From: Pristionchus mayeri
Lineage: Eukaryota > Nematoda > Chromadorea > Rhabditida > Neodiplogasteridae
Assembly: GCA_036245805.1 (NCBI GenBank)
Contig: BTRK01000005.1
Coordinates: forward strand, 31,229,469-31,293,468
Direction of reading: 5' to 3'
Length of the DNA stretch: 64,000 bases
The notes beneath the pieces were generated by a model. It was not told where the DNA came from. It ran no database searches and saw only the letters and a program-made list of their open reading frames with translations. Position numbers and translations under genes: made by a program. Of the stretch, positions 1-64,000 are shown piece by piece. Position 1 is the stretch's first letter, and the number at the start of each line of letters is the position of its first letter.

Positions 1-1557
1 TGATTGCGATATGTGGAGCATCGATGGTTCCCTCGAATTCTGTCTTATCAATCTTGATAACACAAAGCATTCAGTGCAAAAGGTATCTAACTTAAATAGT
101 TTGTAAAGCTTCATCGTTCGTTCATCGTCTAATATTTCGAAGTATTTCAGGTTGAAGGTAGGTTCAACCACAAGAAAACTTACTTCGGCATCGACAATTT
201 ACTTGCATGGAGAGAAGTAAACAATAAAGAGAAGGTACTAATTAAGAGAATGATGAAGGCACAGAAACTTTTCATTGTCAGGGATTCGTGAAGGATGGAA
301 ATATCACGATTGAAGCTAGATTCACGCTCAGTAAAATAGTTGGAATCAGGTTCAAGTTTACAATTTGATTTCTTTCAAACAGACATATTAAGAACACACC
401 CTTTTATCGATTTCTGGGATTCGAATGATTCCTGTCACGATGTTGCACTGGTGATCAATGGAGAAAAGATATACGCTAGCAAGCAGGTATGTTTGCGGTG
501 AAATAAAAAAACCCGATCCATCAATAACTTTCCTCATTGACTTGAGTATCTTTCACAGGCTTATCCTTCTCCAAATATTTGTTCTCAATATTAAGAACAT
601 TTTTATAAATTTCAGGTTCTCGCTATCCATTCTCACATTTTCAAATCGATGTTCTATGGTGATTCCGCTGAGAAGAATAAAGGAGAAATGAAGTTGACGG
701 ACGTACATCTCAAGGTTTCATTATCTCGTTAGAAGAGACTAAATCATTGTCTAGGAATTCACGGATGTACTGAACAGAATATATCCTTCGTACGCGAAGA
801 TTTCCGGTTAGTTCTTATTTTGACGATGAAAATATGACAGAGAACAATATGATAGATTATAACGCCAAGTAAATACTGAGGCTATCGTGGCGATATCAGA
901 TCAAGGTTATTTTTACATCCAATTTTGCCGGTAGGGACACTTTGAAACGATCATATAAATATTTCAGAAAATTTTGGATGATGTCGAAGTTTTTTTGATC
1001 GAAACGTCCAAATTTGACGTTCTTGAGAAGCTCAATCTGTCCAATCTGTACAATCTCGTCACGCTTCAGGTGTGCCATTTCTTTTTGAAAAAGATAAAAA
1101 ATTGTTACAGGAACACGTTCTCGCCTCTTTCAAGAGTATTAAGGAGATTTCGGATCTGCAGGTCCAAATAATGCTAACGCTTTTAATCTATTGCCTTTTA
1201 TAGAATTTAACTTTTGAAAACTCATCACCTTTTTGTCCCCAAAAATTTACTGAACCTACAATTAAATAAAATCAACTTCTTTGGATTGCATATTTTGAAA
1301 TGATCTTCATTTCATTTTTTTAGTCAACTCGTTATTATGGAATGCTCTCAAGGAGTGCCAAAGCGACTCTGCTCGAGAAATTTATGAAGCTCAGGTTACT
1401 TTTATCGAATAATAGATCATCGTTTCGAAGATTCGTCATGTACAGCAAATGTCACGGGCCTGAATCCCTTTTTTTAACATATAGAATCTCCAGGCCTATA
1501 TATAGTAACGTGTATTTGACTCTCTTAAATGAAAAGCTCGATATTTCACTTTTTTGA
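1..1557 (+). CDS. MATH-BTB-BACK protein, 3' part (gene 1)
   Basis: Partial gene entering from the left edge. Exons read as about 1-82 (end of a MATH domain, with DMWSIDGSLEF), 151-234, 282-349 (MATH end), 383-486 (BTB start, VALVINGEKIYASKQ), 616-714 (BTB core, VLAIHSHIFKSMFYG), 755-806 (EFTDVLNRIYPSYAK), a weak exon near 823-870, 968-1069 (BACK-like helix, VEVFLIETSKF), 1111-1160 and 1324-1557. Introns are short and bounded by GT and mostly TTTCAG. The family acts as Cullin-3 adaptors, MATH binding substrate and BTB the cullin; that role is inferred from family. The exon near 823-870 lacks a clear acceptor, and the C-terminus runs about 50 residues past the point where paralogues stop, so the gene may be decaying. 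Neighbouring genes have the same exon order. Confidence 0.7.
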
Positions 1558-2084
1558 TATTTTGGATATTGGTGTACTAAAATAGATTATGTCTATCAGA
1601 ACTTTCGACAGCGAATTTTTACAGCAAAGAGACTGTTCCTCGAAACCCTCCAAATGAAAAATGTGACTGTCTTCTGATGTCTCCCGAAGGTATGTTAAGG
1701 CGGATTTTATGTTTGAAGCAGTGATATTTCAGTATTATTAGTAAAAAATCGTTAATGTGTGCATATATGAACTTGAAAATGAAACTTGGATATTAAATTT
1801 GAAAATAAATAACCTAATCTCCAGGCAATCGAAGCATTACCCATACCTCTTTTTAAGATGCCTACCCATCTGGTTTCATTCGCTTCGAAATCGCAGTTTC
1901 TGAAATAACTTCTGATGGTATCTACTCTCCAATGACTCAAGTATATGGTTTACCATGGTGAGATAATATTGCCCAGCTTAAAACATATTTCACTGAAATA
2001 TAGGTTGGTTAAAGTTTACAAATATATTTCAATTAATTGATGTTTAGAGTTGGGATAACATGATTATATCGTAGCAATCATAAG

Positions 2085-2933
2085 TAGGGATGACAATTCA
2101 ATGATTCAAGGGACAAGGGAGGGCGGCTGATGCAAATCGCCTCATTATTCCTTGGAGGAGGATGGGAGAGAGCGGCGATCCTCCTTCAAGGATGGCGATC
2201 CTTGAAGGAGGATTGGGGATGAAATAGTGCTTTGAGTTGGCAAAAATACATTAAACTTGAGGATTTGCATAATCAAAACCAGAACTATGAAATTAGGTCA
2301 CTTTACATTGATTTCCTATATTCGTGAGGTCATCGATGGAACTTTTGAATGCCCGTTTCTTATTCTAGCGTGCTTTCGTGATGGTTCTCAATCAAACATA
2401 TTGAGTTGCACTTACTCTGTACTAGGAAAAGACATTTTAGACATTGTAAGGTCTCATCGCATCTCTTTTAGTAAGAAGTTATGGGAACGAGCGGAATGAA
2501 GTGGGAAAGTGAGTAACTTCCGTATTGTTTCGACTACCTGTTGATAGCCCTAGTATTCCTGAGATAGCGCTAATACTTCTGATATACTCTACTCGATAGC
2601 ACAGGATGCAGCATACCAGATTTGAGACACAGAAATAGCAATAATAGGTAAAACAATCATGCTTTCCTCAGAATCGTTTGGGAACGTCCGGTAACATAAA
2701 TCAATCTAAACTGCTCTAATCACGTTGCACTCGTTGGTGTTATGCAAATCCTAAAATTTCGAACGTTTTGATCAACGTTAAGCACCTTTTAACCCACAAT
2801 CCTCCTTCAAGAATCGCCATCCTTGAAGGAGGATGACCGCTCTCTCTCGTCCTCCTCCAAGGAATGATGCGATTTGCATGCTGTGGAGAATCGAGAGGGA
2901 GCGCTCCCTCTCATCCTTGAATTGTGATCCCTA
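2085..2933. mobile_element. hAT-type MITE with 8-bp target duplication
   Basis: Inverted termini TAGGGATGACAATTCA and TAGGGATCACAATTCA (read from the right) bound 849 bp, flanked by the perfect direct repeat ATCATAAG at 2077-2084 and 2934-2941. An 8-bp duplication with TAGGG-type ends is the signature of hAT transposons. The sub-terminal arms, rich in CTTGAAGGAGGAT motifs, are also inverted. No transposase was recognised, so it is non-autonomous. It lies in intron 2 of gene 2. Confidence 0.85.
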
Positions 2934-3140
2934 ATCATAAGCAAAGTATACGATTTTAAAGGTACCTTAAAGTCAAGAAATCGCCCGATCTCGATGTGTA
3001 CTTCTATCATCGCACGAGTGAATCGGACATCTGGAGCATCGATGCTTCAGGAGAAGTCGTTCTGATTAATGCTGATGAGGCAAAGGATATTCACCAAATG
3101 TCCTTTAAATCTGATAAATCCGAGCATATTTTAAAATATA

Positions 3141-3575
3141 CAGTAGCGCCGGAAAGTATTCATACGATTTGTTTTTTTCATATAACTTTTTCTGCCGTTC
3201 ACTTAGCAAGTTAGATGTTGTACCACTATCTATCAAACCCATCGAGGAATACGATGCACATATTGCGTCATCACGTTCATCATAACTGATTGCGTAGTTA
3301 TGACGCAATCGAATTTTACTTTTTCAAACAGGCGTTATTCTTATACAGATTTTTTCCAGCTTGCCAAACTTTCTGATGTTGGAGATAGGACCGAGGTCTA
3401 CCCAGAGTAAAAATTTGAAGTTACTGCTCGGTCGCAGATTGGCTGCAGCCTTGCTGAAAAATCGATGTCAAAAATTAAGATATCGACTCATTGTCAAGCT
3501 AGAGACTGGTTCAAGGCATAAAAATGATCGTCATCACGAGTGCAGTTGATCCTGAGAATATGAGAACAAAATCAA
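3141..3575 (+). mobile_element. Half copy of a TA-flanked foldback element
   Basis: Begins TATA-CAGTAGCGCC and runs parallel to the left arm of the complete foldback element at 30820-32251 up to the segment around GATCCTGAGAATATGA, then stops. There is no matching right terminus. It occupies the place where gene 2 should carry the end of MATH and the BTB exons. Confidence 0.7.
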
Positions 3576-4499
3576 GGTACGTTCTATTTTAAACAAAAAG
3601 AGTCAAACAGCAATTTGTTCTGGAAAAATGTATTTAGTACGCTATGTTTAAAGTCCTGTCTCGATTTCCAAAAAAACATTACAGATCATTTTCGATAAAG
3701 TTGAAGAATTTCTCATCGATTCCACTAAGTTCAACATTACTACCAAGCTCAACCTCTCTGATCAATATAGGCTCGTTGCTCTGCAGGTTAGTTCCTTGTG
3801 TTTTGCATATTTGTTCAATTTGATCACTGAATATATTTTCCATCAGGAGCACTGCCTCGGGACATTCAAATCGGCCGAAGAAATTATGAAGTTGCAGGTG
3901 CGTCTAACATACTGTTTAGTACTCTAATTTCCATCTCATGCACACGCAACCTCAAATAATTTCTCGTTTTGATTTATTTTAAAACATAAATTCTAATTAG
4001 TAAACCAAAACAGAGATAGTTAAGAGGGTATATTTCCTTCATATGTTCGTGCGTCGCTGTATATGCAGAGGATAGAGTGAATTTTTGACTTTGTCATGAA
4101 TACGTGGTAATCTATGGATTACTTCAGAGAGTCGATGGATTCGAGGAACTCTCTGACCATGTGAATGCAGTCTTGCTGAGAAAAGCGATGAAGCTTCCTC
4201 TGACAAAGACACCGTCAGAGTAGCTCCTCATGCTTTATTGGATTTGCTCACGTTTTTCGAGTTCTAACGTAATTTTGTATCGATAAATCTCTTTTGATCT
4301 GCTCTATGCGTATTGTCAATCTAGTGGTGAAATATTCCACCTGTGCTACCTGTGATATTAATTTCACGTGAATTCTCTTCTGTTGTTGAGCTGTGATGAT
4401 TCTGACGAGTGTCCGTTATAGATGTTTTAAGCCTAATAGTCATGGGGCTTGTCAGCTCAAGGCTAACGAGTAAAGCAGCTATAACTACATTTTTTCAAC

Positions 4500-5481
4500 A
4501 TGTCTCCAGTGACTAAGAAGTCTCGTCTCGACGATTCGGCTGCCTCGGATGTGTTTCTCTATGGTATGTTCATACTATCCAATCATTTTTTAAAATAAAT
4601 TTGTCATTAAATACGTGCTTGAGTTTGAAAGTATATTATTCAACAGGAAATTAGAGTAGGGAAACATATTCATATTGTTGCCCCTTTATTCGTCGTTCAA
4701 GCGTCCGAAAATTGAGCACGTTTAAAGTAGAATACGTTGGGACGGATAAGGATGAGTATAATTTCTGTTCGCATTTATTCGAATATAGCAATATTAAAAA
4801 GCTACGAAATTTGGGCGGTGCCTAGAAATTCAATCGCGCGTCAACGCGTAAAATGAGAAATTTCGCTTAATTCGTTTGCTATTTGAATTAAGTTATTGTG
4901 TACACTCCTTGTTTTAACAATAAAAAGGCGGAATAGAAAATAATAGTTTAGGAAATTGGTTTGAAATTATGAAGTGTGACGCGGAATTTATTGTTCCGGA
5001 GCGTGGTGTAGGACATATTTTTATAATCCAGTATTATTTGAGATATGTTCAGTAAGTTCACTGAAATTGCTATATTTCAGATAGTTCACCATCGGGATTT
5101 ATTCGCTACGAGGTCTCTACTGACGATGTTGTTGAGAAGGACATGTTTTCTCGTGGAATCGAAGTTCTGGGATTGTCGTGGTATAAAACTTTTCTACCAT
5201 AATGATCCATGAATGGATTTTTTTCATTCCACTTGAAACGATATTCCATGTTAAAATGCGTTTAACGGTAAAAGTGTTACGTTTTCCGATTCGCCCTCAT
5301 TTCTCCTCATTGAACACTTATGAAATATGCTTGTTCTAGGGAACTGGAAGTGGTGGAATGCGATGGAAAATTAGCATGTTATCTTCACCGTAGTCTCAGT
5401 GATTGCGATATGTGGAGCATCGAAGCTTCCGTCGAATTCAGACTTATCAATATTGATTATGCAGAAAATGAAATTGGAAAG
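4500..5481 (+). CDS. MATH-domain gene, 5' part, truncated by gap (gene 3)
   Basis: Exon 1 (4500-4563) encodes MSPVTKKSRLDDSAASDV. Exon 2 (5081-5180) begins the MATH domain (SGFIRYEVSTDD) and ends in a split Trp codon before GT, as in all paralogues. Exon 3 (5340-5481) continues MATH (CYLHRSLSDCDMWSIEASVE). Its exon 3 is nearly the same as the first exon of gene 1, so genes 1 and 3 are close duplicates. The next exons (second half of MATH, then BTB) are not seen before the run of N at 5690; they may lie in the gap or have been replaced by the satellite. Start chosen at the MSP.. motif shared by the family. Confidence 0.7.
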
Positions 5482-5689
5482 GTATCCATTATTAACGATT
5501 TTTTTTTGCAGTTGTATAGTTCGACGGAAGGCCCATTTTGGAAGTTATTTTGAGTTGTGTAACTTAATGAATAGTTCGCATAGGAAACGATAGAGGGTGT
5601 TTTCGACTTTAGGAGATCCCTATCCTAATTAAGAACTCTCTAAATAGAGTAGTGATGAAATAGAACATGATGAATTAAGCTCAAAATAC

Positions 5690-6189
5690 NNNNNNNNNNN
5701 NNNNNNNNNNNNNNNNNNNNNNNNNNNNNNNNNNNNNNNNNNNNNNNNNNNNNNNNNNNNNNNNNNNNNNNNNNNNNNNNNNNNNNNNNNNNNNNNNNNN
5801 NNNNNNNNNNNNNNNNNNNNNNNNNNNNNNNNNNNNNNNNNNNNNNNNNNNNNNNNNNNNNNNNNNNNNNNNNNNNNNNNNNNNNNNNNNNNNNNNNNNN
5901 NNNNNNNNNNNNNNNNNNNNNNNNNNNNNNNNNNNNNNNNNNNNNNNNNNNNNNNNNNNNNNNNNNNNNNNNNNNNNNNNNNNNNNNNNNNNNNNNNNNN
6001 NNNNNNNNNNNNNNNNNNNNNNNNNNNNNNNNNNNNNNNNNNNNNNNNNNNNNNNNNNNNNNNNNNNNNNNNNNNNNNNNNNNNNNNNNNNNNNNNNNNN
6101 NNNNNNNNNNNNNNNNNNNNNNNNNNNNNNNNNNNNNNNNNNNNNNNNNNNNNNNNNNNNNNNNNNNNNNNNNNNNNNNNNNNNNNNNN
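5690..6189. other. Assembly gap, 500 N
   Basis: Exactly 500 N, a typical placeholder of unknown true size. It abuts the left end of the 39-bp satellite, so the array length and its left border are unresolved. Confidence 0.98.
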
Positions 6190-9100
6190 GTAGCTTTGGA
6201 ACATTTTCGAACTTTCTGGAACATTCTAGAAGCTTTGGAACATTTTCGAACTTTCGGGAACATTCTAGAAGCTTTGGAACATTTTCGAACTTTCTGGAAC
6301 ATTCTAGAAGCTTTGGAACATTTTCGAACTTTCTGGAACATTCTAGAAGCTTTGGAACATTTTCGAACTTTCTGGAACATTCTAGAAGCTTTGGAACATT
6401 TTCGAACTTTCTGGAACATTCTAGAAGCTTTGGAACATTTTCGAACTTTCTGGAACATTCTAGAAGCTTTGGAACATTTTCGAACTTTCTGGAACATTCT
6501 AGAAGCTTTGGAACATTTTCGAACTTTCTGGAACATTCTAGAAGCTTTGGAACATTTTCGAACTTTCTGGAACATTCTAGAAGCTTTGGAACATTTTCGA
6601 ACTTTCTGGAACATTCGAGAAGCTTTGGAACATTTTCGAACTTTCGGGAACATTCTAGAAGCTTTGGAACATTTTCGAACTTTCGGGAACATTCTAGAAG
6701 CTTTGGAACATTCTAGAAGCTTTGGAACATTTTCGAACTTTCTGGAACATTCTAGAAGCTTTGGAACATTTTCGAACTTTCTGGAACATTCTAGAAGCTT
6801 TGGAACATTTTCGAACTTTCGGGAACATTCTAGAAGCTTTGGAACATTCTAGAAGCTTTGGAACATTTTCGAACTTTCGGGAACATTCTAGAAGCTTTGG
6901 AACATTCTAGAAGCTTTGGAACATTTTCGAACTTTCTGGAACATTCTAGAAGCTTTGGAACATTTTCGAACTTTCTGGAACATTCTAGAAGCTTTGGAAC
7001 ATTTTCGAACTTTCGGGAACATTCTAGAAGCTTTGGAACATTTTCGAACTTTCGGGAACATTCTAGAAGCTTTGGAACATTTTCGAACTTTCGGGAACAT
7101 TCTAGAAGCTTTGGAACATTCTAGAAGCTTTGGAACATTTTCGAACTTTCTGGAACATTCTAGAAGCTTGAACATTTTCGAACTTTCTGGAACATTCTAG
7201 AAGCTTTGGAACATTTTCGAACTTTCGGAACATTCTAGAAGCTTTGGAACATTTTCGAACTTTCTGGAACATTCTAGAAGCTTTGGAACATTTTCGAACT
7301 TTCTGGAACATTCTAGAAGCTTTGGAACATTTTCGAACTTTCTGGAACATTCTAGAAGCTTTGGAACATTTTCGAACTTTCTGGAACATTCTAGAAGCTT
7401 TGGAACATTTTCGAACTTTCGGGAACATTCTAGAAGCTTTGGAACATTTTCGAACTTTCTGGAACATTCTAGAAGCTTTGGAACATTTTCGAACTTTCTG
7501 GAACATTCTAGAAGCTTTGGAACATTTTCGAACTTTCTGGAACATTCTAGAAGCTTTGGAACATTTTCGAACTTTCTGGAACATTCTAGAAGCTTTGGAA
7601 CATTTTCGAACTTTCGGGAACATTCTAGAAGCTTTGAACATTTTCGAACTTTCGGGAACATTCTAGAAGCTTGGAACATTCTAGAAGCTTTGGAACATTT
7701 TCGAACTTTCTGGAACATTCTAGAAGCTTTGGAACATTTTCGAACTTTCTGGAACATTCGAGAAGCTTTGGAACATTTTCGAACTTTCGGGAACATTCTA
7801 GAAGCTTTGGAACATTCTAGAAGCTTTGGAACATTTTCGAACTTTCGGGAACATTCTAGAAGCTTTGGAACATTCTAGAAGCTTTGGAACATTTTCGAAC
7901 TTTCTGGAACATTCTAGAAGCTTTGGAACATTTTCGAACTTTCTGGAACATTCTAGAAGCTTTGGAACATTTTCGAACTTTCGGGAACATTCTAGAAACT
8001 TTGGAACATTTTCGAACTTTCGGGAACATTCTAGAAGCTTTGGAACATTTTCGAACTTTCTGGAACATTCTAGAAGCTTTGGAACATTTTCGAACTTTCT
8101 GGAACATTCTAGAAGCTTTGGAACATTTTCGAACTTTCTGGAACATTCTAGAAGCTTTGAACATTTTCGAACTTTCTGGAACACTCTAGAAGCTTTGGAA
8201 CATTTTCGAACTTTCGGGAACATTCTAGAAGCTTTGGAACATTTTCGAACTTTCGGGAACATTCTAGAAGCTTTGGAACATTTTCGAACTTTCTGGAACA
8301 TTCTAGAAGCTTTGGAACATTTTCGAACTTTCTGGAACATTCGAGAAGCTTTGGAACATTTTCGAACTTTCGGGAACATTCTAGAAGCTTTGGAACATTT
8401 TCGAACTTTCGGGAACATTCTAGAAGCTTTGGAACATTCTAGAAGCTTTGGAACATTTTCGAACTTTCGGGAACATTCTAGAAGCTTTGGAACATTCTAG
8501 AAGCTTTGGAACATTTTCGAACTTTCTGGAACATTCTAGAAGCTTTGGAACATTTTCGAACTTTCGGGAACATTCTAGAAGCTTTGGAACATTTTCGAAC
8601 TTTCTGGAACATTCTAGAAGCTTTGGAACATTTTCGAACTTTCTGGAACATTCTAGAAGCTTTGGAACATTTTCGAACTTTCGGGAACATTCTAGAAACT
8701 TTGGTACATTTTCGAACTTTCGGGAACATTCTAGAAGCTTTGGAACATTTTCGAACTTTCTGGAACATTCTAGAAGCTTTGGAACATTTTCGAACTTTCT
8801 GGAACATTCTAGAAGCTTTGGAACATTTTCGAACTTTCTGGAACATTCTAGAAGCTTTGGAACATTTTCGAACTTTCGGGAACATTCTAGAAGCTTTGGA
8901 ACATTTTCGAACTTTCTGGAACATTCTAGAAGCTTTGGAACATTTTCGAACTTTCTGGAACATTCTAGAAGCTTTGGAACATTTTCGAACTTTCTGGAAC
9001 ATTCTAGAAGCTTTGGAACATTCTAGAAGCTTTGGAACATTTTCGAACTTTCGGGAACATTCTAGAAGCTTTGGAACATTCTAGAAGCTTTGGAACATTT

Positions 9101-12100
9101 TCGAACTTTCTGGAACATTCTAGAAGCTTTGGAACATTTTCGAACTTTCTGGAACATTCTAGAAGCTTTGGAACATTTTCGAACTTTCGGGAACATTCTA
9201 GAAACTTTGGAACATTTTCGAACTTTCGGGAACATTCTAGAAGCTTTGGAACATTTTCGAACTTTCTGGAACATTCTAGAAGCTTTGGAACATTTTCGAA
9301 CTTTCTGGAACATTCTAGAAGCTTTGGAACATTTTCGAACTTTCTGGAACATTCTAGAAGCTTTGGAACATTTTCGAACTTTCTGGAACACTCTAGAAGC
9401 TTTGGAACATTTTCGAACTTTCGGGAACATTCTAGAAGCTTTGGAACATTTTCGAACTTTCGGGAACATTCTAGAAGCTTTGGAACATTTTCGAACTTTC
9501 TGGAACATTCTAGAAGCTTTGGAACATTTTCGAACTTTCTGGAACATTCGAGAAGCTTTGGAACATTTTCGAACTTTCGGGAACATTCTAGAAGCTTTGG
9601 AACATTTTCGAACTTTCGGGAACATTCTAGAAGCTTTGGAACATTCTAGAAGCTTTGGAACATTTTCGAACTTTCGGGAACATTCTAGAAGCTTTGGAAC
9701 ATTCTAGAAGCTTTGGAACATTTTCGAACTTTCTGGAACATTCTAGAAGCTTTGGAACATTTTCGAACTTTCGGGAACATTCTAGAAGCTTTGGAACATT
9801 TTCGAACTTTCTGGAACATTCTAGAAGCTTTGGAACATTTTCGAACTTTCTGGAACATTCTAGAAGCTTTGGAACATTTTCGAACTTTCGGGAACATTCT
9901 AGAAACTTTGGTACATTTTCGAACTTTCGGGAACATTCTAGAAGCTTTGGAACATTTTCGAACTTTCTGGAACATTCTAGAAGCTTTGGAACATTTTCGA
10001 ACTTTCTGGAACATTCTAGAAGCTTTGGAACATTTTCGAACTTTCTGGAACATTCTAGAAGCTTTGGAACATTTTCGAACTTTCGGGAACATTCTAGAAG
10101 CTTTGGAACATTTTCGAACTTTCGGGAACATTCTAGAAGCTTTGGAACATTCTAGAAGCTTTGGAACATTTTCGAACTTTCGGGAACATTCTAGAAGCTT
10201 TGGAACATTTTCGAACTTTCTGGAACATTCTAGAAGCTTTGGAACATTTCGAACTTTCGGGAACATTCTAGAAGCTTTGGAACATTTTCGAACTTTCGGG
10301 AACATTCTAGAAGCTTTGGAACATTCTAGAAGCTTTGGAACATTTTCGAACTTTCTGGAACATTCTAGAAGCTTTGGAACATTTTCGAACTTTCTGGAAC
10401 ATTCTAGAAGCTTTGGAACATTTTCGAACTTTCGGGAACATTCTAGAAACTTTGGAACATTTTCGAACTTTCGGGAACATTCTAGAAGCTTTGGAACATT
10501 TTCGAACTTTCTGGAACATTCTAGAAGCTTTGGAACATTTTCGAACTTTCTGGAACATTCTAGAAGCTTTGGAACATTTTCGAACTTTCTGGAACATTCT
10601 AGAAGCTTTGGAACATTTTCGAACTTTCTGGAACACTCTAGAAGCTTTGGAACATTTTCGAACTTTCGGGAACATTCTAGAAGCTTTGGAACATTTTCGA
10701 ACTTTCGGGAACATTCTAGAAGCTTTGGAACATTTTCGAACTTTCTGGAACATTCTAGAAGCTTTGGAACATTTTCGAACTTTCTGGAACATTCGAGAAG
10801 CTTTGGAACATTTTCGAACTTTCGGGAACATTCTAGAAGCTTTGGAACATTTTCGAACTTTCGGGAACATTCTAGAAGCTTTGGAACATTCTAGAAGCTT
10901 TGGAACATTTTCGAACTTTCGGGAACATTCTAGAAGCTTTGGAACATTCTAGAAGCTTTGGAACATTTTCGAACTTTCTGGAACATTCTAGAAGCTTTGG
11001 AACATTTTCGAACTTTCGGGAACATTCTAGAAGCTTTGGAACATTTTCGAACTTTCTGGAACATTCTAGAAGCTTTGGAACATTTTCGAACTTTCTGGAA
11101 CATTCTAGAAGCTTTGGAACATTTTCGAACTTTCGGGAACATTCTAGAAACTTTGGTACATTTTCGAACTTTCGGGAACATTCTAGAAGCTTTGGAACAT
11201 TTTCGAACTTTCTGGAACATTCTAGAAGCTTTGGAACATTTTCGAACTTTCTGGAACATTCTAGAAGCTTTGGAACATTTTCGAACTTTCTGGAACATTC
11301 TAGAAGCTTTGGAACATTTTCGAACTTTCTGGAACATTCTAGAAGCTTTGGAACATTTTCGAACTTTCTGGAACATTCGAGAAGCTTTGGAACATTTTCG
11401 AACTTTCGGGAACATTCTAGAAGCTTTGGAACATTTTCGAACTTTCGGGAACATTCTAGAAGCTTTGGAACATTCTAGAAGCTTTGGAACATTTTCGAAC
11501 TTTCGGGAACATTCTAGAAGCTTTGGAACATTCTAGAAGCTTTGGAACATTTTCGAACTTTCTGGAACATTCTAGAAGCTTTGGAACATTTTCGAACTTT
11601 CTGGAACATTCTAGAAGCTTTGGAACATTTTCGAACTTTCGGGAACATTCTAGAAACTTTGGAACATTTTCGAACTTTCGGGAACATTCTAGAAGCTTTG
11701 GAACATTTTCGAACTTTCTGGAACATTCTAGAAGCTTTGGAACATTTTCGAACTTTCTGGAACATTCTAGAAGCTTTGGAACATTTTCGAACTTTCTGGA
11801 ACATTCTAGAAGCTTTGGAACATTTTCGAACTTTCTGGAACACTCTAGAAGCTTTGGAACATTTTCGAACTTTCGGGAACATTCTAGAAGCTTTGGAACA
11901 TTTTCGAACTTTCGGGAACATTCTAGAAGCTTTGGAACATTTTCGAACTTTCTGGAACATTCTAGAAGCTTTGGAACATTTTCGAACTTTCTGGAACATT
12001 CGAGAAGCTTTGGAACATTTTCGAACTTTCGGGAACATTCTAGAAGCTTTGGAACATTTTCGAACTTTCGGGAACATTCTAGAAGCTTTGGAACATTCTA

Positions 12101-15100
12101 GAAGCTTTGGAACATTTTCGAACTTTCGGGAACATTCTAGAAGCTTTGGAACATTCTAGAAGCTTTGGAACATTTTCGAACTTTCTGGAACATTCTAGAA
12201 GCTTTGGAACATTTTCGAACTTTCGGGAACATTCTAGAAGCTTTGGAACATTTTCGAACTTTCTGGAACATTCTAGAAGCTTTGGAACATTTTCGAACTT
12301 TCTGGAACATTCTAGAAGCTTTGGAACATTTTCGAACTTTCGGGAACATTCTAGAAACTTTGGTACATTTTCGAACTTTCGGGAACATTCTAGAAGCTTT
12401 GGAACATTTTCGAACTTTCTGGAACATTCTAGAAGCTTTGGAACATTTTCGAACTTTCTGGAACATTCTAGAAGCTTTGGAACATTTTCGAACTTTCAGG
12501 AACATTCTAGAAGCTTTGGAACATTTTCGAACTTTCAGGAACATTCTAGAAGCTTTGGAACATTTTCGAACTTTCTGGAACATTCGAGAAGCTTTGGAAC
12601 ATTTTCGAACTTTCTGGAACATTCTAGAAGCTTTGGAACATTTTCGAACTTTCGGGAACATTCTAGAAGCTTTGGAACATTTTCGAACTTTCTGGAACAT
12701 TCTAGAAGCTTTGGAACATTTTCGAACTTTCTGGAACATTCTAGAAGCTTTGGAACATTTTCGAACTTTCTGGAACATTCTAGAAGCTTTGGAACATTTT
12801 CGAACTTTCTGGAACATTCTAGAAGCTTTGGAACATTTTCGAACTTTCTGGAACATTCTAGAAGCTTTGGAACATTTTCGAACTTTCTGGAACATTCGAG
12901 ATGCTCTGGAACATTTTCGAACTTTCGGGAACATTCTAGAAGCTTTGGAACATTTTCGAACTTTCGGGAACATTCTAGAAGCTTTGGAACATTTTCGAAC
13001 TTTCTGGAACATTCTAGAAGCTTTGGAACATTTTCGAACTTTCTGGAACATTCGAGAAGCTTTGGAACATTTTCGAACTTTCGGGAACATTCTAGAAGCT
13101 TTGGAACATTTTCGAACTTTCGGGAACATTCTAGAAGCTTTGGAACATTTTCGAACTTTCTGGAACATTCTAGAAGCTTTGGAACATTTTCGAACTTTCG
13201 GGAACATTCTAGAAGCTTTGGAACATTTTCGAACTTTCTGGAACATTCTAGAAGCTTTGGAACATTTTCGAACTTTCTGGAACATTCTAGAAGCTTTGGA
13301 ACATTTTCGAACTTTCGGGAACATTCTAGAAACTTTGGTACATTTTCGAACTTTCGGGAACATTCTAGAAGCTTTGGAACATTTTCGAACTTTCTGGAAC
13401 ATTCTAGAAGCTTTGGAACATTTTCGAACTTTCTGGAACATTCTAGAAGCTTTGGAACATTTTCGAACTTTCTGGAACATTCTAGAAGCTTTGGAACATT
13501 TTCGAACTTTCTGGAACATTCTAGAAGCTTTGGAACATTTTCGAACTTTCTGGAACATTCTAGAAGCTTTGGAACATTTTCGAACTTTCTGGAACATTCG
13601 AGATGCTCTGGAACATTTTCGAACTTTCGGGAACATTCTAGAAGCTTTGGAACATTTTCGAACTTTCTGGAACATTCTAGAAGCTTTGGAACATTTTCGA
13701 ACTTTCTGGAACATTCGAGAAGCTTTGGAACATTTTCGAACTTTCGGGAACATTCTAGAAGCTTTGGAACATTTTCGAACTTTCGGGAACATTCTAGAAG
13801 CTTTGGAACATTCTAGAAGCTTTGGAACATTTTCGAACTTTCTGGAACATTCTAGAAGCTTTGGAACATTTTCGAACTTTCGGGAACATTCTAGAAGCTT
13901 TGGAACATTTTCGAACTTTCGGGAACATTCTAGAAGCTTTGGAACATTTTCGAACTTTCTGGAACATTCTAGAAGCTTTGGAACATTTTCGAACTTTCGG
14001 GAACATTCTAGAAGCTTTGGAACATTTTCGAACTTTCTGGAACATTCTAGAAGCTTTGGAACATTTTCGAACTTTCTGGAACATTCTAGAAGCTTTGGAA
14101 CATTTTCGAACTTTCTGGAACATTCTAGAAGCTTTGGAACATTTTCGAACTTTCTGGAACATTCTAGAAGCTTTGGAACATTTTCGAACTTTCTGGAACA
14201 TTCTAGAAGCTTTGGAACATTTTCGAACTTTCTGGAACATTCGAGATGCTCTGGAACATTTTCGAACTTTCGGGAACATTCTAGAAGCTTTGGAACATTT
14301 TCGAACTTTCGGGAACATTCTAGAAGCTTTGGAACATTTTCGAACTTTCTGGAACATTCTAGAAGCTTTGGAACATTTTCGAACTTTCTGGAACATTCGA
14401 GAAGCTTTGGAACATTTTCGAACTTTCGGGAACATTCTAGAAGCTTTGGAACATTTTCGAACTTTCGGGAACATTCTAGAAGCTTTGGAACATTTTCGAA
14501 CTTTCTGGAACATTCTAGAAGCTTTGGAACATTTTCGAACTTTCGGGAACATTCTAGAAGCTTTGGAACATTTTCGAACTTTCTGGAACATTCTAGAAGC
14601 TTTGGAACATTTTCGAACTTTCTGGAACATTCTAGAAGCTTTGGAACATTTTCGAACTTTCGGGAACATTCTAGAAACTTTGGTACATTTTCGAACTTTC
14701 GGGAACATTCTAGAAGCTTTGGAACATTTTCGAACTTTCTGGAACATTCTAGAAGCTTTGGAACATTTTCGAACTTTCTGGAACATTCTAGAAGCTTTGG
14801 AACATTTTCGAACTTTCTGGAACATTCTAGAAGCTTTGGAACATTTTCGAACTTTCTGGAACATTCTAGAAGCTTTGGAACATTTTCGAACTTTCTGGAA
14901 CATTCTAGAAGCTTTGGAACATTTTCGAACTTTCGGGAACATTCTAGAAACTTTGGTACATTTCGAACTTTCGGGAACATTCTAGAAGCTTTGGAACATT
15001 TTCGAACTTTCTGGAACATTCTAGAAGCTTTGGAACATTTTCGAACTTTCTGGAACATTCTAGAAGCTTTGGAACATTTTCGAACTTTCTGGAACATTCT

Positions 15101-16063
15101 AGAAGCTTTGGAACATTTTCGAACTTTCTGGAACATTCTAGAAGCTTTGGAACATTTTCGAACTTTCTGGAACATTCTAGAAGCTTTGGAACATTTTCGA
15201 ACTTTCTGGAACATTCGAGATGCTCTGGAACATTTTCGAACTTTCGGGAACATTCTAGAAGCTTTGGAACATTTTCGAACTTTCTGGAACATTCTAGAAG
15301 CTTTGGAACATTTTCGAACTTTCTGGAACATTCGAGAAGCTTTGGAACATTTTCGAACTTTCGGGAACATTCTAGAAGCTTTGGAACATTTTCGAACTTT
15401 CGGGAACATTCTAGAAGCTTTGGAACATTCTAGAAGCTTTGGAACATTTTCGAACTTTCTGGAACATTCTAGAAGCTTTGGAACATTTTCGAACTTTCGG
15501 GAACATTCTAGAAGCTTTGGAACATTTTCGAACTTTCGGGAACATTCTAGAAGCTTTGGAACATTTTCGAACTTTCTGGAACATTCTAGAAGCTTTGGAA
15601 CATTTTCGAACTTTCTGGAACATTCTAGAAGCTTTGGAACATTTTCGAACTTTCTGGAACATTCTAGAAGCTTTGGAACATTTTCGAACTTTCTGGAACA
15701 TTCTAGAAGCTTTGGAACATTTTCGAACTTTCGGGAACATTCTAGAAACTTTGGTACATTTTCGAACTTTCGGGAACATTCTAGAAGCTTTGGAACATTT
15801 TCGAACTTTCTGGAACATTCTAGAAGCTTTGGAACATTTTCGAACTTTCTGGAACATTCTAGAAGCTTTGGAACATTTTCGAACTTTCTGGAACACTCTA
15901 GAAGCTTTGGAACATTTTCGAACTTTCTGGAACATTCTAGAAGCTTTGGAACATTTTCGAACTTTCTGGAACATTCTAGAAGCTTTGGAACATTTTCGAA
16001 CTTTCTGGAACACTCTAGAAGCTTTGGAACATTTTCGAACTTTCTGGAACATTCTAGAAGCTT
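6190..16063. repeat. 39-bp minisatellite array, about 250 units
   Basis: A continuous tandem array. The usual unit is 39 bp, made of GAAGCTTTGGAACATT then TTCGAACTTTCTGG then AACATTCTA. Short 19-bp units (GAAGCTTTGGAACATTCTA) are interspersed; they equal a full unit minus the 20 bp between its two GGAACATT motifs. Because 39 is 13 codons and the unit has no stop in several frames, very long open frames (up to 1553 codons) arise with a 13-residue period such as EHFRTFWNILEAL; they shift frame at each 19-bp unit and are not credible genes. Blocks of about 14 or 15 full units plus a 19-39-19 motif recur, giving a higher-order repeat. The array ends sharply in ..GAAGCTTT at 16064. Confidence 0.97.
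6190..16063. promoter_or_regulatory. Dense array of heat-shock elements (predicted HSF sites)
   Basis: Heat-shock factor binds contiguous alternating nGAAn/nTTCn pentamers. Each 39-bp unit contains five perfect pentamers in exact 5-bp register (GAA, TTC, GAA, TTC, GAA) followed by an imperfect sixth (TTT). First unit example: from CGAAC through TTTCT, GGAAC, ATTCT to AGAAG. Most unit variants change only the spacer base between pentamers. Binding is inferred from the motif; no function is shown. If bound, one locus would hold well over a thousand pentamers. Confidence 0.7.
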
Positions 16064-16064
16064 T

Positions 16065-16740
16065 GACCCATGGCTAATTATCGATTGGTATACTGTAGCC
16101 GACCTAATGCTAATTATTAATTGGCATACTTTAGATCAAAGATCAAAGATCAAAATCATAAATCTGACTCACGGAATAATAGGTGACCCATGGCAAATTA
16201 TCGATTGGTATACGGTAGTTGACCCAATGCTAATTATTGATTGGTATACGGTAATTCAAAGATCAAAGGTCAAAATCGTAAATCTGACCCACGGCATAAG
16301 ATGTGACCCATGGCTAATTATCGATTGGTATACGGTAGTTGACCCAATGCTAATTATTGATTGGTATACGGTAATTCAAAGATCAAAGGTCAAAATCATA
16401 AATCTGGCCCACGGAATAAGAGGTGACCCATGGCTAATTATCGATTGGTATACGGTAATTGACCCAATGTTAATTATTGATTGGCATACGGTAATTCAAA
16501 GATCAAAGGTCAAAATCATAAATCTGACCCACGGAATAAGAGGTGACCCATGGCTAATTATCGATTGGTATACGGTAGTTGACCCAATGCTAATTATTGA
16601 TTGGCATACGGTGAGTCAAAGATCAAAGGTCAAAATCATAAATCTGACCCACGGAATAAGAGGTGACCCATGGCTAATTATCGATTGGTATACGGTAGTT
16701 GACCCAATGCTAATTATTGATTGGTATACGGTAGTGGACC
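16065..16740. repeat. 120-bp tandem repeat, 5.6 copies
   Basis: The motif GACCCATGG recurs at 16065, 16185, 16305, 16425, 16545 and 16665, exactly 120 bp apart. Each unit holds two 36-bp near-copies starting GACCCAT or GACCCAA and containing ATTGGTATACGG. Each also carries TCAAAGATCAAAGGTCA, i.e. AGATCA-A-AGGTCA, a DR1-type nuclear-receptor motif. It directly abuts the 39-bp array. Copies are nearly identical, so the array is young. Confidence 0.95.
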
Positions 16741-16910
16741 GATGCCTTTGTAACTTCATCTGTCCCTCCCCTCCCTATTTCGCAATCCGGACAGACGGAC
16801 AGACACACACAGCGCTTTATATATAGGTATATATAATAGGCTTTATATATAGGATTTTGGCAATATTAATATTAGATAATGTTTGGTTGTGAAGCAACAT
16901 TTTTCGGAAT
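16741..16910. other. Unannotated spacer after the tandem repeats
   Basis: Contains CAGACGGACAGACACACAC and a short TATATA-rich stretch. A similar pyrimidine-rich, CAATCCGG-containing piece occurs near 20110-20160, suggesting a dispersed repeat tail. No gene seen. Confidence 0.4.
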
Positions 16911-19845
16911 ATGCTAATTCGGACCGGTTTCATTCACACGGCTTTGGACGTTATCATAAATTCGTTTCTTGGCGTTTCGTCCACTCAAATCGTGCTTCAA
17001 TTGCAGGAAGTTGTCAGTGCGGGCAGAAAAGAAGCCACCTCATCAGACGAAGTGCTTAAGCATCTTTACCCACGCAAACTTCGAGTGCGAATCCCCTCTG
17101 TGGGAGTGCTCCTTCACTTCCAGAATCATCGTCAGAAATATCAACAATGCGAAGGACTCTTGCGGCGAGGCGAGTCATTTTGAGAATCACAACTCTCAAT
17201 TATGTTATTTGTACACTCGTTCTTGCGAGTTTTATTTGAAATTCTTTTTTTTTTTCATTCCACAGCTTTCGAAAAAAATTTTAAGCCGAATTAGATTGCG
17301 ATCACTAAATGTGTGCTTTATTTTAAGAGCGTTTCTACGTACAACTACAAGCACAACGAGGCAAGCATTGAATTGTACGGTGATAATGGAGAAACGAAGA
17401 TGAGTATCCTGGATCCAAGCATGGTATTACAATATTCTGGCCCAATTGAGTTTTTAAATAGAGAAAACTTTGTAGGGTTTCATCATCAACAACAAATTGT
17501 ATGTCGAAGTTAGGATCTATGTGAACAGTTTCACTGGAATGGGGTATGCATTCTCTATTACTTTCTCGCATATTATTACATTTCGGAGTATGATGACATT
17601 TTTGAATGTTTATATTAAATTGTGTACATCATTATTATCTATCATTCAATTCCCAGATGCAAGCCTCGCTTCGAATTCTCTGCTTCTTGGGACTCTCGTT
17701 CTGATGTTACGCTCGTTATAGAAGGAAAGAAAGTTCATGTGAACAAGCAGGTTTGGTAAATTTATCGCACTTTTCAAAATATACTACAGTATCTTGCCTG
17801 AGGAAATGGGTGCATTAGTAGTTTAAATATAATCTCTACTACAGTACCTCGGCATATACTCTCACTTTTTCTCGTCTCTCTTCTTTGGATTTTTCCTGGA
17901 GAAAGGAAAGAAGGAAGTTAAATTGGAGGATGTCGCTTACGAAGTTTGTCATTTCAAGTTGCTCTAGGAATGATTAAATTTTGAACTGGATTATATGAAA
18001 AAATTGTCAACTCCCTGAATTCCTGGAATTGAAATAATATTAATGTGTTTACTTTATGCAAATCTTGTCAGGAATTCATTGAACTCCTTCATATCATTTA
18101 CCCTTCTCGCAAAAAGATCACAGGTTGGCTTTTATATTTTTTAAATATTTTTGACTTCGTAGTATTGTGTTCATCCTTGAATTCAGATGAATCGTATGAA
18201 TTTCTTCTCAAGATTGGAGACCGATTCGATATTGCGGTTAGCGATGTGTTTATCCGACACGTATCCATATGTAAATATTTTCCAGTTTGTAATTGATCGT
18301 GTGGAGGATTTCCTCATCAAATCGACCACCATTTCGCTTGATAAGAAGCGCGAACTCGCCGAACAGTATCGCCTCGCTAGACTTGGGGTAAGTGACGACT
18401 CTTTCCAATACGATATTTATTTGAGAACTGCTGCTCCCTTACAGTCCCTTTCACACAATGTCAGAACTTCCTAGGTTTATTCGATTTAAAAAAAAATAGT
18501 GATCTAGAAAGATATTTCGAGTATTCCAGGTTATGGACTTCTCAGACTCGAGCGATAATCGTTCAGACGTCTCTTTGATTGTCGGAGGAATGGCGATTCA
18601 CGTGAACAAGCAGGTAGACTGGCATATGTGCTATAAATATAACTGGTACAACAAGATAATTCTATAAAGATCCTTTATCAATCGCATATTAAGTAAATTA
18701 TTTATATTTGTAGTACCTCGGAATGTACTCTCCCGTATTCCATAGGCTCTTCTTCGATAATTCAGATGACAGAGAGAAGAATGAGTTCGAACTGGAGGGC
18801 GTTGACTACAAGGTTTTAAAACTGTTTTGATACTTTGATAGTCCAGTAGTTATGGAGACTTTCGAATTATGCGTACATAGATTTCGAATATATTGAATGA
18901 TTCGTATTTATTGCTCATATTTTGATGAAGCTGAGATTAAGACCACGCAATAGCGATGTCAATGAATGGATTATTGCAGGACTTCATCGATCTCCTTCAC
19001 GTGATCTACCCCAGCAAGAAGGCCCCAGGTACGATAACACTGTGCTATTTCATAATTATTGTACGAGTTGTAGGTCAAATTATTTCCGTTGTTAGACGCA
19101 GAAGAAAATTTTGCAAACTTTTGCTTGAGGCGTGTGAGCTTTGAGGAATCACTATGTCGGGGGCACTCGGTCCATGTCTTCCAATTCGGATGGTACACAT
19201 CCGAGGGTTATCATCCGACCTAGTACCTTCGAAATCACCACACATCTCAAGCGTTTATTCCAGAAGGCTCGGCCGAGGGTCTGCTCAAGCTTGCGAAGCG
19301 TTTCGATATTGGGGTCGGCATCATTTTATCAATTTAAACAAATATAAAAACAATTGTACAACAAATATGCCAATATCAGTGTGTGACCGAGCAAGCAGAG
19401 GCATCTCTCATCGCATCACGCACCATTTCGATCCTGGAGAAATTGAGAATCTCCGAGCAGTACAAACTGTTCAGACTGCAGGTTTGTGAAAGCGGATTTT
19501 CGGTCATTAATAAAAAAACTGACTGATTGAAATTGCAACTCACGCCAAAGAGGAGGAAAAAGTAAGAACGGCGAATAAAACTAATTCTCAGGATCACTGC
19601 TTCTCCGAATTAACCGCTCATTGCCATTTCGAGGCTGTAAAGGTTGATATAATATTTATGTTTCCTGAGTCTCGTATCTGAATATATTTTCCTATGCATC
19701 ATTCTGTTACGTGGAATGAGCACTCAGAATAGAGGGAAGAAAACACTTGGAGAATTCCTTATTCCAGCGTTCTTCCGTCTACAAAATCCTCTCCGATGCT
19801 ACGAAGGCAGCTCTCTTTGAGCAGATGGTCAAAAAGATCAAATGA
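16911..19845 (+). CDS. MATH-BTB-BACK-BTB-BACK protein (gene 4)
   Basis: N-terminus unclear: MATH-like pieces at about 16911-17240 in two frames (GFIHTALDVIINS; then FECESPLWECSFTSRIIVRN), followed by clear MATH exons 17328-17423 and 17476-17543 (LYVEVRIYVNSFTG). First BTB: 17657-17750 (DVTLVIEGKKVHVNKQ), 17845-17943, 18072-18123, 18187-18236, then BACK-like 18286-18387. Second BTB: 18530-18613 (DVSLIVGGMAIHVNKQ), 18714-18812, 18980-19028, 19264-19313, then BACK-like exons 19380-19481, 19592-19642 and 19768-19845, ending KKIK and TGA. Two BTB domains in one chain could allow internal pairing or binding of two CUL-3 molecules (inference). The frame change in the first MATH exons and the weak donor after 19313 leave open whether it is intact. 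Confidence 0.65.
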
Positions 19846-20943
19846 AATTCACCCATTTTATGTCGTTATATACTCGAAGCATTGTATCATCATTACCTCA
19901 CTTTTTGTGGAATGCAAAATATATTATTCTTCTCATGATAAAGCGTGAAGGCATCGTTGTTAATCTGTGTTTCGTTGATATGTGGTCGATGTCTCCACCT
20001 CGTGTACCTTTCTTTTTGATTACACTTGCTCGTTTTCGCCCCACCTTCGGCGGTTCTCCAGTAGATTTCGGTAGATAGCGGAGTAAATTTCATAATCATG
20101 CTTTGTGTTTACGCGTCCTCCCCCTCCCCACCGATTTGGCAATCCGGTTATACACACATTGAGGCAGGACGGTTAAAGATCGATATTAGATTAAAAGTTG
20201 GAATGATTGGTATTGTTCATTATGCTCTGGATTAATAAGCAGGCTTGATTCGGAGATCTACCGATTACCCATTGAAAAACCAGTATTTCCGATAAGGAAG
20301 ACGGGGGGGGGGGGGTGGGTGTGTTATAATGCATTTATACGCTTCTTTTTAATACAAACTGCTCTTGCTAGGTCTATTGCGAAATCCAGGAAAGTAAAAA
20401 AGCAATATCCTATTGTAAAACCAAATTGTTACTTAGCTTCATCCACAAATTGCGTTATATTCCAAAGAAAATTATAGAAAAATCGGGAACTTTCCTAGAA
20501 GCCTACCAAGTCCCGCCCTCTTGGCCCCACCCCCCATAGGGGGGCGTGGTATAGTGATTATCCTTTTAAGTTTAAAAGCAACCGAAGTCCGAGCCTAAAC
20601 AGTCTAAGCACAACTCTAAGTAACATTATACTAAGCCTAAGAAGTCTAAGACAGGTTTTAAGCAACTTTATAATGCGAAGGGACAGAGGGGGCCGTACTT
20701 CACAGGCTTTTAGGAAAGTGCCAAAAATCGCATATCGCATTATATTTTATCATATTTAAAAATCGATCAAATGTATACCAAGTTCATTCGAATTTGTCAT
20801 TTTCCCCACAGATTCCAAGTGCTCATTCTTTTGACCATTTCACCTTTTTCACTGCAAATGAATTTTATTATATTTATTGAATGCATTATTATACAATATT
20901 CGCTTTCCGAACCTTTCGAACATATTCAAGCTTCTATTTCAGG
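19846..20943. other. Intergenic region with repeat debris
   Basis: No gene recognised. It holds a pyrimidine-rich CAATCCGG piece near 20110-20160 shared with 16740-16800, a poly-G run near 20305-20316, and at about 20480-20720 a dispersed repeat containing AGCCTACCAAGTCCCGCCC that recurs inverted at about 27930-28165. The last bases are TTTCAGG immediately before the next ATG, consistent with a trans-splice acceptor. Confidence 0.5.
20480..20720. repeat. Dispersed repeat, copy 1
   Basis: The segment around GGGAACTTTCCTAGAAGCC and CCCGCCCTCTTGGCCCC matches, in reverse complement, the insert at about 27930-28165 (GAGGGCGGGTCTTGGTAGGC). Both are followed by TAAG-rich stretches. Class unknown. 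Confidence 0.5.
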
Positions 20944-21168
20944 ATGTCTCCGCCCAGGAAAATTCGTAAAACTGATGGAGATCAAATACCCCCGACAGGT
21001 TTTTAAATTATTATTTAGTAGTAATTTCGTGTTGCAGTTCTTTTTTTAAAAATAAATCTTTTTTCTGTTAAGATTGTGTTATTCGATTTGAAGTGGACAA
21101 TGTTTCGAGACTAGATGAAGATGGCCGATATTCGCCAAGTGTAAACGTTGGAGGAATTAATTGGTGAG

Positions 21169-21169
<1 letters not shown>

Positions 21170-21216
<47 letters not shown>
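21170..21216. repeat. (TA)n microsatellite
   Basis: About 23 TA repeats in the intron after the second exon of gene 5, immediately left of the foldback element at 21217. It could be the insertion target, or slippage beside it. Confidence 0.9.
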
Positions 21217-21223
<7 letters not shown>

Positions 21224-22780
21224 TATAGTCAGTGGAGGAAAAACGACCCCTCGGGAACAATTTCCAACTTTTATTTTTTGTTTGCCTTCATATTATAGTG
21301 GTAGCATACACTAGAGCCAACTTCTCGAAAAATCTAGGCCACAGGTCCCAGAGCCGGCTTTTAGGAATTTTCCGGTTTTGCTCCCGGCTATACTGTATCT
21401 CAGCTCCCAGACGAGCTAGAGATATGGCAAGGTGCTCAAAATGATCGGAAAAATATAATAAGAAACTTTCATGTTATGAACTAAGCCGTATATCTAACGC
21501 TCGCCAAGTTATGCTCGATAAAGCAGATTTTGATCGAGATAAAAAATCGTAGCTTTTTCGAGAGTATGCGTTTCAAGCAATTTTATTGCAAAATATAGTA
21601 GGTCCAGTTGATATACGAATATAAAAAATGCAAAAATCGGTGTCTGTGATAGGCCTTTTTGTCAATAAGCATTTGAATGCGCCAATGTGACGTTGGCCAT
21701 AAAAATATGTGCGTTACCCTGCTTTGTTTTGCCCATTACTTAATGCCTATTACTATATTTCAACATTTCTGTAATACGAGACTTCGATAACGTCGAAAAA
21801 ATAAAAGATTTCACAACTTCTGAAAATTCGATTTTGTGACCCCATTTTTTACCAAATTTACGTATCTCAAAGCTAGTAAGTTCTAATGTTGATTTAACCA
21901 TACATTGTTACCAACAATTGAGAAATATACTTGAACCGTACTATATATCATATTCTGAACATCAAAAAAATTAATTGTTCTGAAAATTCCCTTTCGAACG
22001 AGCATCTTCGAAGCAAAATATAATAACTTTTAGAGCGTATATAGAAGTTCTTTGCATTGAAATCAATTTACGTCGAAGCCTGCTGTAGGTTCCACCCAGC
22101 GTTGATGGTAGCTGTTGTTAAATTTCTGACTTGGATGGCCGTAAATTTGGTGAAAACTGAGGTCTCAAAATCGAATTTTCAGAAGTTGTGAAATCTCTTA
22201 TTTTTTCGTCGTTATCGAAGTCTCCTATTACAGAAATGTTGAAATATAGTAGTATGTATTAAATAATGGGCAAAACAAAGCAGGGTAACGAACATCTTTT
22301 TATGGCCAACGTCACTTTGGAGCATTCAAATGCATATTGCCAAAAAGGCCTATCACAGAAATCGATTTGTGTATTTTTTATATTCGTGTATGAACTCGAC
22401 CTACTATATTTGGCAATAAAATTGCTTGAAATGCATACTCTCGAAAATGCTACGATTTTTTATCTCGATCACAATCTGCTTTATCGAGCATAACTTGGCG
22501 AGCGTTAGATATACCGCTTAGTTCAAAACATGAAAGTTTCTTATTATATTTTTCCGATCATTTTGAGCTCCTTGCCATGTCTCTAGCTCGTCTGGGAGCT
22601 GAGATACAGTATAGCCGGAATCAAAACCGGAAAATTCCTAAAATCCGGCTCTGGGACCTGTGGCCTAGATTTTTCGAGAAGTTGGCTCTTGTGTATGCTA
22701 CCACTTTAATATGAAGGCAAACAAAAAATAAAAGTTGGAAATTGTTCCCACACACCTCCACTGACTGGTGATACCCGTGA
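21217..22780. mobile_element. Foldback element, about 1.56 kb
   Basis: Termini TCACG and CGTGA beside TATA on both sides. The arms are near-perfect inverted copies for several hundred bases (for example AGTCAGTGGAGG and CCTCCACTGACT; GAGCCAACTTCTCGAAAAAT and its reverse at about 22670). The internal parts near 21840 and 22150 are also inverted (GAAAATTCGATTTTG). No transposase recognised. A transcript crossing it would form a long hairpin. Confidence 0.8.
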
Positions 22781-24161
22781 TATAATTAGTTAGAAATTGA
22801 ATTGAAATATGATGTCTAGGTGTCGCAAAAAATATAGATAGCCTCAGTTTTCATTGTTATTTGCATTATATGAGACCAGCGGTAGATTCCACAGCAAGGC
22901 TTTGGAACAGCCTAAGAACTTCGATGCTGAATATCGTTGTCAACTTATAATAAGCCAATCGTTTGATATCAAAGTGTTTTTTTTTATTCTATCAACCCTG
23001 AAAATGATCCGCAGAAGCGCGATCTCTTTCTCTCTCTCTCTAAAAATCCGTTACCTCTCCGATCAGTTTATTAAAAAATCTGATAATAGCAAAAATATAA
23101 CGCGTGTATTTTCCAGAACCTATTCCAGAAAAAAAAATGAGAGCCACGATGATCATCATCAAAACTACTCCCAAAATACGTTTTTATGCATTTCTCATGT
23201 GCCTCGTACAAAATAAAATTCAAACTGAATCCATTTTCCCAGGAGTTCACCGAGTTTCTCCTCATCATTTATCCGACGTCTGCTCTGATCTTTGGTAACT
23301 TCTCTGACGTTCACCTGACGGTGCTATTTTGTCAAAGTGTAAGACAATATCTCAAACAAATCAATATTTTTCTAGATACAAGTGCTGAATTTCTCTTCAA
23401 ACTCGGCCAAAAATTCAATATCGAGGCAAGAAATGAATATTTTCTCAGCATATCGTCGATTCATAGTTAATTCAAACTAATACCGAAAAACTTTTCAGTT
23501 CGTGATCGATCGTGTGAAGAAGTTTCTGATGAATACAAAGGGATGGTGCAACGCAAGGAAACTGCAATTCGCTGAGAAGTACAGCCTATCCGATCTCCAT
23601 GTTCGTTTTTTATAAATTGAAATAAAATAGAAAAGGGATTCATCTATCCATTATTGTTGATGCAAATTATCTTTTTTCCATGTCTGCATTCTTTCATGTC
23701 TTGTTTTGTCTTTTTTTGAACGCGGCAGTACATTCGTCTTCAAAAACACTTCTGGAATTTTCCGTTTTGATTTGGTAAAATCTTTATTGGCGCAGTCGTC
23801 CCTAAAGATAACAAAGGCAATTCCTGAGAAAACAAAGACATTAATCAAAGTCTGGAAAATTTTGAGTATTTGATTTGATTTTTTTCAGGATCACTGCTTT
23901 GACAAGCTCATCACTCTTCAGGATTTCGTTGATCTCAAGGTGATCAAATGTTCTGAACTAAATTATTAGAAATGGTATTATATTATATAGAGTTCAAATG
24001 TCATCATGGTACAGTCGTGATAATTGTGTAAATTCTATATGAATCTTAGGCGTTCAAGCTTACCTAATTTTCCTCAGGCGTCTTACTTCTACTATGATCT
24101 CCCCTTCAAGATGAAAGCTGAACTTTTCGAGGAAATGATTAGAAAGTTCCAACGTTGTTGA

Positions 24162-24481
24162 ATGAAATTCGTTCTATTCAGTTGTTAATTGCAGTTATTT
24201 TTTGCTTTGTTCGAATTTGATACTTCCTTAATCTCGCTAATTTTGTTAAGATAAAATTGTTATTTTGCTGGAAATTTCTTATTTATTTCCTTCATTTGTG
24301 GTCGGAGAGTCCAGTTAATATACTTCTTCTCTCCAATATTACTTTCTTACCTCAGCTCTTGTCCAAATTCCATCCACATGTGTATGTATGGTATTACGAG
24401 GGGGCTGATAATGATTGTATGCATTATTATACAATATTCAATTTCTGTACCTTTCGAACATATTTAATTTACTATTTCAGG
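24162..24481. other. Intergenic spacer between modules 1 and 2
   Basis: 320 bp, AT-rich, with no gene. Ends TATTTCAGG before ATG, the same arrangement as upstream of 20944 and 45224; the last 60 bp are very similar to those upstream of 20944, as expected for tandem copies. It probably contains the promoter and a trans-splice acceptor for module 2 (inference). Confidence 0.5.
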
Positions 24482-27400
24482 ATGTCTCCGCCTAGGAAAA
24501 TTCGTAAAACCGAAGGAGATCAAGTCTCCCCTCTAGGTTGTTAAACCATAGTTTCGCAAACAAAGATACAGCGCATATTTAATAGTTTTACAGGCGGAAT
24601 GATTCGATTCGAAGTGGATCATGTTTCGGCAATGGATGAATTCGATGGTGGTCGATATTCTCCAAGTGTCAACGTCGGAGGAATTAATTGGTGGGCTACA
24701 TTTGCATTATATTTTATTTTCGGGAGCGTTTGCATAATACACTCTTGGAGCCGAACTCAGGCAAACATAATAAAGACAATACGAACCAATGTGTATTTGC
24801 TAACCAACATGTAAATCAATGTCCTCCTTGACATAGTTAAATCACGAAATTTAGGAGTGCAAAGGTCCTCAAGAAGCGAGATGAGAATGGAATAGAAGCA
24901 ATCTCTTTTTACCTGTGCAATATGGACTTCAAATCGATGTTCGGAAGCATCGACGTTCGTTCTAAATTCGCTCTCATTAATCATGATTCTACCAAAAGTT
25001 TCGCTACAGAGGTAGTGATCATATGTAGTTTCACTATCTTAATTCTTTTCTAGGGCGTTCTTACTTATAAATATGACACTGATAACTGGGGCTACAGTCA
25101 TATAGTGAAATGGAGTGATCTGGTCGACCGAGAGAAAGTGAGTCAATTAAGATGTAAAGAAATGAGAAACTTTCTCTTTTTTTTCTCCAAATTAATCGAC
25201 CTAGGGTTTCATCAAAGATGGCAAGATCACGGTCGAAATTTACTTCAGTATCGTCAAAATGACTGGATTCAGGTGCGTATTATGGTATAGACATGAAACT
25301 ATTCTGTGTGAAACTATTAGGTTGGTTCATAAGTTTCTTTCTTTTTTCATGCACCAACATTCTGACCTCCCTAGGTAGTCGCAATGAGCCAATCAAATAA
25401 TTGTTTTTGATGTTGATACGGACATGGGTACACATTATAGCGAATACTATATTGGGTTGATTCGATCAATTAGAATAGAGCATTTTAGTTCGGAAGTAAT
25501 CGGACCAGCTCCAGCAGTCCGACTTTTCAATTGCTCTATGCTCCGAGGGATAGCACAAAGGCTACATTTAGCACATTATTACAAAGTACTTTGACTGGGT
25601 ATATCATACGACATAGCCCACCAAATCTGCCCTGAGAAACCTACTAGAAATGTTGGCCCAATTACAGAACTACAGTCTTTGAAAATCATAGATCACAAAT
25701 TGTTGAGCGCAATTTCCTTACACAGCATTGATGAATTATTTTGTTTTAAATAGTAGAAAGTATAACGTTGGTGCCCACCTAATAAGTGAATGGGTGAAAG
25801 GAGAACTTCCTGAGAGAAAGGGGAGGGTGTTTCGGTCCTAGGTCGTAGACACCCAACCCGCCTCACAATGTGTGGACCTCGTCAGTACGACGCCCATTGT
25901 GAGTGGAGATTAAAAGATAAGGGTCAAAAGGGATAGTATGAGTAATATAGGATGGTTAGATAAAGTATAGGGATGAAGAGGTTACAACAAACAACGCGAC
26001 GAAATTTGAATGTGATAAATAAAAAGGAAAAAATGGGAGTGATGAAGGGAGTCTGACTTGATTTTGTTGATCAGCGAGAATGAGATAGGAAGGGACTTGA
26101 TCGATTGACCTCGCCAGATTGGGCAGAGAGGGAAGGGAAGAGCCTCGATCTATTTCTCGCGCCAAAATAGGGAGAGAGAAGGGAAGGGAGATCATCGATC
26201 GATTGACCTCGCCAGATCGGGCAGAGAGGGAAGGGAAGAGCCTCGATCTATTTCTCGCGCCAAAATAGGGAGAGAGAGAAGGGAAGGTAGATCATCGATC
26301 GATTGACCTCGCCAGATTGGGTAGAGGGGAGGGAACCGAATTGGTCAATTGGGCTGGTTGGAGATGGAAGGAGTTTTATGAGTGAAGGGAAGATGAAAAA
26401 AGAAGAGTGACGATAGGAGGGTAGAGAAAGGTGAATACATCATCAGATGCCGTTGGTAATGAGAATGCTAAGTTCATTGTTTGGAACGGCATATTTTAGT
26501 GATATAGTTTGAGTTTTGTTAAGTGATTTATAGAGTCGGGAAAAAACAATGTATTTGGGATAGTGTATTGTTATGAAGTACTTTACAAGTTTACGAACTC
26601 TATCCAGAAAGTGTTCAATTGAAGAACAGTTACGGTAGATTCGTATTATTTCCCCATGCAAAGTGTTTGCTCCCATATATCGTGGTATGTTTGATTCAAA
26701 GTGTGGGTATCTAACCACCGAGAATGAATAATCATCTGTCTTATTATACGAATGCTCAATTTCGATGGGTTGTGAAGTACTTTCCAATGTAAGTATGCTA
26801 ACAAATTTAGGAAAGGATATGACTTTCCGTTCAAGAACTGCAGACTTCGAAATAATAATGTTCAGATTCATCTGCTAAAATCAACACTTTTTGGATTCCC
26901 CTGCCTCCCATACACGTTCGAATCCGGATTTTTTTGTGCTTAGTAGAACAAAGAACTCCTGTTCAAGTGTTCCTCAATGGGCAGAATCAGAATCCCACAA
27001 GTATTCGATAACCTGAATTTATCCCAAAATGCTTAAAATAGCAGTTTTCCGATGTTAATTTTCTGAGACTTATCACCTTCTCACGATGATGCGTAGATCC
27101 AAATCATATGTACGGTAGTAATCTACCGCCATGGCCATAACACATGGCATTCATAAAATCATGAGAGTCTAGGCACGCCAACCGAAATTTGAAAAATAAA
27201 AAAGAAAGAAACTTATGAACCAACCTAATAATTGGATATTTTTTTGGTATAGAAAGTAAATGTTGGTACATTTTCGCAATTTCTTTTCGCATTCTGAGTT
27301 TTCTGAAACCACCCACTCTTATGACAAAAATGAATTGAGAACGATTCACGTAACTGCACCAATCATACTCCGGAAAGACCTTTCCCCTGATTCCAAACAT

Positions 27401-30400
27401 ACTGTAGAATGTCTTTCACAGGCGCAAACCTCGTTTCGATTTCAATTCGGGAAACACTCAGTCTGACGTCATTCTTATTATTGAAGGAAAACCAGTTCAT
27501 GTGAACAAACATGTAAGTTTTTTTACCTCTTCACGGGTTATTTTTGCAATATTTTGAACGTGGTTTGCTCCCTTCCATAATTTTATTTTTCAATACGCCC
27601 TGACAGAGTTTTTCTGAAGGAGTATTTCTTTGGTTTCACAATCAAAATATTGCATTGATAAATGTCAATTATGACCATGCTAAGAATCTGTTCACCATTC
27701 CGTAGTAGGTTAACAGTATATCACATCTCTTACTTCTTTTTCTAACTATTAATGCATTCGTATCCCAATTCTAAACACCCGCATACTGAAAGGCCATTGC
27801 TGGAATATTCCGGCGGTGTTACTTTTGCACTACAAGTCTCCGAGTTGCATTAGTATCATCAGTTATTCCCGATTACGGACACACATCCATACTAGAAGAT
27901 ATTTTTACGCTGTATAGTATTGGGCCTGGGAAAATCCACTTTCCTAGACGTCCCCCTCCACCCACTTCTTATTATAAGGCTACGAAAGGTCTGGCTTAGA
28001 TCACTTATGCTTATGATTGGACTGCTTAGGGCTCTGCTTTCACTACACATGCTTGGATTTCATCTGCTTAAGGTTAAGTATTCGTCCACTTCCCTCAAGG
28101 GGAGGGGCAAGAGGGCGGGTCTTGGTAGGCTGCTAGTAAAGTTCCTGGGGAAATTGTGGTATTGATTGGAGTTATTTTATTTCAGTATCTCAGAATATAT
28201 TCGAATTTCTTCCATTCTCTCTTCTTCGGAGAATTTGCAAATAAAGAACAGAAGGAGTTCGAACTAGAGGACGTTGTCTATGAGGTTCACTTTTTCTTCG
28301 AATCCTAACTAATACGCAGACACGCTCGTTAGTTTGTAGTCTCCAATATTAGTATATAGTGAACGGAGAAAGAGGGTGTGCAATGTGCATTTTTTAAAAT
28401 GTGAACAAATTTTTGTTTTAGGAGGTTCCTGTCATGGTGTAGATGTACTGCTTGTAATCTGCGTGAAGCCGAAAAGGGGGACAGGAGAGGGGAAGCGCGT
28501 CAGCATTTATCGGCGAGACGTTTCGGGCCACAGCCCATCATCAGTCAGTAAAATCACATGAAAAAGAGAACTATTAGGAGTGGACAATCAACAATCGATA
28601 TAACGAGAAAGAGCGCGAATCAATAAAGAAGTATGAGAAATAGACAACTAGTAGAGTGAATGAATGGGGAATCGCGAAGAGGAAGGGGTAAAGAGAGAGT
28701 GTGTGGATTAGAGAGGGCAGAGAGAAAGAGAGGGAGGAGAGAGGAAGGGGGAAGCAAGGCAAGAGAGGAGAAGGGAAGAGGGTGAGAAGGTGAGTGAGAA
28801 GAGAGAATGAATTAGATGTTAAGAGTTTGATGGGTAATAGGGGCACTCTCCTTGGAGAGTTCTACTCTGTTATTCAAAGCAGGATCTAATTTGACAATGT
28901 ACATAGCCTCAGCAATCTTACGACGACAAGTATTAGATTCACGATGGAGAATGGAACCAGTTAGTGAAATTGGGGCACTGTTATGATCACTCTTAGAATG
29001 GATTGCAAAAGCGTTGTGGCTATAGCTAATACAAGTTGGGTTTCGAGCTGACTTATCGTGGTCGTAAGCTCTGAGATGGAGAGGTCTACCAGTCTCACCG
29101 ACGTAAGATTGAGAACAAAGAGAGCATTTGATGAGATATACGACACCTACAGTATGACAACAACCGATTCCACCAGTAGGACAGAAGAAACAACGGTCCC
29201 GCAATTTGCAGACAGGTGAATCAAGATATCGATTTCTCGACAATAAATTGAGGAGGTTAGGGCCGGGTTTCTCAACAAACTCTGGTTCCATTCTCCATCG
29301 TGAATCTAATACTTGTCGTCGTAAGATTGCCGAGGCTATGTACATTGTCAAATTAGATCCTGCTTTGAATAACAGAGTAGAACTCTCCAAGGAGAGTGCC
29401 CCTATTACCCTTCAAACTCTTAACATCTAATCCATTCTCTCTTCTCACTCACCTTCTCACCCTCTTCCCTTCTCCTCTCTTGCCTTGCTTCCCCCTTCCT
29501 CTCTCCTCCCTCTCTTTCTCTCTGCCCTCTCTAACCCACACACTCTCTCTTTACCCCTTCCTCTTCGCGATTCCCCATTCACTCACTCTACTAGTTGTCT
29601 ATTTCTCATACTTCTTTATTGATTCGCGCTCTTTCTCGTTATATCGATTGTTGATTGTCCACTCCTAATAGTTCTCTCTTTCATGTGATTTTACTGACTG
29701 ATGATGGGCTGTGGCCCGAAACGTCTCGCCGATAAATGCTGACGCGCTTCCCCTCTCCTGTCCCCCTTTTCGGCTTCACGCAGATTACAAGCATTTTTGT
29801 TTTAGGAATTCATCGAACTACTCAATGTGCTCTATCCCACTATGGAAAACATCAAAGGTTGGAAATAGTTATCTGCAATCGTTTCCAGATTTGCATATGC
29901 TTTAATATACCAAGAATCAGATTTTTGCTGATAAATGGTATCGAACAACGCGGGGATGCTCAATTGGCTTTTGAAATATACGGTGCAGGAAGCCCTGTAT
30001 CATTTACGGAGTTCCCCATTGTGAACCCCCTTGCAAAAGTAGCTACGACCCACTAATATTAACCGATTCTAAACAATCGAATCAGAATTCCGTAAATTCG
30101 GTGGATTTCACTGAATGAAAGCCGAATTTAAACATGCACAATAAATCTTATTTTCTGATTTTCATTGATCTCAATTTATTTCCAGATGAGTTAGCTGAGC
30201 GTCTCCTCAAACTTGCCAATCGATTTCAAATCGTGGTTAGTCGTCACTCTTATTGTTTGCTCAAATTTCTTGTGGTTTCTATTATTCTGGTCAAAAACCA
30301 TGGTCAAAAATCGATCGGAAAGTCAAGACTAATTACCATAAGCGATAGTATAGTACACCCAGATTTTTTCCAACTTTCCCTTAATTTTTTTTTCCAACTT

Positions 30401-33400
30401 TCACTTACCCCATCTGGTGTCTTCAGCACTAAATGGTACCGTAAGCCAGCCAATCGTAACATTCCCCAAATGAAGTATATTTTATTATTATTAGAAAATT
30501 ATTATTATTAGAAAAATTTTTGACCTAAGGAACTGGATCTGACCCATGGAACTCGGTGACGGTAGTGACTTGGGTACTGTACAATCGATTGGGCACGGTG
30601 CCAGGACTTTTTTAAAATAAGTTAGTTTGCGATATTCGCGGGTTATGGTATCCATATACGGTATCACGGTGTACTGTACTATCAATTGGTTATGGTACTC
30701 AGTCTTGACCTACCGATCGATTTTTTACCATGACCCCCTATACGTCGAGGGGGTGCCCATCCGGATGGGCACCCCCCCCCCCCGATTGTATCCTGCCCAC
30801 CTATGCTTGTTATTATATACAGTAGCGCCAATAAGTATTGAAACGATTTTTTATTTTGCTATAACTTTTTCGCTGATCTATTTAGCAAATTTGGATGTTG
30901 TGGTGCTATATGCCAAATCGATCGAGGAATACGATGCACATATTGCGTCATCGCATGCATCATAACTGATTACGTAGTGATGACGCAATCGAATTTAACT
31001 TTTTCAAACAGGCGTTATTCTTTCACAGATTTTTTCCAGATTGCCAAACTTTCTAACGTTGGAGGTAGGACCGAGGCCTATCCAGAAAAAAAAATTGAGG
31101 TTGCTGCGCGACCGCACATTTGCTGCAAAATCGAGGCCGAAAATTCAGATCTCGGCTCCTAGTCAAGCTAGATACTGGTTCAAGGTATCAAAATGATCGC
31201 CATCATTAGTCCAGATGATCCTGAGAATATGAAAACAATATATCAATATTCACCCTCAAGGCATGAAAAAATCAATTTTTCACATGACCGCTTTTTGGAG
31301 ATTCATAACTATGTAGGAACCGTATATAAAAATCTCGTTTTTGCTTAGTCATGCTCATAATGTTCTGTATATATGATACTCAACTTTAGAGTGTTAGGAT
31401 CTCTTTCCTGTCTGCGGCGATTGTTTATCGAACATGCCCCGTGGTCCTGATAGCATGACCCTTCGATAACAAGTTTGTGGGAGATTTAAGGAAAACTCAT
31501 GTTACTGTGTGTACAAGTCCAACACGTTCTGAATAACTGAATTCCAACTTTTTGAAATGTTTTAATAACTTTGGGCACACTTGGAGAGTTAGTGCAGACG
31601 AAAATAGCGGGTCCAGGACTCGAAATTGCCTCCGAAAAACGATCGCCGCGGACAGGAAAGGTATCCAAACACTGTAAAAAGATGGGAATCATATAACTAC
31701 AGCATTGTGAACATGATTAAGCAAAAACCAGATTTTTATATACAGTTCCTACATAGTTATGAATCTCCAAAAAGTGGCCATATGAAAAAGTGATTTTTCA
31801 TGCCCTGAGGGCAAATTAAGAGTTTTTGTTTTCATATTCTCAGGATGAACTTTACTCACAATGCCGATAATTTTGACTTGAACGAGTCTCTAGGTTGTCT
31901 AGAAGCCGAGATCTGAATTTCCGACTTCTTTTTTTCAGCAAGACTGCAGCCAATGTGCGACCGAGCAGCAACTTCAAATTTATATTCTGGATAGGCCTCG
32001 GTCCTACCTCCAACGTTAGAAAGTTTGGCAATCTGGAAAAAATCTGTGTAAGAATAACGCCTGTTTGAAAAAGTTAAATTCGATTGCGTCATCACTACGT
32101 AATCAGTTATGATGCACGTGATGACGCAATATGTGCATCGTATTCCTCGATCGATTTGGCGTATAGCACCACAATATCCAAATTGCAAAATAGATCAGCG
32201 AAAAAGTTATAGCAAAATAACAAATCGTTTCAATACTTATTGGCGCTACTGTATGTATTTTCAATTTATTTCATTCCGATGGAAATATTTTGTTTCGGCC
32301 TATAATACATCTCATAGAGATGGTTCTTATGCAAAGAGAAGTGGCAAGTATAGATGATTACTATAAATATGATCACATTTACGTTGACAAAATTATTTCG
32401 CTGCTAGTAATCGCCGACAACTACAAGCTTCAGGTTAGCATAAACACAATAATAACAAAGATATTTCTTTGAAACCAATTTGATACCTGCCTCTCTCTCT
32501 CTCTCTCTCTCTCTCTTCCTCTCTTGTTATATCCTCCCCTTCTTATGCTCCTCGATATTATACTCTGAATAGCATCCAATCGAGAACCTGATCCCAACTT
32601 TAAGTAGAAAATGGCATACACAAAATTATCGAATCTTTGAACTTTCCTATATCCACACTAGCCCCCCCCCATGCCGACGCCCACTTTTCGACTATTAAAC
32701 ATTAGGCTGTCAGGGGCCTACGCTTTATCAGTCTGAGCTGATTCCTAAGCATCCTAAGTTTAAGCCTGAGTCTCAACTGGTGAAATCAGACCATAAGAGA
32801 CCCTCCACGAGAGAACGTACCTACCTTACGGACGGCCTTTTTGCAACCCCTCTCAATCTTTCTGCGGTGAAGTTCTCATACCGAGTGCTGATATTTGGCC
32901 CAGTTAGAGCGCTCCTGGTGCACTTCCTGAAAAATGCCAGACCGACCCCAAAAAAAGTCGAAATTTTCATCCCTCGAAAAATTATGTTCTTTAGAGTTTT
33001 TCTGGCGTATTTTGCGATGAAAATTCGAAAAAAGTGGTTCCCGAAGCGCTCAAACAACGACTAAGGGTCGAAAATCAAAATTTTCTTCATTTTTTGGACG
33101 CCTTGAAAAAAATTTATTCGGCGGTCAAAAAGTTATTGTCATTTTCGAAATCTACGTAAAAAAGAACGTCTAGGGTTTTAATTTGAGTTTTCAAAACCGA
33201 AGCCGTCGGATACTATAGATCATAGAATGAAGGGGAAAACGAGATCTCTCCCTACGCAACCGTGACCGATACCGTTATTGAGTGTTAAAAGGCGCACTTT
33301 AAGTGCTGAAATTGCATTAACAGTGCCCATACACCAAATCGAGACCACAAACTAGGGATATGGATAACTAGTTCTCAAAATCGTGTGCTCGACCACCTCG

Positions 33401-35280
33401 ATTTTGGAGTTCTACATTTCTGACAGGTTTTATCGGTTTTATCGGAAAAATAAACGTTCAAAATGTATCAAATTGTCGTTTTAATTTGTTATTTCGTCTT
33501 TTCTGATTACTCTGTGTGGATTTTTATGTGAACTGAATGGACATGGCATCGAAAATTCGTGAAAATCTGAATTTTACTGAATTTTTGCAGATTTTAAGAG
33601 TCTCCAAATGCAAAATTATCGGTCCAATTACATTTTCTTCAGCTTATAATAAGAAATAATAACGTATTTAATGATTTCTCAGAGTCACAGATGTAGATCT
33701 CAATTTTTTTGAAAACTCATTTTTTCCATGGTTTTTTTTCTCAGATTCAACCAAATATTTTAGAAATTGTATTACTTTTTGTACTAATTGAATTGCACTA
33801 ATATTCGGCGAGATTAATGATGTAATGCCCGTGATATTGATCAACAAATACAATAAAAATCGATAAAATTCAGATTTTCACGAATTTTCGATGCCATATC
33901 CATTCAGTTCACATAAAAATACACACAGAGTAATCAGAAAAGACGAAATAATAAATTACAACGACAATTTGATACATTTTGAACGTTTATTTTTCCGATA
34001 AAACCGATAAAACCTGTCAGAAATGTAGAACTCCAAAATCGAGGTGTTCGAGCACACGATTTTGAGAACTAGTTATCCATATCCCTAGTTTGTGGTCTTG
34101 ATTTGGTGTATGGGCACTGTTAATGCAATTTCAGCACTTAAAGTGCGCCTTTTAACACTCAATAACGGTATCGGTCACGGTTGCGTAGGGAGAGATCTCG
34201 TTTTCCCCTTCATTCTATGATCTATAGTATCCGACGGCTTCGGTTTTGAAATCTCAAATTAAAATGATAGACGTACTTTTTTACGTAGATTTCGAAAATG
34301 ACAATAACTTTTTGCCGCCGAATAATTTTTTTTCAAGGCGTCCAAAAAATGAAGAAAATTTTGATTTTCGACCCTTTGTCGTTGTTTGAGCGCTTCGGGA
34401 ACCACTTTTTTCGAATTTTCATCGCAAAATACGCCAGAAAAACTCTAAAGAACATAATTTTTCGAGGGATGAAAATTTCGACTTTTTTTGGGGTCGGTCT
34501 GGCATTTTTCAGGAAGTGCACCAGGAGCGCTCTAACTGGGCCAAATATCAGCACTCGGTATGATAACTTCACCACAGAAAGATTGAGAGGGGTTCCAAAA
34601 ATGCCGTCCGTGAACCCCTCTCAGAAGCTACGTTCTCTCGTGGAGGGTCTCATAAGTACTCTTATGATAATGGAAGCGCGTGGGGCACAGAATGGTACGG
34701 AAGTGGGAAAGTGCCCGAGTTATCTATCTCGCTCTTCTTATATTTTCCCCTTTTACTTGATGCCTTACTGTATCCTTTTCCAGAATGCTGTTAGATTTTT
34801 TTTCATAGAATATTTTTCCCATGAAGAAGCTTGCAGCGAATTAGTGTAATTATTTCAGGATCGCTGCTTGGATATCATCTCAGTTACTAAGGAGTTCAAG
34901 AAAATACAGGTGATTAAATGCGAATAAATTACATGATAAGGTAAAAATAAAAGGCTGGGCATGTGTAGTTTAGTGAATGCATCGGACTACGTGTCCATAA
35001 CATGCGGAAGCATTCAGTAAACTTTTTAAATAAGGAACAATTACTTACTGAAAGCTTACTTCTACTTAATTTGCATTGAATTGTCTTTTCAGGATTCTCC
35101 TCGTTACAATGATATCTCTGATGAGACGAAAGCTGTGCTCTTTGAACAGATAGTCAAAAGTTGCAAGAAATATTTGCCTGAAACAAGATCTATGGAAAGT
35201 ACAATCGATCAATATTCTCAAGAGAGAAACCCGAAGAATGATCTGAATGAGCCACCGCCTAGCAAGTTTATTGACAGATA
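24482..35280 (+). CDS. MATH-BTB-BACK, first part of module 2 (gene 6a)
   Basis: Best-preserved first part. Exons: 24482-24536 (MSPPRKIRKTEGDQ), 24594-24690 (MIRFEVDHVSAMDEFDGGRY), 24855-25011 (ISFYLCNMDFKSMFGSID), 25054-25137 (YDTDNWGYSHIVKW), 25205-25272 (KITVEIYFSIVKMTGF) form MATH. 27422-27512 (DVILIIEGKPVHVNKH), 28186-28284 (YLRIYSNFFHSLFFG), 29806-29857 (EFIELLNVLYP) and 30186-30235 form BTB. About 32290-32433, 34859-34909 and 35093 to about 35280 form a BACK-like tail. Unlike gene 4, the tail does not stop after the usual FEQIVKSCKK but runs on for some 40 residues towards a further BTB exon at 35306, suggesting the parts are one transcript. Almost every long intron holds a mobile element. 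Expected role: Cullin-3 substrate adaptor. Confidence 0.65.
25317..27228. mobile_element. Mariner-like element with TA duplication, 1.9 kb
   Basis: Inverted termini TTAGGTTGGTTCATAAGTTT at both ends with TA at 25315-25316 and 27229-27230. This matches mariner-type ends. No transposase was recognised; the interior is compound and includes a tandem repeat at 26099-26335. Located in the MATH-BTB intron of gene 6a. Confidence 0.8.
26099..26335. repeat. 98-100-bp tandem repeat, about 2.4 copies
   Basis: GATCGATTGACCTCGCCAGA recurs at 26099, 26197 and 26297, with purine-rich filler (GGGAAGGGAAG) and CTCGCGCCAAAATAGGG between. It lies inside the mariner-like element. Confidence 0.85.
27607..27708 (+). 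pseudogene. Orphan MATH-exon remnant inside a BTB intron
   Basis: After CTGACAG an open stretch reads WFHNQNIALINVNYDHAKN, resembling the MATH exon of gene 3 (EFRLINIDYAENE), then TAG. It lies between two BTB exons of gene 6a, where no MATH exon belongs. A leftover of duplication or unequal exchange is likely; chance similarity cannot be excluded. Confidence 0.4.
27930..28165. repeat. Dispersed repeat, copy 2 (inverted)
   Basis: Reverse-complement relative of the repeat at about 20480-20720 (GAGGGCGGGTCTTGGTAGGC). It sits in the intron before the second BTB exon of gene 6a. Confidence 0.5.
28517..28544 (-). ncRNA. Hammerhead-like ribozyme motif (left arm)
   Basis: On the minus strand: CTGATGA, one extra T, a GGGC-TGTG-GCCC stem II, then GAAACGTC. 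This is the hammerhead catalytic core with the self-complementary ACGT stem III that suits dimeric ribozymes of Penelope-like elements. It mirrors the copy at 29698-29725. The extra base before stem II deviates from the strict consensus. Confidence 0.5.
28812..29390 (-). CDS. GIY-YIG endonuclease C-terminal region (Penelope-like)
   Basis: 192 codons. The core reads GVVYLIKCSLC, then SYVGETGRPLHLRAYDH, then further on SHNAFAIHS: the GIY-YIG signature with its conserved Arg, preceded by a Cys-rich linker (CFFCPTGGIGCC) typical of Penelope-like element ends. About the first 35 codons come from the opposite arm read through the inversion point, so the true 5' part (reverse transcriptase) is missing. 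A remnant of a retroelement, not a host gene. Confidence 0.8.
   Translation of the reverse strand: MESSTLLFKAGSNLTMYIASAILRRQVLDSRWRMEPEFVEKPGPNLLNLLSRNRYLDSPVCKLRDRCFFCPTGGIGCCHTVGVVYLIKCSLCSQSYVGETGRPLHLRAYDHDKSARNPTCISYSHNAFAIHSKSDHNSAPISLTGSILHRESNTCRRKIAEAMYIVKLDPALNNRVELSKESAPITHQTLNI
29698..29725 (+). ncRNA. Hammerhead-like ribozyme motif (right arm)
   Basis: CTGATGA at 29698-29704, stem II GGGC/GCCC with loop TGTG, GAAA at 29718-29721 and the GTC cleavage triplet at 29723-29725. Stem I could form between ACTGA upstream and TCGCC..ATAAA downstream. Identical to the left-arm copy but on the other strand. Activity not shown. Confidence 0.5.
30500..30800. repeat. Dispersed repeat A, uninterrupted copy
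   Basis: Contains GGTATCACGGTGTACTGTAC, ATCAATTGGTTATGGTACTC and a GC-rich hairpin (GGGGTGCCCATCC/GGATGGGCACCCC). The same sequence, split in two, flanks the LTR retrotransposon (59085-59338 and 49370-49511), so this copy shows the empty target site. It abuts the foldback element at 30820. Confidence 0.75.
30820..32251. mobile_element. Near-palindromic foldback element with TA duplication
   Basis: Ends CAGTAGCGCCAATAAGTATT and its reverse complement, with TA at 30818-30819 and 32252-32253 (Tc1/mariner-type target). The arms are inverted copies almost to the centre (about 31500). Both arms contain the same open stretch (QSNLTFSNRRYS.TDFFQIAK), which is also in the element at 36710-38056 and the half copy at 3141; with arms in both orientations, coding is unlikely. 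In the BACK-region intron of gene 6a. Confidence 0.85.
32493..32523. repeat. (CT)n microsatellite
   Basis: About 13 CT repeats with minor interruption, in an intron of gene 6a. Confidence 0.9.
32797..34651. mobile_element. Foldback element with 4-bp ATAA duplication, 1.86 kb
   Basis: Termini GAGACCCTCCACGAGAGAAC and reverse complement; direct repeats ATAA at 32793-32796 and 34652-34655. The arms are inverted copies over most of their length (for example GACAATTTGATACATTTTGA at about 33963 and its partner near 33465). The reading AERLRG..VLIFGPVRALLVH appears on both strands for this reason; it is not a gene. In an intron of gene 6a. Confidence 0.85.
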
Positions 35281-35417
35281 TTTATTAATTTTTATCCCAT
35301 TTTAGGCAGTAAGATTGACTTAACCTCGAAAAGCGATCTCACTAATGCCACGTTTATCGTTGAAGGGAAGAAGATTTATGCTGGACGTGGTGTAGGTAAA
35401 TTCTCATAAGTGTTATA

Positions 35418-36685
35418 TCAGGTTGTTGCATAAGTCTTGTCCGATTTTATCATTTACAAATTCCGGCTTCTACAGACATTCATGTGAGCTTTGGCAGCAG
35501 GTATCTTTTGTGATATATAGAGGATGTAATACACTTTCTAGCGCACTATACTGTATCCCTGTCATTTCAATACTATGGGCACGAAATTTGACGAAAGTAG
35601 TGCACTTGAACGTTCTCGTTTCGTATTTCTCCAGTCCCCTATTTCCTTAGGAACATACAAAGTGCCAAACTCATAGCATTGCCGTTGAGTGTGATGAATG
35701 TACATCATATCGAACCAGCTAATGGTAATCACATGCTTGAAAGGCATGGCTAAAAAATTAACAAAATCTGAACATGCGCTCAGATAATTCTTTGCCAACC
35801 GATATGAACCCATGCCATTTTCGTGCTATACGATATAGATATATCTTTTGTTTTTAAAAGTGATCAGTGTGTGGTGTTAATATCCCCATTCAAGTAAAGT
35901 ATTGAATCTAGTCTCATTCGACGTGATTATTCTTCCAGAAATTAGTGGTGAACATTTGAATGCCGAATTTTGCACATTTTGCTAGTTTATATATCTCGCA
36001 CAACTAGAATGTATGACATATTGTGGTAGTCTGAACCAGCAACCCATATTCTACAATCATTTTGTGAAAACTATTTGAAAATCATTCATCGCTGAATGGA
36101 GATTTAATTTTCAAAGTTTCTGAAATCACGAATGTTGTGAAATTTGTCCGAAATTTCGTTTTCGGAATTTTTCTGTTTTCTGATATAGACGAGCAACTAC
36201 TCTCGAATTTTATTAGTATTTGAATATCCCCTATAGCGATGGTTAAAACCGACTTCAACTGATTTCAGTATATCTTGTACTGGAGACAGTGCAATTCATT
36301 AACTGGACAGCATTTCAGTGTCTACATTCACATTCACTGGGTTCTCATGTTGAATGCGCTGAATAAGCAAGCCCATTCAACATAGTTTTAGAAAGTGTAT
36401 TACCTATACTTCTAGTTTAGCTGGGTGAGGAAGTATCGCTATCTGTTCACATCAATTACCACCGTGTCAAAGAAAAAGTGTGAAGATATGCGATAGTCTG
36501 AACAGTTCAAGCTTCGTTTTTTTCGTAATGCAGACACTTATGGTTTAGATAAATATCATTGTTGGAATGTACAAGCACACACCTCTGTTATGCCATGAGG
36601 CCAGATAATGGCAAAAACGTACAAGCAAGATCGACCAAATAACTTAGAGGCTTCCAAATCGGACAGGACTTATGCAAAAACCTAA
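35418..36685. mobile_element. Mariner-like element with TA duplication, 1.27 kb
   Basis: Termini TCAGGTTGTTGCATAAGTCT and (from the right) TTAGGTTTTTGCATAAGTCC, with TA at 35416-35417 and 36686-36687. The length fits a full mariner, but no intact transposase reading was recognised. In the first BTB intron of gene 6b. Confidence 0.7.
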
Positions 36686-36709
36686 TATATATATATATAT
36701 ATATATATA

Positions 36710-38056
36710 CAGTCGCGTCGGAAAGTTTTCGGGCACTTTTTCAATTCCCTATAATTTTCTCCGCAGGAAAGATACAATTCTGATATCCAGCCATGGTATA
36801 CCAAATTCTTCGTAGATTACGGTGAATGTGTTGGGGTCTCACGATGATCGCAAATTATTGCGTAGTGATGAAGCAATCAAACTGCACTTTTTCAAAACGG
36901 CATTATTCTTACATGGATTTTTTCCAGCTCGCCAAACTTTCTGAGTTTGGAGTCATACGCGAGGCCAACCTAGAAAATTTTTTTGCGGTTGCTGCGCGAC
37001 CGCACATTTGCTGCAGCCTTGCCGCAAAATCGAGGTCGAAAATTGAGATCTCGGCTCCTAGTCAAGCTAGAGACTGATTCAAGGCATCAAAATGATCGCC
37101 ATGGTGAATGCAGATGATCCTGAGAATATGAAAACAATATCTCGCAATTTGCCCTTAGGGCACGAAAAAATCACTTTTTTGGATGACCATTTTTTGGACA
37201 TTCATAACTATGTGGGAAATGAAGGTAAAAATCTGGTTTTTGCATGTGAGTGTTAAAAATGTATTGAAGATATGATTCCCAACTTTTTAGAGCGATTGGA
37301 TATCGTTCCTGCCCGCGGCGTGAGTTTTTCCGAGGTATACTCGTGTCGGGAAAGACACTGTTTACCACTATGAGCGAGAGAGTGCAAACGACGAGAGAGC
37401 GTAAACAAGGTGTTTCCCGACCCTAGTATACCTCGGGAAAACACACGCCGCGGGCAGGAAAGATGTTCAATCGCTCTAAAAAGTGGGGATTCATATCTTC
37501 AATACATTTTGAACATTCCTATGCAAAAACCAGATTTTTAGCTACATTTCCCACATAGTTATGAATGTCCAAAAAATGGTCATCCAAAAAAGTGATTTTT
37601 TCGTGCCCTGAGTGCAAATTTCGAGATATTGTTTTCATATTCTCAGCATCATCTGCTATCATATTGGCGATCATTTTGATGCCTTTAACCGGTCTCTAGC
37701 TTGACTAGGAGCCGAGATCTCAATTTTCGACCTCGATTTTGCAGCAAGGCTGCAGCAAATGTGCGGTCGCGCAGCAACCTCAAAACATTTTTCTGGGTAG
37801 ACCTCAGGCATGACTCCAACGTCAGAAAGTTTTGCGAACTGGAAAAAATCCATGTAAGAATAATGCGGTTTTGAAAACGTACATTTTGATTGCTTCATCA
37901 CTACGCAATAATTTGAGATCATCGTGAGACCCCAATACATTCACCGTAATCTACGATGAATTTGGTATACCAAGGCTGGATATCAGTTTTGTATCTTTCC
38001 TGCGCACAAAATTATAGGGAATTGAAAAAGTGCCCGAAAACTTTCCGACGCGACTG
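36710..38056. mobile_element. Near-palindromic foldback element, second family
   Basis: Ends CAGTCGCGTCGGAAAGTTTT and reverse complement, TA on both sides (36708-36709, 38057-38058), after a TA microsatellite. The inner arms are related to those of the element at 30820 although the outer ends differ. The centre has a strong hairpin around CCTGCCCGCGGCGTG and CACGCCGCGGGCAGG (about 37310 and 37445). Confidence 0.85.
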
Positions 38057-38125
38057 TATATATTTATGCTACTTCGTTCGAAATAACGTTCACAAAATTG
38101 AAATAGAATAGTCAATTAATGACGG

Positions 38126-38596
38126 TTAAAATGACGAGTAGATATTGGGACAATAGGGTCGGATGAGATTTGTGGCTACTCTCTTATCGATCGCTATTCT
38201 ACGCTTCTCTAGGGACTCAATGCGTAGTTTCTTGTTGCGAGCGAGAGCAGTTGGCATGTTTTCCCAAGTATGATTAAAACAGCGCATAAATAAACGTCTT
38301 GTGAAGTAGTTCTGTACTTTTTCGAGTTCTTTTTTATCTTTATTTTGGTACGGGTTGAAGACGGAGGAACCGCTTTCTAAAATCGGTCTAATATACATTG
38401 AGTACGTTTTGAGAAGTACTTCTATATTTTTGGTTCTTAAGGCTGTGAGGATAGTGTGACATGCTGTTTTGCCCTTAGTGGATACGGTAGAACAATGATC
38501 AGAGACTGAGAGGTTTTTCTGTTGTAGTATACATAATATCATTGGTTTAATCAACAGTTCTATGTATGCGCTAGGGAGATTAATGTGAGTATGCAC
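38126..38596 (-). pseudogene. LINE reverse transcriptase C-terminal remnant
   Basis: 156 codons. The stretch VLLKTYSMYIRPILESGSSV, then NPYQNKDKKELEKVQNYFTRR, is the thumb/post-RT region common to Jockey/CR1-type non-LTR retrotransposons. The catalytic YADD part is absent, so it is a 5'-truncated copy, as is usual for LINEs. It lies in the first BTB intron of gene 6b, close to the next exon. Confidence 0.75.
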
Positions 38597-39544
38597 ACAT
38601 TAGGTGTAACTTCTCCCATATCGAACACATTCAAGTGCAAAACAAATAATTTGGCTTTCATTTCTAGTTCCTCTCTTTCCATTCGGACTACTTCGATACT
38701 ATTTTCAATGGAGATTTCGCAGAGAAAAACCAGGAAGAAATCGCACTCACTGGTGTTATTTTTGACGTATGTTGCTCATTTTCTTTAATGTTCATTCTAT
38801 TGTCTCCTGACGTCCTGACGTGACGTCCTGACGTCAGGATAAATATGAATATGAATATGATTGTCTATTGTCTAAAGAACTCTTTACTAGTTTCGAATAA
38901 TAATTTCAGGAGTTTCTGGAGATGCTCAATTGCCTGGTCGACTATTCTCGTGACATAACAGCCGACACCGCCCAATTTCTTCTCACTCTAGGCGATCAAT
39001 TCCAAATCTAGGTTTGATCTCAGTATATATGTATATTCACTATATTTATTTGCCAAACAACGTAGAGTAATATGAAATTTAAACATGCGTTGACGATTAT
39101 AATAACTATTAAATACCGACTAAATCACGAGGTAATGGTCAAATCGTCTATTTAAAAACCTCGTGACAATACTATATGTAATTGCTTGGTGTAAATTATT
39201 CCACGAATGTAGATACTAACAGAGAGCATTCGAAAAAATCGTATTTCTATCTAAGAAGATATCAATTAGCATAAAGCAAATATTTTGCAGTATCTGGTTG
39301 ACCGAGTCGAAAACTTTCTTATTGATATGAAGAAGTTCACGATCTCTTCTAAACTCCTTCTGGCAGATCGATTTCAACTGATCAAACTTCAGGTATTTAT
39401 CGAATATTTCATGCGAAATTTTTTTATACTTGTTTTAGTCTTTCGAAATTAAAAATAGCTTCGAATTAATCACACTTTCAACAATAATTTTTTATATAAC
39501 TCGACGTAGAGTCATCGGCTATGTTTCGCTTGATAAAGCTTATT

Positions 39545-39699
39545 GTGAGAACAGGAAGCGTAATCAATGGGCGAGATTCACTCCAGTCATTTTTTAAAAA
39601 TATATGCTGAACGATTTATCCACTACAAAATGTTGATAAATCGTTTATAGTTCAATAATCTCGCCCACCACGCCACTGATTACGCTTTCTGTTCTCACA
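39545..39699. mobile_element. Small palindromic MITE, about 155 bp
   Basis: GTGAGAACAGGAAGCGTAAT at the left and its inverted match ending at about 39699; a loop rich in ATCGTTTAT/ATAAATCG also folds. In an intron of the module. Confidence 0.75.
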
Positions 39700-39743
39700 G
39701 TATTCTTCTTCGGTTAGTTTGTTGACATTAACGACTCTTTCAG

Positions 39744-42700
39744 ACGGAGTGTCTCGAGTCAATCGAAGTCGATGGTGAACAAACTGTAGAAGAAGTCGAG
39801 GTATTTCTGTATTTTTACTTCCCCTTCTTTTCTGAATCTGCAAGAATTTCAGAATTCGGTCGAGTTCTCGGATCTTTCTGAGGCAGCCAAAAGTGCTTAC
39901 TACGGAGTGAAAGCCAATACTGAGTTTCCTATCAAGGAACGCTATGAAAAGTACGCCAATTTGTTCATGTTCCGCATATATGATCCTTATTCTCCGGAAA
40001 AGACCACTTATTTGCCCCAACATACTCTTTAATAGTTTACGCAATAATATTGGTATCAAATTTCAGAGTTTCTGATTGCTGCGAGGATTTTACGGAATGT
40101 GTTCCTTTGGACGAAGGTGTGCTATTTGATAGATAATTATTTGCTCGCAACCATTTTTTAACTTGAAGAAAAGTAAATCTTTTCTTACAAGGAGACGTTG
40201 CAGAGTGTCCATGGAGCTTCATAACGAGACCTAGCGCATTCGAAAGAGGAGAAAATTCCAAGACCTTCTGTTGTTTTCAAATTTGCTAAACGCTCATATG
40301 GAGGTCGGGGCTGTATGTGACTTTAGGGGCATAGCCTCAGAAATTGCCTGTCTTTGACCTTTCCCCACTATGAGCCTCCACATGTGCGTTTAGCAAATAA
40401 GAAAACAACAGAAGGTCTTAAAATTTTCTCCTCTTTCGAATGCGCTAGGTCTCGTTATGAAACTTCATGGACACTCTGCGACGTCTCCTTTGTCAGAGGG
40501 TAAGTTGTGAGAACCCGCTTGGCCACAGGGCTGCTATACCGAAAATTTCGAAAATGATTATTTATTTTAAAGAAATTACAAAATTTGTAGATATTTTGTG
40601 CTACGCATGCTGTTTGTTTAGAATTCTTCTGTAATCATTCAATGGCATATGCTCTGCACACTTTAAAAAAAATTAATTGAACCTTTTGAGATCTCATCTG
40701 GGAGTTTGACCAATGGCTTATATTTTTCTTCTCTCTTGTGCGCCCTCTTATAATATGAGCAAATATCAGAGAATGTTTTTAAAGATTATCCCCGCGCACC
40801 CCTGCTAATATTTGCCTTTTAATGATATTTGCGTTGAAAGCTTTGCAAATATCCACTTGCAGACGAGATTTTGCATATTGTCACTATTCACATGACCAGC
40901 GAATCAGAGTTCAACGCCATCGATGGACCTTGCTTAAAGTGGTAAGTAAAAGATATCATTTTAAACTGATATTGTTGCCTTTTTCTTTAAAATGAAAGAA
41001 ATTTATAATGATGCTCTGAAAATTCAATGAAATTGACGATACATTGCTGCCTTTTATTTATTTATACTCATAATGTATTGAAGATTCATTAGAAATTAAT
41101 GATTCATTAATATTCATATTAATCTTATTTCGATTCAGGGCCATTGTAAAGAAGGATGAAAGTGATGGACCTGTCTACTATCTCGTTGTCAAAAAGAATC
41201 GACCCTCGAGTGTTGAGTGGAGAGTAGAAGGATTCGTTGAAATTAAATGGCAAAATGGGAATTCGACTGACTCGTTCTCAAGCCTGCATTTTGAACCAAT
41301 GTATCTCCAATGGTCGAAAATAGGTCATTGTGAACAAATCAAGCTCTAGGTGCATATTACCACTTGTTTTGCGAAAATTGACAAAATTAGAAATTTCACT
41401 TTTTATCATCTCCACCAGAAGGGCCAAAATGTCGCTTTCTCAAAATAATGTATTATCACTCTTACAATACGAATTTAGTTACCAGAACTTACGAAAATGT
41501 GTTTTGAAAATGTTACGCCCTGCTAAACTTTAGTTTTAAAATTTTGAATTTTGAATTTTTTGAAAAATCATTTTATCATACTTCCTCAACATGAAATACA
41601 ATACAAATGAATGTACAAAGATACTGAAGTATTCTCGAGCAATATGAGTTATATAGGTTCAAAATGCAAGCTTGAGAACGAGGTTGTGTTTGCAAATTTG
41701 CTCACTAACATGCACTTCAGGTCAAATTTTTTTTTGAAATATGACCATTTTTAAAAGTCTGAAATTTTCACAGTGGGCATTTCACAGTTCACAGTTGATT
41801 TAGATTCTAAAAATGGTATCGAGAAGGAGCATTCCGGACGTTTTTTGAATCTAACGATTCGACTATTTCCTCAAAGAAGCGGTTTTTCGAGGCTAATTTT
41901 TTATTTCTCATTTTTTAGCGTTCACATATCGAAATTCATTTTTTTACTAATAACACATACATCAGAAAAACTATATTCCACGTCATTCATTCTGGGATAA
42001 CGACTTTTTCGACACCGAAAATGCGAGATACCTTAGTTATTGCAGCCGTCAATCAGCACTCGGGACACACACTTCAGAAAAAAAAAGTTAGGAAATTATC
42101 GAATTTTTGGCCATTCCTGGACATGTTAGGTTTTCTGGTGGAGGGTCTCTTAAAAAAAGCACTTGCTTTCACTTTGAGGAAGATTCCCTCTTTCTTCTCA
42201 CTTCCTGATGCAGTTCTCAAGCTGGAAAGACATGATATCGATGTGGACAAGCAGGTATTAGGTTGATGCAAAAGTTTCTTTACAAGGCATTTTAAAATTT
42301 TTGTAGCGAATGCTTCACTTCTGTGAAAGGCCACGCCGGGATTATTTGAGGTAGTATTGGACCATAACAATAATTGGTTTCTATCGAATCGATCGAACGT
42401 CGTTCGGTAGAAAAACATTGATAACTGAAAATGTGCAAATTTTCTGTTTTTTCGGTCCTCAGTAAAATTAATCTGAAAATTAAAACCAATAAAGTTCCAC
42501 TTCCGTTCTTTTGAGAAGTAAATTAGTAAAGGTTGTTACGTCATATGGTCAATTGAAATCATAGTTTCGGAACCTCTCGGAAAACTTGTGATTCGAAATA
42601 TCTCGCTTTCGTCATCAAAAATTCGAAATTTGTATATACGGAAATGGGGTTCTTGAGAGGGACAAGGAATCTTCATAATATTTCTATGATAGCTTCAGTG

Positions 42701-44937
42701 TGAGAGGTACTTCTGATTTCAAACCATTTGAGACCATTTGGTCAAACATCAGAAATGTTGGGCGCGAATAAACCAAACCTTCAAGTTTCACGAACTCGAG
42801 AATCCGAAATTTGTGCCTCTCTGGGTGAGCGATTCCATGAATGATCAAGTGCTCTTCTCATAGTAAGATGCCTAGTCGTCATGCTTTACACATATTGTGT
42901 TATTGTTGCGTTATCATCACTGCGAAAAGTATACTGATCCTCCAAAGAATCCCACGGACATTTCGATTTTGTGATTTTGGTCGCTTATCATGTATGTATA
43001 CTTGATTGATCAAATATGAACTAGTGTGCGATAATGAGAGTACACACCCACTAATAAAATGGACAAACCCATATGAGCATGGTTCAAGAGAGAAGTAAGA
43101 GGTAACTCGAAAACGCAAAAAGAAAATTTGTAAAGAAACTATTGCATCAACCTGATATTTGACACATGTGTCTCGAACACTATTTGTGATTCTACGTTAC
43201 AATGCACAAAATGGAGAAAATATCTACTTTCATTTCATTCGGTTAACATATTTTTAACTTTTGAGATTTCATTAAATTCATTAAGTATCTATCCACCATC
43301 TCTTCATACTTCCATGAAAAGTTCCTCGTCACAAATGAAATAGAAATCTCGAATGTGAATTACGAGGTTTGTATCACTCACATAAAAACATAGTGAAGCA
43401 TCGTGTGAGGTCGCAAGAGAATCACCTAACTCGCAACGGTAGAACTACAATAAACTTATCGCGATGAAAATTTAAAATGAAATATTTCGAATACTTCATT
43501 ATGCTCTTTCCAACTGCGTTGGCAGAATTTTCGAGATTGGTTGTCGTCTTTGAGAATCGCTCTATCAAACTTGGTACAATTACGATTCCATTTTCATATT
43601 GGGCTGATTAAAATGATTTTAAAAAATATCATTTTAATGATACAATGTGTGATCTTACTTGGAGAGAAACACCCCATCCCATATTTGGGTCGAAAAAGTT
43701 GGTATCGTGGAATAAAAGGAGAAGCGTCTTATCCGACATAGGAAGTATCTATTTTAAGCCATAGCAGGCCTCTTTCGTATTACGTGGAGGTCTCTTTAAC
43801 TAATTCATTGTAACTGAAATGAAACCACTTTGACATTAGCAAAGCCAACTTTTGCCGAGCGGTTTTTGAAGATAACGTTCGATGCCGAAATTTTCTCAAT
43901 GCTATTTGAAAGAGCATCATTCGAGATACTTCATTTCAAATTTTCTGCATGCTAGGTTGATAAACTCTATTTTCGTAGTTTCCCCTTAAATGCGTGATTT
44001 TCTTGCGAGTCTTTTCATATAAATAAGGCCAATGATTTACACGCTTATTTATTATTTTTCACAAAAAAAGGAAACGAAATTTGTTTTCTTTTTAACTGTA
44101 AAATAGATACTACATGCGCGTGTTTGCAGGAATTCAACGAATTTCTCCGGGTGATTCATCCTTTCTGCGCTCCGATTAGAGGTGGAGATTGGCTCAACTT
44201 CTCTGATATTCTACTGCTTTAAAAACAGCCTGGAATAATCAAATGACTGAAAGATTCTTCTAGATCATACTGCTGAGTTTCTTCTCAAGCTCGGCAAACA
44301 GTTCAAAATTTCGGTGGGTAATTATTTGTTTCCTAGATTTTTTCTATCTTTTATTAATTAGAGCAAGCGTCGAGATGTTTTCAGTTTGTGATGGATCTTG
44401 CGGAGAAGTTTCTGATCAATACAATCGGATGGTGCAACATAAAGAAACTGGAAATCGCCGACAAGTACAGTCTGCGGAATCTACACGTTAGTTTGTTTAT
44501 AAATGTAGTGGAATTAAATAGGAATTCATCTCTCTCTTACTTGGAAAATACGAATGATATGCGTTGCCAAGAAAATTTTCTATTCTTCTAAACAGTGCAT
44601 AGTTTCTTAGATCTAAGTTTATTCATGTATTTGTAAATTATTTCTTTCCAGGATCACTGTCTCGATAAACTTATCACTCGTCAGCATTTCATAGATATCA
44701 AGGTGAAATATTCATAAAATCACTTTGTTTAGCCTGTAGATATGGTAGAAACATTTAGTGTTTTTGGATTACTTATTTATGAACATAATGAAATTCCTAT
44801 ATAATTCGAAACCATTTTATCTTAGACATTAAAGCATGCTAAATTTTCCTCAGAAATCGTCCATCTACTATGATCTCTCCTTCAAGATGAAAGCTGAACT
44901 TTTCGAAGAATTTATTCGAAAGTTCTCCAATTGTTGA
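39744..44937 (+). CDS. Third part of module 2: MATH-BTB-BACK end (gene 6c)
   Basis: Exons 39744-39800 and 39853-39950 (LSEAAKSAYYGVKA) link the middle BACK to 40067-40116, 40863-40941 (LHIVTIHMTSESEFNAIDG) and 41139 to about 41275 (PVYYLVVKKNRPSSVEW), the first half of a second MATH domain. The exon corresponding to 62081-62181 of module 3 is missing; repeats occupy 41276 to about 42180. The last BTB follows: about 42200-42254 (DAVLKLERHDIDVDKQ), 43286-43366 (YLSTISSYFHEKFL), 44130-44181, 44264-44313, then BACK-like 44385-44486, 44652-44702 and 44854-44937, ending KFSNC and TGA. Downstream of the in-frame stop at 39009, so it needs readthrough, another start, or is decaying. Confidence 0.55.
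40191..40488. mobile_element. Palindromic MITE, 298 bp
   Basis: GGAGACGTTGCAGAGTGTCC at the left and its inverted counterpart at the right; the arms (about 120 bp) stay similar through GAAAGAGGAGAAAATT and the CTAAACGC motif, around a short centre near 40335. In an intron of gene 6c. Confidence 0.85.
41276..42180. repeat. Repeat debris replacing a MATH exon
   Basis: GTTCTCAAGC..GCATTTTGAACC near 41277 is inverted at about 41657-41683. The right part ends GGTGGAGGGTCTC near 42150, the terminus seen in the element at 32797-34651. A worn or nested foldback is likely. No coding sequence recognised. Confidence 0.5.
42258..43155. mobile_element. Mariner-type MITE with TA duplication, 898 bp
   Basis: Termini TTAGGTTGATGCAAAAGTTT and (from the right) TCAGGTTGATGCAATAGTTT, with TA at 42256-42257 and 43156-43157. 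It follows the donor of the last BTB's first exon by one base, so almost the whole intron start is element sequence. No transposase recognised. Confidence 0.8.
43380..44129. other. Long intron of gene 6c without recognised content
   Basis: 750 bp of AT-rich sequence between BTB exons. No gene, terminal repeat or tandem repeat recognised. Confidence 0.5.
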
Positions 44938-45223
44938 ATGGCATAAGTGTTAAATGTCTCCATTTGTTTATTGCATTTATTTCCACAATCTTCCTACTTG
45001 TTATTCCCTTATTTTGTATGATTTTATCATGATAAATTTGTTGTTCTGCAGACACCGTCTTATTTTTTCATTGATTGTGGTCCATGAGTCCACCGAATGT
45101 ATTTTCATTCGATTATTTTCAAATGTCCCTCCGCAAAATTCAAAGAGCTCATTATATCATCTCTCTGCTAGAGAGTGTTCAATGTTCATACTTTTCTGAT
45201 ATATTTGATTTAATTATTTCAGA

Positions 45224-46757
45224 ATGTCTCCGCCCAGGAAAATCCGCAAAACTGAAGGAGATCAAGTTTCCTCGACAGGTTAGTCTGTCATTCAGCTGAT
45301 TGTGGTGGGCGAAGGTACTATTTGATCGGTTTTCAGACGGCGTTATTCGATTCGAAGTGGACAACGTTTCGGACATAGATATATTCGATGGTGGTCGGTA
45401 TTCTCCAAGTATCAACGTCGGAGGAATTAATTGGTGTGCAATATTTGTGTTTTCGGAAACTATAGGCATAATATACACATGGAGCTTATCCCTGGGAAAA
45501 CTTAAAGTTACCCAACACGCGTGAAAATATTTGAATTTCCGCGCGTGCCTGATCACGACAAAAAGGAGTGAGACCGCGTGCAAAAACGCGAGAGCGGGAT
45601 TAACCAGGCACGCGCGCAAATAATTTCGGGTAACTTTAATGAGGAAAAGGATTAACCAATATAGGATGAATTAATGTAGGTAAGCAAACCAATTTGAAAG
45701 TAAAAAATTAAGGAATGTTCAAAATTTACATTTTGGAATATGGTTTATTGTTGCCTTGATAGGCTTTAATTATACATCATAACACTAATCGATAAAACAC
45801 GAAATTTAGGAGTGCAAAAGTCCTCAAGGAGCTAGATAACATTGGAACAGAAGTCTTCTCTTTCTACCTCTACAATATGGACTTCAAATCTGTAATGGGA
45901 AGCATCGATGTTCGAGCCCAATTTGTCATCATTAATCGCGATACGAGCAAATGCTTTTCCGCAAAGGTGTTGATCACATTTCGTTTCGCTACTTTAATTA
46001 TTTTTCCAGACCTTAGTCACTTTTAAACATAGTTCTGACGCTTGGGGCTATCGTCATTTAATGCAATGGGATGAGTTGGTCGACCGAGAGAAGGTAAGTT
46101 GACTATTGTCTCGTTATAATTTTGTTGAATAGTTTTTTATACAAGCGAAAAATGAGAATATTTATCTTTCTTCATAATATATTAATCCAGGGATTCATCA
46201 ATGACGATAAGATTACTGTCGAAATTCACTTCAGTGTCCTCAACCTGACAGGATTCAGGTGATTAAAACTTCTCTTGAAATATTTCTGAATATCAGTCTT
46301 GAATTTTCCTATGTGAAAAATATTACATTTATACATTTACTTTCCTTTAATTACTATTATTTCCCCCTTCAGTATACATCTTAAAATGCCTTACTCGCAG
46401 ACGCAAACCTCGATTCGATTTCTCCTCGGGAGACACTCGATCTGACGTCATTCTCATCATCGAAGGAAAGCCAGTTCATGTGAACAAGCATGTTTATTTC
46501 AGTATCTCGGAATTTCTATTCGGATTTCTTCCATTCTCTCTTCTTCGGTGAATTTGCAGATAAAGAACAGAAGGAGTTCAAACTGGAGGACGTTTCCTAC
46601 GAGGTTTGCTATTTCAATTTATCTTGCATGGAGAGTGACTGTTCAATGTGAATAGTTTTATGCAATTACATTTTTAAAGGTTAAAACCATTTTGATTTTT
46701 TAAAGGAATTCATCGAACTGCTTACTGTGATCTACCCAGCCATGGGACATATGAAAG
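45224..46757 (+). pseudogene. MATH-BTB start of module 3 with collapsed intron (gene 7a)
   Basis: ATG at 45224 follows TTTCAGA. Exons 45224-45278 (MSPPRKIRKTEGDQ), 45337-45433, 45810-45966 (VFSFYLYNMDFKSVMGSIDV), 46010-46093 and 46191-46258 form MATH and are highly similar to gene 6a. BTB: 46401-46491 (SDVILIIEGKPVHVNKH), 46503-46603 and 46706-46757 (EFIELLTVIYP). Between the first two BTB exons only GTTTATTTCAG (11 bp) remains, too short to splice; the next exon also has 2 extra bases relative to 28186. Reading through meets TGA within 20 codons. The remaining BTB and BACK exons are absent, replaced by about 13 kb of mobile DNA. Confidence 0.7.
45503..45640. mobile_element. Small MITE in MATH intron of gene 7a
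   Basis: TTAAAGTTACCC at the left and GGGTAACTTTAA at the right, with CGCGCGTGCCTG and CAGGCACGCGCG inverted inside; about 140 bp. Absent from the same intron of gene 6a. Confidence 0.75.
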
Positions 46758-46763
46758 GTTGGA

Positions 46764-48210
46764 ATTAGCTCTTTTCGAGCAGGGTATTCGAGGGGGGCGC
46801 GGACAAAAGAGCAACGGAACGCCGTTCGTTGGAGAGTCGAAGTGGGAACTTGGGAATTGTTACATTGTTACTAGTACACAGCGTTTCGGGCGCGGACATT
46901 TGGGCGAGAGAGCATCAAACGGCTAGAGAAAAAGAGGAAAACGAGAGAGCGCGCGATTCGAGGAGGCGATCCGTTTCCTCCCTCGCCAATCTATTTACCC
47001 CCTGGCAGTTTCTCACACCACAGAGGGGAGAGGAGAGTGAGGGGAGTGGGCTCATCGTTTTCCCCTGATCTGTACTCACATTTTGATTTCAATTTCGAAA
47101 AGCCTATGGTGAAAATCTATGAAATTTGGAATTCTGAATTCCAACCATGCAACTCGTTTTTCAGCACCTCCAATTACCCCAAAACTCATTGTTTTGTGAA
47201 ATCGAGTTTTTTTTTTGCTGTGACGTTGGTCGAAACTTGGGCGAACGGTCTCTTATGTAGTACTCTCTTGTGGCTTATTTAGTGTGCTAGACCATCCACT
47301 GAGAAATGCGCGACACTTTTCTCCAAAAATGTCAATTTTCGAAAATTCGTAGCTCTGGGCCCTGGCCTACCGTAACCCAAAACAGAACTGGAGGGCAGGT
47401 GTACTAGAGTTACCCTACAAGGAGTACTCGATGAGGGAAATCCCCCCGAATCAATTGAATTTCGAAAGGCAGCCGCGCGCGCCAGAGCGCTGATGTGTGA
47501 GAAATGCGAGATATTACGGTAGCTTTTCAACATCAGCGCTCTCGCGCGCGCGGATGCCTTTCGAAAATCAATTGATTCTGGGGGATTTCCCTCATCGAGT
47601 ACTCCGTGTAGGGTAACTCTAGAAAACCTGCCCTCCAGTTCTGTTATGGGTTACGGTAGGCCAGTTCCCAGAGCTACAAATTTTTCGAAAATTGACATTT
47701 TTGGACAAAAGTGTCGTGCATTTATCAGTGGATGATCTAGAACACTAAATAAGTCACGCCTGAGCTATACTCACTGAGTACTACTTTTTGGAAGAATTCG
47801 ATTTCTCGCTAGTGTCAAGTGTCTCCACAAAAATGTTCACTCACTCAGATAGTGTCTCTTATCGATTGCTAATCTTCTAGCCATAAAACATGAATTATTT
47901 AAATAATTTTACAAATGGACAATGGGGGGAGAGATAAATGTTTCTCACTTCTTCTGGTAATAATGGCTCCGAAGCATCGGTTTACACTTTTGTGAACATT
48001 TAGTATCGTAAATTAACATTAGAGTTCAAAACTAGTCAATGAACTTGATAAAAGCGTCACAACAAAAATAAAGGGGACAAATACAATCAGTTCATGATAA
48101 GAATTTTTAAAATTTAAGTTCCCGGGCGACCGTAACCCTTAACTTCGTAATCAGTTACTTAATGTCCGATTTTGAGTGCGCCCGAAACGCTGTGTAGTAT
48201 GTGCTACACT
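46764..48210. mobile_element. Nested foldback element downstream of gene 7a exon
   Basis: Outer inverted match ACACAGCGTTTCGGGCGC (46876) and GCGCCCGAAACGCTGTGT (about 48178). Inside lies an almost perfect palindrome, 47274-47753, with arms such as CTGGAGGGCAGGTG and CGAGTACTC matched in reverse, its centre near 47510. No protein recognised; open frames there are short. The insertion starts just after the BTB exon at 46757. Confidence 0.7.
47274..47753. mobile_element. Inner palindromic MITE, 480 bp
   Basis: CTTATTTAGTGTGCTAGACC and its inverted match ending ..ACTAAATAAG. Arms of about 230 bp; centre GAAATGCGAGATATTACGG. GC-rich GCGCGCG blocks close the stem. Confidence 0.85.
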
Positions 48211-48404
48211 AGGCCATTATGTTTAGATCCTCTACCTAGGCGATCATGAGTTTCACTTCATATATGTGTATAGGGATTCATGGTCTAAAATTTGCGAATT
48301 TGGGTGGAAATTCATGGTTAGATAAAGCCTCAATGCCGAAACAAATCGATACCCATGATACTTGAATAAAGTAGTTACTATAGTACTAGGGTTGGCTAAA
48401 CGAT

Positions 48405-49350
48405 AGCGATATAACGAGCTCGTAACGCGGGCTCTTCCCTATAACGAGCTCGTCACCTCGGGTCAGGATAGATCAAAAATAACGAGCTCGTTATCCCTCG
48501 TTTCGATTGCCGCTCGTTATTGAACACAGTGAGGTTATTCTTTCCCTTCCGAATAATTTTATGTTTAATTAGATATTTTGGATTAACAATTATAATATAA
48601 TTTCCACATTGTATCGTCATTACGTAATGATTTTTTTGGCAATTTCGCCGCTCTAGTTTGACGGAACTGTTCAGGAAGAAAGCAATTAATGCTTTCTCGG
48701 AATGCACTTTTAATTTATTTCACTTTTTCATAATTATATTGTAATTACCGCTGCTATCGTTTGAAAACACATCGTGTCAATGTGAGGAAATTAGGGGCAT
48801 ATAAACCAACAATTGTTTTAATCGTTGCGATGAAGTGTTCGTTCAATGGGAGTTGTTTACCAGGTGCTCTTACCATTTCATTTTATTTCAAAGGATCAAT
48901 CACCTCTAATATATTATCACGTAGCCACTATAGTGCTGAGGAAAGTGAGGGTGGTATGTCAAATCTCTTGGCTTTACTTATTCAAGTTGGTCGTCCCTAC
49001 CCTGCTTTATCTTTCTTGACGATAGTCACTTACTCCCTTGTAGTTTACGACGAGTTCTCTCCTTTCCTTACTGTTTCTATAAAATACTCAGCCATTCCAT
49101 TACTTATTCGAGTTGGTCGTCCCTCCCCTGCTTTATCTTTCTAGGCGATAGTCACTTACTACCTTGTAGTTTACGACGAGTTCTCTCCTTTCCTTACAGT
49201 TTCTAAAAGATTCCACTCCGTTCATTAGTGTTTCGACAAGTTTTCATGTATTTCACAACTGTTTCGAGAAGATTTCATCAGGTACTGATTTTAATAAACG
49301 ATTTACAAACTTGAAATAAAAGTCTGGAAAATAATTAATTGCTTTCATAG
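48405..49350. repeat. Element B, left arm
   Basis: Begins with repeated ATAACGAGCTCGTAAC motifs, then AACGAGGG/TCGTTTCGATT and CACAGTGAGGTTATTCTTTC; ends ..TTTCATAGCTGTGCAAG. The segments near 48405-48560 and at the end recur inverted at 59768-59935 and 59618-59640, so B forms the outermost inverted pair around the LTR element. A partial duplicate (CGAGTTGGTCGTCCC..CCCTGCTTTATC) occurs at about 48985 and 49105. Class unknown. Confidence 0.6.
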
Positions 49351-49369
49351 CTGTGCAAGGAGTGTGTCG

Positions 49370-49511
49370 GGGGGGGGGGGGGGGGTGCCCACCGGCGGTG
49401 GGCACCCCCCCCCCCCTTTTTCCGGCAACGTATGGTGAAAATCATTGTGAAAATCGATAGAAGGTCATTGGTAGATCAAGACTAAGTACCATAACCAATC
49501 GATAGTACAGT
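49370..49511 (-). repeat. Repeat A, second half
   Basis: Reverse complement of the part of repeat A after GTACTG: includes the GGGTGCCCACC hairpin with poly-G/C and ends CCAATCGATAGTACAGT directly against the LTR end at 49512. Confidence 0.75.
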
Positions 49512-49595
49512 TGAACGATTGTGCTCTCTCTCCTATACGCACCCGACTCACAAGCAGCCAGGAAAAACAAGGATGAGGCACACCGTTACAACTCT

Positions 49596-49735
49596 CAGTT
49601 CCAGAAGGAACCTACAACACTCAGCTCCCGAAGGAACCTACAGACACTCAGCTCCCGAAGGAACCTACAGACACTCAGCTCCCGAAGGAACCTACAGACA
49701 CTCAGCTCCCGAAGGAACCTACAGACAGACGACAA
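49596..49735. repeat. 27-bp tandem repeat in the LTR, about 5 copies
   Basis: Units of the form ACTCAGCTCC-CGAAGGAACC-TACAGAC. Located near the LTR end, not present in the short 5' LTR remnant at 59001-59084, which breaks off exactly where this repeat would begin. Confidence 0.9.
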
Positions 49736-50120
49736 TAAAGTAAAAGACCAAGTTGAAAGAGAGAGTGCAAGAACAAGAAATGTGAAAGGAAAATATAGAG
49801 AGAGAAAGAGAGAATCTTCAAGAAGAGACGCCGGACACGAAATGCGGAAAACTACCCCGAGTTAACCGATTCCCAGCCCTAATTGATATTCGAATGGCGA
49901 GGCAGAGTGAAATACGAAACTTTATATATTTTAGAAGCAAACAAACAGTAAACAAACGGGATAAAAACGAACAGAACGCACAAGCAACGGGCAAAACCCG
50001 TTTCGCAATTACGTGGCAGAATAAACGAGTCCGACAATATTGTTAACGACGATCGGGGACTAAATGTCGTAACTTCCATAGGCGGAAACATCGAATGGTT
50101 CGGAACATTAAATTCGATAT

Positions 50121-51078
50121 GACGCCGTATTCTTAAGGCTCGAACAAACGCTGGAACACCAATTTTTCAAAAATATGGTGTCCGGGGTAGTTTTTCATGC
50201 TGATAACGATGGTCGACTTCATTTTGCATTATTGACCTCATATGAAGTGTTATGACACCCTTTGAAATCGTGAAATTTCCGGAAATTTTGAAAGATCGCT
50301 TGATTTCATAGCTCTATAAACTTGAAAATTGTTTTCCTGGGGTAGTTTTTCATTCTCTTCACGATGAAATACTAAAAATCAACGTTTTAAATTTCCGTCA
50401 CTTGTTTTCGAACAGTATCTATGCTTAAAACTAAAAACTAAACGGCGCCATTTTGTGTACATGTAGATTTCCCAGCGCTCAGGCCAGAAGATGTTGCAAA
50501 AGGTTGACGCTGGCGGGAATAGAACCGTCGACCCGATGAGCCAAAGGCTGAAGCCTAACCAATTGAGCCATAATAGATATGTCGTCTTGAAACACACAAG
50601 CCCTCTTGTTCGTCGGCAAGTGGTTCGAGGAACGCGAAGACTTTGGATTGAAAATATTCAAATGATCAGAACTCAAAATCCCATACTTTAAATTGCATAA
50701 AAATTGGAATCCGGCCTGAGCACTGGGAAATCTACATGTACACAAAATGGCGCCGTTTAGTTTTTAGTTTTAAGCATAGATACTGTTCGAAAACAAGTGA
50801 CGGAAATTTAAAACGTTGATTTTTAGTATTTAATCGTGAAGAGAATGAAAAACTACCCCAGGAAAACAATTTTCAAGTTTATAGAGCTACGAAATCAAGC
50901 GATCTTTCAAAATTTCCGGAAATTTCACGATTTCAAAGGGTGTTATAACACTTCATTTGAATGCAAAATGAAGTCGGCCATCGTTATCAGCATGAAAAAC
51001 TACCCCGGACACCATATTTTTGAAAAATAGGTGTTCCAGAACCTCCCCGAATTGTCTGATCCTTACGAATACGGCGTC
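50121..51078. mobile_element. Foldback MITE inside the LTR, ATAT duplication
   Basis: Ends GACGCCGTATTC and GAATACGGCGTC; ATAT at 50117-50120 and 51079-51082. The uninterrupted LTR copy (59339-59617) reads AGACTATATCGAATTTAATG across this site, proving a 958-bp insertion with a 4-bp (or TA-type) duplication. The arms of about 360 bp are inverted copies up to CAGCGCTCAGGCC; a 220-bp unique core contains a tRNA-like segment. Confidence 0.9.
50503..50587 (-). pseudogene. tRNA-like (SINE-like) segment in the MITE core
   Basis: Minus strand: TGGCTCAATTGG (A box, 50570-50559) and, 32 nt later, GGTTCTATTCC (B box, 50526-50516), followed by CCGCC. The T-arm-like GACGGTTCTATTCCCGCC is close to a tRNA consensus, but a clean acceptor stem was not found. 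Probably a tRNA-derived promoter or tRNA pseudogene captured by the MITE. Confidence 0.55.
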
Positions 51079-51176
51079 ATATAGTCTCTATTACGAAACT
51101 TGCATTATTAATACATAATTGACAGATGGGGTATTAGATAACGATGAAATCGGGTTGGGGATACCCCTAGTTTACA

Positions 51177-51194
51177 TGCCCCCTCCCTCCTAAG
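51177..51194 (-). other. Polypurine tract of the LTR element
   Basis: On the minus strand TTAGGAGGGAGGGGGCA lies directly before the LTR start TGTAAAC; this is where plus-strand DNA synthesis is primed in LTR retroelements. Confidence 0.8.
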
Positions 51195-51211
51195 CAAGCG
51201 TCCTCACTTGC

Positions 51212-52027
51212 TCAGTACTTCTTTCTCCACTCAGATCTTCTTCTCGGCTTTGCGCACATTTCCTGGAGATGGCCGAGCTTGTGACAATTGTAGCATTCCT
51301 GCTTCGCCAGCCATTCTTCATTCGATGAGTTGCTGGTTGATCCTCTCAACCCGAAATCCGTCTTCTTCTTGTGAGGAATCTCTGGTTTCTTCTCGTCGTT
51401 CTCCTTGACCGATCTCTTCCTGACGATGTGATTCTTGTTCTTGGGATTCTCCATTGTGAGGGGAGTTCCATTGATGATGTGTCTCGCCGCCTTCTCGAAG
51501 ATAAAGTTGGTCTCCTTTCCCACAGCTTGATAAAGCGTGAGGAACGGTGTAAAACCGTTCAGTACTCCACTGAGGCTCGTGCAGATGGAGATTCCCTCGG
51601 GCCTACGGAAATACCATTCCGTCAGAATCTTCAATTGTGTCTGTGCTTGCTCGGTGCTCACTTGGTCTGTCCTCGAAGGCAACAGATCACTCGAGACCAC
51701 CACATCTATCTTCTCTCTCTTCACTAATTCTTCGAAGTATCCGGCAAACTCTGCCACCGAGTCTTCTGAGAGATTTCGGTCGAGCAGAACGAAAACGGTC
51801 TTGGGAAGACGATCTGCACACTCTGATTCCATCATCGTCTTCATCATCTCGGAGATTGTCTCGTACGTGGAGTACTTGAAGTATCCAGAACCGCCATCGG
51901 CCGGGATCACCGATTCAGCTGGCAGCAGAACGAGCACTCCTTCCTTGCTCTCTCCACTGGTTCCATCTTCAAGGAGTATCTCCGAGATCATCTTGCTCAT
52001 CTCGACTCCTTCCTCCTCGATGTCCAA
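51212..52027 (-). CDS. 3' ORF of the Gypsy element with zinc knuckle
   Basis: About 271 codons in the same frame as pol, directly after the pol stop TAA; the first ATG is at 52000. N-terminal half of unknown fold (VFVLLDRNLSEDSVAEF; ILTEWYFRRPEGISICTSL), a basic linker (HIVRKRSVKEN) and, near residue 250, a CCHC knuckle CYNCHKLGHLQEMC. No membrane segment or signal peptide is visible, so it does not look like an envelope protein. A nucleic-acid-binding accessory protein is possible, made by readthrough or from a spliced RNA. I do not recognise the family. Confidence 0.6.
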   Translation of the reverse strand: MDIEEEGVEMSKMISEILLEDGTSGESKEGVLVLLPAESVIPADGGSGYFKYSTYETISEMMKTMMESECADRLPKTVFVLLDRNLSEDSVAEFAGYFEELVKREKIDVVVSSDLLPSRTDQVSTEQAQTQLKILTEWYFRRPEGISICTSLSGVLNGFTPFLTLYQAVGKETNFIFEKAARHIINGTPLTMENPKNKNHIVRKRSVKENDEKKPEIPHKKKTDFGLRGSTSNSSNEEWLAKQECYNCHKLGHLQEMCAKPRRRSEWRKKY

Positions 52028-55000
52028 TTAATTCATTCCGTCATCGATATCGGCAACTTCAGCTAGTGCACATGGACACAGGGCCATCTTGTATGCCAGT
52101 TTCATGCTGGTCATGCTCACACTCTTGATGTTCACCCTCTTCTTGGCTTCTTTCTGGAGGTCCAATTTGGTCAGTTGGGGCAACTCTCTGGATGCGTCGA
52201 GCAATCCCGCACACTCTCTCATCGTGGCAAAATATGTCCCCTTGAGGGTACCGTAATCGGCTCCATTGAAGACGTCAGCCATCTGTCTTCTCTTACAGCC
52301 TTCACTCCCACAGCGGGCGTCGGGATGGAGAAGCGATGCTCGATTGATGACGAGGCTGGAAATGACACGATTCATTCTTTTTGTCTTTTCCGACTTCCAT
52401 TGTATATTGTACACATCTACTCCTTTCTCATCCCTCGGAACTAAACGCAATCGATCCCACTGGACAATTCTCTTATTGGCATCTCGCCCATTCTCTAATC
52501 CATCATCAGCTCTCACTAACACCGCCGTAGTATTACTTGTAGAAGTCACTCTATATGGGCCTTCATAATTATCCATCATCTTCCTTATATCGCCACACTT
52601 TGCCTCTACACGCACATACACTCGATCTCCTGCCTTAGGCACTACATTCATGTTGTGCTTGTGCTTCTCATCGTAACGCGTCTTGATTTTCCTACGCTCA
52701 TTTTCCAACTTCAGAAGGACTGTCGATCTCGTTTTCTCCATCATCCAAACCATCCTTCTCTTATAGTCATCAACATCCAAATCTACCGTATACGCAGGAT
52801 TGGTCTGGGGCAACTGGCTACTAGGCAACTTCTCGTCTCGACCGTACATCAAAAATGCGGGTGTTTCTCCAGTTGATCCGTGGGGACTTGCATTATATGC
52901 GTAAACAGCAAAAGGCAATGCTTCTTCCCATTCATCGTCGCGCATTTTGATTCGTTTCATGATCTCAACAATTGTTCTATTGAACCTCTCAGTTAAACCA
53001 TTTGCTCTACTATGATAAGGGAGTGTGAGTTTTTGTTCGATCTGAAATCGTTTCACAATCTCCGCCATCACTTGGTTCACTAATTCAGTTCCATTGTCGG
53101 AAACAAGTGCTTTCGGGGTTCGACCTCCTTCTAGAATCCATCTCTCCATAAACACTTTCGCTACAGTATCCGCTTTCTTGTCCCGTATCGCAAACGCTCC
53201 AGCGAATTTAGTGAAATGATCGATAATAGAGACAATATACTTTCCTCCGTCCTTTCCTTTTCCCATCTCTATTAAATCAATGCCGACTACATCCATCGGG
53301 TAGTTCGAAACTATCGGCTGAAGGGGAGGGATCATTCGCTTCTGGGAGTTCGCCATCAAACATTGCTCACATCTCTTGACTACAGTATGAACATCTTTCT
53401 CTACGCATCCCCAGAACGCTTCTCTCAATATTCTCTGCACTAATTTCATCGTTTCTAGATGACCTGTCAACGGAGAATTGTGCATTTCTTCCACAAAACT
53501 CTCTCTCCGTCCCTCTGGTATATACAATCTCTTCTCGTGATCCGTTCCGAGCAAATACAGAATTCCATCATGCACTTCCCAATCAGCAATTGAAGTTCTC
53601 TTAGTGCTCCCAGGTATAACAACCTCTTCAGTCATCTCTCGTTTTCCCTTATCAGCGTCTTTCCTCTTCTCTATCATTGAAACAACCCACTGATCACTTG
53701 ACTGAGCCGTTCTCCACTCATTCAGAATCACCTCTTCCTCTAACTCTTCTCTACTCTTTCTCCTATCTTCTTCTTTTGATCTCTCTAACGCAGTCTTTGA
53801 TCTTGTCATCGCATTAACTACCATTCCAACTTCCTCAGTACCATCACTCTCTCCTGGTTTCTCGACTCTAGGATTCCTGCTCAACGCGTCGGCCACCACA
53901 TTCGACTTTCCTTTAACATGCTCAATCTCGAGAGGATACGATTGTAGTTCCGTAGCCCATCTCAACAATCGAGAGGCAACGTGTTTTCGCTTGAGAAGGG
54001 TCACCAACGGAGAGTGATCAGTCCTAACTATCGTCTTTATTGAATACAGGAGATGTTTCCATCTCATCACTGCTTCGTACACTGCCAAAGCCTCGGAATC
54101 AACTACATGCATACTGTGCTCAGAATCACGAAGCGCTCTTGAAAAGAATGCTAGTGGTCTTTCCAGACCATCTACTTCTCCTCTCTGACTCAACATGGCT
54201 CCAATCCCATTACCACTTGCATCCGTAGTTATTATAAAGGGTCGAATACCATCTCTCGCACCAACGTAATCTGGTTGTTGCAAAACAGGCGCAGTCGAAA
54301 TTTTCTCTTTGAGAATATTGAAAGCCTTATTCGCATCTTCAGTCCACAACAGCTTCCGACCCGTCGTCACAACCAATCTCATCAACGGGGCAACAATGCT
54401 AGCATACGACATCACGAATCTTCTCAAGTAACCAGTCAATCCCAAGAATGATTGCAACTGCGTCATCGTCTCTGGTCTCTTATACTCTCGAATCGCTACT
54501 ACCTTCTTGTCATCTATCAGTATTCCACTACCTGACAATCTATGCCCAAGGTATTCCGTCTCATCGACCATGATCTTGCACTTTTTTACATTCAGAAGAA
54601 GATTATTATCTCTTAATCGATCAAGAACTCTCGCCAACACTTCCTCGTGTCCTTCCTCTGTCTCTGTGGCAATGAGTATGTCGTCTATATATACATGCAC
54701 AACTCTTTCTCTCCCTTCCTTCTCCAATTCATCTTTCAAAACAGTGCTCATCGCTCGTTGGAAAATTGCAGGCGAGATGTTTAATCCGAATGGGAGTACC
54801 GTAAACTCGTACAATTCGCCCATGGATGCAAACGCTGTTACCTCGGAACTCTGCTTATTGAGCGTTACCTGCCAGAAACCAGATGCCAAGTCCATCACAG
54901 TGAAGAATCTTTTCCCTTGTAACGACTGAAGTATCGTTTCTATCAGGGGTAAGGGGAATGCATCCTCTTTCGTCACTTCGTTCACTCTCCGAAAATCTAT

Positions 55001-55159
55001 GCAAATGCGAATGCTTCCATCCTTCTTCTTCACCAATACAACAGGGGATAACCAGGGAGAGTCTGATCTCCTGATCACTCCTTGTTTCATCATCTTATCT
55101 AACAATTTCCGCAATGCAGGCTTAATCGCAAACGGAACTGGTCGTTCTTTCTGCCTGAT
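52028..55159 (-). CDS. pol: Ty3/Gypsy pol: RT, RNase H, integrase
   Basis: Counting from the Met at 55114: reverse transcriptase (SDSPWLSPVVLVKKKDG; active site YIDD at residues 142-145; FLGLTGYLRRFV), RNase H (TTDASGNGIGAMLSQ, DSEALAVYEA, RTDHSPLVTLLK), then integrase with an HHCC knuckle (HNSPLTGH..CEQC) and D,D,E motifs (VGIDLIEM, SDNGTE, ANGLTERFNRT). Beyond integrase about 200 further residues of unknown role precede the TAA. The frame upstream of 55114 stays open to the TGA at 55160, and that stretch (RQKERPVPFAIKPALRK) is normal pol sequence, so the Met is not the true start. The order RT-RH-IN is that of Ty3/Gypsy. The element is otherwise intact. Confidence 0.93.
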   Translation of the reverse strand: MRQKERPVPFAIKPALRKLLDKMMKQGVIRRSDSPWLSPVVLVKKKDGSIRICIDFRRVNEVTKEDAFPLPLIETILQSLQGKRFFTVMDLASGFWQVTLNKQSSEVTAFASMGELYEFTVLPFGLNISPAIFQRAMSTVLKDELEKEGRERVVHVYIDDILIATETEEGHEEVLARVLDRLRDNNLLLNVKKCKIMVDETEYLGHRLSGSGILIDDKKVVAIREYKRPETMTQLQSFLGLTGYLRRFVMSYASIVAPLMRLVVTTGRKLLWTEDANKAFNILKEKISTAPVLQQPDYVGARDGIRPFIITTDASGNGIGAMLSQRGEVDGLERPLAFFSRALRDSEHSMHVVDSEALAVYEAVMRWKHLLYSIKTIVRTDHSPLVTLLKRKHVASRLLRWATELQSYPLEIEHVKGKSNVVADALSRNPRVEKPGESDGTEEVGMVVNAMTRSKTALERSKEEDRRKSREELEEEVILNEWRTAQSSDQWVVSMIEKRKDADKGKREMTEEVVIPGSTKRTSIADWEVHDGILYLLGTDHEKRLYIPEGRRESFVEEMHNSPLTGHLETMKLVQRILREAFWGCVEKDVHTVVKRCEQCLMANSQKRMIPPLQPIVSNYPMDVVGIDLIEMGKGKDGGKYIVSIIDHFTKFAGAFAIRDKKADTVAKVFMERWILEGGRTPKALVSDNGTELVNQVMAEIVKRFQIEQKLTLPYHSRANGLTERFNRTIVEIMKRIKMRDDEWEEALPFAVYAYNASPHGSTGETPAFLMYGRDEKLPSSQLPQTNPAYTVDLDVDDYKRRMVWMMEKTRSTVLLKLENERRKIKTRYDEKHKHNMNVVPKAGDRVYVRVEAKCGDIRKMMDNYEGPYRVTSTSNTTAVLVRADDGLENGRDANKRIVQWDRLRLVPRDEKGVDVYNIQWKSEKTKRMNRVISSLVINRASLLHPDARCGSEGCKRRQMADVFNGADYGTLKGTYFATMRECAGLLDASRELPQLTKLDLQKEAKKRVNIKSVSMTSMKLAYKMALCPCALAEVADIDDGMN

Positions 55160-56488
55160 TCAATTGTTCAATTGTACATTACACTGCACTCCTTTCATTC
55201 TGCCCAAATCATCATGCATCGCAAAGATATCCGCGCGCTCCCTGACGATCTCCTCCACTCTACTACTTAACTTCCCATTCCTACAAGCTTCCAGGTTAGC
55301 TTTTATCTCATTCCAATCGCATCTTCTATCATCTCTTCTAATTGCATTCACATCGAGAAGCTTCGACTCTTCCGCCAAAGTCTCATCCATCTGTCTCACT
55401 GGCTTCCATTCTCCTATTACATCATGAACTTCTAACATCAAATCATCTTCAGTACCATTCCACACTGGCACTTGAACTGCTGCCGCACCACAATTTGTCC
55501 CTTCGATCACTTCCTCTCGGTCACTAATCAGTACTTTCATCCCTTCTCTAGGATATCCACCACCTACGTTCACTATTCCTATTGAGTGAGGTGCAATATA
55601 GCATGTCCGAAGGACTATCGCCTTATCCACTATCTTCTTCTTCGCCGACACTTCCTCTCTCAACTCTAGTCCCATCTCTGCCAAAGCATTCTTTCCTAGG
55701 AGAATCACATCAATGTCGGTCTCTGACACATAAAATCCGACTCTACACTGCTTCCCAATCTCCATATGAACATCTAATACCACAGTTCCAATCGTCCTTA
55801 TTCTCTGTCCTTGCGCACCACGCAATCTATCTCGAATATCAGGTGTCATCACTACACCACACATCTGATCCACTAGTCGCTTATCTATCAGACTAACTTC
55901 TGCTCCCGTATCCAGAACTACTTCAACTCCAATCCCTCCAATTGTGCCTTGCACTCGCTGCGATCTCATAATAAACAGTGGGTCATCTACCACACTTCCT
56001 CTGATTGCGCTGTTATCGACTGACTCGAGTCTGTTGGATTTATCCTTATCCTCAACTCCTTCTTTGTCATTGACTGGCTCGAGTCTATTGAACTTCTCTT
56101 TGTTCGCAACTCTTCCATCGTCATCAACTGCACTGGGACTGTTGAGCACCTCTTGGCTCTCATCCTCTTCTTTGCGCACACTATCAAGAGGTAGAAGTCT
56201 ATCGAACTCAACATTGTTCTCACTTCTCTCATCTTCCTCGACTTCACACTTCAATGCAATCATCATCATCGCAGCTGGACTGGGACTGTCCGTGGTTCCA
56301 CTATTCGCACTATTATTCACGTTCCCTGCTTGTCTATTGAAATTCCGACTATCTTGCGACCATCTAGTATTTCCTCTTCCACGATATCCGCCACCACCAC
56401 GCGCATTGCCTGGAGGCTGGTATGTTGGGGGTGAACGGTGGAGGAACAGGGGGAAAGGGAGGAGGCACTGTTCCATTAACACTAGCAT
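55160..56488 (-). CDS. Gypsy protease region, joined to gag by frameshift
   Basis: 442 codons. A retropepsin active site DTGA at residues 193-196 (VVLDTGAEVSLIDKR) and a later ILLGKNALAEMGLE (the ILGxDxL-like flap end). The N-terminal part is acidic linker with repeats of the form RL.P/SV. It overlaps the gag frame by 125 bp and lies +1 (equivalently -2) relative to it, so gag-pol would need ribosomal frameshifting. It ends at a TGA (55160-55162) in the same frame as pol; in relatives protease and RT are continuous, so this stop is probably a mutation. Confidence 0.85.
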   Translation of the reverse strand: MLVLMEQCLLPFPLFLHRSPPTYQPPGNARGGGGYRGRGNTRWSQDSRNFNRQAGNVNNSANSGTTDSPSPAAMMMIALKCEVEEDERSENNVEFDRLLPLDSVRKEEDESQEVLNSPSAVDDDGRVANKEKFNRLEPVNDKEGVEDKDKSNRLESVDNSAIRGSVVDDPLFIMRSQRVQGTIGGIGVEVVLDTGAEVSLIDKRLVDQMCGVVMTPDIRDRLRGAQGQRIRTIGTVVLDVHMEIGKQCRVGFYVSETDIDVILLGKNALAEMGLELREEVSAKKKIVDKAIVLRTCYIAPHSIGIVNVGGGYPREGMKVLISDREEVIEGTNCGAAAVQVPVWNGTEDDLMLEVHDVIGEWKPVRQMDETLAEESKLLDVNAIRRDDRRCDWNEIKANLEACRNGKLSSRVEEIVRERADIFAMHDDLGRMKGVQCNVQLNN

Positions 56489-58904
56489 TCGTCATTGTCT
56501 GATTGGGCGGGGGCGCCTTCGCCATAGGAGGGGCATTGCTAACTCCACTCACTGCTCTATTCCATACTCTCTTCGCAGGATCGAATGTAGTACACCAACG
56601 CTTAGTGTGTCCTTTCCCAAAACAATTGTGGCATTCCACATTCGCGTATCTGGCTGCTTGTTCACCTCTCGAAACAACAGTAGTTGCACAATTGTGCTGC
56701 AAGTGCCCTATGCCATTGCACGTACTGCACCGGCGCATCTGTCTACCATTATTACTTCCACTACCGTATCCCACCGATGGACGATATCTATTCTCATTGT
56801 GGCTGGTGTGACTCCCAAAAGCACTACTTCTATCGCCCTTCTCTCTCCTCGTCACATACTCTATCCTCTGCAGATGCTTCTTCATTGCATCATATGTGCA
56901 GTGATCGTCGGACAATCTGAGCAACTCATGATACTCCTTAGTGCCTTCATATAACAACAACAACTTTCTCCTCTTAACTTCCTCCTGCTTCTCAACACCA
57001 TCATACAACTTGGAAACTAGAGACTCAAGTTCCTCACAGACTGCATCCACTCTACGACCTCTCACTGCCAAATCTCTCGCCCTTCTCTCCAAATCTAGAT
57101 CTGCATACATCGCACCTCCCTGACAACGATCAATCAACCAAACCAAGCAATCCTGTACAGTTTTGTTCGGACCATTGTATTCATTTGGGAGTGATCTGTA
57201 CTCCTGACTAGCTCTCCCTTCTAGAAACTCCAACAACAACATCTTCTTTTCCTGCTCATTCCACTGCCCATAACGCAAAAGGAAACCACTTCTGAACACA
57301 CTCCACTTATCCTTAGCACCATTCCATTTAGTCAGCTGAGGAAATTCAGAAGCGCTTCTGATAGGCATCACACTCTCACTTCTTCCATTCCCATATCCAT
57401 TGGTGTACACTGGCGACACATTAGAAAACATCTCTCCAGTAGCGCTTGGGAATCTCACATGCATGGGGCCCTGCGACGCATTCATAACCCCACTGCCATG
57501 CACCTGCGGGCTAGCACTTATCGCGTAATCACCCGTCATGTTACTATGACCCATCAAGTTTCCTTCTCCACTCGTTTTAATTCGTCTCTCAATCTGACCT
57601 GGTTGAATCCACTGCTGACTCCGTCTCCTGTCGTCGGCCGGGCTTGTCGTAGGCCTCGCTGATGGCGTAACGAACGGCTGCTGCGGCAGTCTCGGCTCTG
57701 TCGACTCCTGTAACACTTGGTTAGGAGGAGCAATTTCTTGATTAAGAGGAGAACTCTCATTACTCTGATCGAATGACTCACTTCTGTTCTTTTCGATGAC
57801 CAGCTTCCTGAGAGAGGCGGCATTGCTTATCGCCTGCTCCCTCTCCGCTTCGCAGCTTTCCAATTGGTCGATGAGATGGTCCAGGCGGGTGAGAAGTTGT
57901 TCATTGGTCGCTTTCAGCTCGTCGATGGACTGATCCGATCTCTGAACAGTCTCATCCAATTCCTTTCTCAGTCGAATTATTTCGTCGGCCATATCTACTA
58001 CATCCTCTACTCCTTCTACTCGAGCTATCTCCCTCTGAACTATTCTGAACATTTCCTCCTCCATATCCATTTCGTCATCCTCATTTTCTATCACTTCTTC
58101 CACTTGCTTAACTTCTCTATCCTCGCTATCCATTATTTCAGTCATGTGGTCATAACGGGCACACATCTCTTCCAATGTTTCACAGCCAGTACTCTCAACT
58201 GCCTTTCTAACTCTATCCTCCATCGCTGCTAATTTCTCTCTAGCCTCTCCCATCTCAGTTTCCAAATTGGCTCTCGACTTGTCACTCATACCCTGCCTAA
58301 GCAAGTGCTTGTCCAACTGATTCAGATCCTTATCAATCACACTCTTTCCATTATCGAACATTTTCTCAAATTCCTCGACGGCATTTCCAGAGCCTCCCTT
58401 ATCAATTTCTCTTTTCAGCAATCTACTTCTCAACTCCTCCAAATTCATCCCTACTCGATGCACCATATCACGTGGTTTCGTACTTTTTCCCAGCGCATTT
58501 GTCTGTGAACGAGTATTTGGACCAACCGCTTTTGCTCCTTCGAGGATGGAAGCAGAAGCCAGTGCGGCCATCATCTGTTTGCGTTCTTGTCCACTTGTCT
58601 GGCGAGGGTCGTCCTCTTCCAGTAGTTGCTCTTTTTGCTGAGCTACAATAGACTGATTAGGCGTAACATTATTATGCACAGTCGCACCACCCTTATTCTC
58701 TACACTCGCATCATCATTGAGCGGTTGACTCGCATTCAAATTATCCACATGCACTGTTTTCTTATCACGCAATCCCAGCTGATTACCCCCAGACGTACCA
58801 GTGATCTCCATCCTCTCCTCTTCATCATATCCGCCTGCGAGAAGGTCGTCTTCTTTCTCCTTGTCCTCGACAGCGGCCTTGTCCCTCTTGTCGTGTGACG
58901 ACAT
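56364..58904 (-). CDS. gag: Gypsy gag with two CCHC zinc knuckles
   Basis: About 846 codons from the first ATG (58904, MSSHDKRDKAAVEDKEK); the frame is open upstream to 58985, but only with a TTG start. Long acidic and coiled-coil-like N-terminus (EEEMFRIVQREIARVEGVED; rich in E, K, L), a proline/serine-rich middle, and a capsid-like region (WNGAKDKWSVFRSGFLLRYG; YRSLPNEYNGPNKTVQDCLVW). Near the C-terminus come CSTCNGIGHLQHNC and CHNCFGKGHTKRWC, both CX2CX4HX4C nucleocapsid knuckles. It forms the particle that packages the element's RNA. Unusually long for gag. Confidence 0.88.
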   Translation of the reverse strand: MSSHDKRDKAAVEDKEKEDDLLAGGYDEEERMEITGTSGGNQLGLRDKKTVHVDNLNASQPLNDDASVENKGGATVHNNVTPNQSIVAQQKEQLLEEDDPRQTSGQERKQMMAALASASILEGAKAVGPNTRSQTNALGKSTKPRDMVHRVGMNLEELRSRLLKREIDKGGSGNAVEEFEKMFDNGKSVIDKDLNQLDKHLLRQGMSDKSRANLETEMGEAREKLAAMEDRVRKAVESTGCETLEEMCARYDHMTEIMDSEDREVKQVEEVIENEDDEMDMEEEMFRIVQREIARVEGVEDVVDMADEIIRLRKELDETVQRSDQSIDELKATNEQLLTRLDHLIDQLESCEAEREQAISNAASLRKLVIEKNRSESFDQSNESSPLNQEIAPPNQVLQESTEPRLPQQPFVTPSARPTTSPADDRRRSQQWIQPGQIERRIKTSGEGNLMGHSNMTGDYAISASPQVHGSGVMNASQGPMHVRFPSATGEMFSNVSPVYTNGYGNGRSESVMPIRSASEFPQLTKWNGAKDKWSVFRSGFLLRYGQWNEQEKKMLLLEFLEGRASQEYRSLPNEYNGPNKTVQDCLVWLIDRCQGGAMYADLDLERRARDLAVRGRRVDAVCEELESLVSKLYDGVEKQEEVKRRKLLLLYEGTKEYHELLRLSDDHCTYDAMKKHLQRIEYVTRREKGDRSSAFGSHTSHNENRYRPSVGYGSGSNNGRQMRRCSTCNGIGHLQHNCATTVVSRGEQAARYANVECHNCFGKGHTKRWCTTFDPAKRVWNRAVSGVSNAPPMAKAPPPNQTMTNASVNGTVPPPFPPVPPPFTPNIPASRQCAWWWRISWKRKY

Positions 58905-58982
58905 CTTCCCAACTGAACAAGACTCAGTTAGCACACAACACTCTCGATCAATAACACGGTCTTTACAATGGTCTCTTAGATT

Positions 58983-59000
58983 CAATTGGCTCAGCCCCCA
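58983..59000 (-). other. Primer-binding site of the LTR element
   Basis: Minus strand TGGGGGCTGAGCCAATTG begins directly after the LTR end ..GTTCA; it starts with TGG, complementary to a tRNA 3' CCA. The tRNA was not identified. Confidence 0.7.
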
Positions 59001-59084
59001 TGAACGATTGTGCTCTCTCTCCTATACGCACCCGACTCACAAGTAGCCAGGAAAAACAAGGATGAGGCACACCGTTACAACTCT
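59001..59084 (-). repeat. 5' LTR remnant (last 84 bp)
   Basis: TGAACGATTGTGCTCTCTCT and onward matches 49512-49595 with about one difference, then breaks off abruptly at AACTCT into repeat A sequence. The first 600 bp of the 5' LTR are not here; part of them lies at 59339-59617 on the other strand. Confidence 0.8.
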
Positions 59085-59338
59085 TTATACATTTTTCTAA
59101 AAATCCTAAACCTGACGCAAAATTATTCAACAATAATTAGAGAAACGGTGTGATACTTTAAAATATTTGTCTGCTCAATTTTGGATTTTTAGAAAAATGT
59201 TTGACCCAAGGAACTGGGTTACGGTAGTTACTTGGGTGCTGTAGAATCGATTGAACACGGTTTCAGGACTTTTTAAAAATAAAGTCAGTTCGCGATATTC
59301 GGGGTTACGGTAGCCATATACGGTATCAGGGGGTACTG
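59085..59338 (+). repeat. Repeat A, first half
   Basis: Matches about 30490-30672 (CCAAGGAACTGG, GGTACTGTA, CGATATTCG, CCATATACGGTATCA) and ends GGTACTG where the LTR copy begins. The other half is at 49370-49511 in opposite orientation. Confidence 0.75.
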
Positions 59339-59617
59339 TGTAAACTAGGGGTATCCCCAACCCGATTTCATCGTTATCGAATACCCCATCTGTCAATTAT
59401 GTATTAATAATGCAAGTTTCGTAATAGAGACTATATCGAATTTAATGTTCCGAACCATTCGATGTTTCCGCCTATGGAAGTTACGACATTTAGTCCCCGA
59501 TCGTCGTTAACAATATTGTCGGACTCGTTTATTCTGCCACGTAATTGCGAAACGGGTTTTGCCCGTTGCTTGTGCGTTCTGTTCGTTTTTATCCCGTTTG
59601 TTTACTGTTTGTTTGCA
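59339..59617 (+). repeat. LTR 5' segment in opposite orientation
   Basis: Starts TGTAAACTAGGGGTATCC on the plus strand and runs to GTTTGTTTGC; an inverted copy of 51176-51083 plus 50120-49933 without the MITE. It follows repeat A with ACTG before it; ACTG also begins the other half of repeat A next to the 49512 LTR end, giving a 4-bp target duplication. Confidence 0.85.
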
Positions 59618-59935
59618 CAGCTATGATTGCTTTGTTCCCGAGCCCAAATTGAGCTGTGAAATTGCAAAATTTTAAAAGTGCGTAATGATAATGCATATGC
59701 AAATTAATTTAAAAATATAAAACTGGGATATGAATTGAACATAAGATTATTCGGAAAGAAAATAGTAACCTCACAGTGCTCAATAAAGGGTGGTAATCGA
59801 AACGAGGGATAACGAGGGATTACGAGCTCGTAACCTCTCCTTCTCTGATAACGAGCTCGTAACCTCTCCTTCTATGATAACGAGCTCGTAACGCGCGCTC
59901 TTCCCTATAACGAGCTTTCAATTTTGATTTTGAAA
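59618..59935 (-). repeat. Element B, right arm
   Basis: Begins ACAGCTATGATTGCTTTG (inverted match of the end of the left arm at 49350) and ends in several ATAACGAGCTCGTAAC copies, matching 48405-48560 in reverse. It is shorter than the left arm, so the pair is asymmetrical. Confidence 0.6.
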
Positions 59936-60045
59936 TTTAATAAAAGCGCTTTGCATCTAAAATAAAGGGATAAAGCGGAATACCAGTCATTAAACACCTC
60001 CCCGTAACTATTTGTATTTCCACTGTGTTTATCTTTAATTTCTAG

Positions 60046-62567
60046 TTTCTTTCTCTACATTCGCCCTACTTCGATGCTCTATTCAATCGAAATTTCGCTG
60101 AGAAAAACAAGGATGAAATCGTATTGAATGGTGTTGATTTCGACGTAAGTTGTTCATGAACTATGATGTCCATTCGACTGTCTTTACAATATACAATGCT
60201 ATCAATTTCGACTAATAATTTCAGGAGTTTCTCGAGATGCTCAATTGTCTGGTTGACTATTCTAGAGAGATAACAGGTGGGAGTTATTTATACACCACAA
60301 ATTAAGTTATATTTTTGTTCTAGCCGAAACTGCCCAATATCTTCTCACTCTCGGCGATCAGTTCCAAATCAAGGTTTGCTCGCACTATTATATATAATTA
60401 TCGATTTTTTTTGCGAAATCGTGGATCAATATATCAATATGAAAATATAACATATAATTTTTATGATTAAAATGACTAATGCCTCTCCCCCTATCCTTCT
60501 GACTCATAGTCGCCTCTCGGATCAACAATAGCGCATTTTGCCTGTCACGATTTGCGCAGTTATTATCTTTTTTTCTTTATTCTCAAAATAGTCTTTGATA
60601 AACGAAAAGCAAAAGCTTCTCACAATCACTTTTGAATTTTCGAGTGGTGGTCACTATCATTCTCACTCTGATGATGTAATTTTTGTAAATTCAAAGTTTC
60701 GAAGTTTTATACTCTAAGCTTTCACTCTCCATTGAGGACAAGAATGTTTGTTTTTCGCTGTAAATTCCGAAATCCCTCTCGTTCACAATTACTAACATTA
60801 CACTTATGATAAAGCAAAAATTTTACAGTCTTTGGTTGACCGAGTGGAGAACTTTCTATTGGATACAAACGAGTTCACGATCTCTTCTAAACTTCTTCTG
60901 GCAGATAGATTTCAATTGATCAGACTTCAGATATTCCTTGAATACACACGAGATTGTTCTGGTAAACAGAATTCGGAGGAGTTCGGGGATCTTTCTGGGT
61001 CAGCCAAGAATGCTTACTACGAAGTGAAAGACAAGACTGGGTTTCCTATCAAGGAGAGCTATGATGGGTACGTAAGTATTCAGATATAAGGGTGATTGTA
61101 ATTAGAGTCACAAGAATGGAGGAAGTGTATTTACTCCAACATATTCATTCAATTTACAATAATTCTACCACTTTTCAGCGTTTCTGTTGACTTCGTGGAT
61201 TTGGTGGAATTAAATACTTTGGATGATAAAATCAATCCATTCTCAGGTGTGCTATTTGATGAAAAAAATTTTGTCATTTGAAATTCATATTTTTTCAAAG
61301 TAAAAGGAGCATTTGGTCTGCTTAGAATTTTTGCTCTTTCGAGAGACCATGATAACTCTCAGTGTTTGTAAAGAAAATAGTATATGATCCTTTAACCCAA
61401 AGTCTTAAAAAACTAGATATATTGTGCTTTGAAATCTCATTTTAATCTGTTCAACTATTTAGGTTTCTTTTATTTATCGAATACCGTAAGAGTGCTTCAT
61501 TAAGTATAGAATGTGGGATAAGGAGGAGGAAAGAGCCTCGAAAGCGGGAGAAGTAGCCTAATATCCAATGTATTCCTTATTGGAGGTTGTGCTAGTGTAA
61601 ATTGGAATGATACGTTGTTAGTCTTTTAGTTATTTTGTTTACAGGTGGCAAATTCTTGTATTTTGTTACCATTCCTCTGACCGGTGGATCAGAATTAAAC
61701 GCCATTAATGGACCCCGTTTGAAATGGTAATTCATAAATTTCCTTCTTCAATAAATTATGATATTTTCGGCCATTATCTGAAATTTATGAAGCGATGCGA
61801 ATATCCTTACAGTAATTTTGTTAAAATATGATTGCAATTGTCTTGCTATCTTTTACTTTGGTTCAGGACCGTTGTTAAGAAGGATGAAGGTGATGGGCAG
61901 AACCCTGTCTACTACCTTGTTGTCAACAAAGATCGACCGTCCAGTGTTGAGTGGACAGTAGAAGGATTTGTTGGGGTGGAATTCTGGAATGGACAATTTA
62001 ATGAACGAAAGGCGGTGCGATTATTGCTTTACGGTTGCAATTGTATTGACAAATACGCATTAAATGCGTGTTCATTTTAGTGCAAGTTCTCTTTCAACAA
62101 CGGAAGCCGCGTGGGACGACTGCCCACATATCACAACTTAGGAAACATCTTGGTCTTCATTACAACCATAACTGGCATCTGGTGAAATATTTCACAGTTT
62201 AAAAAATATATATTTTAATGTAAGGCACAATAAATAGGTCAGAACGATAAGAAAACAAAATATATTTTAGGAGTAATGTGCCTTTCGACCTTTCTCCTGA
62301 ACTAGATGATGCAATAGTCGAGCTGGAGGATGGGAGTTCCTTAGTGAACAAGCAGGTATTGCGACATGTGCTGATAACGTGATTCAAGATACTGCATAAC
62401 GACGCAAAAATGGTCAACAATATGCACTCTTTCATGTTATTTCGTTTGTATATTTATAACATGTGGTTTTATCAAAATCCATTAAGTATCTATCCACCAT
62501 CTCTACCTTCTTCCATGAGAAGTTCCTCGACACAAATAAAGTCGAAATTACAAATGGAAAGTACGAG
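60046..62567 (+). CDS. BTB-BACK-MATH-BTB part of module 3 (gene 7b)
   Basis: Resumes the module at its middle BTB: 60046-60144 (FLSLHSPYFDALFNRNFAEK), 60225-60276, 60324-60373 (TAQYLLTLGDQFQIK), then 60829-61067 (VDRVENFLLDTNEFTIS .. SAKNAYYEVKDKTGF). MATH: 61179-61246, 61645-61726 (FVTIPLTGGSELNAING), 61867-62014 (PVYYLVVNKDRPSSVEW), 62081-62181 (FSFNNGSRVGRLP). Last BTB: 62271-62355 (DDAIVELEDGSSLVNKQ) and 62487-62567 (YLSTISTFFHEKFLD). The next exons (as at 44130-44937) do not appear before the window ends. Exon 60829-61067 fuses three module-2 regions; a 39-nt intron remnant is kept in frame. No BTB first exon or start codon is seen upstream, so transcription from 45224 would have to cross the transposon block. 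Confidence 0.6.
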
Positions 62568-64000
62568 GTATGCTTCTGCCATTTCGCTTCTTTTAATGCC
62601 GAATCCGATGTCGTCCAGAGTTCTTTGCTACCTTTCGGCATCAGGGCAATGAATTTTTGAGTAACAATTCTCAATTCGGTTTGAGATGTCAAATCAATCA
62701 TTTTCCCCTGAATCACCCTAGGAATAGCTCCCGGTTCCCTCGCTGTTTGAACTCTTTTCTTGACGTATAGTTATTTAGAAAGATTACTTATAAATGCAAA
62801 TATCATATAAGAATGGTATACGTGAGAAATGTAGAAACGTGTTCCGCAAAGCAAATTAGTAATTAAAACGCGTTCTCTGTAAGAGTGCAGGTGGGGTGGC
62901 ATAACTCCAGCAAAACGATCGACCATGGCTCAAACTTTCAGAAGGTACTATCCCGAATTCAATTTTCAATTTTAATTGGGAAAATTTCACTTCGGAAAGT
63001 CATTTATCGTAAACAAAGATTTGAGAAAGACCATTGTGTAAATTGACCTCTCGGAATTGGTCGAATGGGAAGAAATGACAGGGAATAATGAGTTCGGAAT
63101 ATTCAATGTCGGATAATGCTTTTTGGGAAAGTCAATTCTCGTAAATTTTTTTCTGGAAATGGAATTTCTGTAAATACATATTACCCATTGTAAAAACGAT
63201 CATTAAAATTGTGAACAATATAAAATAATTCAGAAATTGCTTTAAAATAAGTATGGTGTATCGAGCACGTGCACAGTACACCTACATAAATAATTAGACC
63301 GAGCTTTAGGGTCGGCATCAGGGTCATACGAGTGGGTACTGAAAACAATGGTCAAGTTTATTTTGCATGAACTCGACCGGTTAAGTCAGGCTGCATGTAG
63401 GCTGCATCAATGTTTCATTCAATATCTCAACAGCCATTCAAGAATTCAATATCGTTGAGATTTTGAATTAAATATTGGTGCAGGCTACCTGTCGCTCAAC
63501 CAATCGAGTTGATGCAAAATTAAGTTGACCATTGTATCCAGCACCCTTGAAAACCCTTCTCTCAAATTTTCGCGTGACCACTATGTCAAACTTTGTTCGA
63601 CTCTTAGAGAACTAGGCTCCATTTTTAAAATTATTTTTAATAATTGTATTGTGCACATTTTTATAGAATTTGCACTTCCAGAAAAAAATTTACGAGAAAA
63701 ATTTTTTCTTTCCCAAAAAACATTATCCGAAATTGCATATTCCGAGATCTTTGTTCCCAGATCGATCATTCCTACTCCATCATTCCCAATTGACCGGTTA
63801 CGAGAAAGGGATTTCTCTAATGAAATTGACAATTTCGCTCTTTCCAATAAACAATATTCCCGAATCAATTTTCCCTTGGAAATTTTTCCCAAAAGTGTAT
63901 TTACGAAACAAAATTTACAACTCGGGATAGTACCTTTCAGAATATGACCAGTAGGGACCAATAATCATTCATTCTAGAGTTGAAGCCAAAATATCGATTT
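62568..64000. other. Module 3 intron with nested foldback elements
   Basis: No exon recognised. An inverted pair with ends AGGTACTATCCCGA (about 62943) and TCGGGATAGTACCT (about 63922) marks a foldback of about 1 kb; arms share motifs such as AATTGGGAAAATTTC. A second, inner inverted pair lies at about 63337-63545 (ACAATGGTCAAGTTTATTTTGCAT and its worn reverse copy). The open frames here are products of the arms. Confidence 0.6.

Follow-up and report, generated by a model that had tools for sequence, protein, structure and literature searches.

Features of the array locus

The window (the whole 64,000-nucleotide stretch of Pristionchus mayeri DNA that was analysed) contains a long tandem array of heat-shock elements (HSEs), bordered on its left by an assembly gap and on its right by a second tandem array and the 5′ end of a Helitron family. 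The features of this region are as follows:

5690..6189, no strand: assembly gap (run of 500 N) that conceals the left end of the array
6190..16063, minus strand (Helitron sense): 39-bp HSE array of ~250 units; unit letters are written on the plus strand
16064..16733, minus strand: 120-bp tandem array of 5.6 copies that accompanies the HSE array as its partner module in this Helitron family (repeat call and locus matches)
16734..16827, minus strand: Helitron 5′ subterminal segment (CCCTATTTCGCAATCCGGACAGACGG ... AGCGCTTTATATATAGG), matching the family 5′ end with 0–1 mismatches
16828..16854, minus strand: probable 5′ terminus, where the terminal motif recurs in degenerate form; the exact edge of the insertion is uncertain
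17295..18664, plus strand: exons of a downstream BTB-like gene (reading frames, for example DVTLVIEGKKVHVNKQ), assigned by eye

Tandem Repeats Finder places the array at 6194–16065, with a period of 39, 253.6 copies and 94% matches. The unit, GGAAC ATTTT CGAAC TTTCT GGAAC ATTCT AGAAG CTTT, holds five perfect pentamers in succession, the imperfect ATTTT and, past it, a further perfect GGAAC; a 4-base piece at the unit end puts successive units out of pentamer register. The array contains 231 runs of exactly five alternating GAA/TTC pentamers, equal to the number of occurrences of the five-pentamer pattern across the whole window (231, single strand only), and the longest pentamer run outside it is three (window scan excluding 5001–5689). 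Three-pentamer HSEs number 731 in the array (74/kb), compared with 6 in the remaining window (0.11/kb).

An earlier, sequence-only reading had described an HSE array with five perfect pentamers and a sixth, imperfect one in every unit. Both the array and this composition are borne out, the sixth pentamer being ATTTT; perfection of every unit holds for the consensus, but only 122 of the 241 placed units match that consensus exactly, with a T/G spacer change and compound units of 58 and 78 bp as frequent variants. The left border at 6190, taken in that reading as the edge of the array, is that of the 500-N gap and is not biological. By inference, the gap would also conceal a GA/CT-rich tract and the hairpin 3′ end of a Helitron.

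No RNA family was matched in the window by Rfam at the gathering threshold. Open frames of up to 1,561 amino acids cross the array; a protein-coding array was considered and rejected, these frames being regarded as a period artefact because the 39-bp unit is 13 codons long and stop-free in some frames. The BTB-like gene at 17295..18664, about 1.2 kb away, is the first candidate host gene by the array, and the exons tried from it gave no match in Pfam. The single Pfam BTB match, in 1 of 10 neighbouring open frames, lies at 595–729; the MATH/BTB cluster proposed earlier was checked in its BTB part.

Related arrays and Helitron ends

The search for further arrays envisaged in the sequence-only reading returned 18,649 occurrences of the 39-bp unit genome-wide. 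In 20 small-array loci on C1, picked by the HSE pattern alone, the array comprises 2–17 units in 18 loci and 30 and 54 units in the other two. The 120-bp array directly adjoins the HSE array in 18/20 of these loci, nearly all in the same phase; L010 and L022 carry HSE arrays without it, which implies that some HSE arrays are rearranged or free. The pattern of the HSE/120-bp junction has 276 matches genome-wide. To the right of the window array, the 120-bp array is likewise followed by the 5′ end of the Helitron family: positions 16064–16864 match 22 of 28 compared loci, with 80.6–97.6% identity over the best stretch, and the alignment of the window copy to its best relatives ends at about 16830. 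On C2 and C5, matches form clusters spanning roughly 25–30 kb (span by matches, interiors not read), and pieces from one side of these clusters (L034 and L036) contain gaps.

The ends of the element, in Helitron sense, read TC...CTGG with a flanking A before and a flanking T after, in agreement with the 5′-TC and 3′-CTRR expected of Helitrons. A mismatch scan located the hairpin 3′ end in 12/20 C1 loci and no regular hairpin end in the other 8; the base preceding it is A in 12/12, equivalent to CTGG followed by T in Helitron sense, and L017 has a degenerate 3′ end only, preceded by G. The 5′ end was matched in 12/20 loci, finishing in TAWTGA in 8 and in variant forms in 4, with a recognisable 5′ end absent from the remaining 8; among these HSE-chosen loci, T follows the TAWTGA-type ends in 8/8. 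Genome-wide, the end patterns, which include the flanking A or T, gave 207 matches for the 3′ end and 775 for the 5′ end, with 0 for the reversed controls. No hairpin 3′ end was found in the window, where it probably lies in or beyond the 500-N gap.

Folded with RNA parameters, the 3′ ends form a stem of 18–21 pairs in 8/8 cases (−32.5 to −41.3 kcal/mol), and the single valid fold with DNA parameters is moderately better than shuffled sequence (z −2.06; 9/200 shuffles as good). In classical Helitrons about 10 nt are left between the hairpin and the 3′ terminus; the stem of this family runs to the very terminus. An exact empty site was obtained for the 919-bp element L023: over 603 bp, its joined flanks agree with L022 at 96.7%, without a break at the flanking A and T and with no target duplication. 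This empty site lies within a duplicated part of C1 close by, and a full-length empty site was missing for 7 of 8 joined flanks in a search among the compared loci. In the seven loci with both ends defined, all 150 of 150 three-pentamer HSEs lie within the element and 0 outside. A free-standing satellite is rejected for the family, because its copies have flanks, ends and an empty site in common.

RepHel-encoding relatives and promoter layout

Two longer elements, L029 (6,527 bp) and L030 (9,195 bp), have the same two ends as the HSE-array elements and encode PF14214 together with PIF1/Pif1_2B (PF05970, PF21530), on a coding strand that points away from the HSE array. After merging of PF14214 loci, 23 of 70 have an HSE/120-bp junction 1.9–5.5 kb upstream in the expected orientation, compared with 0.4 by chance, using the 100 of 276 junctions that were listed; the other 47 RepHel loci have no nearby junction among these 100. 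Thirteen PF14214 matches fall in a differently built group with long open frames.

The 5′ region of L029 contains five-pentamer HSEs at 531–709, a TATA box near 1008, a five-pentamer HSE at 1053–1075 and a plausible start codon, picked by eye, at 1149. The HSE beside the TATA box is separate from the array and unlike its unit in sequence. Judged by sequence, this order of arrays, TATA box, HSE and start codon would constitute a heat-shock promoter layout. The genome carries an HSF gene (hsf-1-like) with a conserved DNA-binding domain. Among the PDB chains listed as matches to fragments of its HSF and eL28 proteins, in entries that give no species, none bears a nematode name. A complete Helitron of 11,440 bp, flanked by A and T, is present at C1:37355427-37366866, and its HSE array spans 9.5 kb, as given by unit matches along its length (the middle was not fetched).

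Origin and possible roles of the array

From the shared 120-bp partner, the shared ends, the RepHel relatives and the large-array Helitron on C1, it follows that the window array is very probably an overgrown promoter repeat of a Helitron that has reached satellite length. The sequence-only reading had presented it as an undescribed free-standing satellite and as an arrangement distinct from Helitron-borne HSEs; neither view is upheld, as the unit and the 120-bp array are internal repeats of a Helitron family, the 5′ end of which lies, after the 120-bp array, to the right of the window array. Taken as a whole, an internal HSE repeat of a Helitron, with putatively heat-driven RepHel and tandem growth, is the best explanation, and we hold it with high confidence.

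Three other readings were weighed. A minisatellite that resembles HSEs by accident, binding nothing and hitch-hiking in Helitrons, is very improbable, even though the central repeats of oyster Cg_HINE elements, in the description available, come with no stated factor site (PMC7492417). With the 39-mer tiled, a five-pentamer run arose in 0/200,000 mononucleotide shuffles and 1/60,000 dinucleotide-preserving shuffles, and the whole genome, both strands, has 13,068 five-pentamer matches (a run of six scores twice) compared with 0 for the reversed control, which rules out chance HSE likeness and bears out the earlier description of strong sites, these lying far outside what chance would give. The separate HSE of other sequence beside the RepHel TATA box also argues against it, as does the greater variability of the spacers: across 20 loci, pentamer letters vary by a mean of 2.6% and spacers by 5.7%, with spacer variation the higher in 16/20 (Wilcoxon p 4.6e-4; p 0.027 and 0.045 when tested by position). 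In L014 the pentamer core varies more than the spacer, and in L009, L010 (at printed precision) and L018 the two are equal; shared ancestry and the small number of positions may partly account for the reduced variation of pentamer letters.

That the window array has escaped from its Helitron and grows by itself, the adjoining Helitron parts being remnants, is unlikely, although the likeliest of the three. It would fit the failure to find a 3′ end in the window, the absence of the 120-bp array from L010 and L022, and the gaps in the L034 and L036 pieces of the C2/C5 clusters. Set against this, the window array is flanked by an intact 5′ portion of the element, and the complete C1 Helitron carries an array of about equal size. 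Somewhat less likely again is a satellite with a host function, in which long HSE arrays are kept as an HSF sink or a nuclear stress body scaffold. The abundance of five-pentamer matches and the length of some arrays (the 9.9-kb window array, the 9.5-kb C1 array and the C2/C5 clusters) would suit such a role, and worm HSF-1 granules are described as re-forming at similar places, implying a scaffold, with HSF-1 preferentially on Helitrons in heat-stressed germ cells (PMC9737000). The arrays are nevertheless dispersed and carried on a mobile element, so that no host function is needed to account for them, and most of those sampled are short.

Under the preferred reading of a Helitron promoter repeat, the 5′ end of RepHel copies would be followed closely, ahead of the RepHel gene, by the 120-bp array and a short array of 39-bp HSE units. 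On heat, or in any setting in which HSF-1 is active, HSF would bind the array cooperatively and turn on RepHel, which would mobilize its own element together with shorter, gene-less copies in which the ends and HSE array are retained. Some arrays, presumably including that of the window, would then grow to satellite size through rolling-circle slippage or unequal exchange. The Helitron seems to use the host heat-shock switch, and it has distributed thousands of such sites across the genome. The most likely effect on the host is that the array acts as a latent heat-inducible enhancer beside the BTB-like gene, with action as an HSF sink a possible side effect and a stress-body scaffold role of the window array likewise possible; the sink, stress-body seed and heat-driven transcription put forward in the sequence-only reading are sensible ideas. 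A dense cluster of HSF sites near BTB-like genes could, through insertion or loss between strains, rewire the heat response.

Comparison with known systems

Human satellite III and nuclear stress bodies offer a parallel in action, in that tandem repeats gathering HSF on heat would behave alike (PMC9032817, PMC9737000, PMC9261439, as described there). Satellite III is pericentromeric, whereas the HSE arrays here are dispersed and transposon-borne. Human satellite III blocks are also much larger than these arrays. Large pericentromeric blocks of that kind were not found: the junctions listed lie on C1–C6 and arrays comprise 2–54 units in the 20 loci, centromeres being unmapped. It is a speculative and rather improbable idea that satellite-length HSE arrays scaffold worm HSF-1 nuclear stress bodies, as a dispersed counterpart of satellite III built by Helitrons through selfish promoter duplication. 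Were it true, strains would differ in free HSF and heat tolerance according to array length. The composition of worm HSF-1 granules is given as largely unknown in a review (PMC9737000), and the HSE arrays provide a DNA handle on what these granules assemble on.

Among transposons, ONSEN/COPIA78 of Arabidopsis is similarly described as expressed through heat-responsive elements, and differs in being a plant LTR retrotransposon (PMC5059998, PMC3907296). Cg_HINE non-autonomous Helentrons of the Pacific oyster resemble the present family in their dispersed, satellite-like central repeats, at times two repeat kinds in a row, and in rolling-circle movement; they differ in having no factor-site content in the description available and in belonging to a different superfamily, Helentrons (PMC7492417).

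A close likeness is to Caenorhabditis Helitrons (Helitron1_CE, Helitron2_CE and HelitronY1/Y1A/Y4_CE; Garrigues et al. 2019, PMC6927752; Schreiner et al. 2019, PMC6765114), which are likewise reported to hold HSE clusters inside the element, with HSEs in the RepHel promoter spread by non-autonomous copies. In C. elegans, Helitron HSEs are described as bound by HSF-1, and Helitron1_CE RNA as heat-induced and HSF-1-dependent (PMC6765114, PMC6927752); several genomes are reported to contain one or more clusters with over 50 HSEs within 1 kb, under a different HSE definition (PMC6927752). The placement described by Garrigues et al. recurs here, with HSEs within the Helitron and on the RepHel promoter side (150/150 HSEs, 23/70 RepHel loci and L029). 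Different here, in a comparison by description, are the approximately 250 units in 10 kb and the paired 120-bp array; we found no description in the literature of a Helitron-borne HSE array of such length. The family links a transposon heat-shock promoter to satellite formation, combining a short module (2–17 units in 18/20 loci) with ~10-kb arrays, and the window array, on the evidence of its sequence, is an enlarged member of the published phenomenon of Helitron-borne HSEs (PMC6927752).

The array of heat-shock elements

The sequence-only reading had described a tandem array of heat-shock elements (HSEs) with a 39-bp unit at positions 6190–16063, and TRF confirmed both its existence and its position (6194–16065, period 39, 253.6 copies, 94% matches). 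The unit, GGAAC ATTTT CGAAC TTTCT GGAAC ATTCT AGAAG CTTT, gives rise to 231 runs of five perfect consecutive alternating GAA/TTC pentamers, and a pattern search of the whole window found none outside the array. Three-pentamer HSEs number 731 within the 9.87-kb array (74 per kb), compared with 6 in the remaining window (0.11 per kb). A run of five arose in none of 200,000 mononucleotide shuffles of the tiled unit and in one of 60,000 shuffles that preserved dinucleotides. As the left boundary is an assembly gap, the array’s true length is not fixed by the visible 9.87 kb. In some frames the unit forms 13 stop-free codons, leaving open frames of 1,561 and 1,332 amino acids that a gene caller could report as a false repetitive protein.

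Features of the window
5690–6189, assembly gap (500 N), left boundary of the HSE array
12141–16826, + strand, open frame across the repeat (stop-free 39-bp unit)
12137–16135, − strand, open frame across the repeat (stop-free 39-bp unit)
26099–26335, tandem array of AG-rich units of ~98 bp
49587–49727, tandem array of 27-bp units
51212–59021, − strand, LTR-type retrotransposon, from domain matches in open frames

The open frames of the retrotransposon carry aspartic protease, reverse transcriptase, RNase H and integrase domains; its 885-residue frame had no Pfam match.

Spread through the genome

In the 290.8-Mb assembly (73 contigs, with the window on contig C5), the 39-bp unit pattern occurs 18,649 times when up to 3 mismatches are allowed, and a general five-pentamer pattern occurs 13,068 times; the control for each, reversed in the case of the unit, gave 0. 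By inspection, the five-pentamer matches listed, all on contig C1, belong to this unit or to promoter HSEs of L029 and L030, two elements encoding the Helitron transposase RepHel, with the exception of one overlapping pair (C1:5940684 and 5940689). Patterns for the Helitron 5′ end, the Helitron 3′ end and the junction between the HSE array and an adjoining array of 120-bp units matched 775, 207 and 276 times, respectively (control, 0 for each). HSE hits also form clusters of ~25–30 kb at C2:16.17–16.19 Mb and C5:26.05–26.08 Mb, of which only the ends were read: one (L033) carries a Helitron 5′ end and the 120-bp array, and two (L034 and L036) contain assembly gaps.

The carrier element

Twenty C1 loci, selected by the HSE pattern alone, were oriented by the array and compared. 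The 120-bp array lies within 30 bp of the last HSE unit in 18 and is absent from L010 and L022. On the other side, a walk along the sequence found a C/T-rich tract of 0.28–2.7 kb in 14; the tract lies further out in L018, and the sequence beyond the array enters an assembly gap in L027. In L017, a different 39-bp repeat left of the array, with units like GGAACATTCTGGAAGGTTCCAGTCCTTTCCCCTCTCTTT, retains the HSE pentamers in an otherwise CT-rich sequence; in L018, a tRNA-like sequence, identified by eye, lies left of the array, between it and the CT-rich tract.

Beyond these modules are two recurring ends, which in Helitron sense, the reverse of the array orientation, start with TCAWTACCTATATATAAAGCGC and finish with a GC-rich hairpin and terminal CTGG. 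Mismatch scans placed each end in 12 of the 20 loci. The hairpin end is preceded by A in 12/12 (array orientation), and a degenerate form in L017 is preceded by G; the 5′ end finishes in TAWTGA in 8 of its 12 loci, with T next in all 8, and takes variant forms in L009, L015, L017 and L018. Both regular ends delimit elements of 919–3,145 bp in five loci. The hairpin folded with 18–21 pairs in all eight ends tried, and the single valid fold with DNA parameters showed a moderate advantage over shuffled sequences (z = −2.06).

The joined flanks of the 919-bp element in L023 match unbroken sequence in L022 (96.7% identity over 603 bp), with the join between A and T and no duplication; as these are neighbouring C1 stretches, this empty site is a local duplicate. 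Seven other flank joins had no full-length empty-site counterpart among the loci compared.

In the window, the HSE array continues to the right without a break into the 120-bp array (16064–16733) and then the 5′ end, to about 16827–16854. Of 28 loci compared with this right part, 22 match it at 80.6–97.6% identity. Over 767 bp it shares 94% identity with both L020 and a long C1 element; the Helitron 3′ end was not found in the window. The long element (C1:37355427–37366866) measures 11,440 bp between regular ends with A|T flanks, and its HSE units span 9.5 kb, the middle being represented by unit matches listed along its length. A Helitron can therefore hold an array of the window’s size.

RepHel and its promoter side

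Several open frames of L029 and L030, two loci picked for end spacings of 6.5 and 9.2 kb, encode Helitron_like_N (PF14214) and PIF1 helicase domains, on the strand heading away from the HSE array.

Promoter side of L029, from the 5′ end
120-bp array
531–709, five-pentamer HSEs
near 1008, TATA box
1053–1075, second five-pentamer HSE, of different sequence
1149, plausible start codon (by eye)

A genome search with PF14214 gave 81 matches, merging into 70 loci. At 23 of these an HSE/120-bp junction lies 1.9–5.5 kb upstream in the expected orientation, compared with 0.4 expected by chance, using 100 listed of the 276 junctions; the two opposite-orientation pairings trace to a neighbouring pair of inverted elements that had already been counted. 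In seven delimited loci, all 150 three-pentamer HSEs are inside the element.

The long CT/GA-rich tract of non-autonomous copies might derive from a GA-rich stretch just past the RepHel start region of L029 (1400–1700, Helitron sense). Thirteen PF14214 matches (C1:5379837, C2:39100240 and C6:40700715 among them) form a second group, apparently another Helitron family, and lie in open frames whose lengths run from 649 to 4,031 residues. On the RepHel promoter side, the 120-bp unit of the window and its relatives contains AGATCAAAGGTCA, which resembles a nuclear-receptor direct repeat; the 120-bp array is possibly a second regulatory array.

Possible retention of the HSE letters

Among 216 units from the 20 C1 loci, differences from the consensus affect 2.6% of five-pentamer letters versus 5.7% of the letters in between (mean of loci). 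Spacer variation was higher in 16 loci, lower in 1 and equal in 3 (Wilcoxon P = 4.6 × 10−4), and the contrast was weaker position by position (P = 0.027 and 0.045). The window array differs at 0.28% versus 5.1%, mostly through one T/G spacer site. Because the copies are related and the positions few, these values are only suggestive of retention of the HSE letters in copies.

Comparison with known systems

The window array is very probably of an ordinary kind and extreme in degree: a Helitron-family heat-shock promoter repeat that has been multiplied, in places to satellite length. Heat-shock factor (HSF) would be expected to bind it, and heat may induce and mobilize the elements; less probably, the arrays might serve as an HSF sink or scaffold. 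One genomic locus matches HSF_DNA-bind; its domain, with two introns omitted by eye, aligns at E = 3.5 × 10−26 to PDB chains labelled Heat shock factor protein 1 and keeps YFKHNN..S..RQLNMYGFRK.

No nematode HSE satellite was found by title in keyword searches of the open-access PMC literature, where we also found no description of 10-kb HSE arrays; novelty is not claimed. In Caenorhabditis elegans, most multimeric HSEs are reported to be bound cooperatively by the HSF-1 DBD, with up to five DBDs (PMC9148306), and Helitron1_CE heat induction to depend on HSF-1 (PMC6765114). Helitrons bound by HSF-1 are also described ahead of an F-box gene, on its upstream side, and their deletion is reported to affect fertility and heat resistance (PMC12062965). 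Long tandem tracts can reportedly arise through Helitron rolling-circle replication (PMC9071541), and the present arrays may have grown in such a manner. Almost two-thirds of C. elegans HSEs are reported to lie inside Helitrons, many binding HSF-1, and several Caenorhabditis genomes to hold high-density HSE clusters in Helitrons, several with a cluster of >50 HSEs per kb (PMC6927752).
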